DNA of 64,000 nucleotides from Globodera rostochiensis (Eukaryota > Nematoda > Chromadorea > Rhabditida > Heteroderidae). This document shows, piece after piece, positions 1 through 64,000 of this stretch. Under the pieces are notes generated by a model. The model did no database searches. It saw only the letters and a program-made list of their open reading frames with translations, and was not told the DNA's origin. Location of the stretch: positions 5,671,254 through 5,735,253 of the forward strand of contig JAEVLN010000001.1 in NCBI GenBank assembly GCA_018350325.1, written 5' to 3'. Within the stretch, counting starts at the first letter, position 1; each line of letters starts with the position of its first letter. The position numbers were made by a program, and so were the translations under genes.

Positions 1-95
1 GGGGGGGGGGATTCATCTTTTTGAAGCGTACTTTTGTGCCGATGCAATGTAAAAGAAAACGAGAAACATACTCAACCTTAAACATGGTAATTTAG

Positions 96-733
96 AATTC
101 TCTTGATGAGGTGACGAAATGTTTGGATGAACAAAAGGCGAGAAATCAGGACCTTAGGAATGACAACTACAAACTTATGGACAGCATTAAGGTGGAGGAT
201 AGCGCGGTGTCATTCTTTTCTAGAAAATTGAAACTTTTAGTTAACGTACTAATTTTTGCTAAATTTGTTTATTTTGCCTCGAAACATAGAAATGAAGGGG
301 TTTCTTGTATAATAAAGACCCCTTTTTTTCAGAAAATGCAATTGGATCGTTCATTGCTTAACGGAGGACCAAAAGCCGAAGTTACTGACCCGGCGGAAGT
401 GGACAAATTGACCGCAGAGAATCAGACTTTTAAGCGCACTCTGGACTCGTTGGTCAGTTTATTTTGTGCGTTGAACAAATCGGTCTAAGAAGGCGCCCGT
501 GTCCGTCGCGTGGGGGGGGGGGAGGCAGAGATAATTTAATTAAACCTTTTTTTTTTTGGTGGATTAAACTCCGTATGGAAAAATTGTTTAACAATGTTCG
601 AAACAAATTAAAAATACGCAAATTTCTTATGCAGAAGGATCAGTTGGACAAAGTGTCTCGCGTCGCAGAGGAAGTGGAGCGGGAAAAAGACGCGGAGATA
701 GCCAAGTTGAGACTGGCGGCTGGCGTTCAATGA
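96..733 (+). CDS. C-terminal exons of a coiled-coil protein (partial)
   Basis: Three exons join in phase 0: about 96-191, 333-452 and 635-733. Each is bordered by GT and AG (for example the acceptor tttttttcag before 333 and cttatgcag before 635), and the last ends in TGA at 731-733. The translation is highly charged and Leu-rich, with segments such as TAENQTFKRTLDSL and VAEEVEREKDAEIAKLRL, as expected of an alpha-helical coiled coil. No catalytic domain is visible. The 5' part lies left of the window, so family and length cannot be judged; a cytoskeletal or centrosomal coiled-coil protein is possible but not shown. Confidence 0.55.
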
Positions 734-1874
734 GGAATGAAATGCAAGGAAAGAGTCGGGACTCTCGAGGGCTGTGAGAAATGAGGTGTTTTCCCCCAGC
801 GATATGTCCATTACCACCCCCGTCTTCATTATGTTTTGGTTGTTGATGCTTTTCAAATTAGCGACCCCCTCCCCCTCTCCAAATCACTTCACTTTGCACA
901 ACCTTACCAAAGATGTTCTCCTTTCAGAGTTTAATGGCTGAACTACCGCCGCCACCCCACCGTCTGTTGATCAAACACGATCACTTTGTTTTTATTGTTT
1001 GACTTCTGTTCATTCGTCGGATGGATGGATTATCGGAGTTATTTTGGCCTCCCTCTGGATTGGGTTTTAAATTGATACTGCCAACAATTTTTGAGTTGCT
1101 AAATTGGCGGTATCCTTTCATCGGATGCCGTCCTGTCTCCGTCCATCCTTCCGAGTGCAATTCATTGTCCTATCGACTGGCATCATCTGATCCCAAACCA
1201 ATGTTTCGTTCTCTATAATTTATTTTTCAAAACTTCGGCACTTTTCTGTCTCCGCCCCACCTATTGCGCTTCTCAGTTCAAGAAGCATCCCACCCATATA
1301 CTTCGGATAAATGAAATTAGATTTCTTTTCGGATTTACACCGCCTCAATTCCCCGGTGATGACAACAACAGTTCCGACCCCCTTCCCTCCGGGCGATCAA
1401 TCGGTTCGGTCGGTGGTGGTGTTGTCCCCCCAGGGCCCATTTGTTATGTCCCTCCCTTTGCCGATTCCACTCCGGCTCGTCAATGTCCTTCGCCTGCCCG
1501 TCAGCTGCGCTTCGAATTTTCTGTTGGGCACTGATTTTGCCCCCTCTCCCATCGAGAGTTTTATAGCGCTTTTCGGCGACAGCGATCGCTGGGGGGGGGG
1601 CTTCGGCTTCCTCCCTCCAGGGCCTTCGGCGTCCGATCACTCATCGCCTTTCTCCTCCCTCCCTTTGTTTTCTTCGTACTCAAAATTCTCTAAATACCTT
1701 TTTTTCTTCGATTGATCGGACCGGACCATTAGCGAATGAGAAGATGCCGTCCTTTATTTTTTGCCGATTATGAAATGCTTTTGCTTCCCCGCCGGCGGTG
1801 TCACCTTTCCGTCGTTGGCCCCTCCCATTGAATTGCACGAAATGGCGCCAATTTGTCAGTGGAAGAGGAGGAAC
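734..1874. other. intergenic, nothing recognised
   Basis: This is the stretch between the coiled-coil gene and the receptor kinase. It holds several short open frames without family motifs or consistent splice signals, and short C and G runs. I see no RNA gene or repeat. The right end presumably includes the promoter of the kinase gene, but no convincing core element stands out. Confidence 0.4.
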
Positions 1875-7863
<5,989 letters not shown>

Positions 7864-8588
7864 TTGGACCGAAAAAAGCCAACAGAAGAAGAAGCACGGG
7901 TCTTTTCAAAGTTTTGAGAATATGTTTAACAGAAAATCTCAAAGATTATATGTATTTCGAAGCCTTTATTTACATCATTTGCGTTATAAATGGGAACATA
8001 TTTATGGGATGGCGGCAAGAGAAACGTCGAAATGACGAAGACGGCCCCAATGTGACGAACGGGGGGAAAATGGGGGGGGGGATGGAAATGGCAGAGCCGC
8101 CCATTACCGTAATTATCACAAATGACGCCACACCGCGCACTCGCCCCTAATTGCCGTTTTCTTCGCGACCGCCTCCCCCCGGGGGGTGTCTGTCCCTTGA
8201 GGGAATTACGCACAAACAACGGGCCATTTTCTGTCCCCCCCCGTCCACCTTTCTTCTCTGTTAATGCCATCCATGCCCGTCTCGTCTTCCCCCATTCCAA
8301 TCCCCCACCCGCAAATAGCCCCCCCGGCGTTTTGCCGTTTTTGATGACGTCTCCGTCGGTGATTTCTGCATTCTCTCCCTTTTCTCGCCTCATCTCTTCC
8401 ATTTCGGCACTGCAAATACCTTCTTGAAAGTGTTTGTGTTTAGAATGAAAGGGTTTTTGTCCAAATTGAGCCCCCCCCCCTCGCCCATATAAATAAATGG
8501 AATGCCAATTTTGTGTGCCAAAGGCTTTCTTTGCCTCTTTGACAGATTGCCTTCCACAATTTCGCAGTTCGCCATTCATTCCGTTACA
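7864..8588. other. intergenic with G/C runs
   Basis: This holds the 3' end of the kinase gene and the upstream region of the PPxY gene. It contains several G or C runs of 8-10 bases and a TATA-like ATATAAATAAAT at about 8488, roughly 100 bp before the chosen start at 8589. An in-frame ATG at 8502 could be an alternative start. No independent gene is supported. Confidence 0.4.
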
Positions 8589-9833
8589 ATGCCTCCGACC
8601 AGCTTCAAAGCGCAGTTCCCCGCCACAACTTCGTCCCCCCGGGGCATTCCTTTCTCCGCTTCTGCCCCTCCGGTGTTCTACCACATCGCCCCATTTGGGC
8701 CTGCACTTGCAGCTGCTCTGCTCTTTCTTTGTGTGTTGCGAATGCTGCTCCGAAAGTGCCAAAACCGACTTTCGCTCTTTTGGCAACGACGTCAGCCCGT
8801 TATACGCCAACTTTGCACTCGTCATGATAATCATTCGGCTGCTTTGTCCTCTTCTCCCGTCCATGGCGGTGAGTGGAGGGGGGAGGGCAACACGGTCAAG
8901 CTGTACTCCAACCAAAGGCCGTATAAATGCCAGATTCACCAGTCTCCGATTCGAATCGTCACGAAATCGCGCCTTGGGAACGTCCGATCGGCTCCGATTT
9001 GTCGCCCGGCTCGCCGCTGTTCTTCCTCCACCACCCCGACCTGTTCTTCTCGCCTCCGTTTGCCTACGCAAATTCGCCTTTCCATTCCCAATTTTTCTTC
9101 TTCCCGCCGAAATATGAAGACGGTTGGTCGGTTGATTGGTCGATCATTTGAGAAAGTTTTGATCGGAATTTTTTGTTTGCAGCGCTCAAATTGCCTCTGC
9201 CTGCACGAAGTCCATTGACCGAACGACGTGCCCCCACGCTGCGCATTCCGTCATTGGTCGGAAGGAGTCGACTAAATCCATCGGAACAGTCGCCACCGCC
9301 GAGCTATGAACAAGTTCGAGCAGTTGTTGGACAACAACAGCAGCAGCAACCATCCATTCGACTGTTCTGCCAACGACGAGGTTTGGGGGGGGGGGGGAGG
9401 GGAGGAAGTGTCAAATGGCTTATGCTTAAACCTATTCACAGAGTACCCGCCGACCTACTTCAGCAGTGTTGGGGACCTCCCCTCCCTTTCCGGCGGATCA
9501 ACTCAAGGCCAAAATGATTCAGCCACCGGCGGCATCACAACCGGCATTTTGTCGGACAGGCCGTGCTCTTCTTTATCCCTTGTGGACGACCCGAGGGCAT
9601 TGGCACAACGTCGCCTGAGGATATTTGTGGCGAAGAGCGCTCGGAAGGTGGCGAATGAGCGGCGGGAGAAGGGCGGCACGACGGCAGGGAGACGGACGAG
9701 TGGAAGCGGCGGACGCCGTGCCATCGACGGAGCCGGACGGACGGCGGAAGCGGGCGGAAGGGCAACAAATGAGACGGAAGATGAGGCGGAAGAAATGCCG
9801 GCGCCGGCGTTCGTTCCAAATGCTTGCTGCTAA
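8589..9833 (+). CDS. single-TM protein with three PPxY (WW-ligand) motifs
   Basis: Four exons fit in phase: 8589-8868, 8934-9122, 9183-9380 and 9442-9833 (1,059 nt, 352 residues). Introns are 65, 60 and 61 bp with GT-AG ends. An N-terminal helix (GPALAAALLFLCVLRMLLRKC) is followed by a basic stretch, suggesting a membrane anchor with a long cytosolic tail. Splicing creates or keeps three PPxY motifs: PPKYEDAL across the second junction, PPPSYEQV, and YPPTYFSS just after the third junction. Such motifs bind WW domains, notably those of Nedd4-type ubiquitin ligases, so an adaptor or a trafficking-regulated membrane protein is likely (inference). A Gln run and a basic, low-complexity C-terminus follow. 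No named family recognised; Shisa-like or Ndfip-like proteins share the motif but homology is not shown. AATAAA-like signals follow the stop. Confidence 0.6.
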
Positions 9834-11462
9834 CATTTTGCTCCCAGTCTTTCTTTAGCTTTTCAAAAATAAAATAATTTAAAAGTTAATCCGTTAGGCT
9901 TACGATTAACTAAGATCAGATAATCGAACTTTTAGCCTTACGGGGGCGGGAACTCACCAACATTCACAAAAACAAAACTTCCAAATAACTCGCTGACCCC
10001 CCAAAAGCTAAGTAATTGAAAAACCCCAAAATTGAGTTTTTTTTATTCTGTTGGTCAAATGAAGGTGGGCAGAATAGAAACAAAAAACGGCACGGCACAA
10101 ATCGCCAAAAACGGCACGGCACAAATCGCCAAATGAAATGGATTCTTAGCTCTCTCTGCCAGTGAATTTGCTAAATAATATAGATGATTAACGTTATTCA
10201 TTCTGAGACATAATTAAATAACTGCTGATAAATCATTATTCGGTGTAAAAATAATGTTAAAGTGCCATCGAACTCTGATAGGTTTCTCTCTTTTTGTGAA
10301 GGAATGCGAACCCTTTCGCTGTCTCATCGCCTTTCACCCGGTGCTGAACTGAACGTCTTGCAATTTGCTGCTGCCATCGAACGGAAACAAAACAAAATTG
10401 GCATTTTGGCTTTGGCATTGGCATTGGCGAAGTGACTCCGTACAGAAAACGTCGTCACGACCAATGTTTTTGTTTCTTTTGCTGGTAATAATATGAAATC
10501 ATTCCAGCAAAACACTCAAATTGAAACCTCCGCCATCTCCGGAATGTTTTCTCCAATCCCTTCGTTCTGTTTTCTTGCCCAATATTCATTATTCCGGATG
10601 AATGCCCTCTGGCATCCGCCCGTCCTTCTGGCAAATTAATTTTAATTAGACTTTGCGCATCCGTAAGCCATTACTCCTCCACATCCGACGATGTTGTACA
10701 ACAACTCATCATCCATCATCCACCAACCACCGCCGTGCCATTCCATGCGCCTCCCCTCCCCTCCCCTCCCACCCAGTCAATCTCGACTCGTCTATTCCGC
10801 CTACCTACTCATCCTTTTTGGTGCCTAATTGACGGCTTCTCCACATTTTGGGGGAGTTCAGTGCTCTGGAAGCAGCAGAATAGGCTTAGATTGGTTAAGC
10901 GATGGCTAACGAATGGACGGATCATTCCGCCGCCGGATGGAAGTCCCAACAACCGAAGTACTTACAGCATATAACGGCAAACTCCGTCTAATGGCATGTG
11001 GGAAAGTTTTTTCCCCTCCGGGGGGGGGGTGGGCGTTGTTCAGTCCGTTCGACCCCCACTCCGCCCGAATGAATGACCGAAATACTGACATCCGCCCGCA
11101 TTTGGAGGGGGGAGGGCATGGAACCGCCGCCGATGCCTGGACGAAATCCATCCAATTTGGGCCGTGACTTCTCCGATTACCGCCCCGTGCCGCCTCCATT
11201 AATAATTCCCAAAAAAATCATCTCACACTTTTCACTCACTCCCCCCCCCCATTATTAGTCCATGTTATTCTGTTCTGTGATGCATTTTCATTCCCAAAAA
11301 GTTGGCCCTTCCGGCGAAGCAAGAGAAGTTTTCTGTCCGACAGAAGCCATTCATTCCATTCATTTGGCTAATTCCATTCTTTCCATCATTCACTTTTAGC
11401 GCCGATCTCTTCCGTTACAAAAACGTTGAAAGAATTCTTACAAAAGCAGCCGAACGCCGTCG
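9834..11462. other. intergenic, AT-rich, no gene seen
   Basis: About 1.6 kb between the PPxY gene and the neuropeptide gene. It contains AATAAA-type sites after 9860, a short tandem duplication at about 10083-10131, Pro/Ser-coding-looking pyrimidine stretches near 10740 and a few G/C runs. Open frames here lack motifs and splice support. Confidence 0.4.
10083..10131. repeat. two tandem copies of a 24-bp unit
   Basis: The unit AAAACGGCACGGCACAAATC plus GCC(A) occurs twice in direct succession, perfectly or nearly so. It is non-coding and has no further copies in the window that I noticed. Confidence 0.7.
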
Positions 11463-12262
11463 ATGTTGCGCCAATATTTGCTGAGACCGTCCTGCCCGTT
11501 CGTAGGCGGCGGCTCGCTGCTTTTGCTTGCACTGCTCGCCCTCCCGTCGGCCTTTGCATGGAATTCCCGAACCTTTGGCGGATTGGGTGGGTATTTTTGA
11601 TATTCCAAGCTTGCAAAAGCACGTCCAAAACAGTTCCTTCCGTTGTTTTGATTAGCTTCTTGCCCTCCCCTTTAGACCCAAATTCCGGTAGCCGACGTCT
11701 GTACATGCTGAAAAAGTCGGAGTCGCCCCAATGGGAGGATTTAGGCTGGGCGTGGGGCAAACGATCCGGCGGCCCAAACTCGGCGGCCCCGTCACCACCA
11801 AACAGCGCAAATTGGGATGATTTGGGCTGGGCGTGGGGAAAGCGATCACCGGCTGAAGGAGGAGAAGCGGCCAGAAGGGCGAAGGCGCACCGGGAGGATC
11901 CAATTGTGGTGAGAGAATGCTGAAAGATCCCATCGATTTTGGGGAGCGGGGGGGGAATTTGTCGCCGTCGATCACTTTGAACTTTATTTGAGTGATCGGA
12001 CCTCCCCCACCCCCATTATGTGGGGGGGGGGGCAGGGAAATTGGTCGTTTCCGATCACTGAACATTCATTCATTAAACTTATTTTTAGGGATTGGACTAC
12101 CCGCCCTATAATTAAATGTTAATGACATAATTAAATGTTTAATTGATTGATTGATTGCCGTTCTAATTGCAGTCCATGATGGCCAATCGGGTTGTGCGTT
12201 CGATGACCAAACAGAGTCCGGATTGGCACGATCTGGGCTGGGCTTGGGGACGAAGGAAATGA
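11463..12262 (+). CDS. nlp-42: NLP-42-like neuropeptide precursor (WAWG-amide peptides)
   Basis: Exons 11463-11586, 11676-11908 and 12173-12262 join in phase to a 148-residue prepropeptide. The start at 11463 gives a clear signal peptide with the core GGGSLLLLALLALPSAFAW. Three related peptides follow, each ending in DLGWAWG plus a basic site: SESPQWEDLGWAWG-KR, NSANWDDLGWAWG-KR and SPDWHDLGWAWG-RRK. The Gly would donate a C-terminal amide after prohormone-convertase and PAM processing. From memory, C. elegans NLP-42 yields peptides ending in QLGWAWG and QDLGFAWG, so I assign this family. The last peptide sits alone on exon 3, separated by a basic spacer. The function would be secretion from neurons as a signalling peptide; the receptor is not identifiable here. 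Confidence 0.85.
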
Positions 12263-12306
12263 TTGAAGGACGGACGGACTTTGGATGGATGGCTTTGAAG
12301 GAAGTG

Positions 12307-12312
12307 AATAAA
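12307..12312 (+). terminator. AATAAA polyadenylation signal of the nlp-42-like gene
   Basis: A canonical AATAAA lies 45 bp after the stop codon of the neuropeptide gene. Confidence 0.65.
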
Positions 12313-13712
12313 GATGCTTCTAACCGTTGATCGATCGATGTCTCAATATGCTAATTTTGTTTTGGGGCATTGCTTTGAAAATTGGCCTGGTTGTCTCTCC
12401 TTCCAGCGCCCCCAACTTCGACAAAATCAAATTGGACGACTTAAAATTGGACAAAAATATTGCAAATAAACGGCATTTTGACAATAAAATGCCAAACGAA
12501 TGCAAAAGGAATAGCACCGATCATTATTTGTTCGGCTCAACCGATCCAATTTTGCTGCAGCCAATTAATTATGCCGACTGTTTCTCAACAGCGTTCGAAT
12601 ATTATTCCCCCCCCCCCTTTTTTTGTCGAAAAAGCTTCAAATGATTCTAAATGCCACGCTGTCGCTGACTATCCAATAGCCCCAGCATTTATCTGTTTGT
12701 TTGTTTGAACAGAAGCAAAGCAATGGTTGCGCCCGTTGGGGCCTTCCCTCCCCCCTCGGGGGCCTTCCTCCAACGACCCCCCCCCCCCCCCCCCCCCCCC
12801 CCTCGGGGGCTTTCCAACGACCCCCCCCCCCCCCCCCCCTTTAAGCATCCGTCCGTCCGTCCGTTTTCCAAATGCTTAACAAAATGTACGGGAAATTCTG
12901 TTGCACCTATCGCATCAAATTATTCCACAGATCATTCATTATTCTTGCTCGAACCAAATCGATTTACACCACAAATATGTGTACACTTTATGCTAAGAGC
13001 TTTTCTCTCACAAAAAGTTAATTTCATTACAATTTTCTTTGTGTCCAACAAAAGATATTTTGGCTAAGGCTAATGGAATGGCATTAAACAAATTGTGGGA
13101 GTCATTCTGCTGCCACTTTTTTTGGCATCCGATAGCACTCTTTCCCTTCCGCCGGCCCAAAGCCTCACGTCATTCTCTTTTCTTCCCCTTCCTTTCATTT
13201 GTTGGCACACGCCGCCAACCCTTTGTGCCCTGGGGCAAAACGCCAACGGCACTAACAACGACTTGTGAGAGAGTAGAAGAACTGAGAGAGAGTGAGAGAC
13301 AGACAGAGAGAGAGAATGAGAAAGAGTGAGAGAAAAGAGAGAGTGACACAGCGCCGGCGGCATTTTGCTTTCTCTCACATCGAATCGACCGCCATTCTTC
13401 CTTTCCCGACCGGGAACGTTTCCCTGCCATGCCATTGCTTTTCAAAAGTCATTGGGGGAAAATGAATGGTCGGACGGCACATGCAACAGTTAATCACAAA
13501 TTGAACATCAAACGAATTGCCGACGCCCAACGGCACAATGTTTTTTTTGTTTGAAAATCTTTGCGCGGAATTGGCGCTTACCAAATCTCGAAATGCCCTT
13601 CCCAACACTTAACGATACGCCGAGACAATTCCGTGTCCGAATTATAAGCATTGTCTGTTGTTCAGTTCACCTGCACTCTCTCCCTTCCGTTCGGCGGCCG
13701 ATCGATCGATCA
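12313..13712. other. intergenic with homopolymer and microsatellite tracts
   Basis: It contains two neighbouring long C runs (12778-12802 and 12820-12839), each followed or preceded by the same CTCGGGGG / CCAACGA context, which suggests a small local duplication. There is also a purine (GA)-rich microsatellite at about 13265-13346. The tract before 13713 is probably the 5' region of the RUNDC1-like gene. No gene is supported. Confidence 0.45.
13265..13346. repeat. GA-rich microsatellite
   Basis: An imperfect purine tract made of GAGAGAG, GAGTGAGAGA and similar words over about 80 bp. Simple-sequence repeat, non-coding. Confidence 0.7.
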
Positions 13713-16700
13713 ATGTTCGACCCGCCGATTGGTGCTGCTGAACCGAAAACGGAAGAGGCGGAGGAGGAAAAGGACGTCGACGCGTTCGGTGACGGCGGCA
13801 CGTGTCTGATCGACGATCAGCCCCTCCCCCAACGGCGGGTCCCCTCCGGCGTCTCCCGCGCAGAGCCTCCCGGCCTGCTAATGATGCACTCGCCGACCAA
13901 ATCGCCCGTTGCCAAAATTGCGCCAGACGATTGTTTTTTGTGCCTTTCTCCCACGCCGCCACTGGCGACAATTGCACAATTATCAGATGGTCACTTTCAC
14001 TTCCCTCCCTCCGGGCAAAATGCATATTATTAATTACTAATCTTGTTAGCAGAAGATTCCGTCTGTGCCGACATTGACCGGTGGGCGTGCTCGTCCCTCG
14101 AGGAGGAGGAGAGCTGTGCCAATGCCGGATTTCGGCAAAAGTGCATTTTGACATATTTCTCAAAGACAAATTGACACTAAATTATGAATTCAGCGGGTCG
14201 GCCCGAATCTACGAGTTGGAGCAGCAACAGCAACAGCTCAGTGAATCCGTTCTGGTCAGTTGTTAATAGACAAATTCATAATTTCATATCAAACCGACCG
14301 ACCAAACTGCTTAAGCAATTGAGCACGCAATTCGCCCAAGTCCAATTTCGTATCCAACAAATTGCACGGGCCCCCGTCGAACAGCACAATGTATGGGCGA
14401 CTTTGGTGCACTGCTTGAACTCAGCTTTCTCCACTTTAGGAGATGATCCACCAGCTGCAAGAATTTGCTTCACGTAGCTGCATCAATTTGGGCTCCCTGA
14501 GAGCCTCGGAAGAATTGGGAGCGTCTGGAAAGTTCGAAGCCGTCTCCAATCATCCGGATGCCTTCAAAACTGCACAAATGCGTCAACTGATCGGCGAACT
14601 TCGTCTACAGCTCTCCGAGTTGGAACAGTTCGCCTGGCAGAATGGCCAACTCGGACCTGGCGAACTGCCACTAAAAGAATTGCGCAACCGACAGCGGCTG
14701 TTGCTCGACAGGTTGCGGGAGAAGATGCGATTGCCACTTGAACTGCTCGACGGTTGTCAGGGAGCGTCCGACATGGAGCAGTTCAGCCAGTGCCTGGAGC
14801 AGAGCCTTGAGGAAGCGATGAACCCCATGAGGGAGAAGGCGAGTGCTGCCTGTCCGTGTTGGGAATGTTGACGACGTCTTCGGGTTGTTGTTGTTGCAGG
14901 ACCAGCTGGTCGCACAACTCCGCACGCAAATATTCGACCTGGAGCGCTACGTACAGTTTCTGCAGAAAGAAGTTGCGACGGCGGCTTCTCCCGCCGATTC
15001 CTCCCAATGCTCGCCCTCAAAAAAACCCCTAAATGCTTCTGCCACATCCGTCGAAAAGCAGCCATCGGAGTTTCAGCCACCCGCCACCAGAGAGCCGCCC
15101 TCGGGCGGCGGGTGGTTAAGCCGATGGCTTCCGGCATTTGGACTCGCAAATGGCACGACGACAACGCAATGCGGCACGCTGAAGAACTTCGAGCGGAACG
15201 AGCTGAAGTACGCGTCGTATTGCCTCAAAACTTTTACACACTGATCAATCAATCAAATACAATGTTTAAAACGTTTATATAATTTGCAGGAACACGCCGC
15301 AGGGCAACCATTACGGGTAAAAACGTTGTGCCAAAATTGTGTCGTTCGATCAAATCAAATTCGTTCTCTCTGATCATTAGGGACCAACGGGCGGAATTGG
15401 AATTGGCCGTCGACGAGTTGGTCGGTGTGCTGAAGAAAAACCAAATTCTGGCGGTTGACCGTTCCGAGCGGGACGAACTCAGCGTTGACGAGCTGAACAA
15501 AGTCGTGTTTAATTGATCCAATGGCTTTTCCTCCAATTCTCGCGCATTCAGTGCATTTTGGATGGCGTCCAAGAAGCCATTCTTTCGTCCGTCCGCAAAC
15601 GCTTTTGCCCCGCTTTGATGGCATTGTTAGGGCACGGACTTCGTCCCGTCGTGGCGCCGTCAATGCGTCCAAACGCACTGTTCAGTGCCATCGGATGCTT
15701 TCAGGACCGGAGTCGACGAGTGAACTCGCGTCATCTTCGACCAGGTCGCCTGCGACTCCGAGAAGCACTTTCTCTTTGCATTTGCAGAACTTGGCACTTT
15801 TTCAGATCTAAGCAAATTCGACGCAAAAAAGTTGGAGCACATTTGGGACGTGATTTCGGTTTGAGAAACAATTCCATTGAATAGCCCCCCGGGTGCTGCC
15901 CGTTTTAGCTTTTTGTCGAGACGAGCCGGGCTCTGGAGATGCGAGACGCGGTTGTGGGCCAACTCAGTGACGCGTTCAAGTGCGTTAAGGAAATGAATGA
16001 ATTGGCCCATTGGGACGCTAATAAACAAATTCACAGGTTGGAGAGCGTCGAAGGCAAAACGGCAACTTCCAAACAGGTAATTAGTTTAATTAATTAGACT
16101 GCTTTCGAAAATCCGTTTTTTTTTGCGAGTTTACGCCTTCCGAGCCTTCTTTCAGTCGGTGGACAATTCGTCAGAAAACTCTCAAACAGTCGAAGCTAAC
16201 CTTCTTCGATTTCATTTGAAGCCAAAAAGCGTTTCATCTCTCAAAACAAAGAATGTTTGATGTACAAAAATGCCGGCTTTAGTTGGCTTTAAAAAATGTG
16301 GCAGAATTTAATGGGGCATGGCCTAATGCATTGGCGCCTTAGGGCAGTCGTCGTCCTTCGTAAAGCCGTTAATTGACCGATTATTGCCCAGATACTTCTG
16401 TGCACCATTGAGCACATTAACAGCTCACATGGGAAGCTGCGCCGTTCGCCCGACACAATGTGGAAGGCGTTGTAAGCCTTTCACACATTCCCCTGGGGCG
16501 TCCGCCCTCCGGGGAGGGGGGGGGGGCGTCCACCCAATCAGAGAAGCCCAATTCGTTCGTTTGTTTCAGTGTTTGTGCCGCCATGAACAGAAACAGATTG
16601 CCCGCATGGATTCGCATCATCGTCAGTTGTTTTGACCGAACCCGTTGTTGGGGGCTCCCTCCTCTAATTGACTGCTTTAAGTTCCGTTCCGAGGCGGTCC

Positions 16701-16959
16701 TTACAAAGTGCTACAACTCGTGGAGTTACGTGGCAAGGACCGGTAAATTACCCCCCCCCCGGCGATACCAATCCACCGTCCATTCGTTTGTTCAGGCGTT
16801 GAGGACATTCGGCCTCTGCTCGAGGGTCTCCACACTTTTAATTTTGGTACATTCAAAGATACATATTGCGCTTTTAATCAACCACTTCCCCTCCTAACAG
16901 ATCTTCCGGTCGACTTGGCCGTCCGCCCGTTCGACCACATTAGGGAGGCGTTCAACTGA
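13713..16959 (+). CDS. RUNDC1-like protein (coiled coils plus C-terminal RUN domain)
   Basis: A gene of about ten exons. From the ATG at 13713 an acidic N-terminus leads to SDEDSVCADIDRW and coiled-coil exons (ARIYELEQQQQQLSESVL; MRQLIGELRLQLSELEQFAW). Next comes QLRTQIFDLERYVQFLQKE, typical of RUNDC1-type proteins. A later exon reads NTPQGNHYG-DQRAELELAVDEL. The C-terminal RUN domain is spread over several exons: CTIEHINSSHGKLRRSPDTM, NRLPAWIRIIVSCF, CYNSWSYVARTG, VEDIRPLLEGLHTLNF and finally DLPVDLAVRPFDHIREAFN before TGA (16957-16959). RUN domains bind small GTPases; C. elegans RUND-1 acts in dense-core vesicle maturation, which would fit a neuropeptide-producing cell. The intron at 14839-14899 has a GC donor. 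Near 15.64-15.76 kb the border is unclear: either an intron ending before VACDSEKHFLFAF or a local frame break. Confidence 0.72.
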
Positions 16960-16999
16960 CCGCAACAATTGGGCACACCAATCTCGGCACATTCCGTTC

Positions 17000-17125
17000 T
17001 TCCTTCTTCCTCCTTCATTCTTCCGCTTCTTCTTCTTCATTCTTTCTTCCGCTTCTTCTTCTTCCTTCCTTCATTCTTCCGCTTCTTCTTCTTTCTTCTT
17101 TCCTTCCGCTTCTTCTTCCTCCGAT
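17000..17125. repeat. CTT/CTTC pyrimidine microsatellite
   Basis: An imperfect array of TTCTTCC, CGCTTCTTCTTC and CATTC words over about 125 bp, with an internal near-duplicate block (CATTCTTCCGCTTCTTCTTC). Non-coding. Confidence 0.75.
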
Positions 17126-18344
17126 ATTAGCCGCTTCCGTCTACATTCTTCCGGACATTGCGTCACCAGCGCATTTCACTTCGCCTTCCAGCATATCAAT
17201 CATCCAGCAGCTTCCAATTATTCCCCCACACAATTAATGCGTAACGCCCGGACGATTGTCAAACGAATCGCTGTCAAAAAGCACTTTAGAGCCTGTCAAG
17301 AAAAACGTTGTCACTTTATTAATTTAATTTAAACTAAATAATCTAAATATCCGTAATCACGGATTAGTTTAAATATCAATCGAAATAACATTTTTTGAAA
17401 TATTTGTACAAATTGCGCCGCCATGAAATTAAACACGGAAAGCAAATGTTTCGGTTGAGTGGGACGGGTTGGTTGGGTTATTCAGGGAAATGTTGTGTTA
17501 GGCAATGCACACTCAAATGAATTTGGAGTCGAACGTTTATTTGTTGAAACAGAAAATAACAAATAATAGTGCCAAAGGCCGATCGGGAACATGGCTTAAC
17601 GTGGTTAAAAAGAATTCCGTGACCCATAAACCGGAATTTTACCTTTCAGACAGATTTAAAAAGCTTAGGACACCCTATATATACACTACTTACTTGTCCA
17701 AAAATGTGCCCAGCAGGCGAAATGCCTTCGACTACATTCCGTTCAGTGTTAAACAGAGGAATTGCATTGGTTGGTGTTGAACCTAAAACTCACAAATATT
17801 AACGCAAATTTCTAAAAGCCAAAGTTGCCATGCCGCAACTAAAAATTGTTTAGCACACCTTTTGCATTATTTCATTTACAACCGATGTGCCATTGACGAC
17901 CCAAACTTTCAAAATCGCTTAATTTCGCCACTTTATCAGCTAACTATGGTGAGAAGAAGCCAATTTCAGTGCCATTGGCATGTGCTCCGATTGAGCAGCA
18001 GCATAAAAAAAGGAGAAACCGTTGGAATTTTCATCATAAAGTTATTGTTATTCTTATCAACTCCATTAACTAATAATAAAAATTTGTTATTTGTTTTTAT
18101 GGCTAAATAAATTGACACCTAATTTTAATAATCCAATTTCATGCGCTATCGCCAAGCCTTTCGAGCAGAAAAGTTTCATCTCTATAAATTCTTGTATAAA
18201 CGAATAAATGATAAAAAAAATTATAATTTAAAAAGTTCAAAAAAATTTAAAAATTGAAGGGCTCATAGTTTGATTTCATCAATGAACTTGTACACGCGAA
18301 CTATGTTCGTAATGAAAGTGACTTAATATAATAAAGGCGAATGT

Positions 18345-18418
18345 GCTTGCATGGCGTAGTGGTTAAGTTTGGCGCATCAGAATGCGTTCGTAACAAGGTT
18401 CAGATCCGCCCGCAAGCA
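18345..18418 (+). pseudogene. degenerate tRNA-like element (pol III A and B boxes)
   Basis: GCTTGC at the left pairs with GCAAGC at the right as an acceptor-like stem. An A-box-like TGGCGTAGTGGTTAAG and a B-box-like AAGGTTCAGATCC lie at normal tRNA spacing. The putative anticodon arm GCGCA/TGCGT encloses only six bases, so it is not a normal tRNA. A run of nine T's follows within a few bases, a good pol III stop. Likely a tRNA pseudogene or the head of a tRNA-derived SINE. Confidence 0.5.
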
Positions 18419-18894
18419 AATTTTTTTTTAAATTGACTCTAATTATTTTTATATTTAAGTAATAATTAATTGCTTCTCCTCATCGAGAACTTTCATTTGG
18501 TATAAGGTTTGACCAAGTTGGAGCATTTCAATCTAAGGCACAATTGGGAGTAGAACGTTTATTGTCCAAACAGAAAAAATAACAAACAAATAATGCCAAT
18601 GGGCGATCGGAATCAGAGCTTGAAAAGAAAAATCCATGACCTGTGATCAAGCGGATACAAAATCCGTGAGACATGTGATCAGGGCCCCCCAAAAACGGCG
18701 TGATCCGTGATCACACCCAGTCCTGATCGGAATAATATTTGGGTGCAGGCGGAGGAGGTATTTGCCAAATATTTTGGAGAAAGCAGCAGAAGTGAATTGA
18801 CAACTCCAGGGGGGGGGCAGAATGACAAAAAATTTGAATAAATATCCAAAATCCCAACAAAAAACCCCCCCCCCCCCAATTGTTTGTCAGCTCT

Positions 18895-21800
18895 TCAGCG
18901 GTTATGGGCCGCCTCTTCCACGGGAAAGCCTCGCGCCTTCATCCAATCATCGTTGAGGAATTTGCTCCTGAAAATGTTTTTTCCGATTTGATTCCCCCCC
19001 GGCCCCGTCTAATCTAATCACGGACATTCCCCCTCCCCCCATTCATCCAATCACGGACATCCCCCTCTCCCCATCCATCCAATCACGGACATCCCCTCTC
19101 CCTATCCATCCAATCACGGACATCCCCTCTCCCTATCCATCCAATCACGGACATCCCCTCTCCCCATCCATCCAATCACGGACATCCCCTCTCCCCATCC
19201 ATCCAATCACGGACATCCCCCCCCCCGTCCATCCAATCACGAACGGACATATAATTGCGAATGCTGTCCGGCAAAAGGGTCACAATGCGTTTGTTTGGCC
19301 CCAATTGCTCGGCCACTTTCAGCGCGGCCCAAACGTTGGCACCCGAAGAACCGCCGCAGAGAAAGCCTTCGCAACGGATTAGCTGACGCGCGACACGGAA
19401 CGCGTCGGAATCGGATGTTTTAACCCATTCATCGACGAGCGAACGGTCGAGAACGGCCGGGACAAAGTCTAAAGAGTTGGGAAAATCAAGACGAACCACC
19501 CGAGCAAGAAGGAACATACCATGGCCAATGCCTTCAACTTCGTACTCGCCAACTTTTGAATTGGCCGGGTCCGCGAGAACGGAACCCTCCGGGTCGACGC
19601 CAACAATCTGCCAAAAGAGACAATAACTTTTTTTTGTCCATTTGGTTGGAATTGATCGATCGATCGATCACCTTGCAGCCGGGAACACTTTCGCGGATTC
19701 TTTTCGCAATTCCCGTCAACGAGCCGCCGGTGCCCGCGCCCGCCACCAAAACGTCCAATTTTCCGTCACACGAAAAAAGAATTTCCTCGGCAACGCTTTC
19801 ATAAAATGCCAACGGATTTGCTTCGTTTCGGCACTAAAAGCTTTTTGGTTCGGTAAAACAACAGAATGAAATTCTTTCTTTAAAATTACATAATGAACAA
19901 AACAATTTTCAGAATTTTAGTTTTTGCCAAAATTAGCGGTAAACGGCTTCAGCTCCCCTCCCCCCCCCCCCTCTCTTTGCTCTTCACCTGATCCAGGACG
20001 ACTGCCCCGGGGATCTCTTTCTGGAGGCGATATGCCACCCCAAAGTGCGACTCCGGGTCCTCGTGCCGTTTTCCATTCTGAGTCCGCACGACTTCGGCGC
20101 CCAATGAATGAAGGACGGCCTCTTTCTCGGGACTCATCTTCTCTGGCATGACGACGATGCACCGGTAGCCCCGGAGGGCAGCCATCATCGCCAGGCCAAT
20201 GCCGGTGTTTCCGCTGCTGGGCTCGATGATTGTGCTGCCGGCACTCAAAATGCCCTGCGACTCGGCCAATTCGACCATCCGACGCGCGGCCCGGTCCTCC
20301 ATGGACCCGCCGGGGTTGAAATACTCACACTTCAGTACTGAGGTGGACAATCCGTTTTAACCCTTAGAACTCTCTCACTAAATTCTCACAAATTTCCGTC
20401 CCTTCCACGCCGTACTCCTTGTGAAGTCGCTTCAACCGGACGAGCGGAGTGCCACCGATAACGCCGGCGATGTTGTCGAGGACAAGCGGCTTGACCGAAA
20501 GGCTAAATTCCTTCTGGTTTGAGATAAAGCCGGCCGGCCGGCCAAAACGTCAGCTAATACCTGAACGGCACACTTTGCCAAGGCCTGCGCACCTTTTGAA
20601 ATTCAAAATTGCCCGGCTTTTCCGGACTGAACGTCTCGGCCGGAAGGATTACGTCACTTTTGGGATAAATTCTGCTTTTCAGCTGCTGTGACTTTGCTGG
20701 CATAAATGCATTTGAAAGCTGAAAGGAAAAGCCGTGGCATTTGAATCGTTCAATTTGCTGACGGCGGTCACTGACCATCCAATCGTCGCTGACGAATTTG
20801 GTCAGATAATTTCGAATGCCGTCGGGCAACAAAAACACGCAATTCTGGCCTCGTTTAAGTTCTTTCGCGGCACGCATTGCCCCGGACAAAATCGCACATA
20901 AAATGGGAGAAACCGATCGATCACCGAATAAAACATTTTGTGATTCGCATTGACGGCGCTAGGTCAAAATGCCAAACAGGCCTAAAAACGTCAAAATGCC
21001 ATTGGCTGATTGGCTTTTTGACCGTTTTAGGCTTTGTTGGCATTCGACCTGGCACGGCACATTGACCTACCAGCGGAGCCTCCGTTTAGAATTCCCTCCA
21101 TGCGATGGATTTTGCGCGCCATTTGGAAAGTGTCCGAATCGCCAACCTTCTCCTGAATTTGAATAAAAAATCAACAAAAACTGTTCTTCTGAACGCAAAT
21201 TATTACCCAAGTGTCGATGTCGTCCATGTCCAACACCGTCGGCACAAAGTCGTAGCCGATGCCCTCCACTTTGTACTCGTGCCCGGCGTCCCCGTCCTCC
21301 CCGCCGAGGACGGACCCAATTGGGTCAACACCGACAATTTTGCAGTCTGGGTTTGCCTTTTTGATTCTGCGCGAGATGCCCGTGATGGACCCGCCAGTGC
21401 CTAAACCGAAAGCCCCGAAGCTCTCAACTCAAATTGGGGGAGTCCGTACCGACTCCGACCACGACCATGTCCACCTTGCCGTCCAACGCGTCCAATATTT
21501 CTTCGGCGGTTCCCTCGTAATGTGCCAATGGGTTGGCAATGTTTTTATACTGAATTGTGCCAAAACAATTGTTTTTGGTCCACCCGACTGGCCGACCTGG
21601 TCGAGCACAACCGAATTGGGCGTCTCCCGTCGGAGTCTGAACGCCATGCCGACGTGGGACTGCTCGCTGTCGAAGCGTGCGTCGTCTTTGGTCCGCACAA
21701 TTTGTGCCCCGAGGGCTTTCAGCGTCCGTTCTTTTTCTTCGCTCATTCTCTCCGGCATTACAATGACACAGCGATAGCCTTTGACGGCACAGGCCAACGC

Positions 21801-22660
21801 GAGGCCAATGCCCGTGTTGCCCGACGTCGGCTCAATGACCGTCATGCCGGGACGGAGTCGGCCGCTCTGTTCCGCCAATTCCACCATTCTCAGCGCAATC
21901 CGGTCCTTGACGGAGCCGCCGGCGTTCAGAAATTCGCATTTTCCATCTCAAAAGTGGCGAAATAAATCGGTGACAGAAATGAGGCAATTAATTAAATTAA
22001 ATTAATTATTCATTGTCAGATTCTCAAAAGTTTCACAATAATCACTGATTGTGATTTGTTGGGGGTACCAACCCGCGCCGTTTTTCGATCCGATCAAAAA
22101 AACGATAGAAAAAACTCACAAACATTACACTCGACGCCGTATTCAGTCGGAATTCGGTTGAGTTTTACCTTAAAAAGCGACAAAAATATGGCGGAATAAA
22201 ATAAATTCAAACAGACCAGCGGAGTGTGCCCAATTGCCTCAAGAATTGACTCCATAATCTTCGCTCTTTCTTTCCTACAAAACAAAATAATCAAATTCGC
22301 CTAAAGGCATTTAATTTTTTGATATAACAGAGATCCCATTTACGCTAAATAAATTAAAATTCAAAAATGCTATTCAGACTTTTATCCGGGCTTCGGGAAA
22401 TTGTTGAATTGAATTCGGGTTCGGGTTTCAAAAGTGGTCGAATGGAAGTCATTTTGGATGGATCTCCGGTCTCGAAAAGCGCAGACAACCCTTCGGGGGA
22501 CATGTTTAGCGGCATTACCAAAAACTTACGGATACTCCCTGAAGGGGTAGCGGCCGAACCGGTCCTCAACGCCGTCCGAGTGCCAATGGCTCTCTTCTCG
22601 CGCCTTCGGGTCATACGGTCGCGTGTCATTCTCGGGCGGCGGCAAATTTGGTGGTGGCAT
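18895..22660 (-). CDS. cbs-1: cystathionine beta-synthase-like enzyme with two tandem PLP modules
   Basis: One minus-strand gene carries two successive fold-type II PLP-enzyme modules. The start at 22660 gives a Pro-rich leader, then a junction of matching phase into [19 protein letters not shown]. Module A contains [14 protein letters not shown] (PLP lysine), [37 protein letters not shown] and GILNGGSAG, ending [20 protein letters not shown]. An in-phase intron (donor after NFEFQK) leads to module [88 protein letters not shown], stop at 18895-18897. CBS condenses serine (or cysteine) with homocysteine. Neither heme-binding leader nor Bateman domain is visible, as in nematode CBS-1. In module B the lysine position is Glu, so only module A looks catalytic. 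A minisatellite fills the last intron. Confidence 0.85.
19015..19248. repeat. 31-bp minisatellite filling the last cbs-1 intron
   Basis: About seven units of 31 bp (core CCATCCAATCACGGACAT then CCCCTCTCCCCAT) run from the authentic splice donor almost to the acceptor at 18968. On the minus strand each unit reads ATGTCCGTGATTGG, repeating the real exon-intron junction (AT|GTCCGT) at 19249/19248. Units differ by one or a few bases. Confidence 0.85.
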
Positions 22661-23527
22661 TTCACACAAAATTCAATCAATGATTGGAGTTCGTAATTTA
22701 ATAATACTGTAACCGTATATTCTGTAACAGTATTTTGGAATGAAATTTATAGTTCCTAAACCCCCATTTTTGCGTTTTTATTGCTTTTTTCTTACGGAAT
22801 TTTCCCGAAAGTCAGAGAGGTCAGGAAACAAATAACATAATTAAGGAACCTATAAATTCCATCTTTATTGCTGATGAAAGTTAAGGGTCTTCGTTTTGCC
22901 GATGTGATACGGGGGGGGGGGGGAAAGGCCTCCCCCCCCCCCCCCCCCAATTCTCCCAACTTCTTTTAATCGCCACGGATTGATTGATGATTTGTGCTGA
23001 GGCGACCGACCACAGACCGGCCATAGCAGTGATGGGTGACACCGTTAATTGTGTGGGGGGGGGTGATTAATTATAACGATAAGAAACAAAAAAGTTGTTT
23101 ATCAAATTACAGCAATTGTTTTGGAGACGGACGGCGTGGGCAAGCAGTCCAGCAAACCAATCGGCCGGTCGATTAGCCTACCCCCCCCCCCCCCCCCGGC
23201 GTTCCTTTGATTTCTCGAGTCGGCTGGCTTTGAAGGCGTTTATGGGCGGGCGGAGGAGCAAATCTCGCGGCTTTATTTCAGTTTATGCATCCAATCAAAC
23301 TTTTATTACTTTAAATTTAACCGACTCAGACAATCTTAAAGCCATTTGAAAGCTCTTCAAGAGCTGAAGCTATTGTTAAGCTAATAGAGCCCAACTCTCT
23401 CTACGAGCGCCAAAAGTATTTTGGGGTCCGCGGATTGGAGAGATTCAAACAATTAAATACTTAAACTTTTGTTGTATTTATTTTTTAATCCATAAATTAA
23501 CGTAATTAATTTCCCTAAACAACAAAT
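22661..23527. other. intergenic with long G and C runs
   Basis: This lies between the 5' end of the CBS gene and the 3' end of the 7TM gene. It has a G run followed within about 12 bases by a C run (22911-22950), forming a potential hairpin or G-quadruplex, another C run at about 23183-23199, and AT-rich DNA. No gene recognised. Confidence 0.45.
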
Positions 23528-25673
23528 TTAGCATCGCTTATAATTTCGTGGAATGGTCGCAATTTGCTGCTGGGCATGAATTGCCGCCATCGCCGCTTTC
23601 ACTGTCTCTTTTTTGCGCGATTTTCTATCGGGCAAAACGTAATTAATGGCCACCAAATAGAGGGCGTTCATCGAAAACTTAAACAAACAAAAAAACGTTT
23701 ATTATGCGGGAAAAGTGTTAAAACCGGTCGGAGCTCTTTTTTTGCCCTTACAAATACCTGAGCAAAGTACAGCAATTGACTGAAGTCTTGGAACCACAAA
23801 AATGTGCTGTTTTCGGAGACCAATTCGAGCGTTTCATTCGATGCCATGCTGAGATAGAGTCGGACGAGGTAATTGGGCAGGTTCATCACCAGGTCGATGA
23901 TCGAAATGCACAGACAACGCTTCAGAATGCGCAATTGTTGAACTCGTCGAACTCTGCTGAACAGATAATTGTAATTCCAAAGTTTGTGAAGCAAAAAAGA
24001 ATGAACTTTGTCGATGACAAGCGATTTGCGATTGATGACTTTTGATTTGTTGGTAAAGTGGCCGTCGAATGACAAAACGTCGGCGTCAGGACGAAGTCCC
24101 GGAGCGGCGGCGGTCTGCTGAGGGCGACGGAATTGGCGGGGAAAGGCACGCCGACGCCGGAGGCGACATTCCACGCGCTGTCCAAAGTGGCGGAATGTGC
24201 CAAGAACTAAAAAGCGCAACAATTCGAGGCGGGAGGCAATGCCAAAACACTCGCCCTCCCTGAAGGCATCTCGACCCGCTTCAGCAGCCGGGTGGAATGA
24301 CAGCACAGAAGCTTAAAAACAAAAACATTAAACGGAACATTTTGAACGAGTCACCGCCATCTTTGGGGGTTAGTTCTGCCCCCGGGGGTTAATAGTTGTG
24401 CCGTTAATGAGCAATAAAACCAATCCCCCGGGGTCCGATGGTTTTTGTTTAAATTGTCGTCTCCAATGCTTTACCCTTCCATATTTATGATTTAAACTCG
24501 CATTCTACCGTACCTTCAGGTCAAGGACGATTATCAGTGAAAGAGGCACAAAATAGGTCCAAAGAATTTCGACCAATTGCAATATTTTGCCCAATTCCTC
24601 TGGCAATGTTTCGCCGCAGGTGCGAGCTTCTTCCAAATAGGAGACATCAAACAGAATCCACGACTCGAGCAGACAGCAGCCAATGGCCGCACAGACCTTG
24701 AGGGGGGGGGGGGGGTTGAAGGAAGCAGCTTTTGGCACTTTTTGGAGCTTTCTAGGCAATGCCGAGTTTAGAAGGGTTTTCTTTTGGAGTTGGACAAACG
24801 CCTACGGCGAAATTTGTTGAAATAATGCGGAAAGCGTGCACATTTAAGAAGCACACCAGTATAAGCATCGGTTCACGATGGAGACGCAAATGCGCGTACG
24901 GATGGTGAATGGCCAAGTAGCGAAGGCCGGACAGAATCAGCCAGCACCAAATGCCGAAAGCGCTCGAGGCGTGAATAAGAAAAGTGTCGAGCTAAAAGGA
25001 AAAGCATAAATTTCCGAAAACAAAGCAAAGCATTTGTCTAAATCGTTGTTGGCTTCATTTCAAAGGCTTTTCACCTTACAAACGGAGGCGACCAGAATTG
25101 TGCTGCTTTTTCTGTTGGCCAAGTGATGGCTAAACATTTGGGATTGGGAAATGCCACCCAAAAATGCCATCGAAGGCGTCCGTCCTTACCTTCCAAGTGC
25201 CAACATCAGTGCCAACAGCGAAAGTGTGTCGGCGGCAGCCATCACACAAAGCAATTGGAGAGAGGAACGGACGGCGGACGAAGCGGACTTTCGGCATTTG
25301 TAACTGCGATATTTGCGAAAGACGAGCACTGAACAAACGAACGGTAGGGGATGGCATTTGGAGAGGCAAAAGTTTGAGGGATCGATTTGATTTTTCTGTT
25401 GGTACAGTTCCGGGGATGTAACCGGATGCCAAAAAAATGTCCGGAAGTCCGGAAAAGTTCGAAATTTGGTTTTTTAATTTTTTTGATCATTTTTTCGCCC
25501 TTCCGCGGTTTTTGGAGACAGAGTCCGTCCATGTTTTGCCCAGTCCGATTACCATTCAGCACAATGCCAATGGAGCAAATGGTCCAAAGGCAAAAGCGGA
25601 GCGTTTTTGGACTCAGCGGGGACATCGGCACGGAGCGTTTGTGCCAAAAAATCTGTGAATTGGCGGAGAACAA
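23528..25673 (-). CDS. rhodopsin-like 7TM receptor (orphan, probable peptide GPCR)
   Basis: Exons on the minus strand spell seven hydrophobic segments in order. The ATG at 25673 leads to TM1 (LRFCLWTICSIGIVLN, continued after a spliced intron by VLVFRKYRSYK). TM2 is LQLLCVMAAADTLSLLALML. TM3 (DTFLIHASSAFGIWCWLILS) ends in GLRYLAIHHPYAH, the DRY-equivalent. TM4-5 lie in the exon with AAIGCCLLESWILF and LVEILWTYFVPLSLIIVLDL. TM6-7 contain CISIIDLVMNLPNYLVRLYL and FLWFQDFSQLLYFAQ, followed by INALYLVAINYVLP and a basic tail, with stop at 23528-23530. Ligand unknown. Several intron ends, especially around 24.3-24.8 kb, are approximate. Family: nematode rhodopsin-like receptors; I cannot place it in a named subfamily. 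Confidence 0.65.
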
Positions 25674-27880
25674 TTTTATTTATTATTTATTTTATTTTGT
25701 GTTTAAATCGTCCCAGCCTTATTCTTTCAATTCCTTCGTATTTTGACTTTTCCAACTTATAGTATAAAAAAGTGGAGAGGAAAATGCGCGAAAATTGAAG
25801 AAAAGCTAAAAATCTTTTTTTGTTTGTAAGATTTGTACATTTTTTGATGAATGAGTGAGGGTGTGGCCGGGCCCCCGCCTTTTTATTGGCAATTAGCATT
25901 TTGCACTGAGAGGGGGGGGGGGAATAAGTGCCGTCACGTTAATAAATGCTAATAGGGAAATGCCGTCGATGGTTGGCCGCCTTTGCATGGCATTGCAGCG
26001 AAAGCAAACGGAAAATGTTTGTTTATAAGAGAATAATAAATCGGCGCCCTCCGTTCCCATACTTATGAAAATAAATTTTTGTTTTTGCCGGAAGGGACAA
26101 TGAAAAGTTGGGGGGGGGGGAGGGGGAAGTAAAGGAAATTTGGGTAAAAAGAACGGACGGACGGAAACAAACGATTCAATTGGGGGGGAGGGGGCGGACG
26201 CCGCGCGACTGATTAAGAGCGCCCGGGGGGAGAACATTGACCCCCCCCCCCGGGCGCCGCGTCCGATTGGCAAATATTCGACTCGAAAAAATGCCCTCCG
26301 GCCGGGTCCAAGCCGATTTTCCGAACTCTGTGAATTCCATTTATAGCGAAAGGCGGGGAATTCAATTTAATGCACCTAAATTATGCGTTTATTACCTTTT
26401 TATTTGATTTAATTATTTCGGTCATTGCCGCCGGCGTTCATTTTTTTGTTGGGTTGGAAATGAAAAAAGTGCCAGAAGCATTTATAAGTGAGTGATAAAC
26501 GCAAATTCTGTTTTGGGGTCTCTCATTAAAAAAACAATGCAAAACGAACGTTCATTAGTCTTTTCATTCTTTCCCCTAATTTAATCATCGCCATAAGCAT
26601 TTGCTGCACCCAAAATACACTTAAATTCCTTCTCTTTTTAAACCGTAAAAAATCAAATGGAAACGCAAAACGAATCAAATCGATGTTTTGGGCCCCGGGG
26701 GGCTTTTGTTGGATTAGGGAAATATCCCTTTAGGGGCCGGTCAGTCGGTGGATGAAATGTCCGAGACATTTGCAATAAAAACTAAAAATAAGGCGGCCAT
26801 AAAATGGGTAATAAAAACGATTTGATCGAATATCCGAAGGAAGCGGCAGTTGATCAGTTGGACAAAAGCCAAAAAAATAGCATTTTGGTCGGATTTATGG
26901 GCAAAAAACTTCCCCCGGAGGGTTTAGACGCCGCGATAAAGTTTTGTGGAGGATCGATAGAAAAAGAAGAAAATAGTCACTTAAAAATGAAAAAATCGGA
27001 TTAAGTCCGGATTATGGGAAATGAGCGGAATTCCCGGCGGCATTATTTGTTTATTAGCACCGGCGGCACTCGTTGTGTGTGTGAAGGGAATCATTTAATG
27101 AGTTATTAGGGCCAATGATTGGCGGCGAGTGATGTAATAAGCAAGCAAGCCAAGCATAAGCTTGGCGCCATAACTAAGCTCAGTCGGCTTTGGACTTGTC
27201 AAGAAAAGCATCGATCGATTGCATTTGAAAGGATGCTTAAATGTTTATTAATTAAGGCTAACATTCCAAAACAACCCCCAAGGGATTTTCACTGTAAACG
27301 AAGAAGAGAGTGATCAGAGTGATCAGAGTGAGTTATGATGTTATTCTTTAGGCATTTAATTTATCGTCCTTTCCTTTTTTCGGCGGATGAGTCAAAAGTT
27401 AAAGAATCTGTTGGCAAAAAAATGATTGACGTCTTTCTGAAATTTGCCCGGGGGGCGAAGAGGGGGAGGGAACAGCCGAAGGGCATTCGCCGACTTCAAA
27501 CAAAACTCTAATGGCTGACGGCAAATGAGTTGAGTTTCTTTCGCTTCTTTTCTTTTCTTCTGCCGCTGAACGTTTTGATTACGACGGACTTTGCGTCAAA
27601 AGTTAATTCAATTGCCCCCCCCCCCCAATTCTTTTGTTTGACAAATTTCGTTTTTCCTTCAAAAAATGGCAATTTGTTGTCAAGCCTCGAAAAGAGTCCC
27701 ATGAGGACGTCAATTCGTGAAAATATTGTCGAAATGGAAGAAATTGGAGGGCAGCAGACGCCGTCCCGTTCCCTGCAAGTTGCAGCATGACGCATGAAAG
27801 GAGTGGGGCCATCAGCGGAATCGGAGGGCGCCGGGGGGGATAATATCTTCGAACCCTTCGGGGGCTAAAGTCTTCGAATC

Positions 27881-27898
27881 TTAGGCTTAGGCTTAGGC
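27881..27898 (+). repeat. three interstitial TTAGGC telomere-type hexamers
   Basis: TTAGGC occurs three times in direct succession. This is the canonical nematode telomere repeat, here embedded between unrelated sequence. It is short enough to arise by chance or by repair of a break. Confidence 0.6.
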
Positions 27899-28424
27899 TT
27901 CTTCTTCTCTTTTGTCTCTTCGTTCATCCCCTGGGGGGAGGCCCATCACAGCTCACTGACGGCCAACCGACGGAACTCTTCACCTCTTTCCTCTCCACTC
28001 CGACGATCGCACCCATTCCAATCGATCCATCAATGCCAATTCAAAAAAGCTCAAAAAAAAGTCCATTCTTTTTATAGAAGCCGAACGAAAGACTGACTCT
28101 CCCAAAATTGGAGTCCAAAAATTGTTTCCTTTCGGAAGAAGTGATTCAATTACTTCTTGCAGAAAGCTCATTGAAAACAAATTGTTTTTTAAAAGAGAAT
28201 TAGTCCCTCAATTGCCCCTCGGGCAGTGTATGTGCAATTTGTCATCGGAGATTATAAAAACGGTGAAATTCCCCCGAAGGAATTTTCTTTTTTTTTGTTT
28301 GAAAAGGCTTTGTTCTTTTGGAGTTAAACTCGCTTTGGCCTCCCCCTTTTTGTCAGCTTTTGCTATTTAACTTTTTCTTTTAGTGAAAGGATAAATTAAA
28401 AGCTCCAAATCAGTAAGACATTTT

Positions 28425-28478
28425 ATTGTCTCTTTCTCTCTCTCTCCCACTCTCTTTCTCTCCCTCTCTCTTTCTCTG
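28425..28478. repeat. CT-rich microsatellite
   Basis: An imperfect TCTCTTTCTCTC tract of about 54 bp, non-coding. Confidence 0.7.
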
Positions 28479-28723
28479 ACGAGTGAGTGAGGCAGTCCCT
28501 CCTTGCTTGATCACTTCTCAACCCTGATCGGGCATTTATCTCCGGCCGGCGATCACTCATCCATTATTTCACACCCATCACCCGGCTGGTGGCATTTTTT
28601 GCCGTGCCGACAGCCCCTCCCGACACTTTGGGGGAGTGCATAAAACCTGTCAAAACAGTCGAACAACCTAACATTTAGGGCTAGCCGTAGCAACAAGCAT
28701 CCGCAATAAACGTAAAGCCGCTG

Positions 28724-31628
28724 ATGAAGCCGCCGAGTCCGCTGTTTGCCTTGGCAGCCGTCCTTTTGGCATTTAATTGCGCTTTTTCTCCAATTTTAGC
28801 AAGTCACGACGAGCGACGTTTGTGAGTGAACGGGCAGAACAAATCAAACAAACCGTCCATTTACCCTAATAATAAAAAGGTATGAGGATTTGTTGCGCGA
28901 TTACAACAACAATTTGGAGCGTCCGGTTGAGAACCACACGAAGCCGGTGGTCGTTCATCTGAAAGTGTCCCTTCAACAATTAATCGACGTGGACGAGAAG
29001 AACCAGGTCATTCAGTTGTAGAAGGGGACTGAAATGGCGGAAATGGAATTGACGTCCAAATAAATAAAACCCAAAAAATGGCGCTGACTTTTTTTCAGAT
29101 TGTGCACATTAACGCGTGGCTCGACTACGTATTTTATGCCCTCTTTTTTGCCTTTTGCTTAATTACACCTAATGATCTCTTTTAGTTGTGGAATGACTAC
29201 AAATTGCGCTGGGATCCGACAGAGTACGGTAACATCAGGTCGGTTGTGCCATTGCCACTTTGGCATTATCAGTGTGTGTGCCTTCTTGTCCCTCCAGCAA
29301 TGTTCGATTTCCTGCCGGAAAAATTTGGAAGCCGGACGTCCTGCTGTACAATTCTGTTGATGCAAGCTTTGACTCAACCTTCCCGACCAACATGATCGTG
29401 TACAACGACGGAAACGTGTCCTGGATCCCGCCGGGCATTTTCAAAATCAGCTGTAAAATCGACATCACATGGTCCTGTTGCCGAGTTGAGTCAAACTCCT
29501 TAAGTTGAGAATGTTCAGGTTCCCATTTGACGAACAACGATGCTTCTTCAAGTTCGGTTCATGGACATATTCGGGTCAATTAGCGGCAATTATGGTTTAT
29601 TCATCTTGAACTTCCCCAATTTGTAGGCTCTTATGTTGACTTGCAGCCTGCAGAAGGGGGCTTCGACACCAGCGAGTATTTGCCCAACGGCGAATGGGCG
29701 TTGCCAAGTTGCGTTGCCCGCCGCCGGCATTAATTAACACCGTATTCGTTTCCTTTTCTCTTCTAGTGACTACGGTAGCCAGAACAGAGAAATTTTACGA
29801 TTGTTGTCCCAACGAGCCGTACCCCGACCTGACGTTCTATTTGCACATGCGAAGACGCACACTTTACTACGGCTTCAACCTGATAATGCCGTGCCTTCTC
29901 ACCACAACAATGTCTCTTCTCGGGTTCACGTTGCCGCCGGAGGCGGGAGAGAAAATCACTCTTCGTAAGTATTTTACCGAGACTCGAGACTGAGACTCTC
30001 GAACACCCCTAGGGGGAGACCACCCAAAGGAATAGGGAAAGTGCAAAAATGTATTTGCCGGGAGAAAGGACGTGACCTGATCCGGCTCTTCCCTGGGGAA
30101 ATCAGTTGGCGATAACCGGGAGATTGGGGCGAGGTGATCGAGCTGTTCAAAGCACTGAATGGGCATTTTGATCAGAAATGATTGGATTGGGGAGGTCGTG
30201 ATCAAGGTCAAGTTCAGAGATCACCGTGTTGCTGTCCATCTGCTTCTTCCTTTCCATCCTCTCGGAGATGTCCCCGCCGACCTCCGAGGCTGTGCCACTC
30301 CTCGGCCTCTTCTTCTCCAGTTGCATGCTCATCGTCACGGCATCTACCGTTTTCACGGTGTACGTGCTGAACTTGCACTATCGGACGCCGGAAACGCATG
30401 AAATGGGGCCAACGGTCGGTGGGACTGGGTTGGAACGTTCTTAAAAATGCTCAACGCGTAACTTCCCACCAAAGGCCCGGACTTTGTTGTTGTACTGGTT
30501 GCCCTGGTTGATCCGGATGGAGCGGCCCGGAGTCGTGCTCTGCTGGGTAGAAAATCTTCATTAGGGAACCGCTGAACCTCCGGATGCTTTCCCCAACTCC
30601 CTCAGGAAACGCTGCCTTCCCTGCTGCCTTGCTCAAAGCGAGTTTTCTTTGATAATTAATTACCTATTAATTATGTACACTTTATTAAATGTCCTTTTTG
30701 GCACGTCTAATTTTTGATTCTTTCAAAAACGATTAAAAATCGAAATCATTTTTAATTTGAGTAAATCTCACAGAGTTCTACACCCGAAGAAGCACAGCGA
30801 ATCGCTTATTCGCAACATCAAAGACTGCGAGAGCGGGGCCCGGTATGTCAAAATTTGTTTTCGCCTTTTCTTTCGGTCCAACATTAGAAAATATCAGTGG
30901 GCAATTAAAAAAACATGAAAACGTAAAGGTCCATGCTTAGATAAAAGAAATAAAAAACCAATTCGCGCCCCCGGGGGGATTCCGCCTCACGGTGATCCAC
31001 ATGACGCGTGCTTTTTTGGCCCGCAGGACGTCCATCGAAATCGATCAGCGAGTTCATCAGCTGTTATTTGGCAATGGCCGGACCCTCGAATTGCGGCGGG
31101 GCGCCTCCAAATCGGCGACCGGCGGCGGGGCGGACTCGGCGGCAGCTTTCGATTCAGCCGGTTCAGCACAGCAGGCGCTGCTGCTGACCCTGCAGAGGAT
31201 CCAACGGGAATTGAGGGTAGGCTTAGAACAAGCCGATAACGTTCAGCCTGCTAATCTGCTGGTGCTGTTGTTGAAACGGAGCGTCCCCCCGACCCGTCTT
31301 TTGTAAAAATCGAGAAACAGCGCCTCTCAAGCATAAACAGAATACTTCGTCCTTATTAATTTATGAGAGAGATCCGATAGAACAATTAGACAAAATGTCC
31401 AATGACAGTTGATCACCCGCCGAATGACCGAAGCGGACAGAGAGGGCGAACTCTCCAGCAACTGGAAATTTGCAGCAATGGTAAGGTGTGGGTGAACGAG
31501 GAGGGCTCAAATCGAAATTAAAATACGCACTTTCGGTGGTCGATCGGTTGTGCCTGTACTTGTTCTCCACGTTGATGATCGCAACTCTGGTCGGAGTTCT
31601 GGTCAGTGCCCCGTACATAATTGCCTGA
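28724..31628 (+). CDS. nicotinic acetylcholine receptor alpha-type subunit (ACR-16/alpha7 group)
   Basis: The first exon 28724-28821 encodes a signal peptide ([19 protein letters not shown]). Exons 28880-29006, 29099-29128, 29186-29238, 29298-29471 and 29519-29574 join in phase and carry the ligand-binding domain: [33 protein letters not shown] and the Cys loop [15 protein letters not shown] (13 residues between cysteines). The next exons contain [14 protein letters not shown], whose vicinal cysteines mark an alpha subunit, then M1 ([20 protein letters not shown]), M2 ([20 protein letters not shown]) and M3 ([18 protein letters not shown]). After a variable cytoplasmic loop, M4 ([20 protein letters not shown]) ends at TGA 31626-31628. 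Pentameric cation channel opened by acetylcholine at synapses or muscle. The long loop and its introns (30.5-31.4 kb) are the least certain part. Confidence 0.87.
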
Positions 31629-31756
31629 CTGATCAATTCTTTTTGTTTATTTTTATTATTGACTCGATGTTGACAAAAAAAAGTCAGGAATATGTGTAAA
31701 CTCTAAGAATTCTATAAAAAAATAGTCAAACGCCGAAAAATTTTCTTGGTGAGCAG

Positions 31757-31960
31757 GTCGATGATGTTCAGGGGCTGTTTGACGAACCTGGAAACAGCAG
31801 CAGTTGGGGGGAAGGTGCCGGAGTTCGGGCTGAACGAACGTCCATTTGTGGGGGACGACTGCAAGCGGGCAATGTACTCCAGGGAGAAGAAGAGCATACC
31901 GCTGAAGGAGGGGGAGGGGGAGTTCAAGCAGTCCACCGAATCGTCGCCAAACAAAAAAAA
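31757..31960 (-). pseudogene. voltage-gated K+ channel fragment A (S2 to early S3)
   Basis: The minus strand reads GDDSVDCLNS, then an S2-like MLFFSLEYIAR, and after a short intron VKQPLNIIDLLT, the conserved start of Kv S3. At 31756/31757 homology to the second copy stops abruptly inside the S3 codons, and the frame runs into unrelated sequence. Compared with copy B a few bases are changed around the residues after EYIAR. There is no T1, S1, S4 or pore. Clearly a broken copy. Confidence 0.75.
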
Positions 31961-32585
31961 AAGACCAAATTTCGGACAATTGAAGGGACCAAATGGGCGT
32001 CATCAGAGAGCAAGGACTTGAGGACCGATCGAGAATCTCAAAAAAATCTCGAAAATTCTCGGCGAGAATCTCGATCATCCTCGCTTTAGTCATCAGTCCG
32101 TCGTCGACTTGGAATGAATGAATGGCCGGCAAAAGAATTGAACAAAAAACTGAAGACGCCGGCGGCGATGGGCGAAAGTCTTTGCCCAAAATCCAAAGTT
32201 TTCTTCCATAATTTCAATTCAACTTTCATAATATTGCCAAAACAGCCAATTTGGCTGTTTACAAATGTTGCTGCTTCCCATCCATCGTCCGGCTGTAAAT
32301 AAGAATTGGTGCTTCTTTTCAAAGACAAAAAGTTGGCGGAAACTTGAATGTCCGGGACAGAAATATGGATAAATGGGCACGACAACTTTTCATTTACTTA
32401 TGTGAGAGTCCACCGGCTTTTGACGATGCTGGGGCAGGCAATTAGCACTTTGATCCATCCAAAACGCGAAATATGTTTATACGTTTTCAAAAACGCCGAA
32501 GGGCAACAACATCTATTCTCCGACCAACATCAACAAACGAACAAAGAGTTGCCATTTTGATGATCAAACATTGGATCCTATTTTC

Positions 32586-32591
32586 TGTATA
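32586..32591 (+). promoter_or_regulatory. TATA box upstream of the unit-1 Cys-rich gene
   Basis: TATAAA followed by TACTGATGGATGC is conserved at the same place in both duplication units (also 35421-35426), about 200 bp before the first Cys-domain exon here. Conservation and position suggest a core promoter; transcription start would be about 25-30 bp downstream. Confidence 0.5.
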
Positions 32592-32789
32592 AATACTGAT
32601 GGATGCCGCCAATCAGTCCATCAACATCATCATTCATTATTAACACTAATTTGTTCCGAAATCCTTCTTGCTATGTTAGGTACCTTTTTTACCAATTTTG
32701 GTCGGGGTTTTCGCCTCCGGACTCCGACTTTTCGAAATTTCGGGGTTTTAGTTTAAAACATAACCCGTTTTAAAGCATAAGCATTTCAG

Positions 32790-33698
32790 CACATATTCAA
32801 CTATTGCACCAGCGCTATGGCGGATAGAACCTGCCCATGTGGAAAGGGAAACACCGATGATTTCAAAGGGATTAATTGTGCCCATTATCTCACTAATTGG
32901 ATGATCGGAAACGGGGCTCTCGAACCGTACCCGGCAGGCTGTTACTGTTGCGAGGAAGGGCGTCCGATTCGGGCTAAAGACGTAAAAAGTCACATTTTCG
33001 AGGTGTTAAAGTTTAAGCGTCTGTTATTAATCATTAAATTCCGGTCTTGATTTGATAATATTTTAATTAAGAAAACGAATAATTCACCAATTTCTTTTTA
33101 TAGGAACAGTATGGACTTGGCAAGACTAGCCCACCGAAAGACGGCTCAAACTGCTTTGTTTATTGTTATAAGGCGTCCAATGATCGAGGACATGTGGTCT
33201 AATTAATATATTAATCATATGCCAATTAGAGAGAGCAGACGGGATCGGGAGTCTGTCGGGATTGAGTTCGGAATTCCGAACCCGAAAAAGGGTTTAAAGC
33301 CGGACCTATTACCTATATACTGTAAATTATTTGAGTATTTTGTTTTGTTTTATATTTAGTACTAGGGTTGGACAAAACCGGATATTATCCGGGTCCCCCG
33401 GATACCGGATAGCTCAAAAACACCCGGAAACCGGTCCCGGATACCGGGTAATTTGGCTTGGGTTGGTCCAAGACCCGGATAATTTTAGCCAAAAATTTGC
33501 GAAAACACACGGATACGGGTCCCGGATTATCCGGTTTTGTCCAACCCTATTTAGTACTATGGAAGAGAGGACTATTGTGCGGCGGGAACGGGCACGGCTC
33601 CGAGTTATGAAACGCGTCGCTACTACTACCACGACGACGCGGCTTCTCATTTTGATTTTAACGATCCTCCGGTTCAGGAAGTTTGTTCAATAATTTAA
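32790..33698 (+). CDS. Cys-rich family member, compact form (possible effector; NCAHYL...GHV domain)
   Basis: Three exons fit in phase 0: 32790-33002, 33104-33196 and 33555-33698. Domain blocks are CPCGKGNTDDFKGINCAHYL-TNWMI, then GRPIRAKDV, then GKTSPPKDGSNCFVYC ending RGHV, and a last exon YYGREDYCAAGTGTAPSY with RRYYYHDD, stop at 33696-33698. The first coding exon, which could hold a signal peptide, is not resolved. I know no named family with certainty. The order Cys (NCAHYL), then His (GHV), then YYG resembles papain-like/NlpC-P60-type folds, which is a weak inference. It is paralogous to the unit-2 gene, which carries giant repeats. The acceptor of exon 3 is duplicated by a mobile-element insertion. 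Confidence 0.6.
33364..33548. mobile_element. 185-bp non-autonomous inverted-repeat element (MITE) with 10-bp target duplication
   Basis: The ends are AGGGTTGGACAAAACCGG and its inverse CCGGTTTTGTCCAACCCT; the inverted ends extend over about 21 bp and the interior is also rich in CCGGATA-type inverted words. ATTTAGTACT flanks both sides (33354-33363 and 33549-33558), a 10-bp target-site duplication. No coding capacity. A 9-11 bp duplication suggests a Mutator-type transposase source (inference). Confidence 0.85.
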
Positions 33699-34094
33699 TC
33701 GAAACTCTTTTTTGAGTACAATTATTTTATGATCCCGATTTGCTCCGTTTTTGGAGATCAATTATGTTTTAATGGTTATCATTGGCTTATTCGTCTGAAT
33801 AAATTGTTTGTTGGATTCGAATTGGTGAACACATTGAATGACTTTATTCACTAATTTTAAAAAGTTAAATAAGGAAAAAATCGAAAATTGTGGATAAAAT
33901 GCGCTTTTCAGCTTCGGCCCGTTCATTTTTCAACACCATCATTGCGTTTAAAAGATTGTAAAAAGCTCGAGAAACATAATTGCATTATCAATTACGCCAT
34001 TTTATTTTTATGATTGAGTCGATGTTTGGTAAAAATTCAAAATTTTCCTAGTAAAATTTGAAAATATTCAAAAATGCGAAGAGTTAGTAAAACC

Positions 34095-34800
34095 ACAAAC
34101 AGAGGCAATGGCGGCGACCACCTTGGAGAGAAGGAAAAAGGGCTTCTTCTTGTATGTACTGCTTGCTGACCTTTCCGCCCGTTGTCACTGGCACCAGATC
34201 GCCATATCTTTTTTGGAAAGGAACATTTGGCCAAAAATGGCACTTTTGAAAGCTTAAAGTGAACTGACCCGACGGTGGTCATCTAAAGAAAGGGTGTACT
34301 GTATTTGTTACTTTTTGTTGCGACGAATCGTAACTTACAGTAGCGACGCACCACCACCAGGCGGAGGGAATGGAGTAGAACTTGGAGTTGGGTTCGTCAC
34401 GCTCAAAGAAGTAAATAGCGGTCGAAAACAGCATAATGCCCTGGGGGGGGGGGGAATGGAAATAGGCCATGTCCCCCCGGGCGTTTCATTGCGCAATTCC
34501 ACGTCATAGACCCCGAGAAGGGGCAGGCAAGCTTCGAGAAGGAACGGGACGATGGTGAGCAGGTCAATGATGTTCAGGGGCTGTTTGACGAACCTGGAAA
34601 CGGCAAGCACTTGGGGGGAAGGTGCCGGAGTTCGGGCTGAACGAACGTCCATTTGTGGGGGACGACGGCAAAGCGGGCAATGTACTCCAGGGAGAAGAAG
34701 AGCATACCGCTGAAGGGGGGGGAGGGGGAGTTCAAGCAGTCCACCGAATCGTCGCCAAACAAAAAAAGACCAAATTTCGGACAATTGAAGGGACCAAATG
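34095..34800 (-). pseudogene. voltage-gated K+ channel remnant B (S2-S3 and pore, S4 missing)
   Basis: Minus-strand exons encode S2 (MLFFSLEYIARFAVVPHKW), S3 (VKQPLNIIDLLTIVPFLLEA), then directly the S5 end and pore: GIMLFSTAIYFFERDEPNSK, IPSAWWWCVAT. A micro-exon gives MTTVG, and the next exon YGDLVPVTTGGK completes the TVGYGD selectivity filter. Then follow VVAAIASVCG and loss of a convincing frame. The S4-S5 exon that should lie between S3 and the pore is absent: only a roughly 45-bp intron with a G run (about 34441-34451) separates them. T1, S1 and most of S6 were not found. Hence a pseudogene or remnant of a Kv-type channel. Confidence 0.72.
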
Positions 34801-35420
34801 GGTGTCATCAGAGAGCAAGGACTTGAGGACCGATCGAGAATCTCAAAAAAATCTCGAAAATTCTCGGCGAGAATCTCGATCATCCTCGCTTTAGTCATCA
34901 GTCCGTCGTCGACTTGGAATGAATGAATGGCCGGCAAAAGAATTGAACAAAAAACTGAAGACGCCGGCGGCGATGGGCGAAAGTCTTTGCCCAAAATCCA
35001 AAGTTTTCTTCCATAATTTCAATTCAACTTTCATAATATTGCCAAAACAGCCAATTTGGCTGTTTACAAATGTTGCTGCTTCCCATCCATCGTCCGGCTG
35101 TAAATAAGAATTGGTGCTTCTTTTCAAAGACAAAAAGTTGGCGGAAACTTGAATGTCCGGGACAGAAATATGGAGAAGAAAAAGAGCCACCCCCCTTTCC
35201 CCCCCCAGTTCATTTACCTAATAAATAAGTGAGAAATCCCCCCCCCCCACCGGCCTTTGGCTGGGCATCCAAAGGCAATTAGCACTTTGATCCATCCAAA
35301 ACGCGAAAATATGTTTATATGCAAAACGCCGAGGGGCAAACACCACCCATCCTCCGGCCAACATCAACAATCGAACAAAGAATTGTCATTAATGATCAAA
35401 CATTGGATCCTTATTTTGGG

Positions 35421-35426
35421 TATAAA
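35421..35426 (+). promoter_or_regulatory. TATA box upstream of the unit-2 Cys-rich gene
   Basis: TATAAATACTGATGGATGC is identical in core to the copy at 32586. Downstream exon 1 is unresolved; a hydrophobic frame (PKILLALFLTNFAKS) lies just after it and might be part of a signal peptide. Confidence 0.45.
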
Positions 35427-36067
35427 TACTGATGGATGCTAACAGTTCCATCACCATCGTCCATTCATTATTTAACATTAAATTTCCCAAAATCCTTCTT
35501 GCTCTTTTTCTTACAAATTTTGCAAAATCAAATTTACACATACCCTTTTATGGGTAAAATATCAACTCGTTCTCCACCAACTCATTCACTATCAACTCGT
35601 TCCCCACCTATGGCTTGTTCTCTTTTTACTGACTCGTTCCCTTACCCGAATTTTTTTCGAGTCGAGAAATTGTTCGAATTCGGGTCCGGGGCTCGGAACC
35701 GGAGCAAAATAGAAATATCCTTCCAAACCGGTTCCAAAATCCAAAAATATATGCCTCATTCTCTCCTGTCGTGGACCGTTACACTTTTTCGATTTATATA
35801 ATTTTTTATAAATTGTCTGAAGAAAGTTGTTGATGAAGTGATTACGATTTTGAATAGAAAACGGATTTTTGGAGCGCTTGCAAACTTAAACGGTGACCGA
35901 TTCAAAAACCGTTTCCGAAATTGAAGACATATTTATTTTTCTTGGCCCAATTACCTCTTGCAAATGTGTTTTAAATACAATTGGGAAGGGCGTCGTATAC
36001 GGGAAAATATCTTCTTTTCTTGAGAAGCAAATAAATCGACCAAACCGTCTACGGTAGAACTGTTTTT

Positions 36068-39000
36068 ATGGCTGAATTGTCTTTGGACGAATTGTCTCCG
36101 AGCGAAATGTCTACGGATGACCCGATCGGAACGGATGACCCGATCGGAACGGATGACCCGATCGGAACGGATGACCCGATCGGAACGGATGACCCGATCG
36201 GAACGGATGACCCGATCGGAACGGATGACCCGATCGGAACGGATGACCCGATCGGAACGGATGACCCGATCGGAACGGATGACCCGATCGGAACGGATGA
36301 CCCGATCGGAACGGATGACCCGATCGGAACGGATGACCCGATCGGAACGGATGACCCGATCGGAACGGATGACCCGATCGGAACGGATGACCCGATCGGA
36401 ACGGATGACCCGATCGGAACGGATGACCCGATCGGAACGGATGACCCGATCAGAACGGATGACCCGATCGGAACGGATGACCCGATCGGAACGGATGACC
36501 CGATCGGAACGGATGACCCGATCGGAACGGATGACCCGATCGGAACGGATGACCCGATCGGAACGGATGACCCGATCGGAACGGATGACCCGATCGGAAC
36601 GGATGACCCGATCGGAACGGATGACCCGATCGGAACGGATGACCCGATCGGAACGGATGACCCGATCGGAACGGATGACCCGATCGGAACGGATGACCCG
36701 GTCGAAACGGCTGATCCGGAAGAAACGGCTGATCCGGTCGAAACGGATGCCCCGGTCGAAACGGATGCCCCGGTCGAAACGGATGCCCCGGTCGAAACGG
36801 ATGCCCCGGTCGAAACGGATGCCCCGGTCGAAACGGATGCCCCGGTCGAAACGGATGCCCCGGTCGAAACGGATGCCCCGGGAGAAACGGATGCCCCGGG
36901 AGAAACGGATGCCCCGGGAGAAACGGATGCCCCGGGAGAAACGGATGCCCCGGGAGAAACGGATGCCCCGGGAGAAACGGATGCCCCGGGAGAAACGGAT
37001 GCCCCGGGAGAAACGGATGCCCCGGGAGAAACGGATGCCCCGCCCCGAGAAACGGATGGAGAAACGGATGCCCCGGGAGAAACGGATGCCCCGGGAGAAA
37101 CGGATGCCCCGGGAGAAACGGATGCCCCGGGAGAAACGGATGCCCCGGGAGAAACGGATGCCCCGGGAGAAACGGATGCCCCGGGAGAAACGGATGCCCC
37201 GGGAGAAACGGATGCCCCGGGAGAAACGGATGCCCCGGGAGAAACGGATGCCCCGGGAGAAACGGATGCCCCGGGAGAAACGGATGCCCCGGGAGAAACG
37301 GATGCCCCGGGAGAAACGGATGCCCCGGGAGAAACGGATGCCCCGGGCGAAACGGATGCCCCGGGCGAAACGGATGCCCCGGGCGAAACGGATGCCCCGG
37401 GCGAAACGGATGCCCCGGGCGAAACGGATGCCCCGGGCGAAACGGATGCCCCGGGCGAAACGGATGCCCCGGGCGAAACGGATGCCCCGGGCGAAACGGA
37501 TGCCCCGGGCGAAACGGATGCCCCGGGAGAAACGGATGCCCCGGGCGAAACGGATGCCCCGGGCGAAACGGATGCCCCGGGCGAAACGGATGCCCCGGGA
37601 GAAACGGATGCCCCGGGAGAAACGGATGCCCCGGGAGAAACGGATGCCCCGGGAGAAACGGATGCCCCGGGAGAAACGGATGCCCCGGGAGAAACGGATG
37701 CCCCGGGAGAAACGGATGCCCCGGGAGAAACGGATGCCCCGGGAGAAACGGATGCCCCGGGCGAAACGGATGCCCCGGGCGAAACGGATGCCCCGGGCGA
37801 AACGGATGCCCCGGGAGAAACGGATGCCCCGGGAGAAACGGATGCCCCGGGAGAAACGGATGCCCCGGGAGAAACGGATGCCCCGGGAGAAACGGATGCC
37901 CCGGGAGAAACGGATGCCCCGGGAGAAACGGATGCCCCGGGAGAAACGGATGCCCCGGGAGAAACGGATGCCCCGGGAGAAACGGATGCCCCGGGAGAAA
38001 CGGATGCCCCGGGAGAAACGGATGCCCCGGGAGAAACGGATGCCCCGGGAGAAACGGATGCCCCGGGAGAAACGGATGCCCCAGGAGAAACGGATGCCCC
38101 GGGCGAAACGGATGCCCCGGGCGAAACGGATGCCCCGGGAGAAACGGATGCCCCGGGCGAAACGGATGCCCCGGGCGAAACGGATGCCCCGGGCGAAACG
38201 GATGCCCCGGGCGAAACGGATGCCCCGGGAGAAACGGATGCCCCGGGAGAAACGGATGCCACGGGAGAAAAGGATGCCCCGGGCGAAACAGCTGATCTGG
38301 GCGGATTGCTCACTAATTGGATGATGGGAAAAGGGGATCTCAACCCGAACCCGGATCGTCGAGGACATGTGGTAAACATCCTAATTAATATATTAATATA
38401 TGCCAATTAGAGAAGGATCGGGATCGGGATCCCATCGGGATTTAGCCGGGATTGAATTCGCGTCCGACCGAGTCTTTTTTTTTGTTCGGCATTTTGCCAG
38501 GCTCCCGAATCCGTAAAAGGTTTGGCCGGTCTCTATTACCTATATACCGTAAATTATTTGAGTAATTATGTTTTCAAAATGATTTAATATTTATTATTTT
38601 ATTGTTTTTGTTAATTTCCTCCGAACACTTTTGTTTAGTACTATGGAACAGCGGCCAAAGGTGCGGCGGGAACGAACGCGGGGCCGAGTTATGGAAACCG
38701 TCGCTACTTCTACGCCCCGGGCGAATTGTCTACGGATGCCCCGGGCGAAACGGCTGCCCTTGGCAAAACGGCTGCCCCGATCAAACCGGCTGCCCCGATC
38801 AAACCGGCTGCCCCGATCAAACCGGCTGCCCCGGTCAAACCGGCTGCCCCGATCAAACCGGCTGCCCCGATCAAACCGGCTGCCCCGATCAAACCGGCTG
38901 CCCCGATCAAACCGGCTGCCCCGATCAAACCGGCTGCCCCGATCAAACCGGCTGCCCCGGTCAAACCGGCTGCCCCGATCAAACCGGCTGCCCCGATCAA

Positions 39001-39807
39001 ACCGGCTGCCCCGATCAAACCGGCTGCCCCGATCAAACCGGCTGCCCCGATCAAACCGGCTGCCCCGATCAAACCGGCTGCCCCGATCAAACCGGCTGCC
39101 CCGATCAAACCGGCTGCCCCGGTCAAAACAGCTAAAGATGCCGAAGATGAAAGCAGCAGCAGCAGCAGCAGCGGCATCGGCAACTTTTTGCGTGGACTTT
39201 TTGGTGGACTATTTTCTGGAAGCCTACCGAAAAGCGATATGGTGCTTAAATACGAGCACACCTGTGGATGTGGAAAGGGAAAGACCAAGGATTTCGAAGA
39301 TAAAAATTGTGCCCATTATCTCACTAATTGGATGATCAAAATCGGTTTTATCGTTCTGCCACCGAAAGACGAACCGAAGGCGGAAGAGCGTGTGCCAAAA
39401 TTGCAAAAGCCTCCTACTTGTCCTCATGGGCGTCTGATTCGGGCTAAAGACGTACAAAAGCTATTCGAGGTGTTAAAGTTTAATTGATAATAATTTTAAT
39501 TAAGAAAACGAATAATCAAAAACAATTTTTTTTTTATAGACCAAATTTGGACCAGGCAAGACTAGCCCACCGAAGGACGGCTCACCCTGCTTCGTCTATT
39601 GTGAGAACGAGAAAAAGCAAGGACATGTGGTAAAAAAAAACATTTTAATTAAATTATTTTGTCATATGCCAATTAGAGATGATTTAATATTTATTGTTAT
39701 TAATAACCAACGAAAACTTTGTTTAGTATTTTGGGACAGCGGAAAAATGTGTGGCGGGAACGAACGCGGGGCCGAGCTATCAAAAAGTACGTCTCTACTA
39801 CTATTAG
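36068..39807 (+). CDS. giant repeat-bearing Cys-rich family protein (candidate hypervariable effector)
   Basis: Four exons fit in phase 0: 36068-38371, 38639-39469, 39540-39629 and 39727-39807 (1,102 codons with stop). Order: MAELSLDELSPSEMS; 32 units of TDDPIG; three transitional units; 7 of TDAPVE; about 75 of TDAPGE; a relict domain (LLTNWMMGKGDLNPNP then RGHV) that has lost its cysteines; the exon YYGTAAKGAAGTNAGPSY; GELSTDAPGE; about 20 units of KPAAPI; a Ser run; then a complete domain: HTCGCGKGKTKDF, NCAHYLTNWMI, GRLIRAKDV, GKTSPPKDGSPCFVYC, QGHV and YFGTAEKCVAGTNAGPSY. Acidic and proline-rich repeats flanked by conserved blocks recall cyst-nematode hypervariable (HYP) effectors; identity, secretion and the first exon are unproven. 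Start could be further upstream: an acceptor-like TAG lies just before the ATG. Confidence 0.6.
36113..38289 (+). repeat. 18-bp tandem array (about 117 units) encoding TDDPIG / TDAPVE / TDAPGE
   Basis: Units such as ACGGATGACCCGATCGGA and ACGGATGCCCCGGGAGAA follow each other in perfect 18-bp register, so the frame is kept throughout. Three blocks occur: TDDPIG (36113-36688), TDAPVE (36743-36868) and TDAPGE (36869 on), the last made of GGA- and GGC-type variants in clusters. Only a few singletons break the pattern (for example one IR unit near 36451 and an irregular APPRETDGE near 37035-37064). All other frames on both strands stay open simply because the unit lacks stops. Confidence 0.95.
38767..39125 (+). 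repeat. 18-bp tandem array (about 20 units) encoding KPAAPI
   Basis: The unit GCTGCCCCGATCAAACCG is repeated about 20 times with three GTC (Val) variants. It is in frame with the Cys-rich gene and separated from the first array by the relict domain and an intron. Confidence 0.93.
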
Positions 39808-40110
39808 AGAGGGCGACGACGATGAAAGCAGCGGCCAACAATTCGATTGATCATTTTGATCAATTTCTTCAATATTTTGATCAATTTCTTCAATATTTTT
39901 GATCAATTTCTTCATTAGCACTCTTTTTTGAGTTCAATTATTTTCACGACCCCCCTCCCCCCGATTTTCTCCGTTTTGGAGCTCACTATGCTTTAATGGT
40001 TGTCATTGGCTTATTCGTCGGAATAAATGTTCTTTGGATTCGAAAGGAACACATTGAATGACTTTATTCACTTTTTTCAGCAAAAAAAAATAGCTAAAAA
40101 GTTAAATAGT

Positions 40111-40789
40111 CGGCTTAAAATTTTGAATAAAATATATTTTTAAACTGAAATTGAAAATCCCTTTTTTTTATTGTTTAAATATTTCTTCTTGAAAAAATTT
40201 CAACTTTACTAATACATATAATTTAATTTTTGCCAAAATTCAATTTTGTGAATATATTCAAATTCAACAACTCCTCGTATTATTTGAATAGAAACACCAA
40301 CGCGCGAAGCATTTTTTTCGATGGTATGATAGCTAAATGGGTAATTAGTGAGACCCAGGCCGCCGGGTTCAAAATCCGGGCCCCTACAAAAAGGGGGTTT
40401 CCTCTGCGCGGACAGATTGCACAGCGTACAGACAGACCAACAGCAGCTGGATGTACCCGGGATTGTTCTCGGGATAAGCAATTACTAATTGTCCGTCCAT
40501 TCATTTGACTTAATTTGGTGTAAAATTCGCGTAAGGCAAAAGGCGGGAGGGGGAAAAGTGTCGGCGATATGCGATGGGGCAAAAAAGGCTGACAATGAGA
40601 AGCGATCGATCGTTTAGCGATTGGACACAGACAAAGTGCCGACCCAGACAAAGTGCCGAAAAGGAGGGCCAAAAGGACGAAAGGTAAAAAGGCAGAAAAG
40701 GCACAACGTACGGAGGAAAATAAAGCCGTAGCATCTAATCAGTGAGCGAGGGAATGTCTCTTTGCCTGTGGCGCGTTTTCTCAGGCGAT
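40111..40789. other. intergenic after the duplication, with a tRNA-like remnant
   Basis: AT-rich at first, then a tRNA-like copy at about 40321-40390 and a purine-rich stretch before the fos-1 stop codon. No protein gene recognised; the 3' UTR of the bZIP gene probably lies at the right end. Confidence 0.45.
40321..40390 (+). pseudogene. tRNA-like remnant with A and B boxes
   Basis: TAGCTAAATGGGTA resembles a pol III A box (D arm). CCGGG-TTCAAAA-TCCGG is a complete T arm with five paired bases and a seven-base loop. The matching 5' acceptor strand for GCCCCTA is missing and no good anticodon arm forms, so this is a pseudogene or SINE-like fragment. Confidence 0.5.
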
Positions 40790-43700
40790 TCACCGCAATT
40801 CGTTCAGTTCTCCGTTCGCGGGACGCTCTCCGCCATGTTGGATCAACACCGGACCGTGCTGACACGGCGTCAACCCGGTCTCCTGGGCCATCAGCACTCC
40901 GAACGTCGGATGTTCTACAAAGGAAACAACATCGACTAAATGCACTAATTACTGTATAAGGGGTATAAACATTCGTTCCGGTAATAGCAACTGTAAATGT
41001 GAACCCGCGCGGACTTTTCTTCCGCCAAAAATTGGCATTAATACGTCCCCAGAAACAATTAATCTCCCTCCCCCCCATTCACTTACCGGCCAACTGCGTT
41101 AACTGGCTGAGTCCGGGCGTTAATTCGTTCACTGGTGTCAATTCCACCTCCGTCCCATTCACTCCGAACTGTGCCAACTCTTTGGACGGTGTGCCCGCCA
41201 CAAAACCCTCGCGGTACAAAGAGTTCAACTGTAGAGAGGTCGGTCGATTGTTCGACATGTCGAACGGCTCGAATTTTGGCCGTTTCGAAGCCGCAACTGA
41301 AGTGGACAGCTCGAAGCTTACGGGCTGGGACTGTTGGGACAGTGCCGATACGGAAATAACTGCAAATAAATGCGACCATCATTTGTGTGATTAAAATGGG
41401 TTGAGATAAAATTCGCCGAGAATCGAAAGCGGGAATTGGAAACCGAGAATATCGAGCAGTCCCTACTCGAAAGTGTGCATATTTTTTAGGAGAAACTCTT
41501 TCAAACCCCTCCCCCCAAAAAAACTACCAGGGTCTGTCCCGTTCACCAGCGGACCTCCCAGCGGAAAGTGATGAGCCCCGTCTGGCGATTCATCCGTCGA
41601 GCTGTTCACGTCCGATTCCTCCTTCTTCGATGAAGAGGCCGCTGAAGAGGACGAGGACGGCATTGGGGCGTCGAAAGAAACCCTTCTCCTGTTGTTCATG
41701 CCCATCAGAAACGGTTGGAGAAGTGCCGCAGGACGACTGGCCTGTGCCAGATGATCTGCGGAAGGGTGTTGTTGTTGTTGTTGTTGCACGTGTACTGCTT
41801 GGAGATGGTGGTGTAACTGTTGTTGGACAATGCCCCCACTCCTCAGTCGCAACATCTCCAAAAGTCGGTGCTCCTTTTCCCGCATTTTCCGAATTTCACT
41901 TTCCCTGCGTTCATTTTGCTTTCGCAATTCGTCCACTTGCTGGGAATGGGAAGGATTTAAATGAAAGATTCCCTCAATTTCGGGACGTTCAAATCGCCGC
42001 ATTATTCCCCTCCCCCCGGGGGCCGTTCAGACGGACCCCCCCCCCCCCCCTAAGGGCCTAATGGAACCGCTGGGCCATCGCCACCATTTGCACTGACTTC
42101 CTGCAGACTTTGCATTTTCTCTTCCCGCCGGCGCCTGCACCGTGCCGCGGCCTGCTTGTTGCGCTCGCGTCTCTTCGCGCGTCTGTCCTTGTCCTCGTCC
42201 GTTAGCTGCTGCTCGTGCTGCTTCAAAATGCGTAAAGATACAAATATTTTTATTTTCTTGTCAATAAATTAGAATTTTCTTGTCAAGATCCAAATTTTTA
42301 ATGCAGGCCCTATACATAAAGCTTTTTCAGCACCAAAAAAGGAATTTTTTGGCACGGCCGTTTTCATTGGCCAATGTGAGAGAGTGCTCTTTAATCTTTT
42401 GTTTATACTTCCGCTTCCCGGGGTCTCCGGCCGCCTCTTCGCTGTGCCGCTTTTGTTGAATTTGCCCCCCGGGGCATTGCCAATGCCAAAGTGCTTGTCG
42501 GCTTGCTTGTTGATGGAGAGTCCGAAGTCTGTGGAGAGTTTGCAGCAGCACCAAAGTTGGGGTTTTCGATGTCAAATGATTGGGAAGAGGGGGCGGCGAC
42601 CAGCGAACTCAGCTGCTGGACGGAGGGTGGGGGCGCACTTGGCGTGGACGGATAAAGCGAATGGAGCAGCTGCGGGTTCTCTGTTGACGGCGAGTCCGAA
42701 GAGCTGGACGTGTTCAGCTCATAGCCAATCTGCTGGGACAAATGTACGTAAAATTCGCGTAAATTTTTTGTTTGGCCAGAAAAGGAACACCGAACAGAAA
42801 ATGGATGCTTTTGGGGGAATGTTTTTTGCTCTCTTACGCAATCTATCGCTAATTACTGGTTGGACTTGTGGGGGGAGAGAAAGAGCAGCAACAACAGAGG
42901 AGGAGGAAGAGGAAGAGGAGAGAAAAGAATGGAAGAAATTAAATCGATTAAAGTGTAGGTGGGGGAAGAGAGAACAGAGAGGGGAAGAGAGGAAGAGAAA
43001 CGCGTCATCCCCCCGGGGGGTAGGGGTGGGGGAAGTAAACACTGACTGCTGGCAAATTGGGGGAGGGGGGGGGGGAGGCGGCGCGGATCCGGTCAGTTTG
43101 GCGCAGGTTTTTTTGGCGCCGAGCAGTTCTGGCGCCCAAACTAAAAATTACGGTTTGGGCGCCGACAAATCATAATAATTAAATTTATTTTAATTAAATT
43201 AGGTATTCACTTTAATTCTTTCCTAATTTTAGCATGCCCGGGACTAAATTTGGTCCCAGTCAAAAAAACCGGGACTAAGGGACAAAAAAAAGGAAAAAAT
43301 GATTGGCAAAAAAACCTGGAAGCAGTACCAATGGGAAAATCGGGCACGAACTTTTGTAACTTTTTTTAAATTTAACTAAACCAGTCGTGCTTTGTACTTT
43401 TTGAAAGTTCTAAGTCTTTAGAAGTTTACATTAAGACTAAAGACTTAGAGCTTTCAAAAGGTACAAAGTACGACTCGTTTAGTTAAGTTTAAAAATATGA
43501 CTTGCGAAGCGTCTTGCAATGAGTAAGGGTTACGGTATTTGATTGGTGGGCTTACTGTGTGTTGATTGGTAGGGGGTTACTGTGTTTGGTTTGTGGCCTA
43601 ATTGAGTAAGGGTTACTGTATTTGATTGATGGCCTATTTGAGTAAGGGTTACTGTATTTGCTTGGTGACCTTATTAGAAAGTTACTGTGTGTTGATTGGT

Positions 43701-44741
43701 AGGGGATTACTGTATTTGGTTTGTGGCCTAATTAAGGAAGGGTTACTGTATTTGGTTGGTGGCCTAATTAAGAAAGGGGTTTGGTTGGTGGGCCAAGTTT
43801 AAATTATAGGGGAAACATTTCAAACGGACTTTTGAATTCAAAAGTTTTGATTATTTGCCTAAACATTTGGCCTTTGTGCAAAACTTTCTTTGTCCCCAAT
43901 CGATTTTTTGCGTTCGATTTTTGTGACCATTCAAAGAAAACGAACAATTAGTGAATGGCCGGCGAAAGATTTGGACCAAAAAACGAAAGATTTGAATTGA
44001 ATGGACGGCGCCGGCGGCGGTGGGCGAAAGTCTCTGCCAAAGTCCAAAAAGTCTTTATAAATGAATGGCCCTTTCTGTCCAAATGACCCAATTTATGTTC
44101 AACAAAAGTGGTTTCTTTCTGCTGATTGACTAAACTGACCACGTCACTGGTGCCAAAAAAGTTCCAGGCAAATGCCATTCCGATTGGGTCCAATGAAAGG
44201 CATCCGCCGTACGTTGGCGTCACCCCGGGCGTTGGGAAGAAGGCGGAGGGCGTGGGCTGCTCGGCCGCGTAAACATTTGGGTACAGGGCGGGCGCGGTGG
44301 GCACCAGCGGCGACGGGTGGTGGACGACGGCGGGCCGCCGGAAGGCGGCCGCCATCAAAGGGGCCATCACCAACGGATGGGCGCCGTCCACGGGAGGCGG
44401 CGACGGCTGAACCAACCGGAAAGCCTGAGATCAGAAAAAATGCTTAAGGCTTTTGAATCGATTGAACTGTTTGAATTGCTTGCCTGTTCATGAAGCCGTC
44501 CGTCCCCCTCATTATGGTGGCCGATGCCGCCGTAGTTGGCTGTGATGGCGGCAAGTCCGGCCGAGATGAGCGAGCCGGGCCGTGCCTTCGGCGTGCCCAG
44601 CAGATGGAGCTGATGGGCGTCGTATGGGAAATTGTTCGCCGGGGGGTCCATGGGCGGGGCCAATTCGAACAGTTCGGCGGTGGGAGGAGGGGGCGGGGGA
44701 GCATCCATTGGGCCTTGGCGCGAGGATGATGAGTTGGACAA
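40790..44741 (-). CDS. fos-1: FOS-family bZIP transcription factor
   Basis: Seven exons fit in phase: 44741-44484, 44424-44140, 42732-42409, 42220-42098, 41939-41528, 41359-41087 and 40914-40790 (599 residues). A long Pro/Ala-rich N-terminus precedes GGRRPREAE and the basic region DRRAKRRERNKQAAARCRRR, whose RRERNKQAAARCR core is the Fos/Kayak signature. The leucine zipper starts in the same exon and continues across the next junction (MQSLQE-QVDELRKQNERRES, then EHRLLEML). The C-terminal half is Gln/His- and Ser-rich, ending PANGELNELR. Fos proteins pair with Jun to bind AP-1 sites; C. elegans FOS-1 controls anchor-cell invasion. The first intron (44483-44425) has a GC donor (CAG|GCAAGC). 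The large intron 44139-42733 holds a hairpin and a tandem repeat. Confidence 0.82.
43364..43494. repeat. large imperfect palindrome (about 56-bp arms)
   Basis: The left arm (TTAACTAAACCAGTCGTGCT ... CTAAGTCTTTAG) and right arm (CTAAAGACTTAGAG ... GTACGACTCGTTTAGTTAAG) are inverse copies with roughly 90% identity around a loop of about 17 bases. It lies in the long fos-1 intron. Likely a foldback/MITE-type element; target duplications not evident. Confidence 0.8.
43508..43790. repeat. degenerate tandem repeat in the fos-1 intron
   Basis: Words of the type GAGTAAGGGTTACTGTATTT and GGTTGGTGGCCTAATTAAG recur about every 30-35 bp, with a longer-period alternation including GTGTGTTGATTGGTAGGGG. 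Diverged minisatellite adjoining the palindrome. Confidence 0.75.
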
Positions 44742-45875
44742 GTGAGTCAGAAGGAGGCCGGGAAAGGTGGGAGGAGGATGATTCGGACACCGCTGAAACT
44801 GTCACAGAGAGTCAGTCAGTCACTCAGTCACCCCCCGGGAGTGGGAGGGGGGGGGGGGAGGGGGGGGGAGGGGGGCTAATGCGCAATTCTCCCCCCCCCC
44901 TGGGTCGGGATGAGCAGAGAGTTTGTCTTTGCGGGGTTTGGTGGCCCCCGCTATGCTTTCTTCCTTTTGTGTTTGTGTTGGGAATGAATGAATGAATCGT
45001 TATGGGGATTCATTCGGGATAGCGGTAAAGGGTGGGGGTGGGGGGGGGGGAAGGGACGGATGGAAATGGGACAGACAGAAGAGCCCCCCCCCCCCCCCCG
45101 AAGGGACGGGGACCGTACCCCCCTCTTCCCCCGCCCTCCCACGGCCCGGCCTTTGCTCTCCCGTCCAGACAGAAGAGCCCCCCCCCCCCCCGAAGGGACG
45201 GGGACCGTACCCCCCTCTTCCCCCGCCCTCCCACGGCCCGGCCTTTGCTCTCCCGTCCCGCCATTCATTCACATTTCCCCTCCAGCGATGATCCCCAAAT
45301 GTCATCTCCCAAAATGTCGTGGTTCAAGTTGCCCGCCCGTGGCATTTCCCGCCCGCTCCCCAACAGAAGTGGCGCCGGAGTCGCCCCCCCCCCCCCCCCG
45401 CTATCAACGCCCACAGCCCCCCCCCCCCCTCCCAACAGAACGATTCTTTCACCCCAACATCCGTCCGTCCGTCCATCGATGGGAAGGAAACCATTCCAAT
45501 ACTTTTGTTTGTTCCCCATCCGTTATTTCACTCCCCCCCCCCCCTTTAACTTCGGATTTGTGCCCATCACACTCCACCCCCCCCCCCCCCCACCCCCCCC
45601 CCCCCCCCCCCCCCCCCCCCAACATCATAATCCCACCGCCCCCCCCGGGGGAAGGGCCCGGTCCATCCGATCATTCCGTTCAAACAGTTTAAGCCGAATG
45701 GAAATGGCCAAAGTAAAAATGCATTAATAATTCACTGCGAATTATAACAAAATAAAAAAAACATTTCAGTTATATTATCAGACGAAGCATTTTGAAGAGT
45801 TTCCTAAAAAAATAAAATTGTATTTAATTTAATTTTTTTTGATTTTCTTCGCTAATTCCTCCTCATTCTTTTGCC
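44742..45875. other. divergent or upstream region with dense G/C homopolymers
   Basis: This lies upstream of fos-1 and downstream of the ZP gene. It is dominated by G runs (44846-44875) and C runs (45082-45098, 45177-45190, 45387-45400, 45574-45620), plus a 94-bp direct duplication at 45072-45258. Proline- and glycine-coding open frames here are by-products of the homopolymers. No gene supported. Confidence 0.5.
45072..45258. repeat. 94-bp tandem duplication
   Basis: Two adjacent copies (45072-45165 and 45166-45258) starting CAGACAGAAGAGCC, with a C run, then AAGGGACGGGGACCGTACCC and ending CTTTGCTCTCCCGTC. They differ mainly in C-run length. Confidence 0.9.
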
Positions 45876-48625
45876 TCAAAATCGCATTGTGATCGATCCT
45901 CCGCCGCCGCCGCCTCGCCCGCCGTCCTCCTCCCGTCCCGCTTCCGTGTTCTTCGTCCGCTCCTCCCTCACTTTCAAGCTGCTTCTTCTTCTACTGCTGC
46001 TGCTTCTGCTTCTTCTCCCGGAAGTGCCCTTTTCCCCCCTCCCAAAAGCATCGCTCACAAAATATTCCCTCTTCCTCCCCCCACCGCTGAACACATTCGT
46101 CCATAGCAAAATGGCTAATAAACTCAGTAGCAGAAGCAAAGTGATCAGAATGGCCCATGGAAGCGCTGAAGGGGAAAAGCATTTCAATAGGGCGGGGGGG
46201 GGGGGGAGATGAAGATGGCACGAGGGCCCAACGATGGCACGATTCAAAATTGAAATTGAATGGAGACACACCGTCCCGGTGCTGTATAATGTAACAAAAC
46301 AATTTGTGCCTTTGCCTAATTCGGAGTTTGTTTTTACTTTGCTCCGTTATAAAGTGGCAATGTTCGTTTTTTGTGGCAGTAAAAGAAGTGGAGGAGGCGT
46401 TCTGTTGACGCCATGGGGCAATGTGCTGCTCGTCCACGTCAATGACGACCAGTGAACGGTCCGGCAAGTCAAAGTCGGCAACGCGCCGGTATCCGAGCAG
46501 TTCTGCATGGATTTGTTTCTTTTCCAGAATAAAAACTGCGAAAATGCCTCGTCGGGCTCGGGAGGCCGCCTCCATCCGCCGGTCCTGCTCCGCCTCGTCG
46601 TCGTCGTACGTGACTTCCTGCCGCTGGGTGGGCGGCTCGAACTCCCTGTCTTTTATGCCCTCCGGCGTTTTGGCTTTATTTTAATCCCCGGCCCGGACTT
46701 CCTTTATCTCAACTGTCACTCACTTTGCCAGCTCGGTTTGACCTGAGTTTGTGCCAAAGTGGCGCTTTCCCGCGCTTCCGATTTGTTCGGTGCCAAACGA
46801 AATTGCGCCGCCTGCAGCGATTTGTCCGTAACAATTCCCCCGGGGGCCCGAAAAGCCCCGGAGGCGGCGAAGTTCCATCGCGTTGTAAACGGCTCCGCCG
46901 GCGACCGATTGGCCCCGTAACTTTCTTCGTCTTCCGAACTCTTTTCGCCGCCCCCATTTTCGTCCGCCCTCGACGCCGCCGCCGGCGCCGCAATTTCATT
47001 CGATTTGTTTTGCGTCTTTTTTGCTTTTGCAAATTCTTCCCCTCCGGCGGCGGCGGGTCCGCACTTTGGACGCTGAAATAGCGTAAATATTAATTTGCAA
47101 AAATCAATTTTACATTCATTGAACAATTGCTGGCGGCCGAGTCGCGCTGAGTCAATTCGATTTGACAGTTGAAATGGAGCGTTGGCTTGAGGCAGGGAGG
47201 CACTTTTATTGTCGGAAACATATCGAAACTGTCGGGTAGAGATCGGATTTGAGGACCGATCGATCACGAGATTTTGATAGAGAATCACAAAAATCTCGAT
47301 CGAAAAACACCGTTGATGGAGAATCTTATCGGTCCGATCTCTACTCTCGGGCATACTTTGTCCGCGAATTTGAACACTGAAGCACTCTGACCCGCACTCA
47401 AATCGCCGGAATATTCTAAAAAGCTAAAAATGATCGTTTGCACCAAACGCGGCCTGAACTGCTTGCTACCTCTTAGCATTTTAGATTTTTCTAATTTAAA
47501 TTTTGATAAATTTAAATCCCACCGGCACTTTTGCGTCACTCACCCAAATCTCTGATCAGCAGTCCGTCCACCGCGCACCCGCGCCTGTCCAGCACTTCCA
47601 CAGCCTCACCGCCTTGTCCATCGGACACCGTACACGAGTGGACCCTCATACAGTAAGACGGCGTGTCCTCGGGATGGCAAGCTCCACCGGTGGTACACCT
47701 TTCCGGCACTTTTCAACAGCAGAATTGTTTTAGAGCGCTTACAGTGTCCCCAATTTTGGCAAATCGAATTGGCTGTCCATTGGCGTTCAACCAAAGGATG
47801 TCGTACCTGGAGAGGGCGAGAAGGTTGGCCACGGACCGGTTTGTGCTTTTCCCCAATTCAAACACCTGCAAGTTGGCATTTTGTGCTCGGCACGAATGCT
47901 GGCCGCGGTGATTAGCTGTCCGACTTCCAATTGTTGGGCCACCGTTTTGCGACTTTCCGTGTAAAAGCAACTGAGACGGAAGGCGCTGTCCAGTTTGGTG
48001 ATGAACAGCTACGAGAAGTGTTAACATTTTGTCGGGGCTTCAACAAAAAACAAAAGCCCCACGGGGTGAAAGGACACGACGACGACGGTGGCCACGCTGA
48101 TGCCGTTGATCTCACGACTCCTTTTCAGCCCACACCGCTCAAATTGTACACCAAATTTGAATGCCGTCATTGTACCATTTCCGAGAAGTTGGCACTAAAT
48201 TTTGAATGCAATAAAAGCACCCTGAGGGCGAATTTTAAACAACAACTTCGGGCTGCTGACTAAACCCTTTGACGAAAACGCGTCCCCAAAAGGGTCGTTG
48301 AGTTCGGATGTCCAGAAGCATTGAGTCGACGCCGCAGTGGACGATGGGATCGGCTGAAAGAATCATTTTGGAAGAAAAGTGCGACGGTCCCCGACAAATG
48401 CCAAAACAAAGTTCGGTAATTCGGTCAAATCCCGGGCCGAATTCACCCAAAAAAGCAAACCAGCAGTTTTTACATACCAAAAATGCCATTTTCGCCGTTT
48501 TGATTGGCATCCAATTTTTGTTGTTTTTGTTTCTTGGGATCGCTTTGGCGGTATGAATGGGAATTGGCGGACTGAGAATTGTGAACGATCAGCAGAAAGA
48601 AAACAAAAATGCGGGAAAGAGTCAT
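45876..48625 (-). CDS. cuticlin-like ZP-domain membrane protein (apparent 1-nt frameshift)
   Basis: The start at 48625 gives a signal peptide (MTLSRIFVFFLLIVHNSQS). ZP-domain exons follow: ADPIVHCGVDSMLLDIRTQR, FWGRVFVKGFSQQPE, NGISVATVVVVSFHP, LFITKLDSAFRLSCFYTESR and KTVAQQLEV, RYDILWLNANGQPIRFAKIG, VYHRWS then CHPEDTPSYCMRVHSC, VEVLDRRGCAVDGLLI, EYSGDLSAGQSASVFKFAD, FNCQIELTQRD and NRPKCGP. After a linker a transmembrane helix (PWAILITLLLLLSLLAILLW) and a basic tail end near 45876. This is the nematode cuticlin/CUTL plan; such proteins form cuticle or apical matrix. Between VYHRWS and CHPED there is one extra base (about 47685), so the raw sequence is out of frame there. A MITE lies in one intron. 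Exon ends at 46.2-46.7 kb and 48.1-48.3 kb are approximate. Confidence 0.75.
47237..47343. mobile_element. 107-bp MITE, hAT-like (8-bp target duplication)
   Basis: Terminal inverted repeats TAGAGATCGGA and TCCGATCTCTA. The flanks CTGTCGGG (47229-47236) and CTCTCGGG (47344-47351) are an 8-bp target duplication with one mismatch. The interior contains GAGGACCGATCGA and AATCTCGATCGA words that also occur at about 32018-32075 and 34829-34885. It lies in an intron of the ZP gene. Confidence 0.7.
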
Positions 48626-49429
48626 TTCTTCTGAACTAATCGAGTAATTAGTGCATTTGTTGTGCTTGGCCTGGGGGCAAACGGCGGGAAATGGTCAAAA
48701 AAAAAAGAATGGACGGGATTATTAGCGGGCAGACAAAAAGCTTTTGTTTTGTATGTTTTTGTTGTCGCCGTTTAATGGCTTGATTGGCGTTGGAAGACGA
48801 CCGTTCCGAAGCAAAGCAAATCACCGTCCCGACGGAAAAAAGGCACTCAAAAAGGGCACTTAGCAATTGGACCCCCGGCGATTGGGGGAAGGAGGTGATT
48901 AGAGGAGGGAGGGGAGGGAGGGAAGATGGGACTAATTAGTCTTCATTTGCCCGTTCCATTCAATGACGACAATTGCTAATGAATTGGGGTGGCGGGACGG
49001 GACGAATAATTGTAGCTGAAGGGACACTCTCCCCCCCCCTCAAGCACTTTCCATTCTTCCATTACGTGCCGTGGCTGGGGAGCAGGTTCCCCCCCCCCCC
49101 GGTGAGGTGAATCCTTCGGCGTCGACTCATCCAACCCCCTCCCCCGGGGGGTGATTATGCAAAGCCAAATTTATCCACCAAATGCCCACCCCCGCAAAAT
49201 GCTGAAAATGAATTGTTGGATTGTCTTCTTTTGGGGGAATTGAGGAGGCACAGAGGTGGCTAATTATAATTATATAATTACAGTGGACAATAAATAAATA
49301 ATATATCGAAGTGAGTGCAATTCCGCGCCCGCCACGCTCGGAGAAAGGCGATGAAAGGGCGCCGCCGCTTATTAGCCTAATAAAAGTGTGTCCACAACAT
49401 TTTCAAAGTTTTCCCCCTCGGGCAAAGTT
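48626..49429. other. intergenic, no gene recognised
   Basis: About 0.8 kb between the starts of the ZP gene and the end of the next minus-strand gene. It has C runs (49031-49039, 49090-49100) and AT-rich DNA. No RNA gene or repeat seen. Confidence 0.4.
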
Positions 49430-52361
49430 TTAATTAGCCCTTTTAATAAATTCACTTATTTCTGCATTAACAGATAATTCGGAAGCAATTAACACGTCCA
49501 TTATGAAACAATCAATCACAAAAAGTCGTCGTCGCCCTCTCCGCTGATCAGCACCACCGCCGCCGCCGTTTGTTGCCAAAGGCACTCTCTCGCACTTCTG
49601 GTGCTGCTTCTGTTCCGTGTCGCCAACGTTTTGCCCCCGACTCTGTTTCCCCGCTCTACCGATTGCGGGGAATTGCCCAAAGACTTGTTTTCCCCGCAGG
49701 GGCCTTTCCGCTGCCCCCCATTTTTTTGAATTTGTCCGTTCTTTCGGCGAAGTCTCGGCGACAATTCGGCCATTGCCTACGGATGCTTTTCCGCTTTTGA
49801 ATGATTGCTGTTGGGCTGCTCCAAAATGATTTGAGTTGGAAGCCGTCGCATTTGTTGCAGCGGAAGTGCCGTGGGCGCATGCCAACGGAGTGGACTCCAA
49901 ATGCCTTTTTAAACACGATTTTTATAAATTGAAAATTTTAGGAGCTAAAATAAAAACATTTTCAGTGACTCAAAAAGTCTCGAGTCTCGGGTCTCGACTC
50001 GAGAAAAGTCTCGGGTTTTTTGGGTCTCGGTTTCGGTATCGAGTCTCGGGGTCAAGTCTCGGTCTCGAGTCTCGGGGTCAAGTCTCGGTCTCGAGTCTCG
50101 GTAAATTTTGGGTCTCGTGCATCACTAATTTGTAAGTAACCAACCAACCAACCCGTTCAGGCGAACGTGAACAAATGACGCGCACAACGGGACGCGGCGC
50201 AGAAGGCAACGGATGGGCGACAGGGAGAGGAAGGCACGGCGGTACTCGGACGAGGCCATGCAGAAGATGAAGAAGTTCAGACAGTGGTTCAGCACCTCCG
50301 CCGTGTTGGCGAGTTGCCGAAAGACCTTTTTTGGGGGGTTTTGTTTGGTTAACAGAGACTGGCAGGCAAAGAAAGCTGGAAGAAAGTGCCTGGAAGTTGT
50401 AGGAGTGTTCCTGCAACAAAAAAGGGATTATTATTTAATTCGAAAATGCCCCAAGTCTTACCAATGACTCATTTTGGACTACCATAACCACCTAAATAAA
50501 TAATTTGGAGTGTAAATTAATTGGCAACGGATTTTTAAGAATTGCGCGGACCATTTGCGGAATGTTTCCGATGGCGAAGATCACGCAAATGGCGATCATT
50601 AGCGCGGTCAACTTCTTCTCGGTGAAGGAGCGCATCAGCGAGTTCAGTTCACGTCTGAAGAAGTTTTGTGTGCCTTTTGTGAGTGAACGAACGGTTTGGC
50701 GCTCACTTTCCGCCTTTGAGGTCGCCGCCGGGGAATGGAAGGCCGAGGAGTTGGGGCTGTTGCATTTCCGGTGGCATACTCACACGCTTTATCAGCAGCC
50801 GCCGATTGCGCTTAACCAAAGCCGAACGAATTGAGCAGGTCGAAAGGTTGGGTTGGAATTGAAAGGCACAGTTTCCCTTCATTCCTTACCCAAGTAAATG
50901 TCCTCAGAATTTTAGATGAATTCAATGCAATCAAATCAAATTCCTGATTCGATTCCACAAAAAGCCATTTGTGATGTGCTTTTTGTTGATTCGGTCAATA
51001 AATAATTTCTACGCACTTTTGCCACTTGGAGTGATCGTGCCACTTTTGCATTCAGAACGATGAGGAGGAGGACGCAGAAGAAGCGAAGGCATTCCCTGCC
51101 CATTTTGTAGTAGTTGAACAGCGTCCATGCCGGCTGATGGCACAACAAATCCACCTTAAGGGGGGTAATTGTTTGATCAGATCAGCCCCATGGGGTTTTC
51201 AGTTCCCCGAATTGCACCCCCCGTGGGGGTTTCAGCTCCTCGAATTGCCCCACGGGGGGTTTTCAGTTCCTCGAATTGCACCCCCCCCCCCGGGGTTTTC
51301 AACTCCTCGAATTGCCCCGCGGGGGTTTTCAATTCCCAATTTCCCGTCAATTCCCTCCCCCTCACATTGTTTCCCTTCGTCCAACGCCCCGCACATTTGC
51401 CCGCTTCCATGCGCGTGCATTTCGCCTTATTTTGTAGGGCCATCGGCGAATGGAGCAAAACGGCGACAAGCAAAGCAAAGCCAATTTTGACCAAAACGGT
51501 ATTTTCAATAGAAAGGAGCCGTACACCGGTGGCGAAAGGGTTTCGAATCAGCAAATATCTGCAATTTTAAATTGATTATAAAAAATTATTTTCATTAAAA
51601 ACAAAAAAATAAATAAAAAGAATATTCCGTTGCGGGGAATCGAACCCCGGCCTTGTGAGTGAGAGTCACAAATCCTAACCACTAGACCACAACGGACATG
51701 TTGTAGACTTATCCAAAATTTCTTTTATTATTTCTTTTTCATTGCAAATATTTTTTTCCAATCATTGATTGAATCTTCCCTTTCCATTCATTACCTTTCG
51801 ATGGTGAGCAATACGGCACAATAAAGTCCGGCGACCAGAAAAGAATTGATCAAAACGTCCTGAGGGCAAATTCCTTCCGATTAATTAACATTTTGAGCGT
51901 TTACCTGCACCCAAACTTCGTAAAACACAACCGGATCCAAATTGATGTGCACAGAGTCCAGCACAAAATGCAAGAGAATGGCAGCCAAACTGACCTAATT
52001 AATTATTTTGGAGGTGCCGAATAAAAACGTCGGATTGATTCTGACCAAGTCAAAAAGTGCCAATGCCCGGATGAACATAAACGGCACGTTTCGGAGGGAC
52101 GGACTTCGCAGTGTGACCAAATTGAGCACATTGCCGGCAACTCCAAGCAGTGAAATGGCCACCTTTGGAGAAAGCATCAAAAATTGAAGCCCCCCCCCCC
52201 CAGTTTTGATTGTTAACTCTGACCATAATGCATCGGAAAGTCCATTTGAGGTTGGTCAGTGCCGGGTTGGGCAGGGATGTGCCGTTGTCGGGACGGCAGA
52301 ATCTGTCCAGCACCGGCGACGGAGGCGGGAAGTCGGAGGAGTTATGGAAAAGCTCGTCCAT
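49430..52361 (-). CDS. peptide-type 7TM receptor (FMRFamide-receptor-like)
   Basis: The start at 52361 gives an N-glycosylatable N-terminus (MDELFHNSSDFPPPSP, DNGTSLPN). TM1 is VAISLLGVAGNVLNLVTL, TM2 FMFIRALALFDLV with AAILLHFVLD in the next exon, TM3 DVLINSFLVAGLYCAVLLT followed by IER-YLLIRNP (DRY position), TM4 VKIGFALLVAVLLHSPMALQ, TM5 CLRFFCVLLLIVLNAKVARS, TM6 KKLTALMIAICVIFAIGNIP and TM7 NTAEVLNHCLNFFIFCMAS with SEYRRAF. The Ser/Gln-rich tail ends in IKRAN before the stop at 49430. About eight exons, GT-AG. GNxLNL in TM1 and the ER(Y) motif fit nematode FRPR/DMSR-type peptide receptors; the ligand is unknown. A tRNA-Glu is nested in the intron after TM3, and the intron before the last exon contains a TCTCGGG-type repeat. 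Confidence 0.75.
49972..50116. repeat. GTCTCGAGTCTCGGG tandem repeat
   Basis: About ten imperfect copies of GAGTCTCGGG / AAGTCTCGGTCTC, including a doubled GGGGTCAAGTCTCGGTCTCG. It lies in an intron of the 7TM gene, between the TM7 exon and the tail exon. Confidence 0.8.
51625..51696 (-). tRNA. tRNA-Glu (anticodon CTC)
   Basis: The 72-nt minus-strand sequence folds as a full cloverleaf: acceptor TCCGTTG/CAACGGA with discriminator A, D arm with AGTGGTTAGGA, anticodon arm TGTGA-CTCTCAC-TCACA (anticodon CTC), and T arm CGGGG-TTCGATT-CCCCG. The A box TGGTCTAGTGG and B box GGTTCGATTCC are intact. No tRNA intron. It lies inside an intron of the 7TM receptor gene in the same orientation. Confidence 0.96.
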
Positions 52362-52979
52362 TGATTGACTGGCCGAAGGCGGACGAGAAAGAAGAAGACG
52401 GTGGTGAAGATGACGAGAGGAATGAGGCGCCGGAGGGGGGGGGGATGTTTGATTTAGGCAAACTCAATTAGGAACAGCAGCCAAGCTGACTGGAGCAAGA
52501 AAAGTCACTGAATTTTGGGGGGGGGGGGATAAAGCAGGTCGATACATTCGGCCACCGGGATGGCATTTATGAGCCGATCGTATCTGATGACCGATTTTGT
52601 CGGTCCGTTCAATTTGCTGTCATCACTGCGGAAATTTGTGTCGGAAGTCATCAAAAGGGGAATGGCATTTTAAAGGAAGTGCCCCTGAGGGGAGGAGAAG
52701 CGGATGACCTTTGGCGAAAGCTTAGAACTTGAAGGAACTTTTGCGAGTAACTGCAGCAGAAAGTGCCAATGCACAACAAAAAGCACACCGACAAAACATT
52801 GGATGGATGGAAGGAACGGAATTGAGCCAATTTGAGCTTTTTGTGGCCATTTGTCCTTATGCATCACCTCACTCCCGTCCAATTGTGGAAAAGTTTGCCA
52901 CTTCGATGCTTCATTTGCTGAAACAATTGGCTATTAGCGCGCAAGCTTCGAGACGATGGGCGTGCCATAAATGTGCAAG

Positions 52980-53175
52980 GCATTGGGTGAGGGGGGGGGG
53001 GAAGGTGAGGGGGGGGAATGGAATGATGAATGGGGGGGGGGGGGGGAATGAGGGTATGGGGAGGGGGGTGGGGGGGGGGGGAATGAGGGTTGGATGGGGG
53101 GGGGGGGGGGAATGATGGATGGGATGGGGGGGGGGGGGAATGAGGGTTGGGAGGGGAGGGGGGGGGGGGGGAATG
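52980..53175. repeat. G-run minisatellite (AATGAGGGTTGG units)
   Basis: G runs of 8-14 bases recur every 20-40 bp, separated by AATGAGGGT, AATGATGGATGGG or GGAATG words. Potential G-quadruplex-forming tract. Confidence 0.75.
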
Positions 53176-53854
53176 AGGGGTAATTCGAACTTAATTGGGA
53201 CGGACGGCACACGGAAGAGGGGGGGGCACGTCGCCGGAGGGACAAAAGCCCCCACAGAAAGGAAAAGTGATGCATTTGAGTGTCGCCTATGGCGCTTAAT
53301 GATTGAAAGAAAGCCCAAATTTGGCAAAAATGAGGGAACTTGGACAATAAAAATGATTTGAACTATCGAAGATGTAATTGTTTTTTTGCTAAAGTTTCGA
53401 AAAATTAGATTATCCAACGCTTATAAACCTAATGAAATTCATTCGGAACATTATTGGGGAGACAATTTATGAATTTTGATGGGAATTGCAAGTGGAAGAA
53501 TGGGGGGGGGGGGGCTTCTCAAATATCCCCCAACATTTCTCTCCCTAAAAGCTTCATGGATATCGAGACGACTCATTGCCAAAATAAATAATTCACACAA
53601 ATTTGGCATTTCCTTTGAGTTTCTTTTTGATCTTTTAAAATGGGTGAAATTCAGGAAACAATTAAATTAGTTCTTTTCTCATCAAATCTTTGGCAATCTG
53701 GAAGTTCAAATCAGCATTTTTAAACGATCACATCGTCAGAAGCCGTTAACAATCGTTGCCAACATTTGTTTTGGGGGATTGGGTGGAGGTTATTGAAATG
53801 ATCAAACGATCAGACCATTATAAAACAGAAAACGAAATGGTTTCGTTCTCAATT

Positions 53855-54005
53855 AGAGAACCGGGCGGAATCGGGATCCTGTCAAGAGTTTCTCTGAATC
53901 CGTGGGATTGAATTCGGAATTCCGACCGTTCATTTTTGGAATATTCCGGGATTGGGCCGGGTTTCGGAACGCAGCCGGCCGGTTGTCCGGTCTCCGGTAC
54001 AATCC
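53855..54005. repeat. dispersed repeat related to an intron of the Cys-rich genes
   Basis: ATTAGAGAACCGGGCGGAATCGGGATCC, interrupted, followed by GGGATTGAATTCGGAATTCCGA, interrupted, matches the intron sequences at 33225-33300 (GGGATTGAGTTCGGAATTCC) and 38405-38470 (GGGATTGAATTCG). A shared mobile or repetitive sequence of unknown type. Confidence 0.6.
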
Positions 54006-54852
54006 CTCCAAATAAATTGCTGAAAACGTTGCAATTTCATTGGCAGCCAAAGACATCTCAAAAAAACATTAGTCCCATGAGAGTCCCTTCCCCTCAGGCG
54101 ACACAGCGGATTAATTTATTCGCCCCCCCCCCGCCAGTGCCCAATTTTGGCACCGCGGGGGATTAACGCCATAATAATAACAACGTTCAAAAATGGCGCC
54201 TTTTTCCTTGGAGAGTTTTGTCGTCAATATGAAATGCTAAGGGCATATTCGCAACATCCTTTAAACCCTAACAAATAAAAGGGACGCGCCGCGCGTGTCG
54301 AAAAAGTTGTCGGAATCTGAAAAATTATTCGGTTTTCAAATGCCAAATTGTTATTTTATTTCAAAACTCTTTTTTGCATCTTTCCTCCGGCGTTTTGGAA
54401 GTTAAATAAATAAATGCATTTCCACAGAATTCGCCTTTTATATTCCGTGCCAATTCAAATAAATATTTGCCAAAAATTCATCGAAACGAATTCATTCGGC
54501 GGAATTTTTGCTTTACGCCAAAAAAGCACAAATATAATTATTTGAATCGGGAAAAGCAAATTTTGCAAGGGATGGGCCAAAAGTGTGCCTTTGTGCCCCC
54601 TCTTCCGGATGGCTTCACTTTCCTTTCCCTTCCGATTGCCCCCCCCCTCCGGCGCATTGCCCCCGGCGGCCATCTCTCCATTATTTTTCAATTTTCTAAT
54701 GCAATTGGATAATTTTGCAAATGCATTAAATGGGCGACCATACCAAAAAGAATTCATTTAAAAAAAAGCATTTCGCGCAGAATGAGAAACAAAGATGGAA
54801 AGAAGTCATATCAAATAAATAAGCCCCCCCCCATTCCTTCGATCATTTCAAA

Positions 54853-55405
54853 TTGCCGCTTTTCCGTTGCCATTTTGCCAATGCCCAACGTGCCAATGCC
54901 ACCTATACGACCAATTCAGCGGACGGAATGGCCAATTTATTTTATGGCAATTTCGACCCGCTTCCCCCAAGTGTGGCCAACTTACCCCTCCCCCCCCCCC
55001 TCCCCCCCCTCCCCCCCCTCCCCCCCCCCTACCCCCCCCTCCCCCCCCCTACCCCTGCACTCAGCCTCACTCCAACCTTCCCGCCCCCGCCCGCCTCCCC
55101 CCCCCCATTTGTCCGCACTTTCCGCCCCCGTCCCCACCCCCCCCCCCCTTTTCACGGGTCTTTTGTCCCCCCCCCCCCCGCCCTTCCCTCAATTTCATCA
55201 GACCGTCCCACAACTCCCCCCCCCCCCCCCCGCCCCCCTTCGTCCGCCGCATTTTGACAGTCCATTGGGTCGAACTCGGGCATTCGACAGTTTGAACGAT
55301 GGTTGGCACTTCGACGCAGAAAGTTTTGTCGGGGGTTTTTTGTCCCCGTACCCCGAAAATCTCAACCCCGACGTCGGAGTGCCAACCCTTTTGAACCATT
55401 CCTAA
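54853..55405 (+). CDS. doubtful proline-rich open frame
   Basis: A long C-rich stretch gives proline-rich frames. The best reading starts at 54853 (MPLFRCHFANAQRANATYTT) and shifts frame across C homopolymers to a non-repetitive C-terminus (GRTRAFDSLNDGWHFDAES and NLNPDVGVPTLLNHS, stop near 55403-55405). The C-terminal part is not obviously random, but no family is recognised and the homopolymers make the frame unreliable. It could equally be non-coding. Low confidence. Confidence 0.22.
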
Positions 55406-56261
55406 CTGTCAATTGCACCATTAGCCAAGCCAAAGCCACATTCCTTTCTTATCGTTTAATTATTTCGGCATTCACACAAAGTAACACTGAGACCAATGCC
55501 TAAAGGCATAGAATTGTTTTTGGTTTGTCCCCTCGGGCATTTATTTGGGGTATTCGCCCGTCCAAATTTCATTAAAAATTCCGTAAAGGGGTAAAAGTGT
55601 TCATCATCTTCAAGAGTCTCGTCCGCAGCAATTTGATAACGAAAGTCGCCTTTCACTCATCCGAACTTTTCCAGCAACGAACCGTCCCCCCCCTTCTCCC
55701 CCCCCCCCCCCCAAAAAGTACTCCCCCCCCTGGGGGGCTGAATAAAATAAATGCAAGCCATTTCGGTTTTTTTCCTTTTCTCTTAAGTGGTAAATTCATA
55801 TCCCCGCGGAACCATTCAGCCCCTTTTACCCTTTAAATATCAATAAACAGAAATTATTTTTATTTTTTTTATTTTTTTAATACCCAAAAGTTAAGTCGCT
55901 ATTTAACAATTCCATCTGATGATCTGTTTTTTTCACTTCACGACGTCAATTAGTGCTGTTTCCTCCCCCCCGGGCATAATCACTCAATTCTTGGCTCTCA
56001 TCAGCTGCCAACATATCCCCCCGGGGGGCTTCCGCCACCCCATTTGTTTGTTTCTTAAATTCTTGCCCCCCCCTTCCGTCCATCCCATTAATCCCATTAA
56101 TCTTGCTTCCTTTACCTTTTGCCGATCTTAGCAGGCAATTTCTGCCGCTTCCCGTGCCCTCCCCTTCCGGAACAGCCAATAAAGAGCGTATTTCAGCCCA
56201 ACGTCCGTTCGTCCGGCCGTTTGTCCATTATTTTTATTCCCCACTAATTGACCAATTAGCG
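55406..56261. other. intergenic, upstream of the plus-strand GPCR
   Basis: AT-rich with C runs at about 55686-55711. It presumably includes the 5' region of the receptor gene at 56262. No other gene recognised. Confidence 0.4.
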
Positions 56262-58604
56262 ATGGACGGCGGCGGCATCGTCCACAGCAACGCGTCCAAT
56301 TCGACGTCGTCGGGAGAGGTCAAATGTTTGACGGAGGCGCAGATGCAAATGCACGGTCAGTGCCATTCTTAAGTGCCGTGAGGCATTCGTTGGCTCAACC
56401 CGTTCTCAACCTCTCAGGCTCCGAGTTCGAGCGGTACCTCCAGCGCTACTTGTTCCTGGGCCTCGTTCTTTTCGGCATCTTTGGCAATTCCCTCAATTTG
56501 ACCGTCCTCCTCAACCCAAAAATGCAGTCGCGTGCCAACACTTTCCTCGCCATGTTGGCCTTTGCTGACATTGTCTTTCTTTCATTGGTCAGTTTCGAGT
56601 CCGAGCTTTTGAAACAGTTCAACAAATTTAGCTGATGCCCAATGTTTTGGCAAACTATTCGCTATTCTCGTCGGTCGCCCTCTTCCGTTTGCTTTACTTC
56701 AACGCCAAAGTCCATTTGCGGTCCATCGCCAATTGGGCGTCCGCGGTGGCCATTTGGTGTGTGGGTTAGCTTCTATTTAATGCTATGGATTTTTGGATTT
56801 GACTTTTGAATTTGCCTCCGGCATTTTGAAGCCATCAATCGAAAACCCCCTCCGGCCATTTTGAAGCCATCAATCGAAAAACGCCTCCGGCCATTTTGAA
56901 GCCATCAATCGAAAAACCCCTCCGGCCATTTTGAAGCTATCAATCAAAAAACCCCTCCGGCCATTTTGAAGCCATCAATCGAAAAACCCCTCCGGCCATT
57001 TTGAAGCCATCAATCGAAAAACGCCTCCGGCCATTTTTCAAAAAACGCCTCCGGCCATTTTGAAGCCAAATCGAAAAACCCCCGAGGCGGGGCTGGCCCT
57101 CCTCGCTCACCACCCCGCTTCTTGGACGGTGGGGGTGGGGTAATTAATTTGTACAAATGCTTCCAATTAGCAGGTGTGTGATTGCAGTGTGCACTGATCG
57201 GCTGATCGGAATTCGGAACCCGTTGTTCGCCCGAGGGTACGTGTCCCGGCGAAAAATGGCTCTTCTGATGGGCTCTATTCTGACCGTGCCGGCTCTCCTC
57301 ACCGCTCATCAGCACTTTTCGCACGAATGTTTGGTCCGCTTCTTTTGCAACGGCACACAAATTCAGTCCATCTGTTTGCCGGTCACTCAGGAGTTCGTTT
57401 CGGCACTTTAAAATTGCCGGCATTTACGTCGGCCAAACTTAAACTCGATAATTCGACGACCACTTTTAGACAATGGCTCCCCAACAAGCCGAACCCGTAC
57501 TCGCTCAGCTTTCGCAGATTTATTGTAAGTTGGTCGAGTTGGTTGGCAGCTAAGCTGACTTTGGCATATTCAGTCTGTCAGCACTTTGATCAACACGGTG
57601 ATCAGGTGAAACAAAGCAATGATGATGATGATTGATTGATTGATCTCAACGCTCACTTCCCCCCCCCCAGTGTCATTTTTCCAATCATTTTGCTAACCGT
57701 CCTCAATTTTCTGCTGCTTTGTGCCCTCCGGCGACGCAAGCAAGAATTGGACAACATCGGCTCGAAACAAATAAAGTGGGCGGGCAGCAGTTAAAAAAGG
57801 GAATGTGCCGTCAATTGTTCAGACCGTCAAAGTCCACTTCCTCCGAAGGGTTCTCTCAGCAAATTGTTCACTCAAAAACGGAACAGAGAGTCACGTGGAC
57901 TGTCACTTTGTGAGTCAATTAGCGGGGGGACTTTCCCCGTCCATTCATTAGCTTAATTACCTCCCTTTGATCGTCACAGAATCGTGTCGATGTTCACCCT
58001 GACAAACGGCCCGTCCGCCGTCGTCAATTTGATCGAAGGCTTTGCGATTGCGCCCCCGGCGGAACCCAAAACCTGGTACAATCTGACGTTGATTGCAAGG
58101 TGAACGAACTGAATTTACAACTAACTACAAAAAGCTTGTACAGTACATTGGTCATCCTTGGCAAAGTGTCCAATTTCATTCTCTTCTGTCTGTCCTCAAA
58201 ACATTTCCGCCGACGTCTGTTCGTTCTTGCGCAGAAAAGAGTGCACGGGCGACTCGGTGAGCCCCCTCCCCCCCCCCCCAGGCAATTTTTGTGGAATTCC
58301 TCCGTTTTTGTTTTGTGATTAACCCCCCCCCCCCCATTTTATGTTAAATTCTTTTCCATTTCGCTTTTCCAATCGACACACAGCTTCGTTTCCCGACCGA
58401 CGCCGTTCCTCTTACACGGCGATGAGTAGCGCGACGCGGAAGGGCACGCCGAATAAAAGTTCGGTTGTCGGAGGCGGCGGCGGCGACACGCGGAGGACGT
58501 CACAAGTGCCAATGGCAATGGCACAAGCGGAAGAGACCGCCGACGGGGAAAGACTGCCCGAGGGGACGAACACTCCGCCAAAGACGGCGGAGCAGCTCCA
58601 ATAA
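56262..58604 (+). CDS. peptide-type 7TM receptor
   Basis: The start at 56262 (MDGGGIVHSNASNSTSSGE) gives an N-glycosylatable N-terminus. TM1 is YLFLGLVLFGIFGNSLNLTV, TM2 TFLAMLAFADIVFLSL then MLPNVLANYSLFSS, TM3 NWASAVAIW-CVIAVCTDRL with IGIRNP (DRY region), TM4 MALLMGSILTVPALLTAHQH, TM5 VIFPIILLTVLNFLLLCALR, TM6 TLIVSMFTLTNGPSAVVNLI and TM7 TLVILGKVSNFILFCLSS followed by KHFRRRL. The Ser/Thr-rich tail ends at 58602-58604. Introns are phase-consistent, for example W-C across 56759-57172 and K-P near 57777/57832. Class A peptide receptor similar in layout to nematode FRPR/SPRR proteins; ligand not deducible. The TM3 intron carries a minisatellite of about 35 bp units. Confidence 0.78.
56805..57085. 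repeat. about 35-bp minisatellite in the GPCR intron
   Basis: Units of the form CCTCCGGCCATTTTGAAGCC followed by ATCAATCGAAAAACC/GC repeat about seven times, the last ones shortened. Entirely intronic. Confidence 0.88.
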
Positions 58605-59099
58605 CAAGGCAGGAAACGCCGAATACACCACCAGAGACCTCGACTGGACACAACAGAACGATCATTTGTGCTGATCTCTCGAAACGATTTGCGATAAAAT
58701 TGTGACTGACTGCTCCGCTCCGATTGATCACTTTCGACGGACTTGCCCGTCAAAGTGATCTGATATGGGCTGGGACACGCACAATCCATGCTTTTGGAGG
58801 CATTTTTTGATTGATTGATTGTATTTATCGGAGACAACCGGCGGGCGACGCTGATTGATATGCCGCCACAACATTTTAAGCGATGACCAATTAATTGACA
58901 CCTCATTAGATCATTTGCACTGATCGCCTCTCTCTCTCTTTGTTCAAAGTTGGGTCCGCACAATTTGTTCCTCGTTGAGTCCTTCCGCCGTTTCCATTCG
59001 GAAGAAGCGGTGACTTTGAAGTTGCGCCTCCAGCGAAAGAGCGAGCGGAGAGGCGCCGCGGCCACTGCCTTTGCTGTTGTAAATGGAATTGTATTTAAT
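58605..59099. other. intergenic between convergent genes
   Basis: 3' region of the plus-strand GPCR and of the minus-strand gene at 59.1 kb. An open frame on the minus strand up to 59065 (MAAAPLRSLFRWRRNFKV) lacks splice or motif support. No RNA gene seen. Confidence 0.35.
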
Positions 59100-60885
59100 T
59101 TATATATTCGGAGAGGCTAATCCTGTTTCGGAATTGGCCCCCAACAATTCGGTGGCTCGGAACGACGACCGGATCCCTCCTCCCCGCCCCCCGGCCTTTT
59201 CTTGCCAAATTCGCTTGTCACGTTCATGGGCCTCCTTCTTTGGTGTGCAACGGTCTGCGACATTCAACGGCCAAATTGTCTCTCCGGTGGCTATTTGTTC
59301 GGTTTGCACTTCTAATCGCTTGTATCGGTCATTAAACTGTGCATTGGCCAAACCCGCGTCTTTGAAAGTGCAGCTTATGGTGACCTCCTGCTCCTGGACG
59401 TCTTCAACTTCTTCCTCCTCCTCCTGGACGTCTTCAACTTCTTCCTCCTCCTCTTCAACTTCGTGCACCTCCGTCACATTGGGCTCATCTCTCTGCCACT
59501 CCGATTCCGTCAGAAGTGAGCAACTGTTCGCTCTCGAAGATTTGGCTTTTTCTTTCTCTCGTTCTCGCGAGTGGACCTGAACCACGCACAGTACCATAAC
59601 CAGTTTAGCCGCACGCCTACCGTATCCCACCTTTTGCGCAACTTTCTTCAGAAACGAACGATTCTCACGGCTCTTCCCTTTCCCGCCCTTTATTTCGTCC
59701 GTCTTTGGCACTTGCTGTTGCTCCATTGGCACTTTCTGCAGTTCGTTTGACCTTTCGAGGGTGCGCACTTTGCATTCTTTTGCAGCTTCGAATATTCGAA
59801 TCCGGAAATTCGAATAAATTTTCAACAACAAAATAAATCGAAAGTGTAGCAACTCATTGCACTCCTCCCCGTCCTTGTCCACCGGTGTCGACGACTTCCC
59901 GCCTTCAGTCCCAACCGCCGGCGGGCGACTCGCGCACTGACCCTCTTCCACTTTAGACCACCCGCCCCCTGCGGCGCTTCCCCTCGTCCCATTCAATTCC
60001 ATCCGGTGCGCCGGAGGCAACGGCGGATTATTCCAAAACATTTCCCAGCAGTTTCTCGCCCGAAAAGGCCTTGGCTTGTAGTGGTGGAGAGCATCGGAAG
60101 AGTCCGCAGAGTTTGGCGGAGGGGCCATAATGTCCATAAAAGTCAACGAGTCGGCCAACATCTTCAAGGTGATCAGAAAGGAAAAAGCATTAAGATTTGT
60201 GGAGGACACTTTCCTTGGCCTTCCAGGGACAAATTCCACGGGTTTTATGTCCTTTGACCCCTTCCCTTAAAGTGTAATACTCCGAAAACGGAGAAAGCAA
60301 TGAATGCCATTCCGCTTACTTCGGGATCGAAAAAGCCCCCCCCCTCCCCGCTGGTGCCGGGAACCTTTGCCCACTGATCCGGGAATTCCTTCACTTCCTT
60401 CGGCATTCCCTGCCAGGCCCACCTGAATGAATTCGAACAATTGCGTGACAGTGAGTGCGCATAACCAAATGTGCCTGGGCCCCAATGGAACTTTGGCCCC
60501 CGGACGTTTTCGCTCCGAATTGGCCCCGGGGGGGCCTTTGTCTCCTCTGATCGGAGTCGGAATGGCGATCAGCAGCGCTTTGTCCAGAAAAGCATCAGTC
60601 CCGCGACTGCTGCTGCTGATCTGTGCCGGAAGTCCGTCCACAGCCGTCCAACTCGTCGAGCCGAACCGAATGCCTCGGGCAATTTCGACCAAAGCAATTC
60701 TTTGGGGTCAAGTCAACCGAAGTGTCTGAGCTGTTCGAAACGTTCAAATCAAATCAAACTCACTTTTCCACCAAAACTTTCTTTGTGCTTCCGTCGGCGT
60801 AAACGCAAAGTGAAGGCCCCTCGGGCAAATTGTGGGAGAGAATGGCCCAGCAGGAGACAAACTTTCCCTGGGAAGTGAAATGCAT
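59100..60885 (-). CDS. unrecognised multi-exon protein with acidic, Glu-rich C-terminal region
   Basis: Minus-strand exons can be chained. About 60885-60767 reads GKFVSCWAILSHNLPEGPSL, CVYADGSTKKVLVEK. In phase follows IALVEIARGIRFGSTSWTAV, DKALLIAIPTPIRGDKGPPG up to LFEFIQ, then (possibly after a 35-bp intron) EFPDQWAKVPGTSGEGGGFF. Further exons give DIKPVEFVPGRPRK, MLADSLTFMDIMAPPPNSAD, HHYKPRPFRARNCWEMFW, and finally a basic segment (SFLKKVAQKVGYGRRAAK) and a Glu-rich tail with EEEEEVEDVQEEEEEVEDVQ. The frame closes near 59100. The first part has the look of a PH-like beta-sheet domain, but I cannot name it. Start and exon ends are tentative. Confidence 0.42.
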
Positions 60886-61506
60886 TCGATGGGCGGGGAG
60901 TGGTCAAAAGAAACGAAACAAACTTTGGACCGATTGAACAGGAAAACGGGATCCTGCCGAAGAATTACCATTTTATTTTATTTTGGAAAAATGAGAAAAG
61001 CGAATGATTGGGGAGGGGGGGGGGGATTAACTGGACTGGGACTTGGGGGAAAATGTTTGTCCAAAAGCGGAAGGGACTGCGGGGCTGATTCAGAGCGTCA
61101 TATGCATCGCTCTCGAACGATGTGACTCATTCCCGGTTCGCATACCCTCCGCACCCCCCCCCCCCCACATCAACCAGGACATTTCCCCACCCGACCCCCT
61201 CCCTTTTTTGGCGTCGGAGTGTCCCATCTCAACCAATGCTATCGTTTAACGACCAAGACGAAAATGAAGTGAGAAAAGAAACAAATTCAACTAGAGAGAT
61301 TTTTGCTTTTCCTTAAAAAACCACCACCACCGGTCGTGAATTAGTCTCGCAAATGCATGATAAGCCTTTTTAAACAGAGTCACCAATATAAAAGGTCAAC
61401 AGTCTCAATCAAAAAAACGAAGCAACAAAAAAAAAAAACAACAACAAACGAAGCATTTGAATGCCGATGGTCAACAAAATAAATAAAATAAAAGCACCCA
61501 TAAGCA
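60886..61506. other. intergenic, no gene recognised
   Basis: G run at 61012-61024, C run at 61157-61166 and an A-rich tract with CAACAACAA near 61425-61445. The right end is the 3' UTR of the JmjC gene. Confidence 0.4.
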
Positions 61507-64000
61507 TCAGTTGCCGCTGTCCTTCTTGGCCAACTTGTCCTTCCTCCTCCTCCTCTTTTTGCTCTTCTTGCCGCCCCCTTCCGCATTCTGTTCCTCTCCA
61601 ACTTGCGCCTTCTCCTCTCCCCCGTTAAGCAGTTCACGCGCTGTCTCCCGTTGCAGCATCAAAAGGCCACTGCCGAAGAGGAGTTTGGCCAATTCAATGT
61701 TCGCTCCGCGCGGCTTTAAGCCCAATTCGCGGACTTTAACCCATTCCGGGTATGAATCAATCAAAACAACGAATCCGTCCTCAAACTGAAAAAGAAAAGA
61801 ACGGTTCCCACCCTCCCGCATTTACCCTTCCCTTCACAGCATTTTACCTCAGTGGGGAAGTCGACGATGTTTTCCGAAGAACCTTCGTAAGAGCGCGAAT
61901 TGTCCATCCGGTGCACAATGAATGCCTTCTCGGCGCTTTCGAAAAGAAGCCTAAAAAGAGTCGGATCTAATATCAAAATTTTGATATCATTCGATTTGTT
62001 TCGACGAGGGGAGTTGATTGATATATAATATTCGAAAAAACAAGCTTTTTCCTTCTTTAATTTCACCGTACCACAAAAAGTACCCCTCCCCGCTCACCTT
62101 TGGGTGTGCTTTCGCACCAATCGAACCTCCGTCTCCAGTCCGATGTCCATGGAGTCACCAATTTCAGCCCCACAACAAATTTTCGCTTTTTCTTCCAAAG
62201 TTAAAAGCGGCGGTAAAGCGCAACGAAAGAACTCGCGGGCCATCAAATCGATGTACGACGAAACGTACGAAGAGAAATCCTGGCCGAATTTACGCGCAAA
62301 GATTTCCGTAATTGGAATAATTCTAAAAAAGTCGGGTCCATCAAGGTCAAAAGCGTCGTTTATTTTTGTTACTTTTCTTGGAGCATTTTCTCGCCCGAAA
62401 AATCGCTTTTGCACACCCCGCCCATGTCGAGCAAAAGCGGGGGGAGATTATGACGAAGATGCTTCGAGCTCGAAACGACGGTCTGAACGAACTCTGCTGA
62501 AGCCTTCTCCAGAAAATCGGCAAAGGAATGGTGACGACAGACGGACACTAAAGGAGGAGGGGGGGGGGGGATGTTAAAAGAAGAGAGAAGACGACGGACC
62601 GGTCACATGCAGCGAGTGAACGTCTCCGGTAAGCGCCTTAAGAAAAAAATGAAAATGAATTCCCAAATTTCACAGAAAAAGAGAGAAATGACTCGCAGCA
62701 CCTGATGAGTCCACCCCCGGGGGACGTAGAGAGTGTCCCCCTGTTCCAACCATCCCTCAAAAGTCGGCTCGCGTCCTTCAAAGTCCGACTCCGCAAAGTT
62801 GCCACTCGACTCCAACGGCAAAGTGTCGTCAGCGCTGGCGGGCGCATAAACTTTCCAATACTTTCGCCCTTCGACTTGGAGCATAAACGCATCTAAACGC
62901 GAAGTCCATCACAAATTACGCCTGCCTTTTAGCTGACCGATGTCGTCCCAATGAGGCGCAAAACCAGAAGACTTCGGAGGTGTCAGATAACTAAACAATA
63001 TAATTCACAATTATTGGGCCATTCCCTCCAAATTGAAATGAACCAACCAATTGGCACCGACAAAAGAACAGAACAATTCCTGCAGAACATCGCACAAATA
63101 CCAAATGTTGTCGTTGTGGCGCTGAGGTCGAACAAACTGAACGGACCGCCCGCATCCGGTGTGCCTCCAAACGGCGGCTGCACTCGCCCGCTCGCCCTCG
63201 GCACCGTTCAGCGTCGTCCTCTCGCCTTTTTCATAAAGTGCGACATTCACATCCGTTCCAAAGCCCAAGTCAAACTAAAAAAGGGAAAAGCAAAACTGTG
63301 ACACGGAAAACAAAGGCCAATGAGTAATTAAATAAGTTTAATAACCTTTTGAAGCATTTCAAAAAAGTCGGCGGTCCCAAAGAAACCGTCGAAGTAGTCC
63401 TTGGCTTTTCGATTCACAACAAAAACGCGCTTTTGGAAGAAGTCACTGAACAAAACGATTAAAAATAAGTTTTTCGATACAAAATAAACCTGAAAAAAGT
63501 TTGCGAGTCGATGGGACTTGTGATCCATTGGAGCGCTTTAGTTGCGACCTAAAAAATAAATTTTTTTGTTCCTCTAAAAAGTTCGGTACTTTTACCTGGA
63601 CCGAATGGTCGACACCCTCCGAAAATTTGAAGAGGGCAAACGGTGAAGCTGCGATGGTGTACCCCTCCAATGCCTCCAAAATCAAACATTTGGCCGATTT
63701 TTCGTCCGTTCCGTACCCCGTGAACTCCAATTCCAAAGGTCCTAAAAGACCGCAGATAACATAATTCTTCACCGCCAAAAAGTGAAACCTTCATCAGAAT
63801 CGTCTTCAATTTCATCCTCAAGTGATTCATCTGAAGTGAAGAAAGAGGAAGCCTCCTCCTCGTCCTCCAATCCATTTTTGAGATCAGCAGCGTCCGCCTG
63901 TTCCAGCTCTTCGTCCTCCAAATCGTCCGGTTCACCTCCGAGGCTCTCTTCCTCGTCTTCGTCCGTCATATCCTCTTCAGAAAATTGTCCATTTTGGTCA
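61507..64000 (-). CDS. jmjc-1: J mjC ribosomal oxygenase, NO66/RIOX1 type (5' end outside window)
   Basis: The reading frame is open to the right edge, so the N-terminus is probably incomplete. An acidic leader (MTDEDEEESLGGEPDDLEDE, Met at 63969) splices after DSDEG (exon end 63789) to PLELEFTGYGTDEKSAK. Next come VATKALQWITSPIDSQTFF-S, DFFQKRVFVVNRK, KDYFDGFFGTADFF, NDNIWYLCDVLQELFCSFVG and ANW. The JmjC core has TPPKSSGFAPHWDDI (iron-binding HxD), FMLQVEGRKYWKVYAP, TLYVPRGWTHQ and ALTGDVHSLHVT (second His). The C-terminal winged-helix part includes RKHTQR, FIVHRMDNSRSYEGSSE and ELAKLLFGSGLLMLQR, then a Lys-rich end (KKSKKRRRRKDKLAKK), stop 61507-61509. The family hydroxylates a ribosomal-protein histidine and has been reported to demethylate H3; nucleolar location fits the basic tail. 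Confidence 0.87.

What the first reader, a model, noticed from the sequence alone, without database searches (positions are those of the whole stretch)
36068..39807. Domain-repeat gene with about 137 perfectly phased 18-bp repeats, candidate hypervariable effector
Seen: four in-phase exons give about 1,100 residues in which two 18-bp arrays (TDDPIG/TDAPVE/TDAPGE and KPAAPI) surround a relict domain copy and precede an intact Cys-rich domain. Near absence of synonymous change shows very recent expansion. Known: cyst-nematode HYP effectors have variable numbers and types of repeats between conserved parts. Inference: this locus is such a fast-evolving, probably secreted protein, or a new family with the same mode of evolution.
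Basis: partly seen in the sequence, partly recalled or inferred. Interest (0 to 1): 0.88.

Follow-up and report, generated by a model that had tools for sequence, protein, structure and literature searches.

The report
Repeat-swollen orphan gene of potato nematode
[quoted passage not shown] nothing yet shows that it is expressed, variable between worms or secreted into plants.

Summary
The arrays are real. Array 1 (36113-38289) has 121 units and array 2 (38765-39124) has 20; 139 of 141 units are exactly 18 bp, and the two exceptions (+3, -6 bp) keep the frame. They lie in a four-exon model (36068-39807, GT-AG introns, phase 0, 1,101 aa), with a decayed domain copy between the arrays and an intact CxC...CxH domain after them. 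A repeat-free tandem paralogue at 32817 matches a UniRef G. rostochiensis protein labelled 'SWIM-type'. The domain search found this gene pair only, and the exact TDAPGE pattern this locus only. Database searches found no record of the long gene.

The HYP-effector reading is weak: no signal peptide at the first in-frame ATG, no DOG box, none of the G. pallida HYP motifs tested, arrays in two exons, long homogeneous runs (97 of 120 neighbouring units identical). 'Near absence of synonymous change' is wrong: the commonest variant, GGA/GGC, is synonymous. Regular phase is weak evidence of coding, because an apparently non-coding 27-bp array in this genome is as regular. dN/dS between the paralogues (0.83) does not differ from neutral. 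Best reading: a lineage-restricted orphan gene whose coding minisatellites likely grew by slippage or unequal exchange.

The parts
36068..38371 (+). Exon A of the predicted gene L: short leader, array 1, decayed (relict) domain; 768 codons
   Evidence: open frame, donor GTAAACAT, homology of its 3' end to paralogue S
36113..38289 (+). Array 1: 121 hexapeptide units (TDDPIG block, TDAPVE block, TDAPGE block with alternating GGA/GGC runs), net charge about -241
37031..37063 (+). The only two units of array 1 that are not 18 bp (21 and 12 bp), frame kept
38288..38371 (+). Relict domain copy R: keeps LLTNWM and RGHV blocks, lacks CxC and CxH
38639..39469 (+). Exon B: YYG block, array 2, Ser run, FG-rich linker, start of the intact domain with CGC...CAH; 277 codons
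38765..39124 (+). Array 2: 20 units (KTAAPI, then 19 KPAAPI/KPAAPV), basic
39540..39629 (+). Exon C: GKTSPPKDGS...CFVYC...GHV
39727..39807 (+). Exon D: YFGTAEKCVAGTNAGPSY..., stop
32817..33698 (+). Paralogue S, without arrays (exons 32817-33002 and 33104-33196, third conserved block 33555-33698); UniRef P0001 agrees with the first two exons and ends just after the second
34553..35503 (+). Upstream region of L, 88.9% identical to that of S (31747-32672), with a 371-bp stretch of 100% identity
35432..35553 (+). Possible but doubtful upstream exon with a hydrophobic, signal-peptide-like N-terminus
   Evidence: TATA-like box starts at 35421

Best explanation
This is a predicted, likely lineage-restricted orphan gene of Globodera rostochiensis in which two in-frame 18-bp minisatellites (121 and 20 units) lie around a decayed copy and before an intact copy of a small CxC...CxH domain, and it likely makes a protein of about 1,100 residues whose long, likely disordered acidic and basic tails would change length by replication slippage or unequal exchange while the C-terminal domain would do the binding. 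Shown by sequence: the arrays, the open four-exon model, the tandem repeat-free paralogue S, the loss of the Cys/His pattern in the relict copy and its retention in S and in the intact copy, the long homogeneous runs, and the mosaic identity of the two upstream regions. Inferred: that the gene is transcribed and spliced as drawn, that the domain binds zinc and a partner, that array length varies between worms, and that gene conversion made the identical upstream tract. Most likely working: the domain of L binds the same kind of partner as that of S, and array 1 (net charge about -241; up to 407 residues without K, R or H) acts as a spacer or polyelectrolyte tail that tolerates many unit numbers because each whole unit adds six residues in frame.
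For: Four phase-0 exons with GT-AG introns and open frames summing to 1,101 codons. The exon ends and introns are shared with paralogue S (introns 75-81% identical over aligned bases). The domain search found 2 places in the genome, S and L. S agrees with UniRef protein P0001 of G. rostochiensis. CxC...CxH is present in S and in the intact copy and absent in the relict; the only other match in six frames of the window is an antisense low-complexity one. Identical runs of 11 and 10 residues in a 53-of-91-identical alignment are reached together in 30 of 20,000 shuffles (the 11-residue run alone in 1,108), so parts of the domain look constrained. 97 of 120 neighbouring units in array 1 are identical, and 6 of 9 odd units sit at borders or at the end of blocks, as expected of local duplication. 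A 371-bp identical upstream tract is followed by 226 of 294 identical bases. Other long, regular minisatellites exist in the same genome, so the growth process is not special to this gene.
Against: No transcript data could be used. No match to L turned up in the protein database, so the gene finders behind those records did not report it in the length ranges searched. dN/dS between S and the intact copy is 0.362/0.435 = 0.83, not different from neutral (bootstrap pN>pS 256 of 1,000), so relaxed or absent constraint is possible. The clumped identity could also come from gene conversion. Regular phase does not prove coding (L042). The domain's fold could not be predicted (mean pLDDT 33.5) and Pfam has no match. 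3 of 9 odd units lie inside blocks.
Confidence: 0.55

Rival explanations
1. A decaying, unexpressed duplicate: a non-functional relative of S in which a minisatellite of a kind found elsewhere in this genome happened to grow in a phase that stays open.
For: dN/dS not different from 1; one domain copy has already lost its Cys/His pattern; L absent from the protein database in the length ranges searched; an apparently non-coding array of equal regularity exists (L042: 0 of 65 spacings off frame).
Against: All four exons open, all three introns keep GT-AG, the intact copy keeps CxC...CxH, and the upstream region is 88.9% identical to that of S.
Confidence: 0.27
2. A secreted, hyper-variable effector that works like the HYP proteins (variable central repeats displayed to the plant), with a signal peptide on an upstream exon.
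For: Cyst nematode; repeat gene at a single locus, as HYP1 and HYP3 are single loci (PMC11228951); a phase-compatible upstream ORF with a hydrophobic stretch exists at 35432-35553.
Against: None of five G. pallida HYP motif strings; homogeneous blocks instead of mixed order; arrays in two exons; no signal peptide in the annotated S or at the first in-frame ATG of L; no DOG box in the four upstream stretches tested, although amphid genes such as HYP need not have one.
Confidence: 0.15
3. An assembly or polishing artefact: wrong unit number or a collapsed or duplicated tandem locus.
For: Arrays of 2.2 kb are prone to miscounting (general knowledge); the assembly method of this genome is not known here.
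Against: The two genes differ through most of the coding part and the unit variants form ordered blocks.
Confidence: 0.03

Closest known systems
HYP hyper-variable effectors of potato cyst nematodes (PMC4177990, PMC11228951)
   Same: Cyst nematode, single locus, no Pfam domain, tandem peptide repeats of 5-6 residues (HYP1) in an open frame joined to conserved coding parts.
   Different: Other motifs; two arrays in two exons with a relict domain between; 141 units against 1-27 motifs in G. pallida HYP1 and typically 11 or 13 in G. rostochiensis HYP1; long homogeneous runs instead of mixed (G. pallida) or pseudo-alternating (G. rostochiensis) order; no clear signal peptide; Cys-containing domain with a repeat-free tandem paralogue.
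SWIM-type zinc finger proteins (UniRef label of the paralogue S)
   Same: CxC-x(n)-CxH pattern in S and in the intact copy of L; UniRef calls S 'SWIM-type domain-containing protein'.
   Different: No Pfam match up to E = 10; no fold could be predicted.
Repeat-containing effectors in general (reviews PMC4617103 and PMC11799481, passages read)
   Same: Tandem repeats in proteins of plant parasites, thought to evolve through changes in repeat number, order or sequence.
   Different: Secretion and activity in the plant are not shown here.
Other minisatellites of the same genome (L040-L045)
   Same: Periods of 15, 18 or 27 bp, up to about 68 copies.
   Different: Different unit sequences; L041 has stops and 8 of 33 spacings out of frame, and open frames through L042 end within 179 bp of it, whereas the L arrays are joined to exons shared with a paralogue.

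Membership tests
HYP effectors | N-terminal signal peptide | tested here: inconclusive
   None at the first in-frame ATG (36068); one doubtful phase-compatible upstream ORF at 35432-35553 (the phase was worked out by hand from its positions). No signal-peptide predictor was available; judged by hydropathy.
HYP effectors | Repeat domain in the middle of one middle exon between conserved 5' and 3' coding parts | tested here: not met
   Array 1 lies in the first predicted coding exon and array 2 in the second.
HYP effectors | HYP motifs of G. pallida (RGGG, DRGD, RDNKRG, REGGD, EKPPP strings) | tested here: not met
   0 of 5 strings in 4 exons. The HYP3 11-residue motif and the G. rostochiensis HYP1 motifs were not available as strings and were not tested.
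HYP effectors | Mixed motif order with very few homopolymers (G. pallida HYP1) | tested here: not met
   97 of 120 adjacent units identical in array 1, 13 of 19 in array 2.
HYP effectors | Single-gene locus (HYP1, HYP3) | tested here: met
   All 74 exact TDAPGE pattern matches lie in this array; the domain was found at 2 places, this gene and its tandem paralogue.
HYP effectors | About 95% identical conserved regions shared by all HYPs | not tested
HYP effectors | Allele diversity in a population; amphid expression; apoplastic location | not testable with these tools
   Needs reads, in situ hybridisation, immunolabelling.
SWIM zinc finger | CxC-x(n)-CxH ligands | tested here: met
   Present in S and in the intact copy of L, absent in the relict; of 3 matches in six frames of the window the third is antisense and low-complexity.
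SWIM zinc finger | Match to a curated family profile | tested here: not met
   No Pfam family up to E = 10 for P0001, for the intact copy or for single exons. The PROSITE profile behind the usual SWIM label (recalled) could not be run.
SWIM zinc finger | Zinc binding | not testable with these tools
   Needs protein.
Dorsal-gland (DOG box) effectors | ATGCCA copies within 500 bp upstream (mean about 2.54 in DOG-box dorsal gland effectors, PMC4901422) | tested here: not met
   0 copies on either strand in the four upstream stretches tested, two for S and two for L.
Coding minisatellite gene | Array unit a multiple of 3, open, joined in frame to conserved coding sequence | tested here: met
Coding minisatellite gene | Transcript across the array | not testable with these tools
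   No RNA data.

The most novel reading that the evidence does not exclude
A second programmed hyper-variable locus in potato cyst nematodes: its arrays, the relict domain between them and the converted upstream region are the trace of the same locus-specific, frame-keeping editing that has been proposed for HYP genes, here acting on tails of about 845 residues attached to a zinc-binding domain.
Probability: 0.06. Interest if true: 0.85.

Novelty: new member of a known kind. Interest (0 to 1): 0.42.

Why it matters
HYP genes raised the open question of whether cyst nematodes edit repeat domains by a locus-specific mechanism (PMC11228951). This locus offers an in-genome comparison: a large, frame-keeping repeat gene whose pattern looks like ordinary slippage or unequal exchange, beside a repeat-free paralogue that shows the gene without arrays. 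If existing long reads show many lengths here too, frame-keeping diversity does not need a HYP-specific mechanism; if they show one length, HYP stands out more. It also adds a gene that appears to be missing from the protein records searched.

Tried and rejected
Rejected: the HYP identity (motifs tested, exon layout, order of units). Rejected as proof of coding: perfect phase (control arrays). Rejected: positive selection on the domain; my first impression that introns were more conserved than exons did not hold as a test (introns 74-81% over aligned bases; dN/dS 0.83, not different from 1). One of the comparisons pointed the other way, S against the relict in exon 3 (dS 0.087, dN 0.318, 26 codons), but Fisher gives p = 0.10-0.22 depending on rounding. 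Considered by eye and dropped: an NlpC/P60-like reading of the domain, for which no call gave support. Led nowhere: Pfam, PDB sequences, AlphaFold2 with a three-row alignment (mean pLDDT 33.5, so no fold search was made), DNA hairpins in the arrays (one of four stretches folds somewhat better than shuffles, z = -2.05), paper searches (listings read, no title on this gene seen). Protein database searches for L found nothing; they cover only proteins of 155-493 and 435-1,384 aa that share words with the stretches used, so absence is not proven. The genome searches are lower bounds: the search with the last exon of S missed the related relict exon at 38639 in this very window.
Full report
Where the window comes from. 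The genome has 92.6 Mb in 80 contigs. The exon of a gene at 32817 matches a UniRef protein of Globodera rostochiensis, P0001, at 100% identity over 70% of the query (sequence). I take the genome to be that species. A published line, Gr-Line19, has a 92-Mb assembly in 173 scaffolds (PMC8359618, passages read); the assembly used here is not named to me.

The observation. Tandem Repeats Finder gives 121.1 copies of 18 bp at 36113-38289 and 20.2 copies at 38764-39127. Read in the frame of the ATG at 36068, array 1 holds 121 units: 31 TDDPIG, one TDDPIR, one each of TDDPVE, TADPEE and TADPVE, 7 TDAPVE, 75 TDAPGE, one 21-bp and one 12-bp unit, one TDATGE and one KDAPGE (the last two are two 18-mers that the script printed as 9 + 27 bases; 121 units counted). 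Array 2 holds KTAAPI and 19 KPAAPI or KPAAPV. 139 of 141 units are 18 bp; the other two change the length by +3 and -6. The TDAPGE units are 52 with GGA, 22 with GGC and one with CCA, so the main variation inside the largest block is synonymous, contrary to the finding. Units come in runs: 97 of 120 neighbours are identical in DNA and 108 of 120 in protein. Of 9 odd units (the 8 single ones and the CCA unit), 6 lie at a border between runs or at the 3' end and 3 lie inside blocks.

The gene model. Exons 36068-38371, 38639-39469, 39540-39629 and 39727-39807 are all phase 0; donors GTAAACAT, GTGTTAAA and GTAAAAAA; acceptors TTTTGTTTAG, TTTTTTATAG and CTTTGTTTAG. They sum to 1,101 codons. Exon A is 768 aa with 251 D+E and 6 K+R, and array 1 has a net charge of -241; exon B has 42 K+R and 18 D+E. 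Long open frames cross most of array 1 in all six frames, so the frame is fixed only by the flanks.

The paralogue. A repeat-free gene S lies about 3 kb upstream. Its first two exons align with the intact domain of L: 53 of 91 aligned residues identical, with identical runs NCAHYLTNWMI and GKTSPPKDGS. In 20,000 shuffles of the columns, two runs this long occurred together 30 times, and the longer one alone 1,108 times, so the conserved blocks are unlikely to be random; gene conversion could also make them. The relict copy between the arrays keeps LLTNWM and RGHV and its following intron and YYG exon, but lacks CxC and CxH. The genome search with the domain exon finds two places, S and L. The search with the last exon of S finds itself and, weakly (E = 0.08), exon D of L; it missed the related exon at 38639, so these counts are lower bounds.

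Selection. Over 117 codons of three exons, S against the intact copy gives dN 0.362 and dS 0.435; the bootstrap gives pN>pS in 256 of 1,000, Fisher p = 0.56. By exon, dN/dS values are 0.388/0.324, 0.300/0.451 and 0.376/0.728. S against the relict in exon 3 gives dN 0.318 and dS 0.087 over 26 codons, not significant (p = 0.10-0.22). Over aligned bases, intron 1 is 54/67 identical (S/I) and intron 2 62/83 (S/I), 153/202 (S/R) and 72/97 (R/I). There is no firm evidence for positive selection and none for strong constraint overall.

The upstream regions. Those of S and L align over 965 columns at 88.9%. A 371-bp stretch (S 31999-32369, L 34804-35174) is identical; the 250 aligned bases before it have 243 matches and the 294 after it 226. 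The sharp drop suggests recent gene conversion (inference). Its first 90 or so bases belong to a dispersed repeat: of 92 candidates 40 were scored, two of them this pair. Both regions carry TATAAAT (32588, 35421). No ATGCCA occurs on either strand in the four stretches tested upstream of the two genes; DOG-box dorsal-gland effectors average about 2.54 copies (PMC4901422, passages).

Secretion. S as annotated starts MADRTCPCGKG. L at its first in-frame ATG starts MAELSLDELSPSEMS. An ORF from 35432 has a hydrophobic stretch (best 10-residue hydropathy 2.29). The GTAAAA donor at 35554 leaves two bases (my count), and acceptors with first bases 36058 and 36103 need one, so the phase fits. Both acceptors look poor by eye and the ATG is 11 bases after the start of the TATA-like box, so I rate this exon doubtful. 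No signal-peptide program and no splice-site scorer was used.

Controls from the same genome. A search with part of array 1 as protein also hits other arrays, the best at 48-52% identity; 150 of 186 candidates were scored. For array 2 the best hit elsewhere has 55% identity; 150 of 343 were scored. Six stretches chosen from these matches were fetched. Four carry a unit of 15 or 18 bp or a higher-order form of it (L040, L041, L043, L044), one another 18-bp unit (L045), and L042 a 27-bp unit in about 68 copies at 98%. Spacings not a multiple of three: L array 1 0 of 116, array 2 0 of 18, L040 0 of 32, L041 8 of 33, L042 0 of 65, L043 0 of 8, L044 0 of 9 and 1 of 4, L045 0 of 16. Four of six frames are open through L042, but none extends more than 179 bp beyond it, so it looks non-coding (introns not excluded) and is as regular as L. 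Phase is therefore weak evidence for coding.

Database searches. P0001 was the only candidate for S among about 5.8 billion proteins. The intact-domain query had 117 candidates (155-493 aa), none at E <= 1; the relict-end query had 19 (435-1,384 aa), none at E <= 10. Pfam gives no match, nor do PDB sequences. AlphaFold2 on P0001 with two exon rows gave mean pLDDT 33.5, too low to use. The label SWIM is UniRef's; I checked only the CxC...CxH pattern, which has 3 matches in six frames of the window: S, L, and an antisense one over the serine run.

Comparison with HYP. From PMC4177990 (outline with abstract, Results part 1) and PMC11228951 (parts 1 and 2 of 7, passages, Discussion part 1; [quoted passage not shown] pallida) or a pseudo-alternating pattern (G. 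rostochiensis), single loci for HYP1 and HYP3, and an estimated thousand or more alleles. L shares the single locus and open repeats, and differs in the motifs tested, layout and order. The G. rostochiensis HYP1 motifs are in a figure that I could not see.

How it most likely works. The arrays likely grew in place by replication slippage or unequal exchange: most units match their neighbours. Both arrays begin near a shared stretch, GAATTGTCTACGGATG at 38723 and GAAATGTCTACGGATG at 36104, so the domain with its array was likely duplicated inside the gene, after which the first domain decayed. The protein would be a long charged tail on a small Cys/His domain. Function beyond that is inference, and the decayed-duplicate rival remains serious.

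Not found in print in these searches: 'Globodera rostochiensis' with 'SWIM' (7 papers, listing only), the four repeat peptides (10 papers, listing only, nine on pertussis or its vaccine and one on memory), 'Globodera' with 'minisatellite' (5 papers, listing only).

Noticed in passing
31999-32369 and 34804-35174: 371 bp of complete identity between the upstream regions of S and L with an abrupt fall to 77% right after; looks like a recent gene conversion tract.
   Followed up: partly
33363-33549: Short element with terminal inverted repeats (about 35 bp, 91% alike) in the last intron of S, flanked by a duplicated TATTTAGTACTA that includes the acceptor site.
   Followed up: no
32000-32096 and 34805-34901: Part of a dispersed repeat; 40 of 92 candidates scored genome-wide, this pair included. 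A separate diverged match to 32113-32197 lies at 43946-44048.
   Followed up: no
L042 (G000:C45:4491500-4495000), 762-2597: About 68 copies of a 27-bp unit at 98% match; open frames end within 179 bp of it: a large regular, apparently non-coding minisatellite.
   Followed up: partly
L040, L041, L043, L044: A dispersed 15/18-bp minisatellite family (unit near CAATCCGTCAGTGAAGGA) at four of the six fetched loci.
   Followed up: partly
34338-34604 (-): By eye resembles voltage-gated potassium channel pieces between the two paralogues; Pfam found no match, so unconfirmed.
   Followed up: partly
30181-31600 (+): By eye resembles a nicotinic acetylcholine receptor subunit upstream of S; the one stretch scanned (30941-31303) had no Pfam match, so unconfirmed.
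   Followed up: partly
19952-20356 and 21432-21947 (-): Two neighbouring pyridoxal-phosphate enzyme (PALP) exons, likely tandem genes.
   Followed up: no
19012-19241 and 56815-57037: Further minisatellites in the window: 31 bp x 7.4 and 35 bp x 6.4.
   Followed up: no
39150-39230: Serine run and FG-rich segment (GIGNFLRGLFGGLFSG) between array 2 and the intact domain; possibly a hinge or membrane-active segment, untested.
   Followed up: no
5969-6274 (+), 61510-61821 and 62606-62908 (-), 51625-51696 (-): Ordinary neighbours: tyrosine-kinase exon, RIOX-like JmjC gene exons, tRNA-Glu.
   Followed up: no
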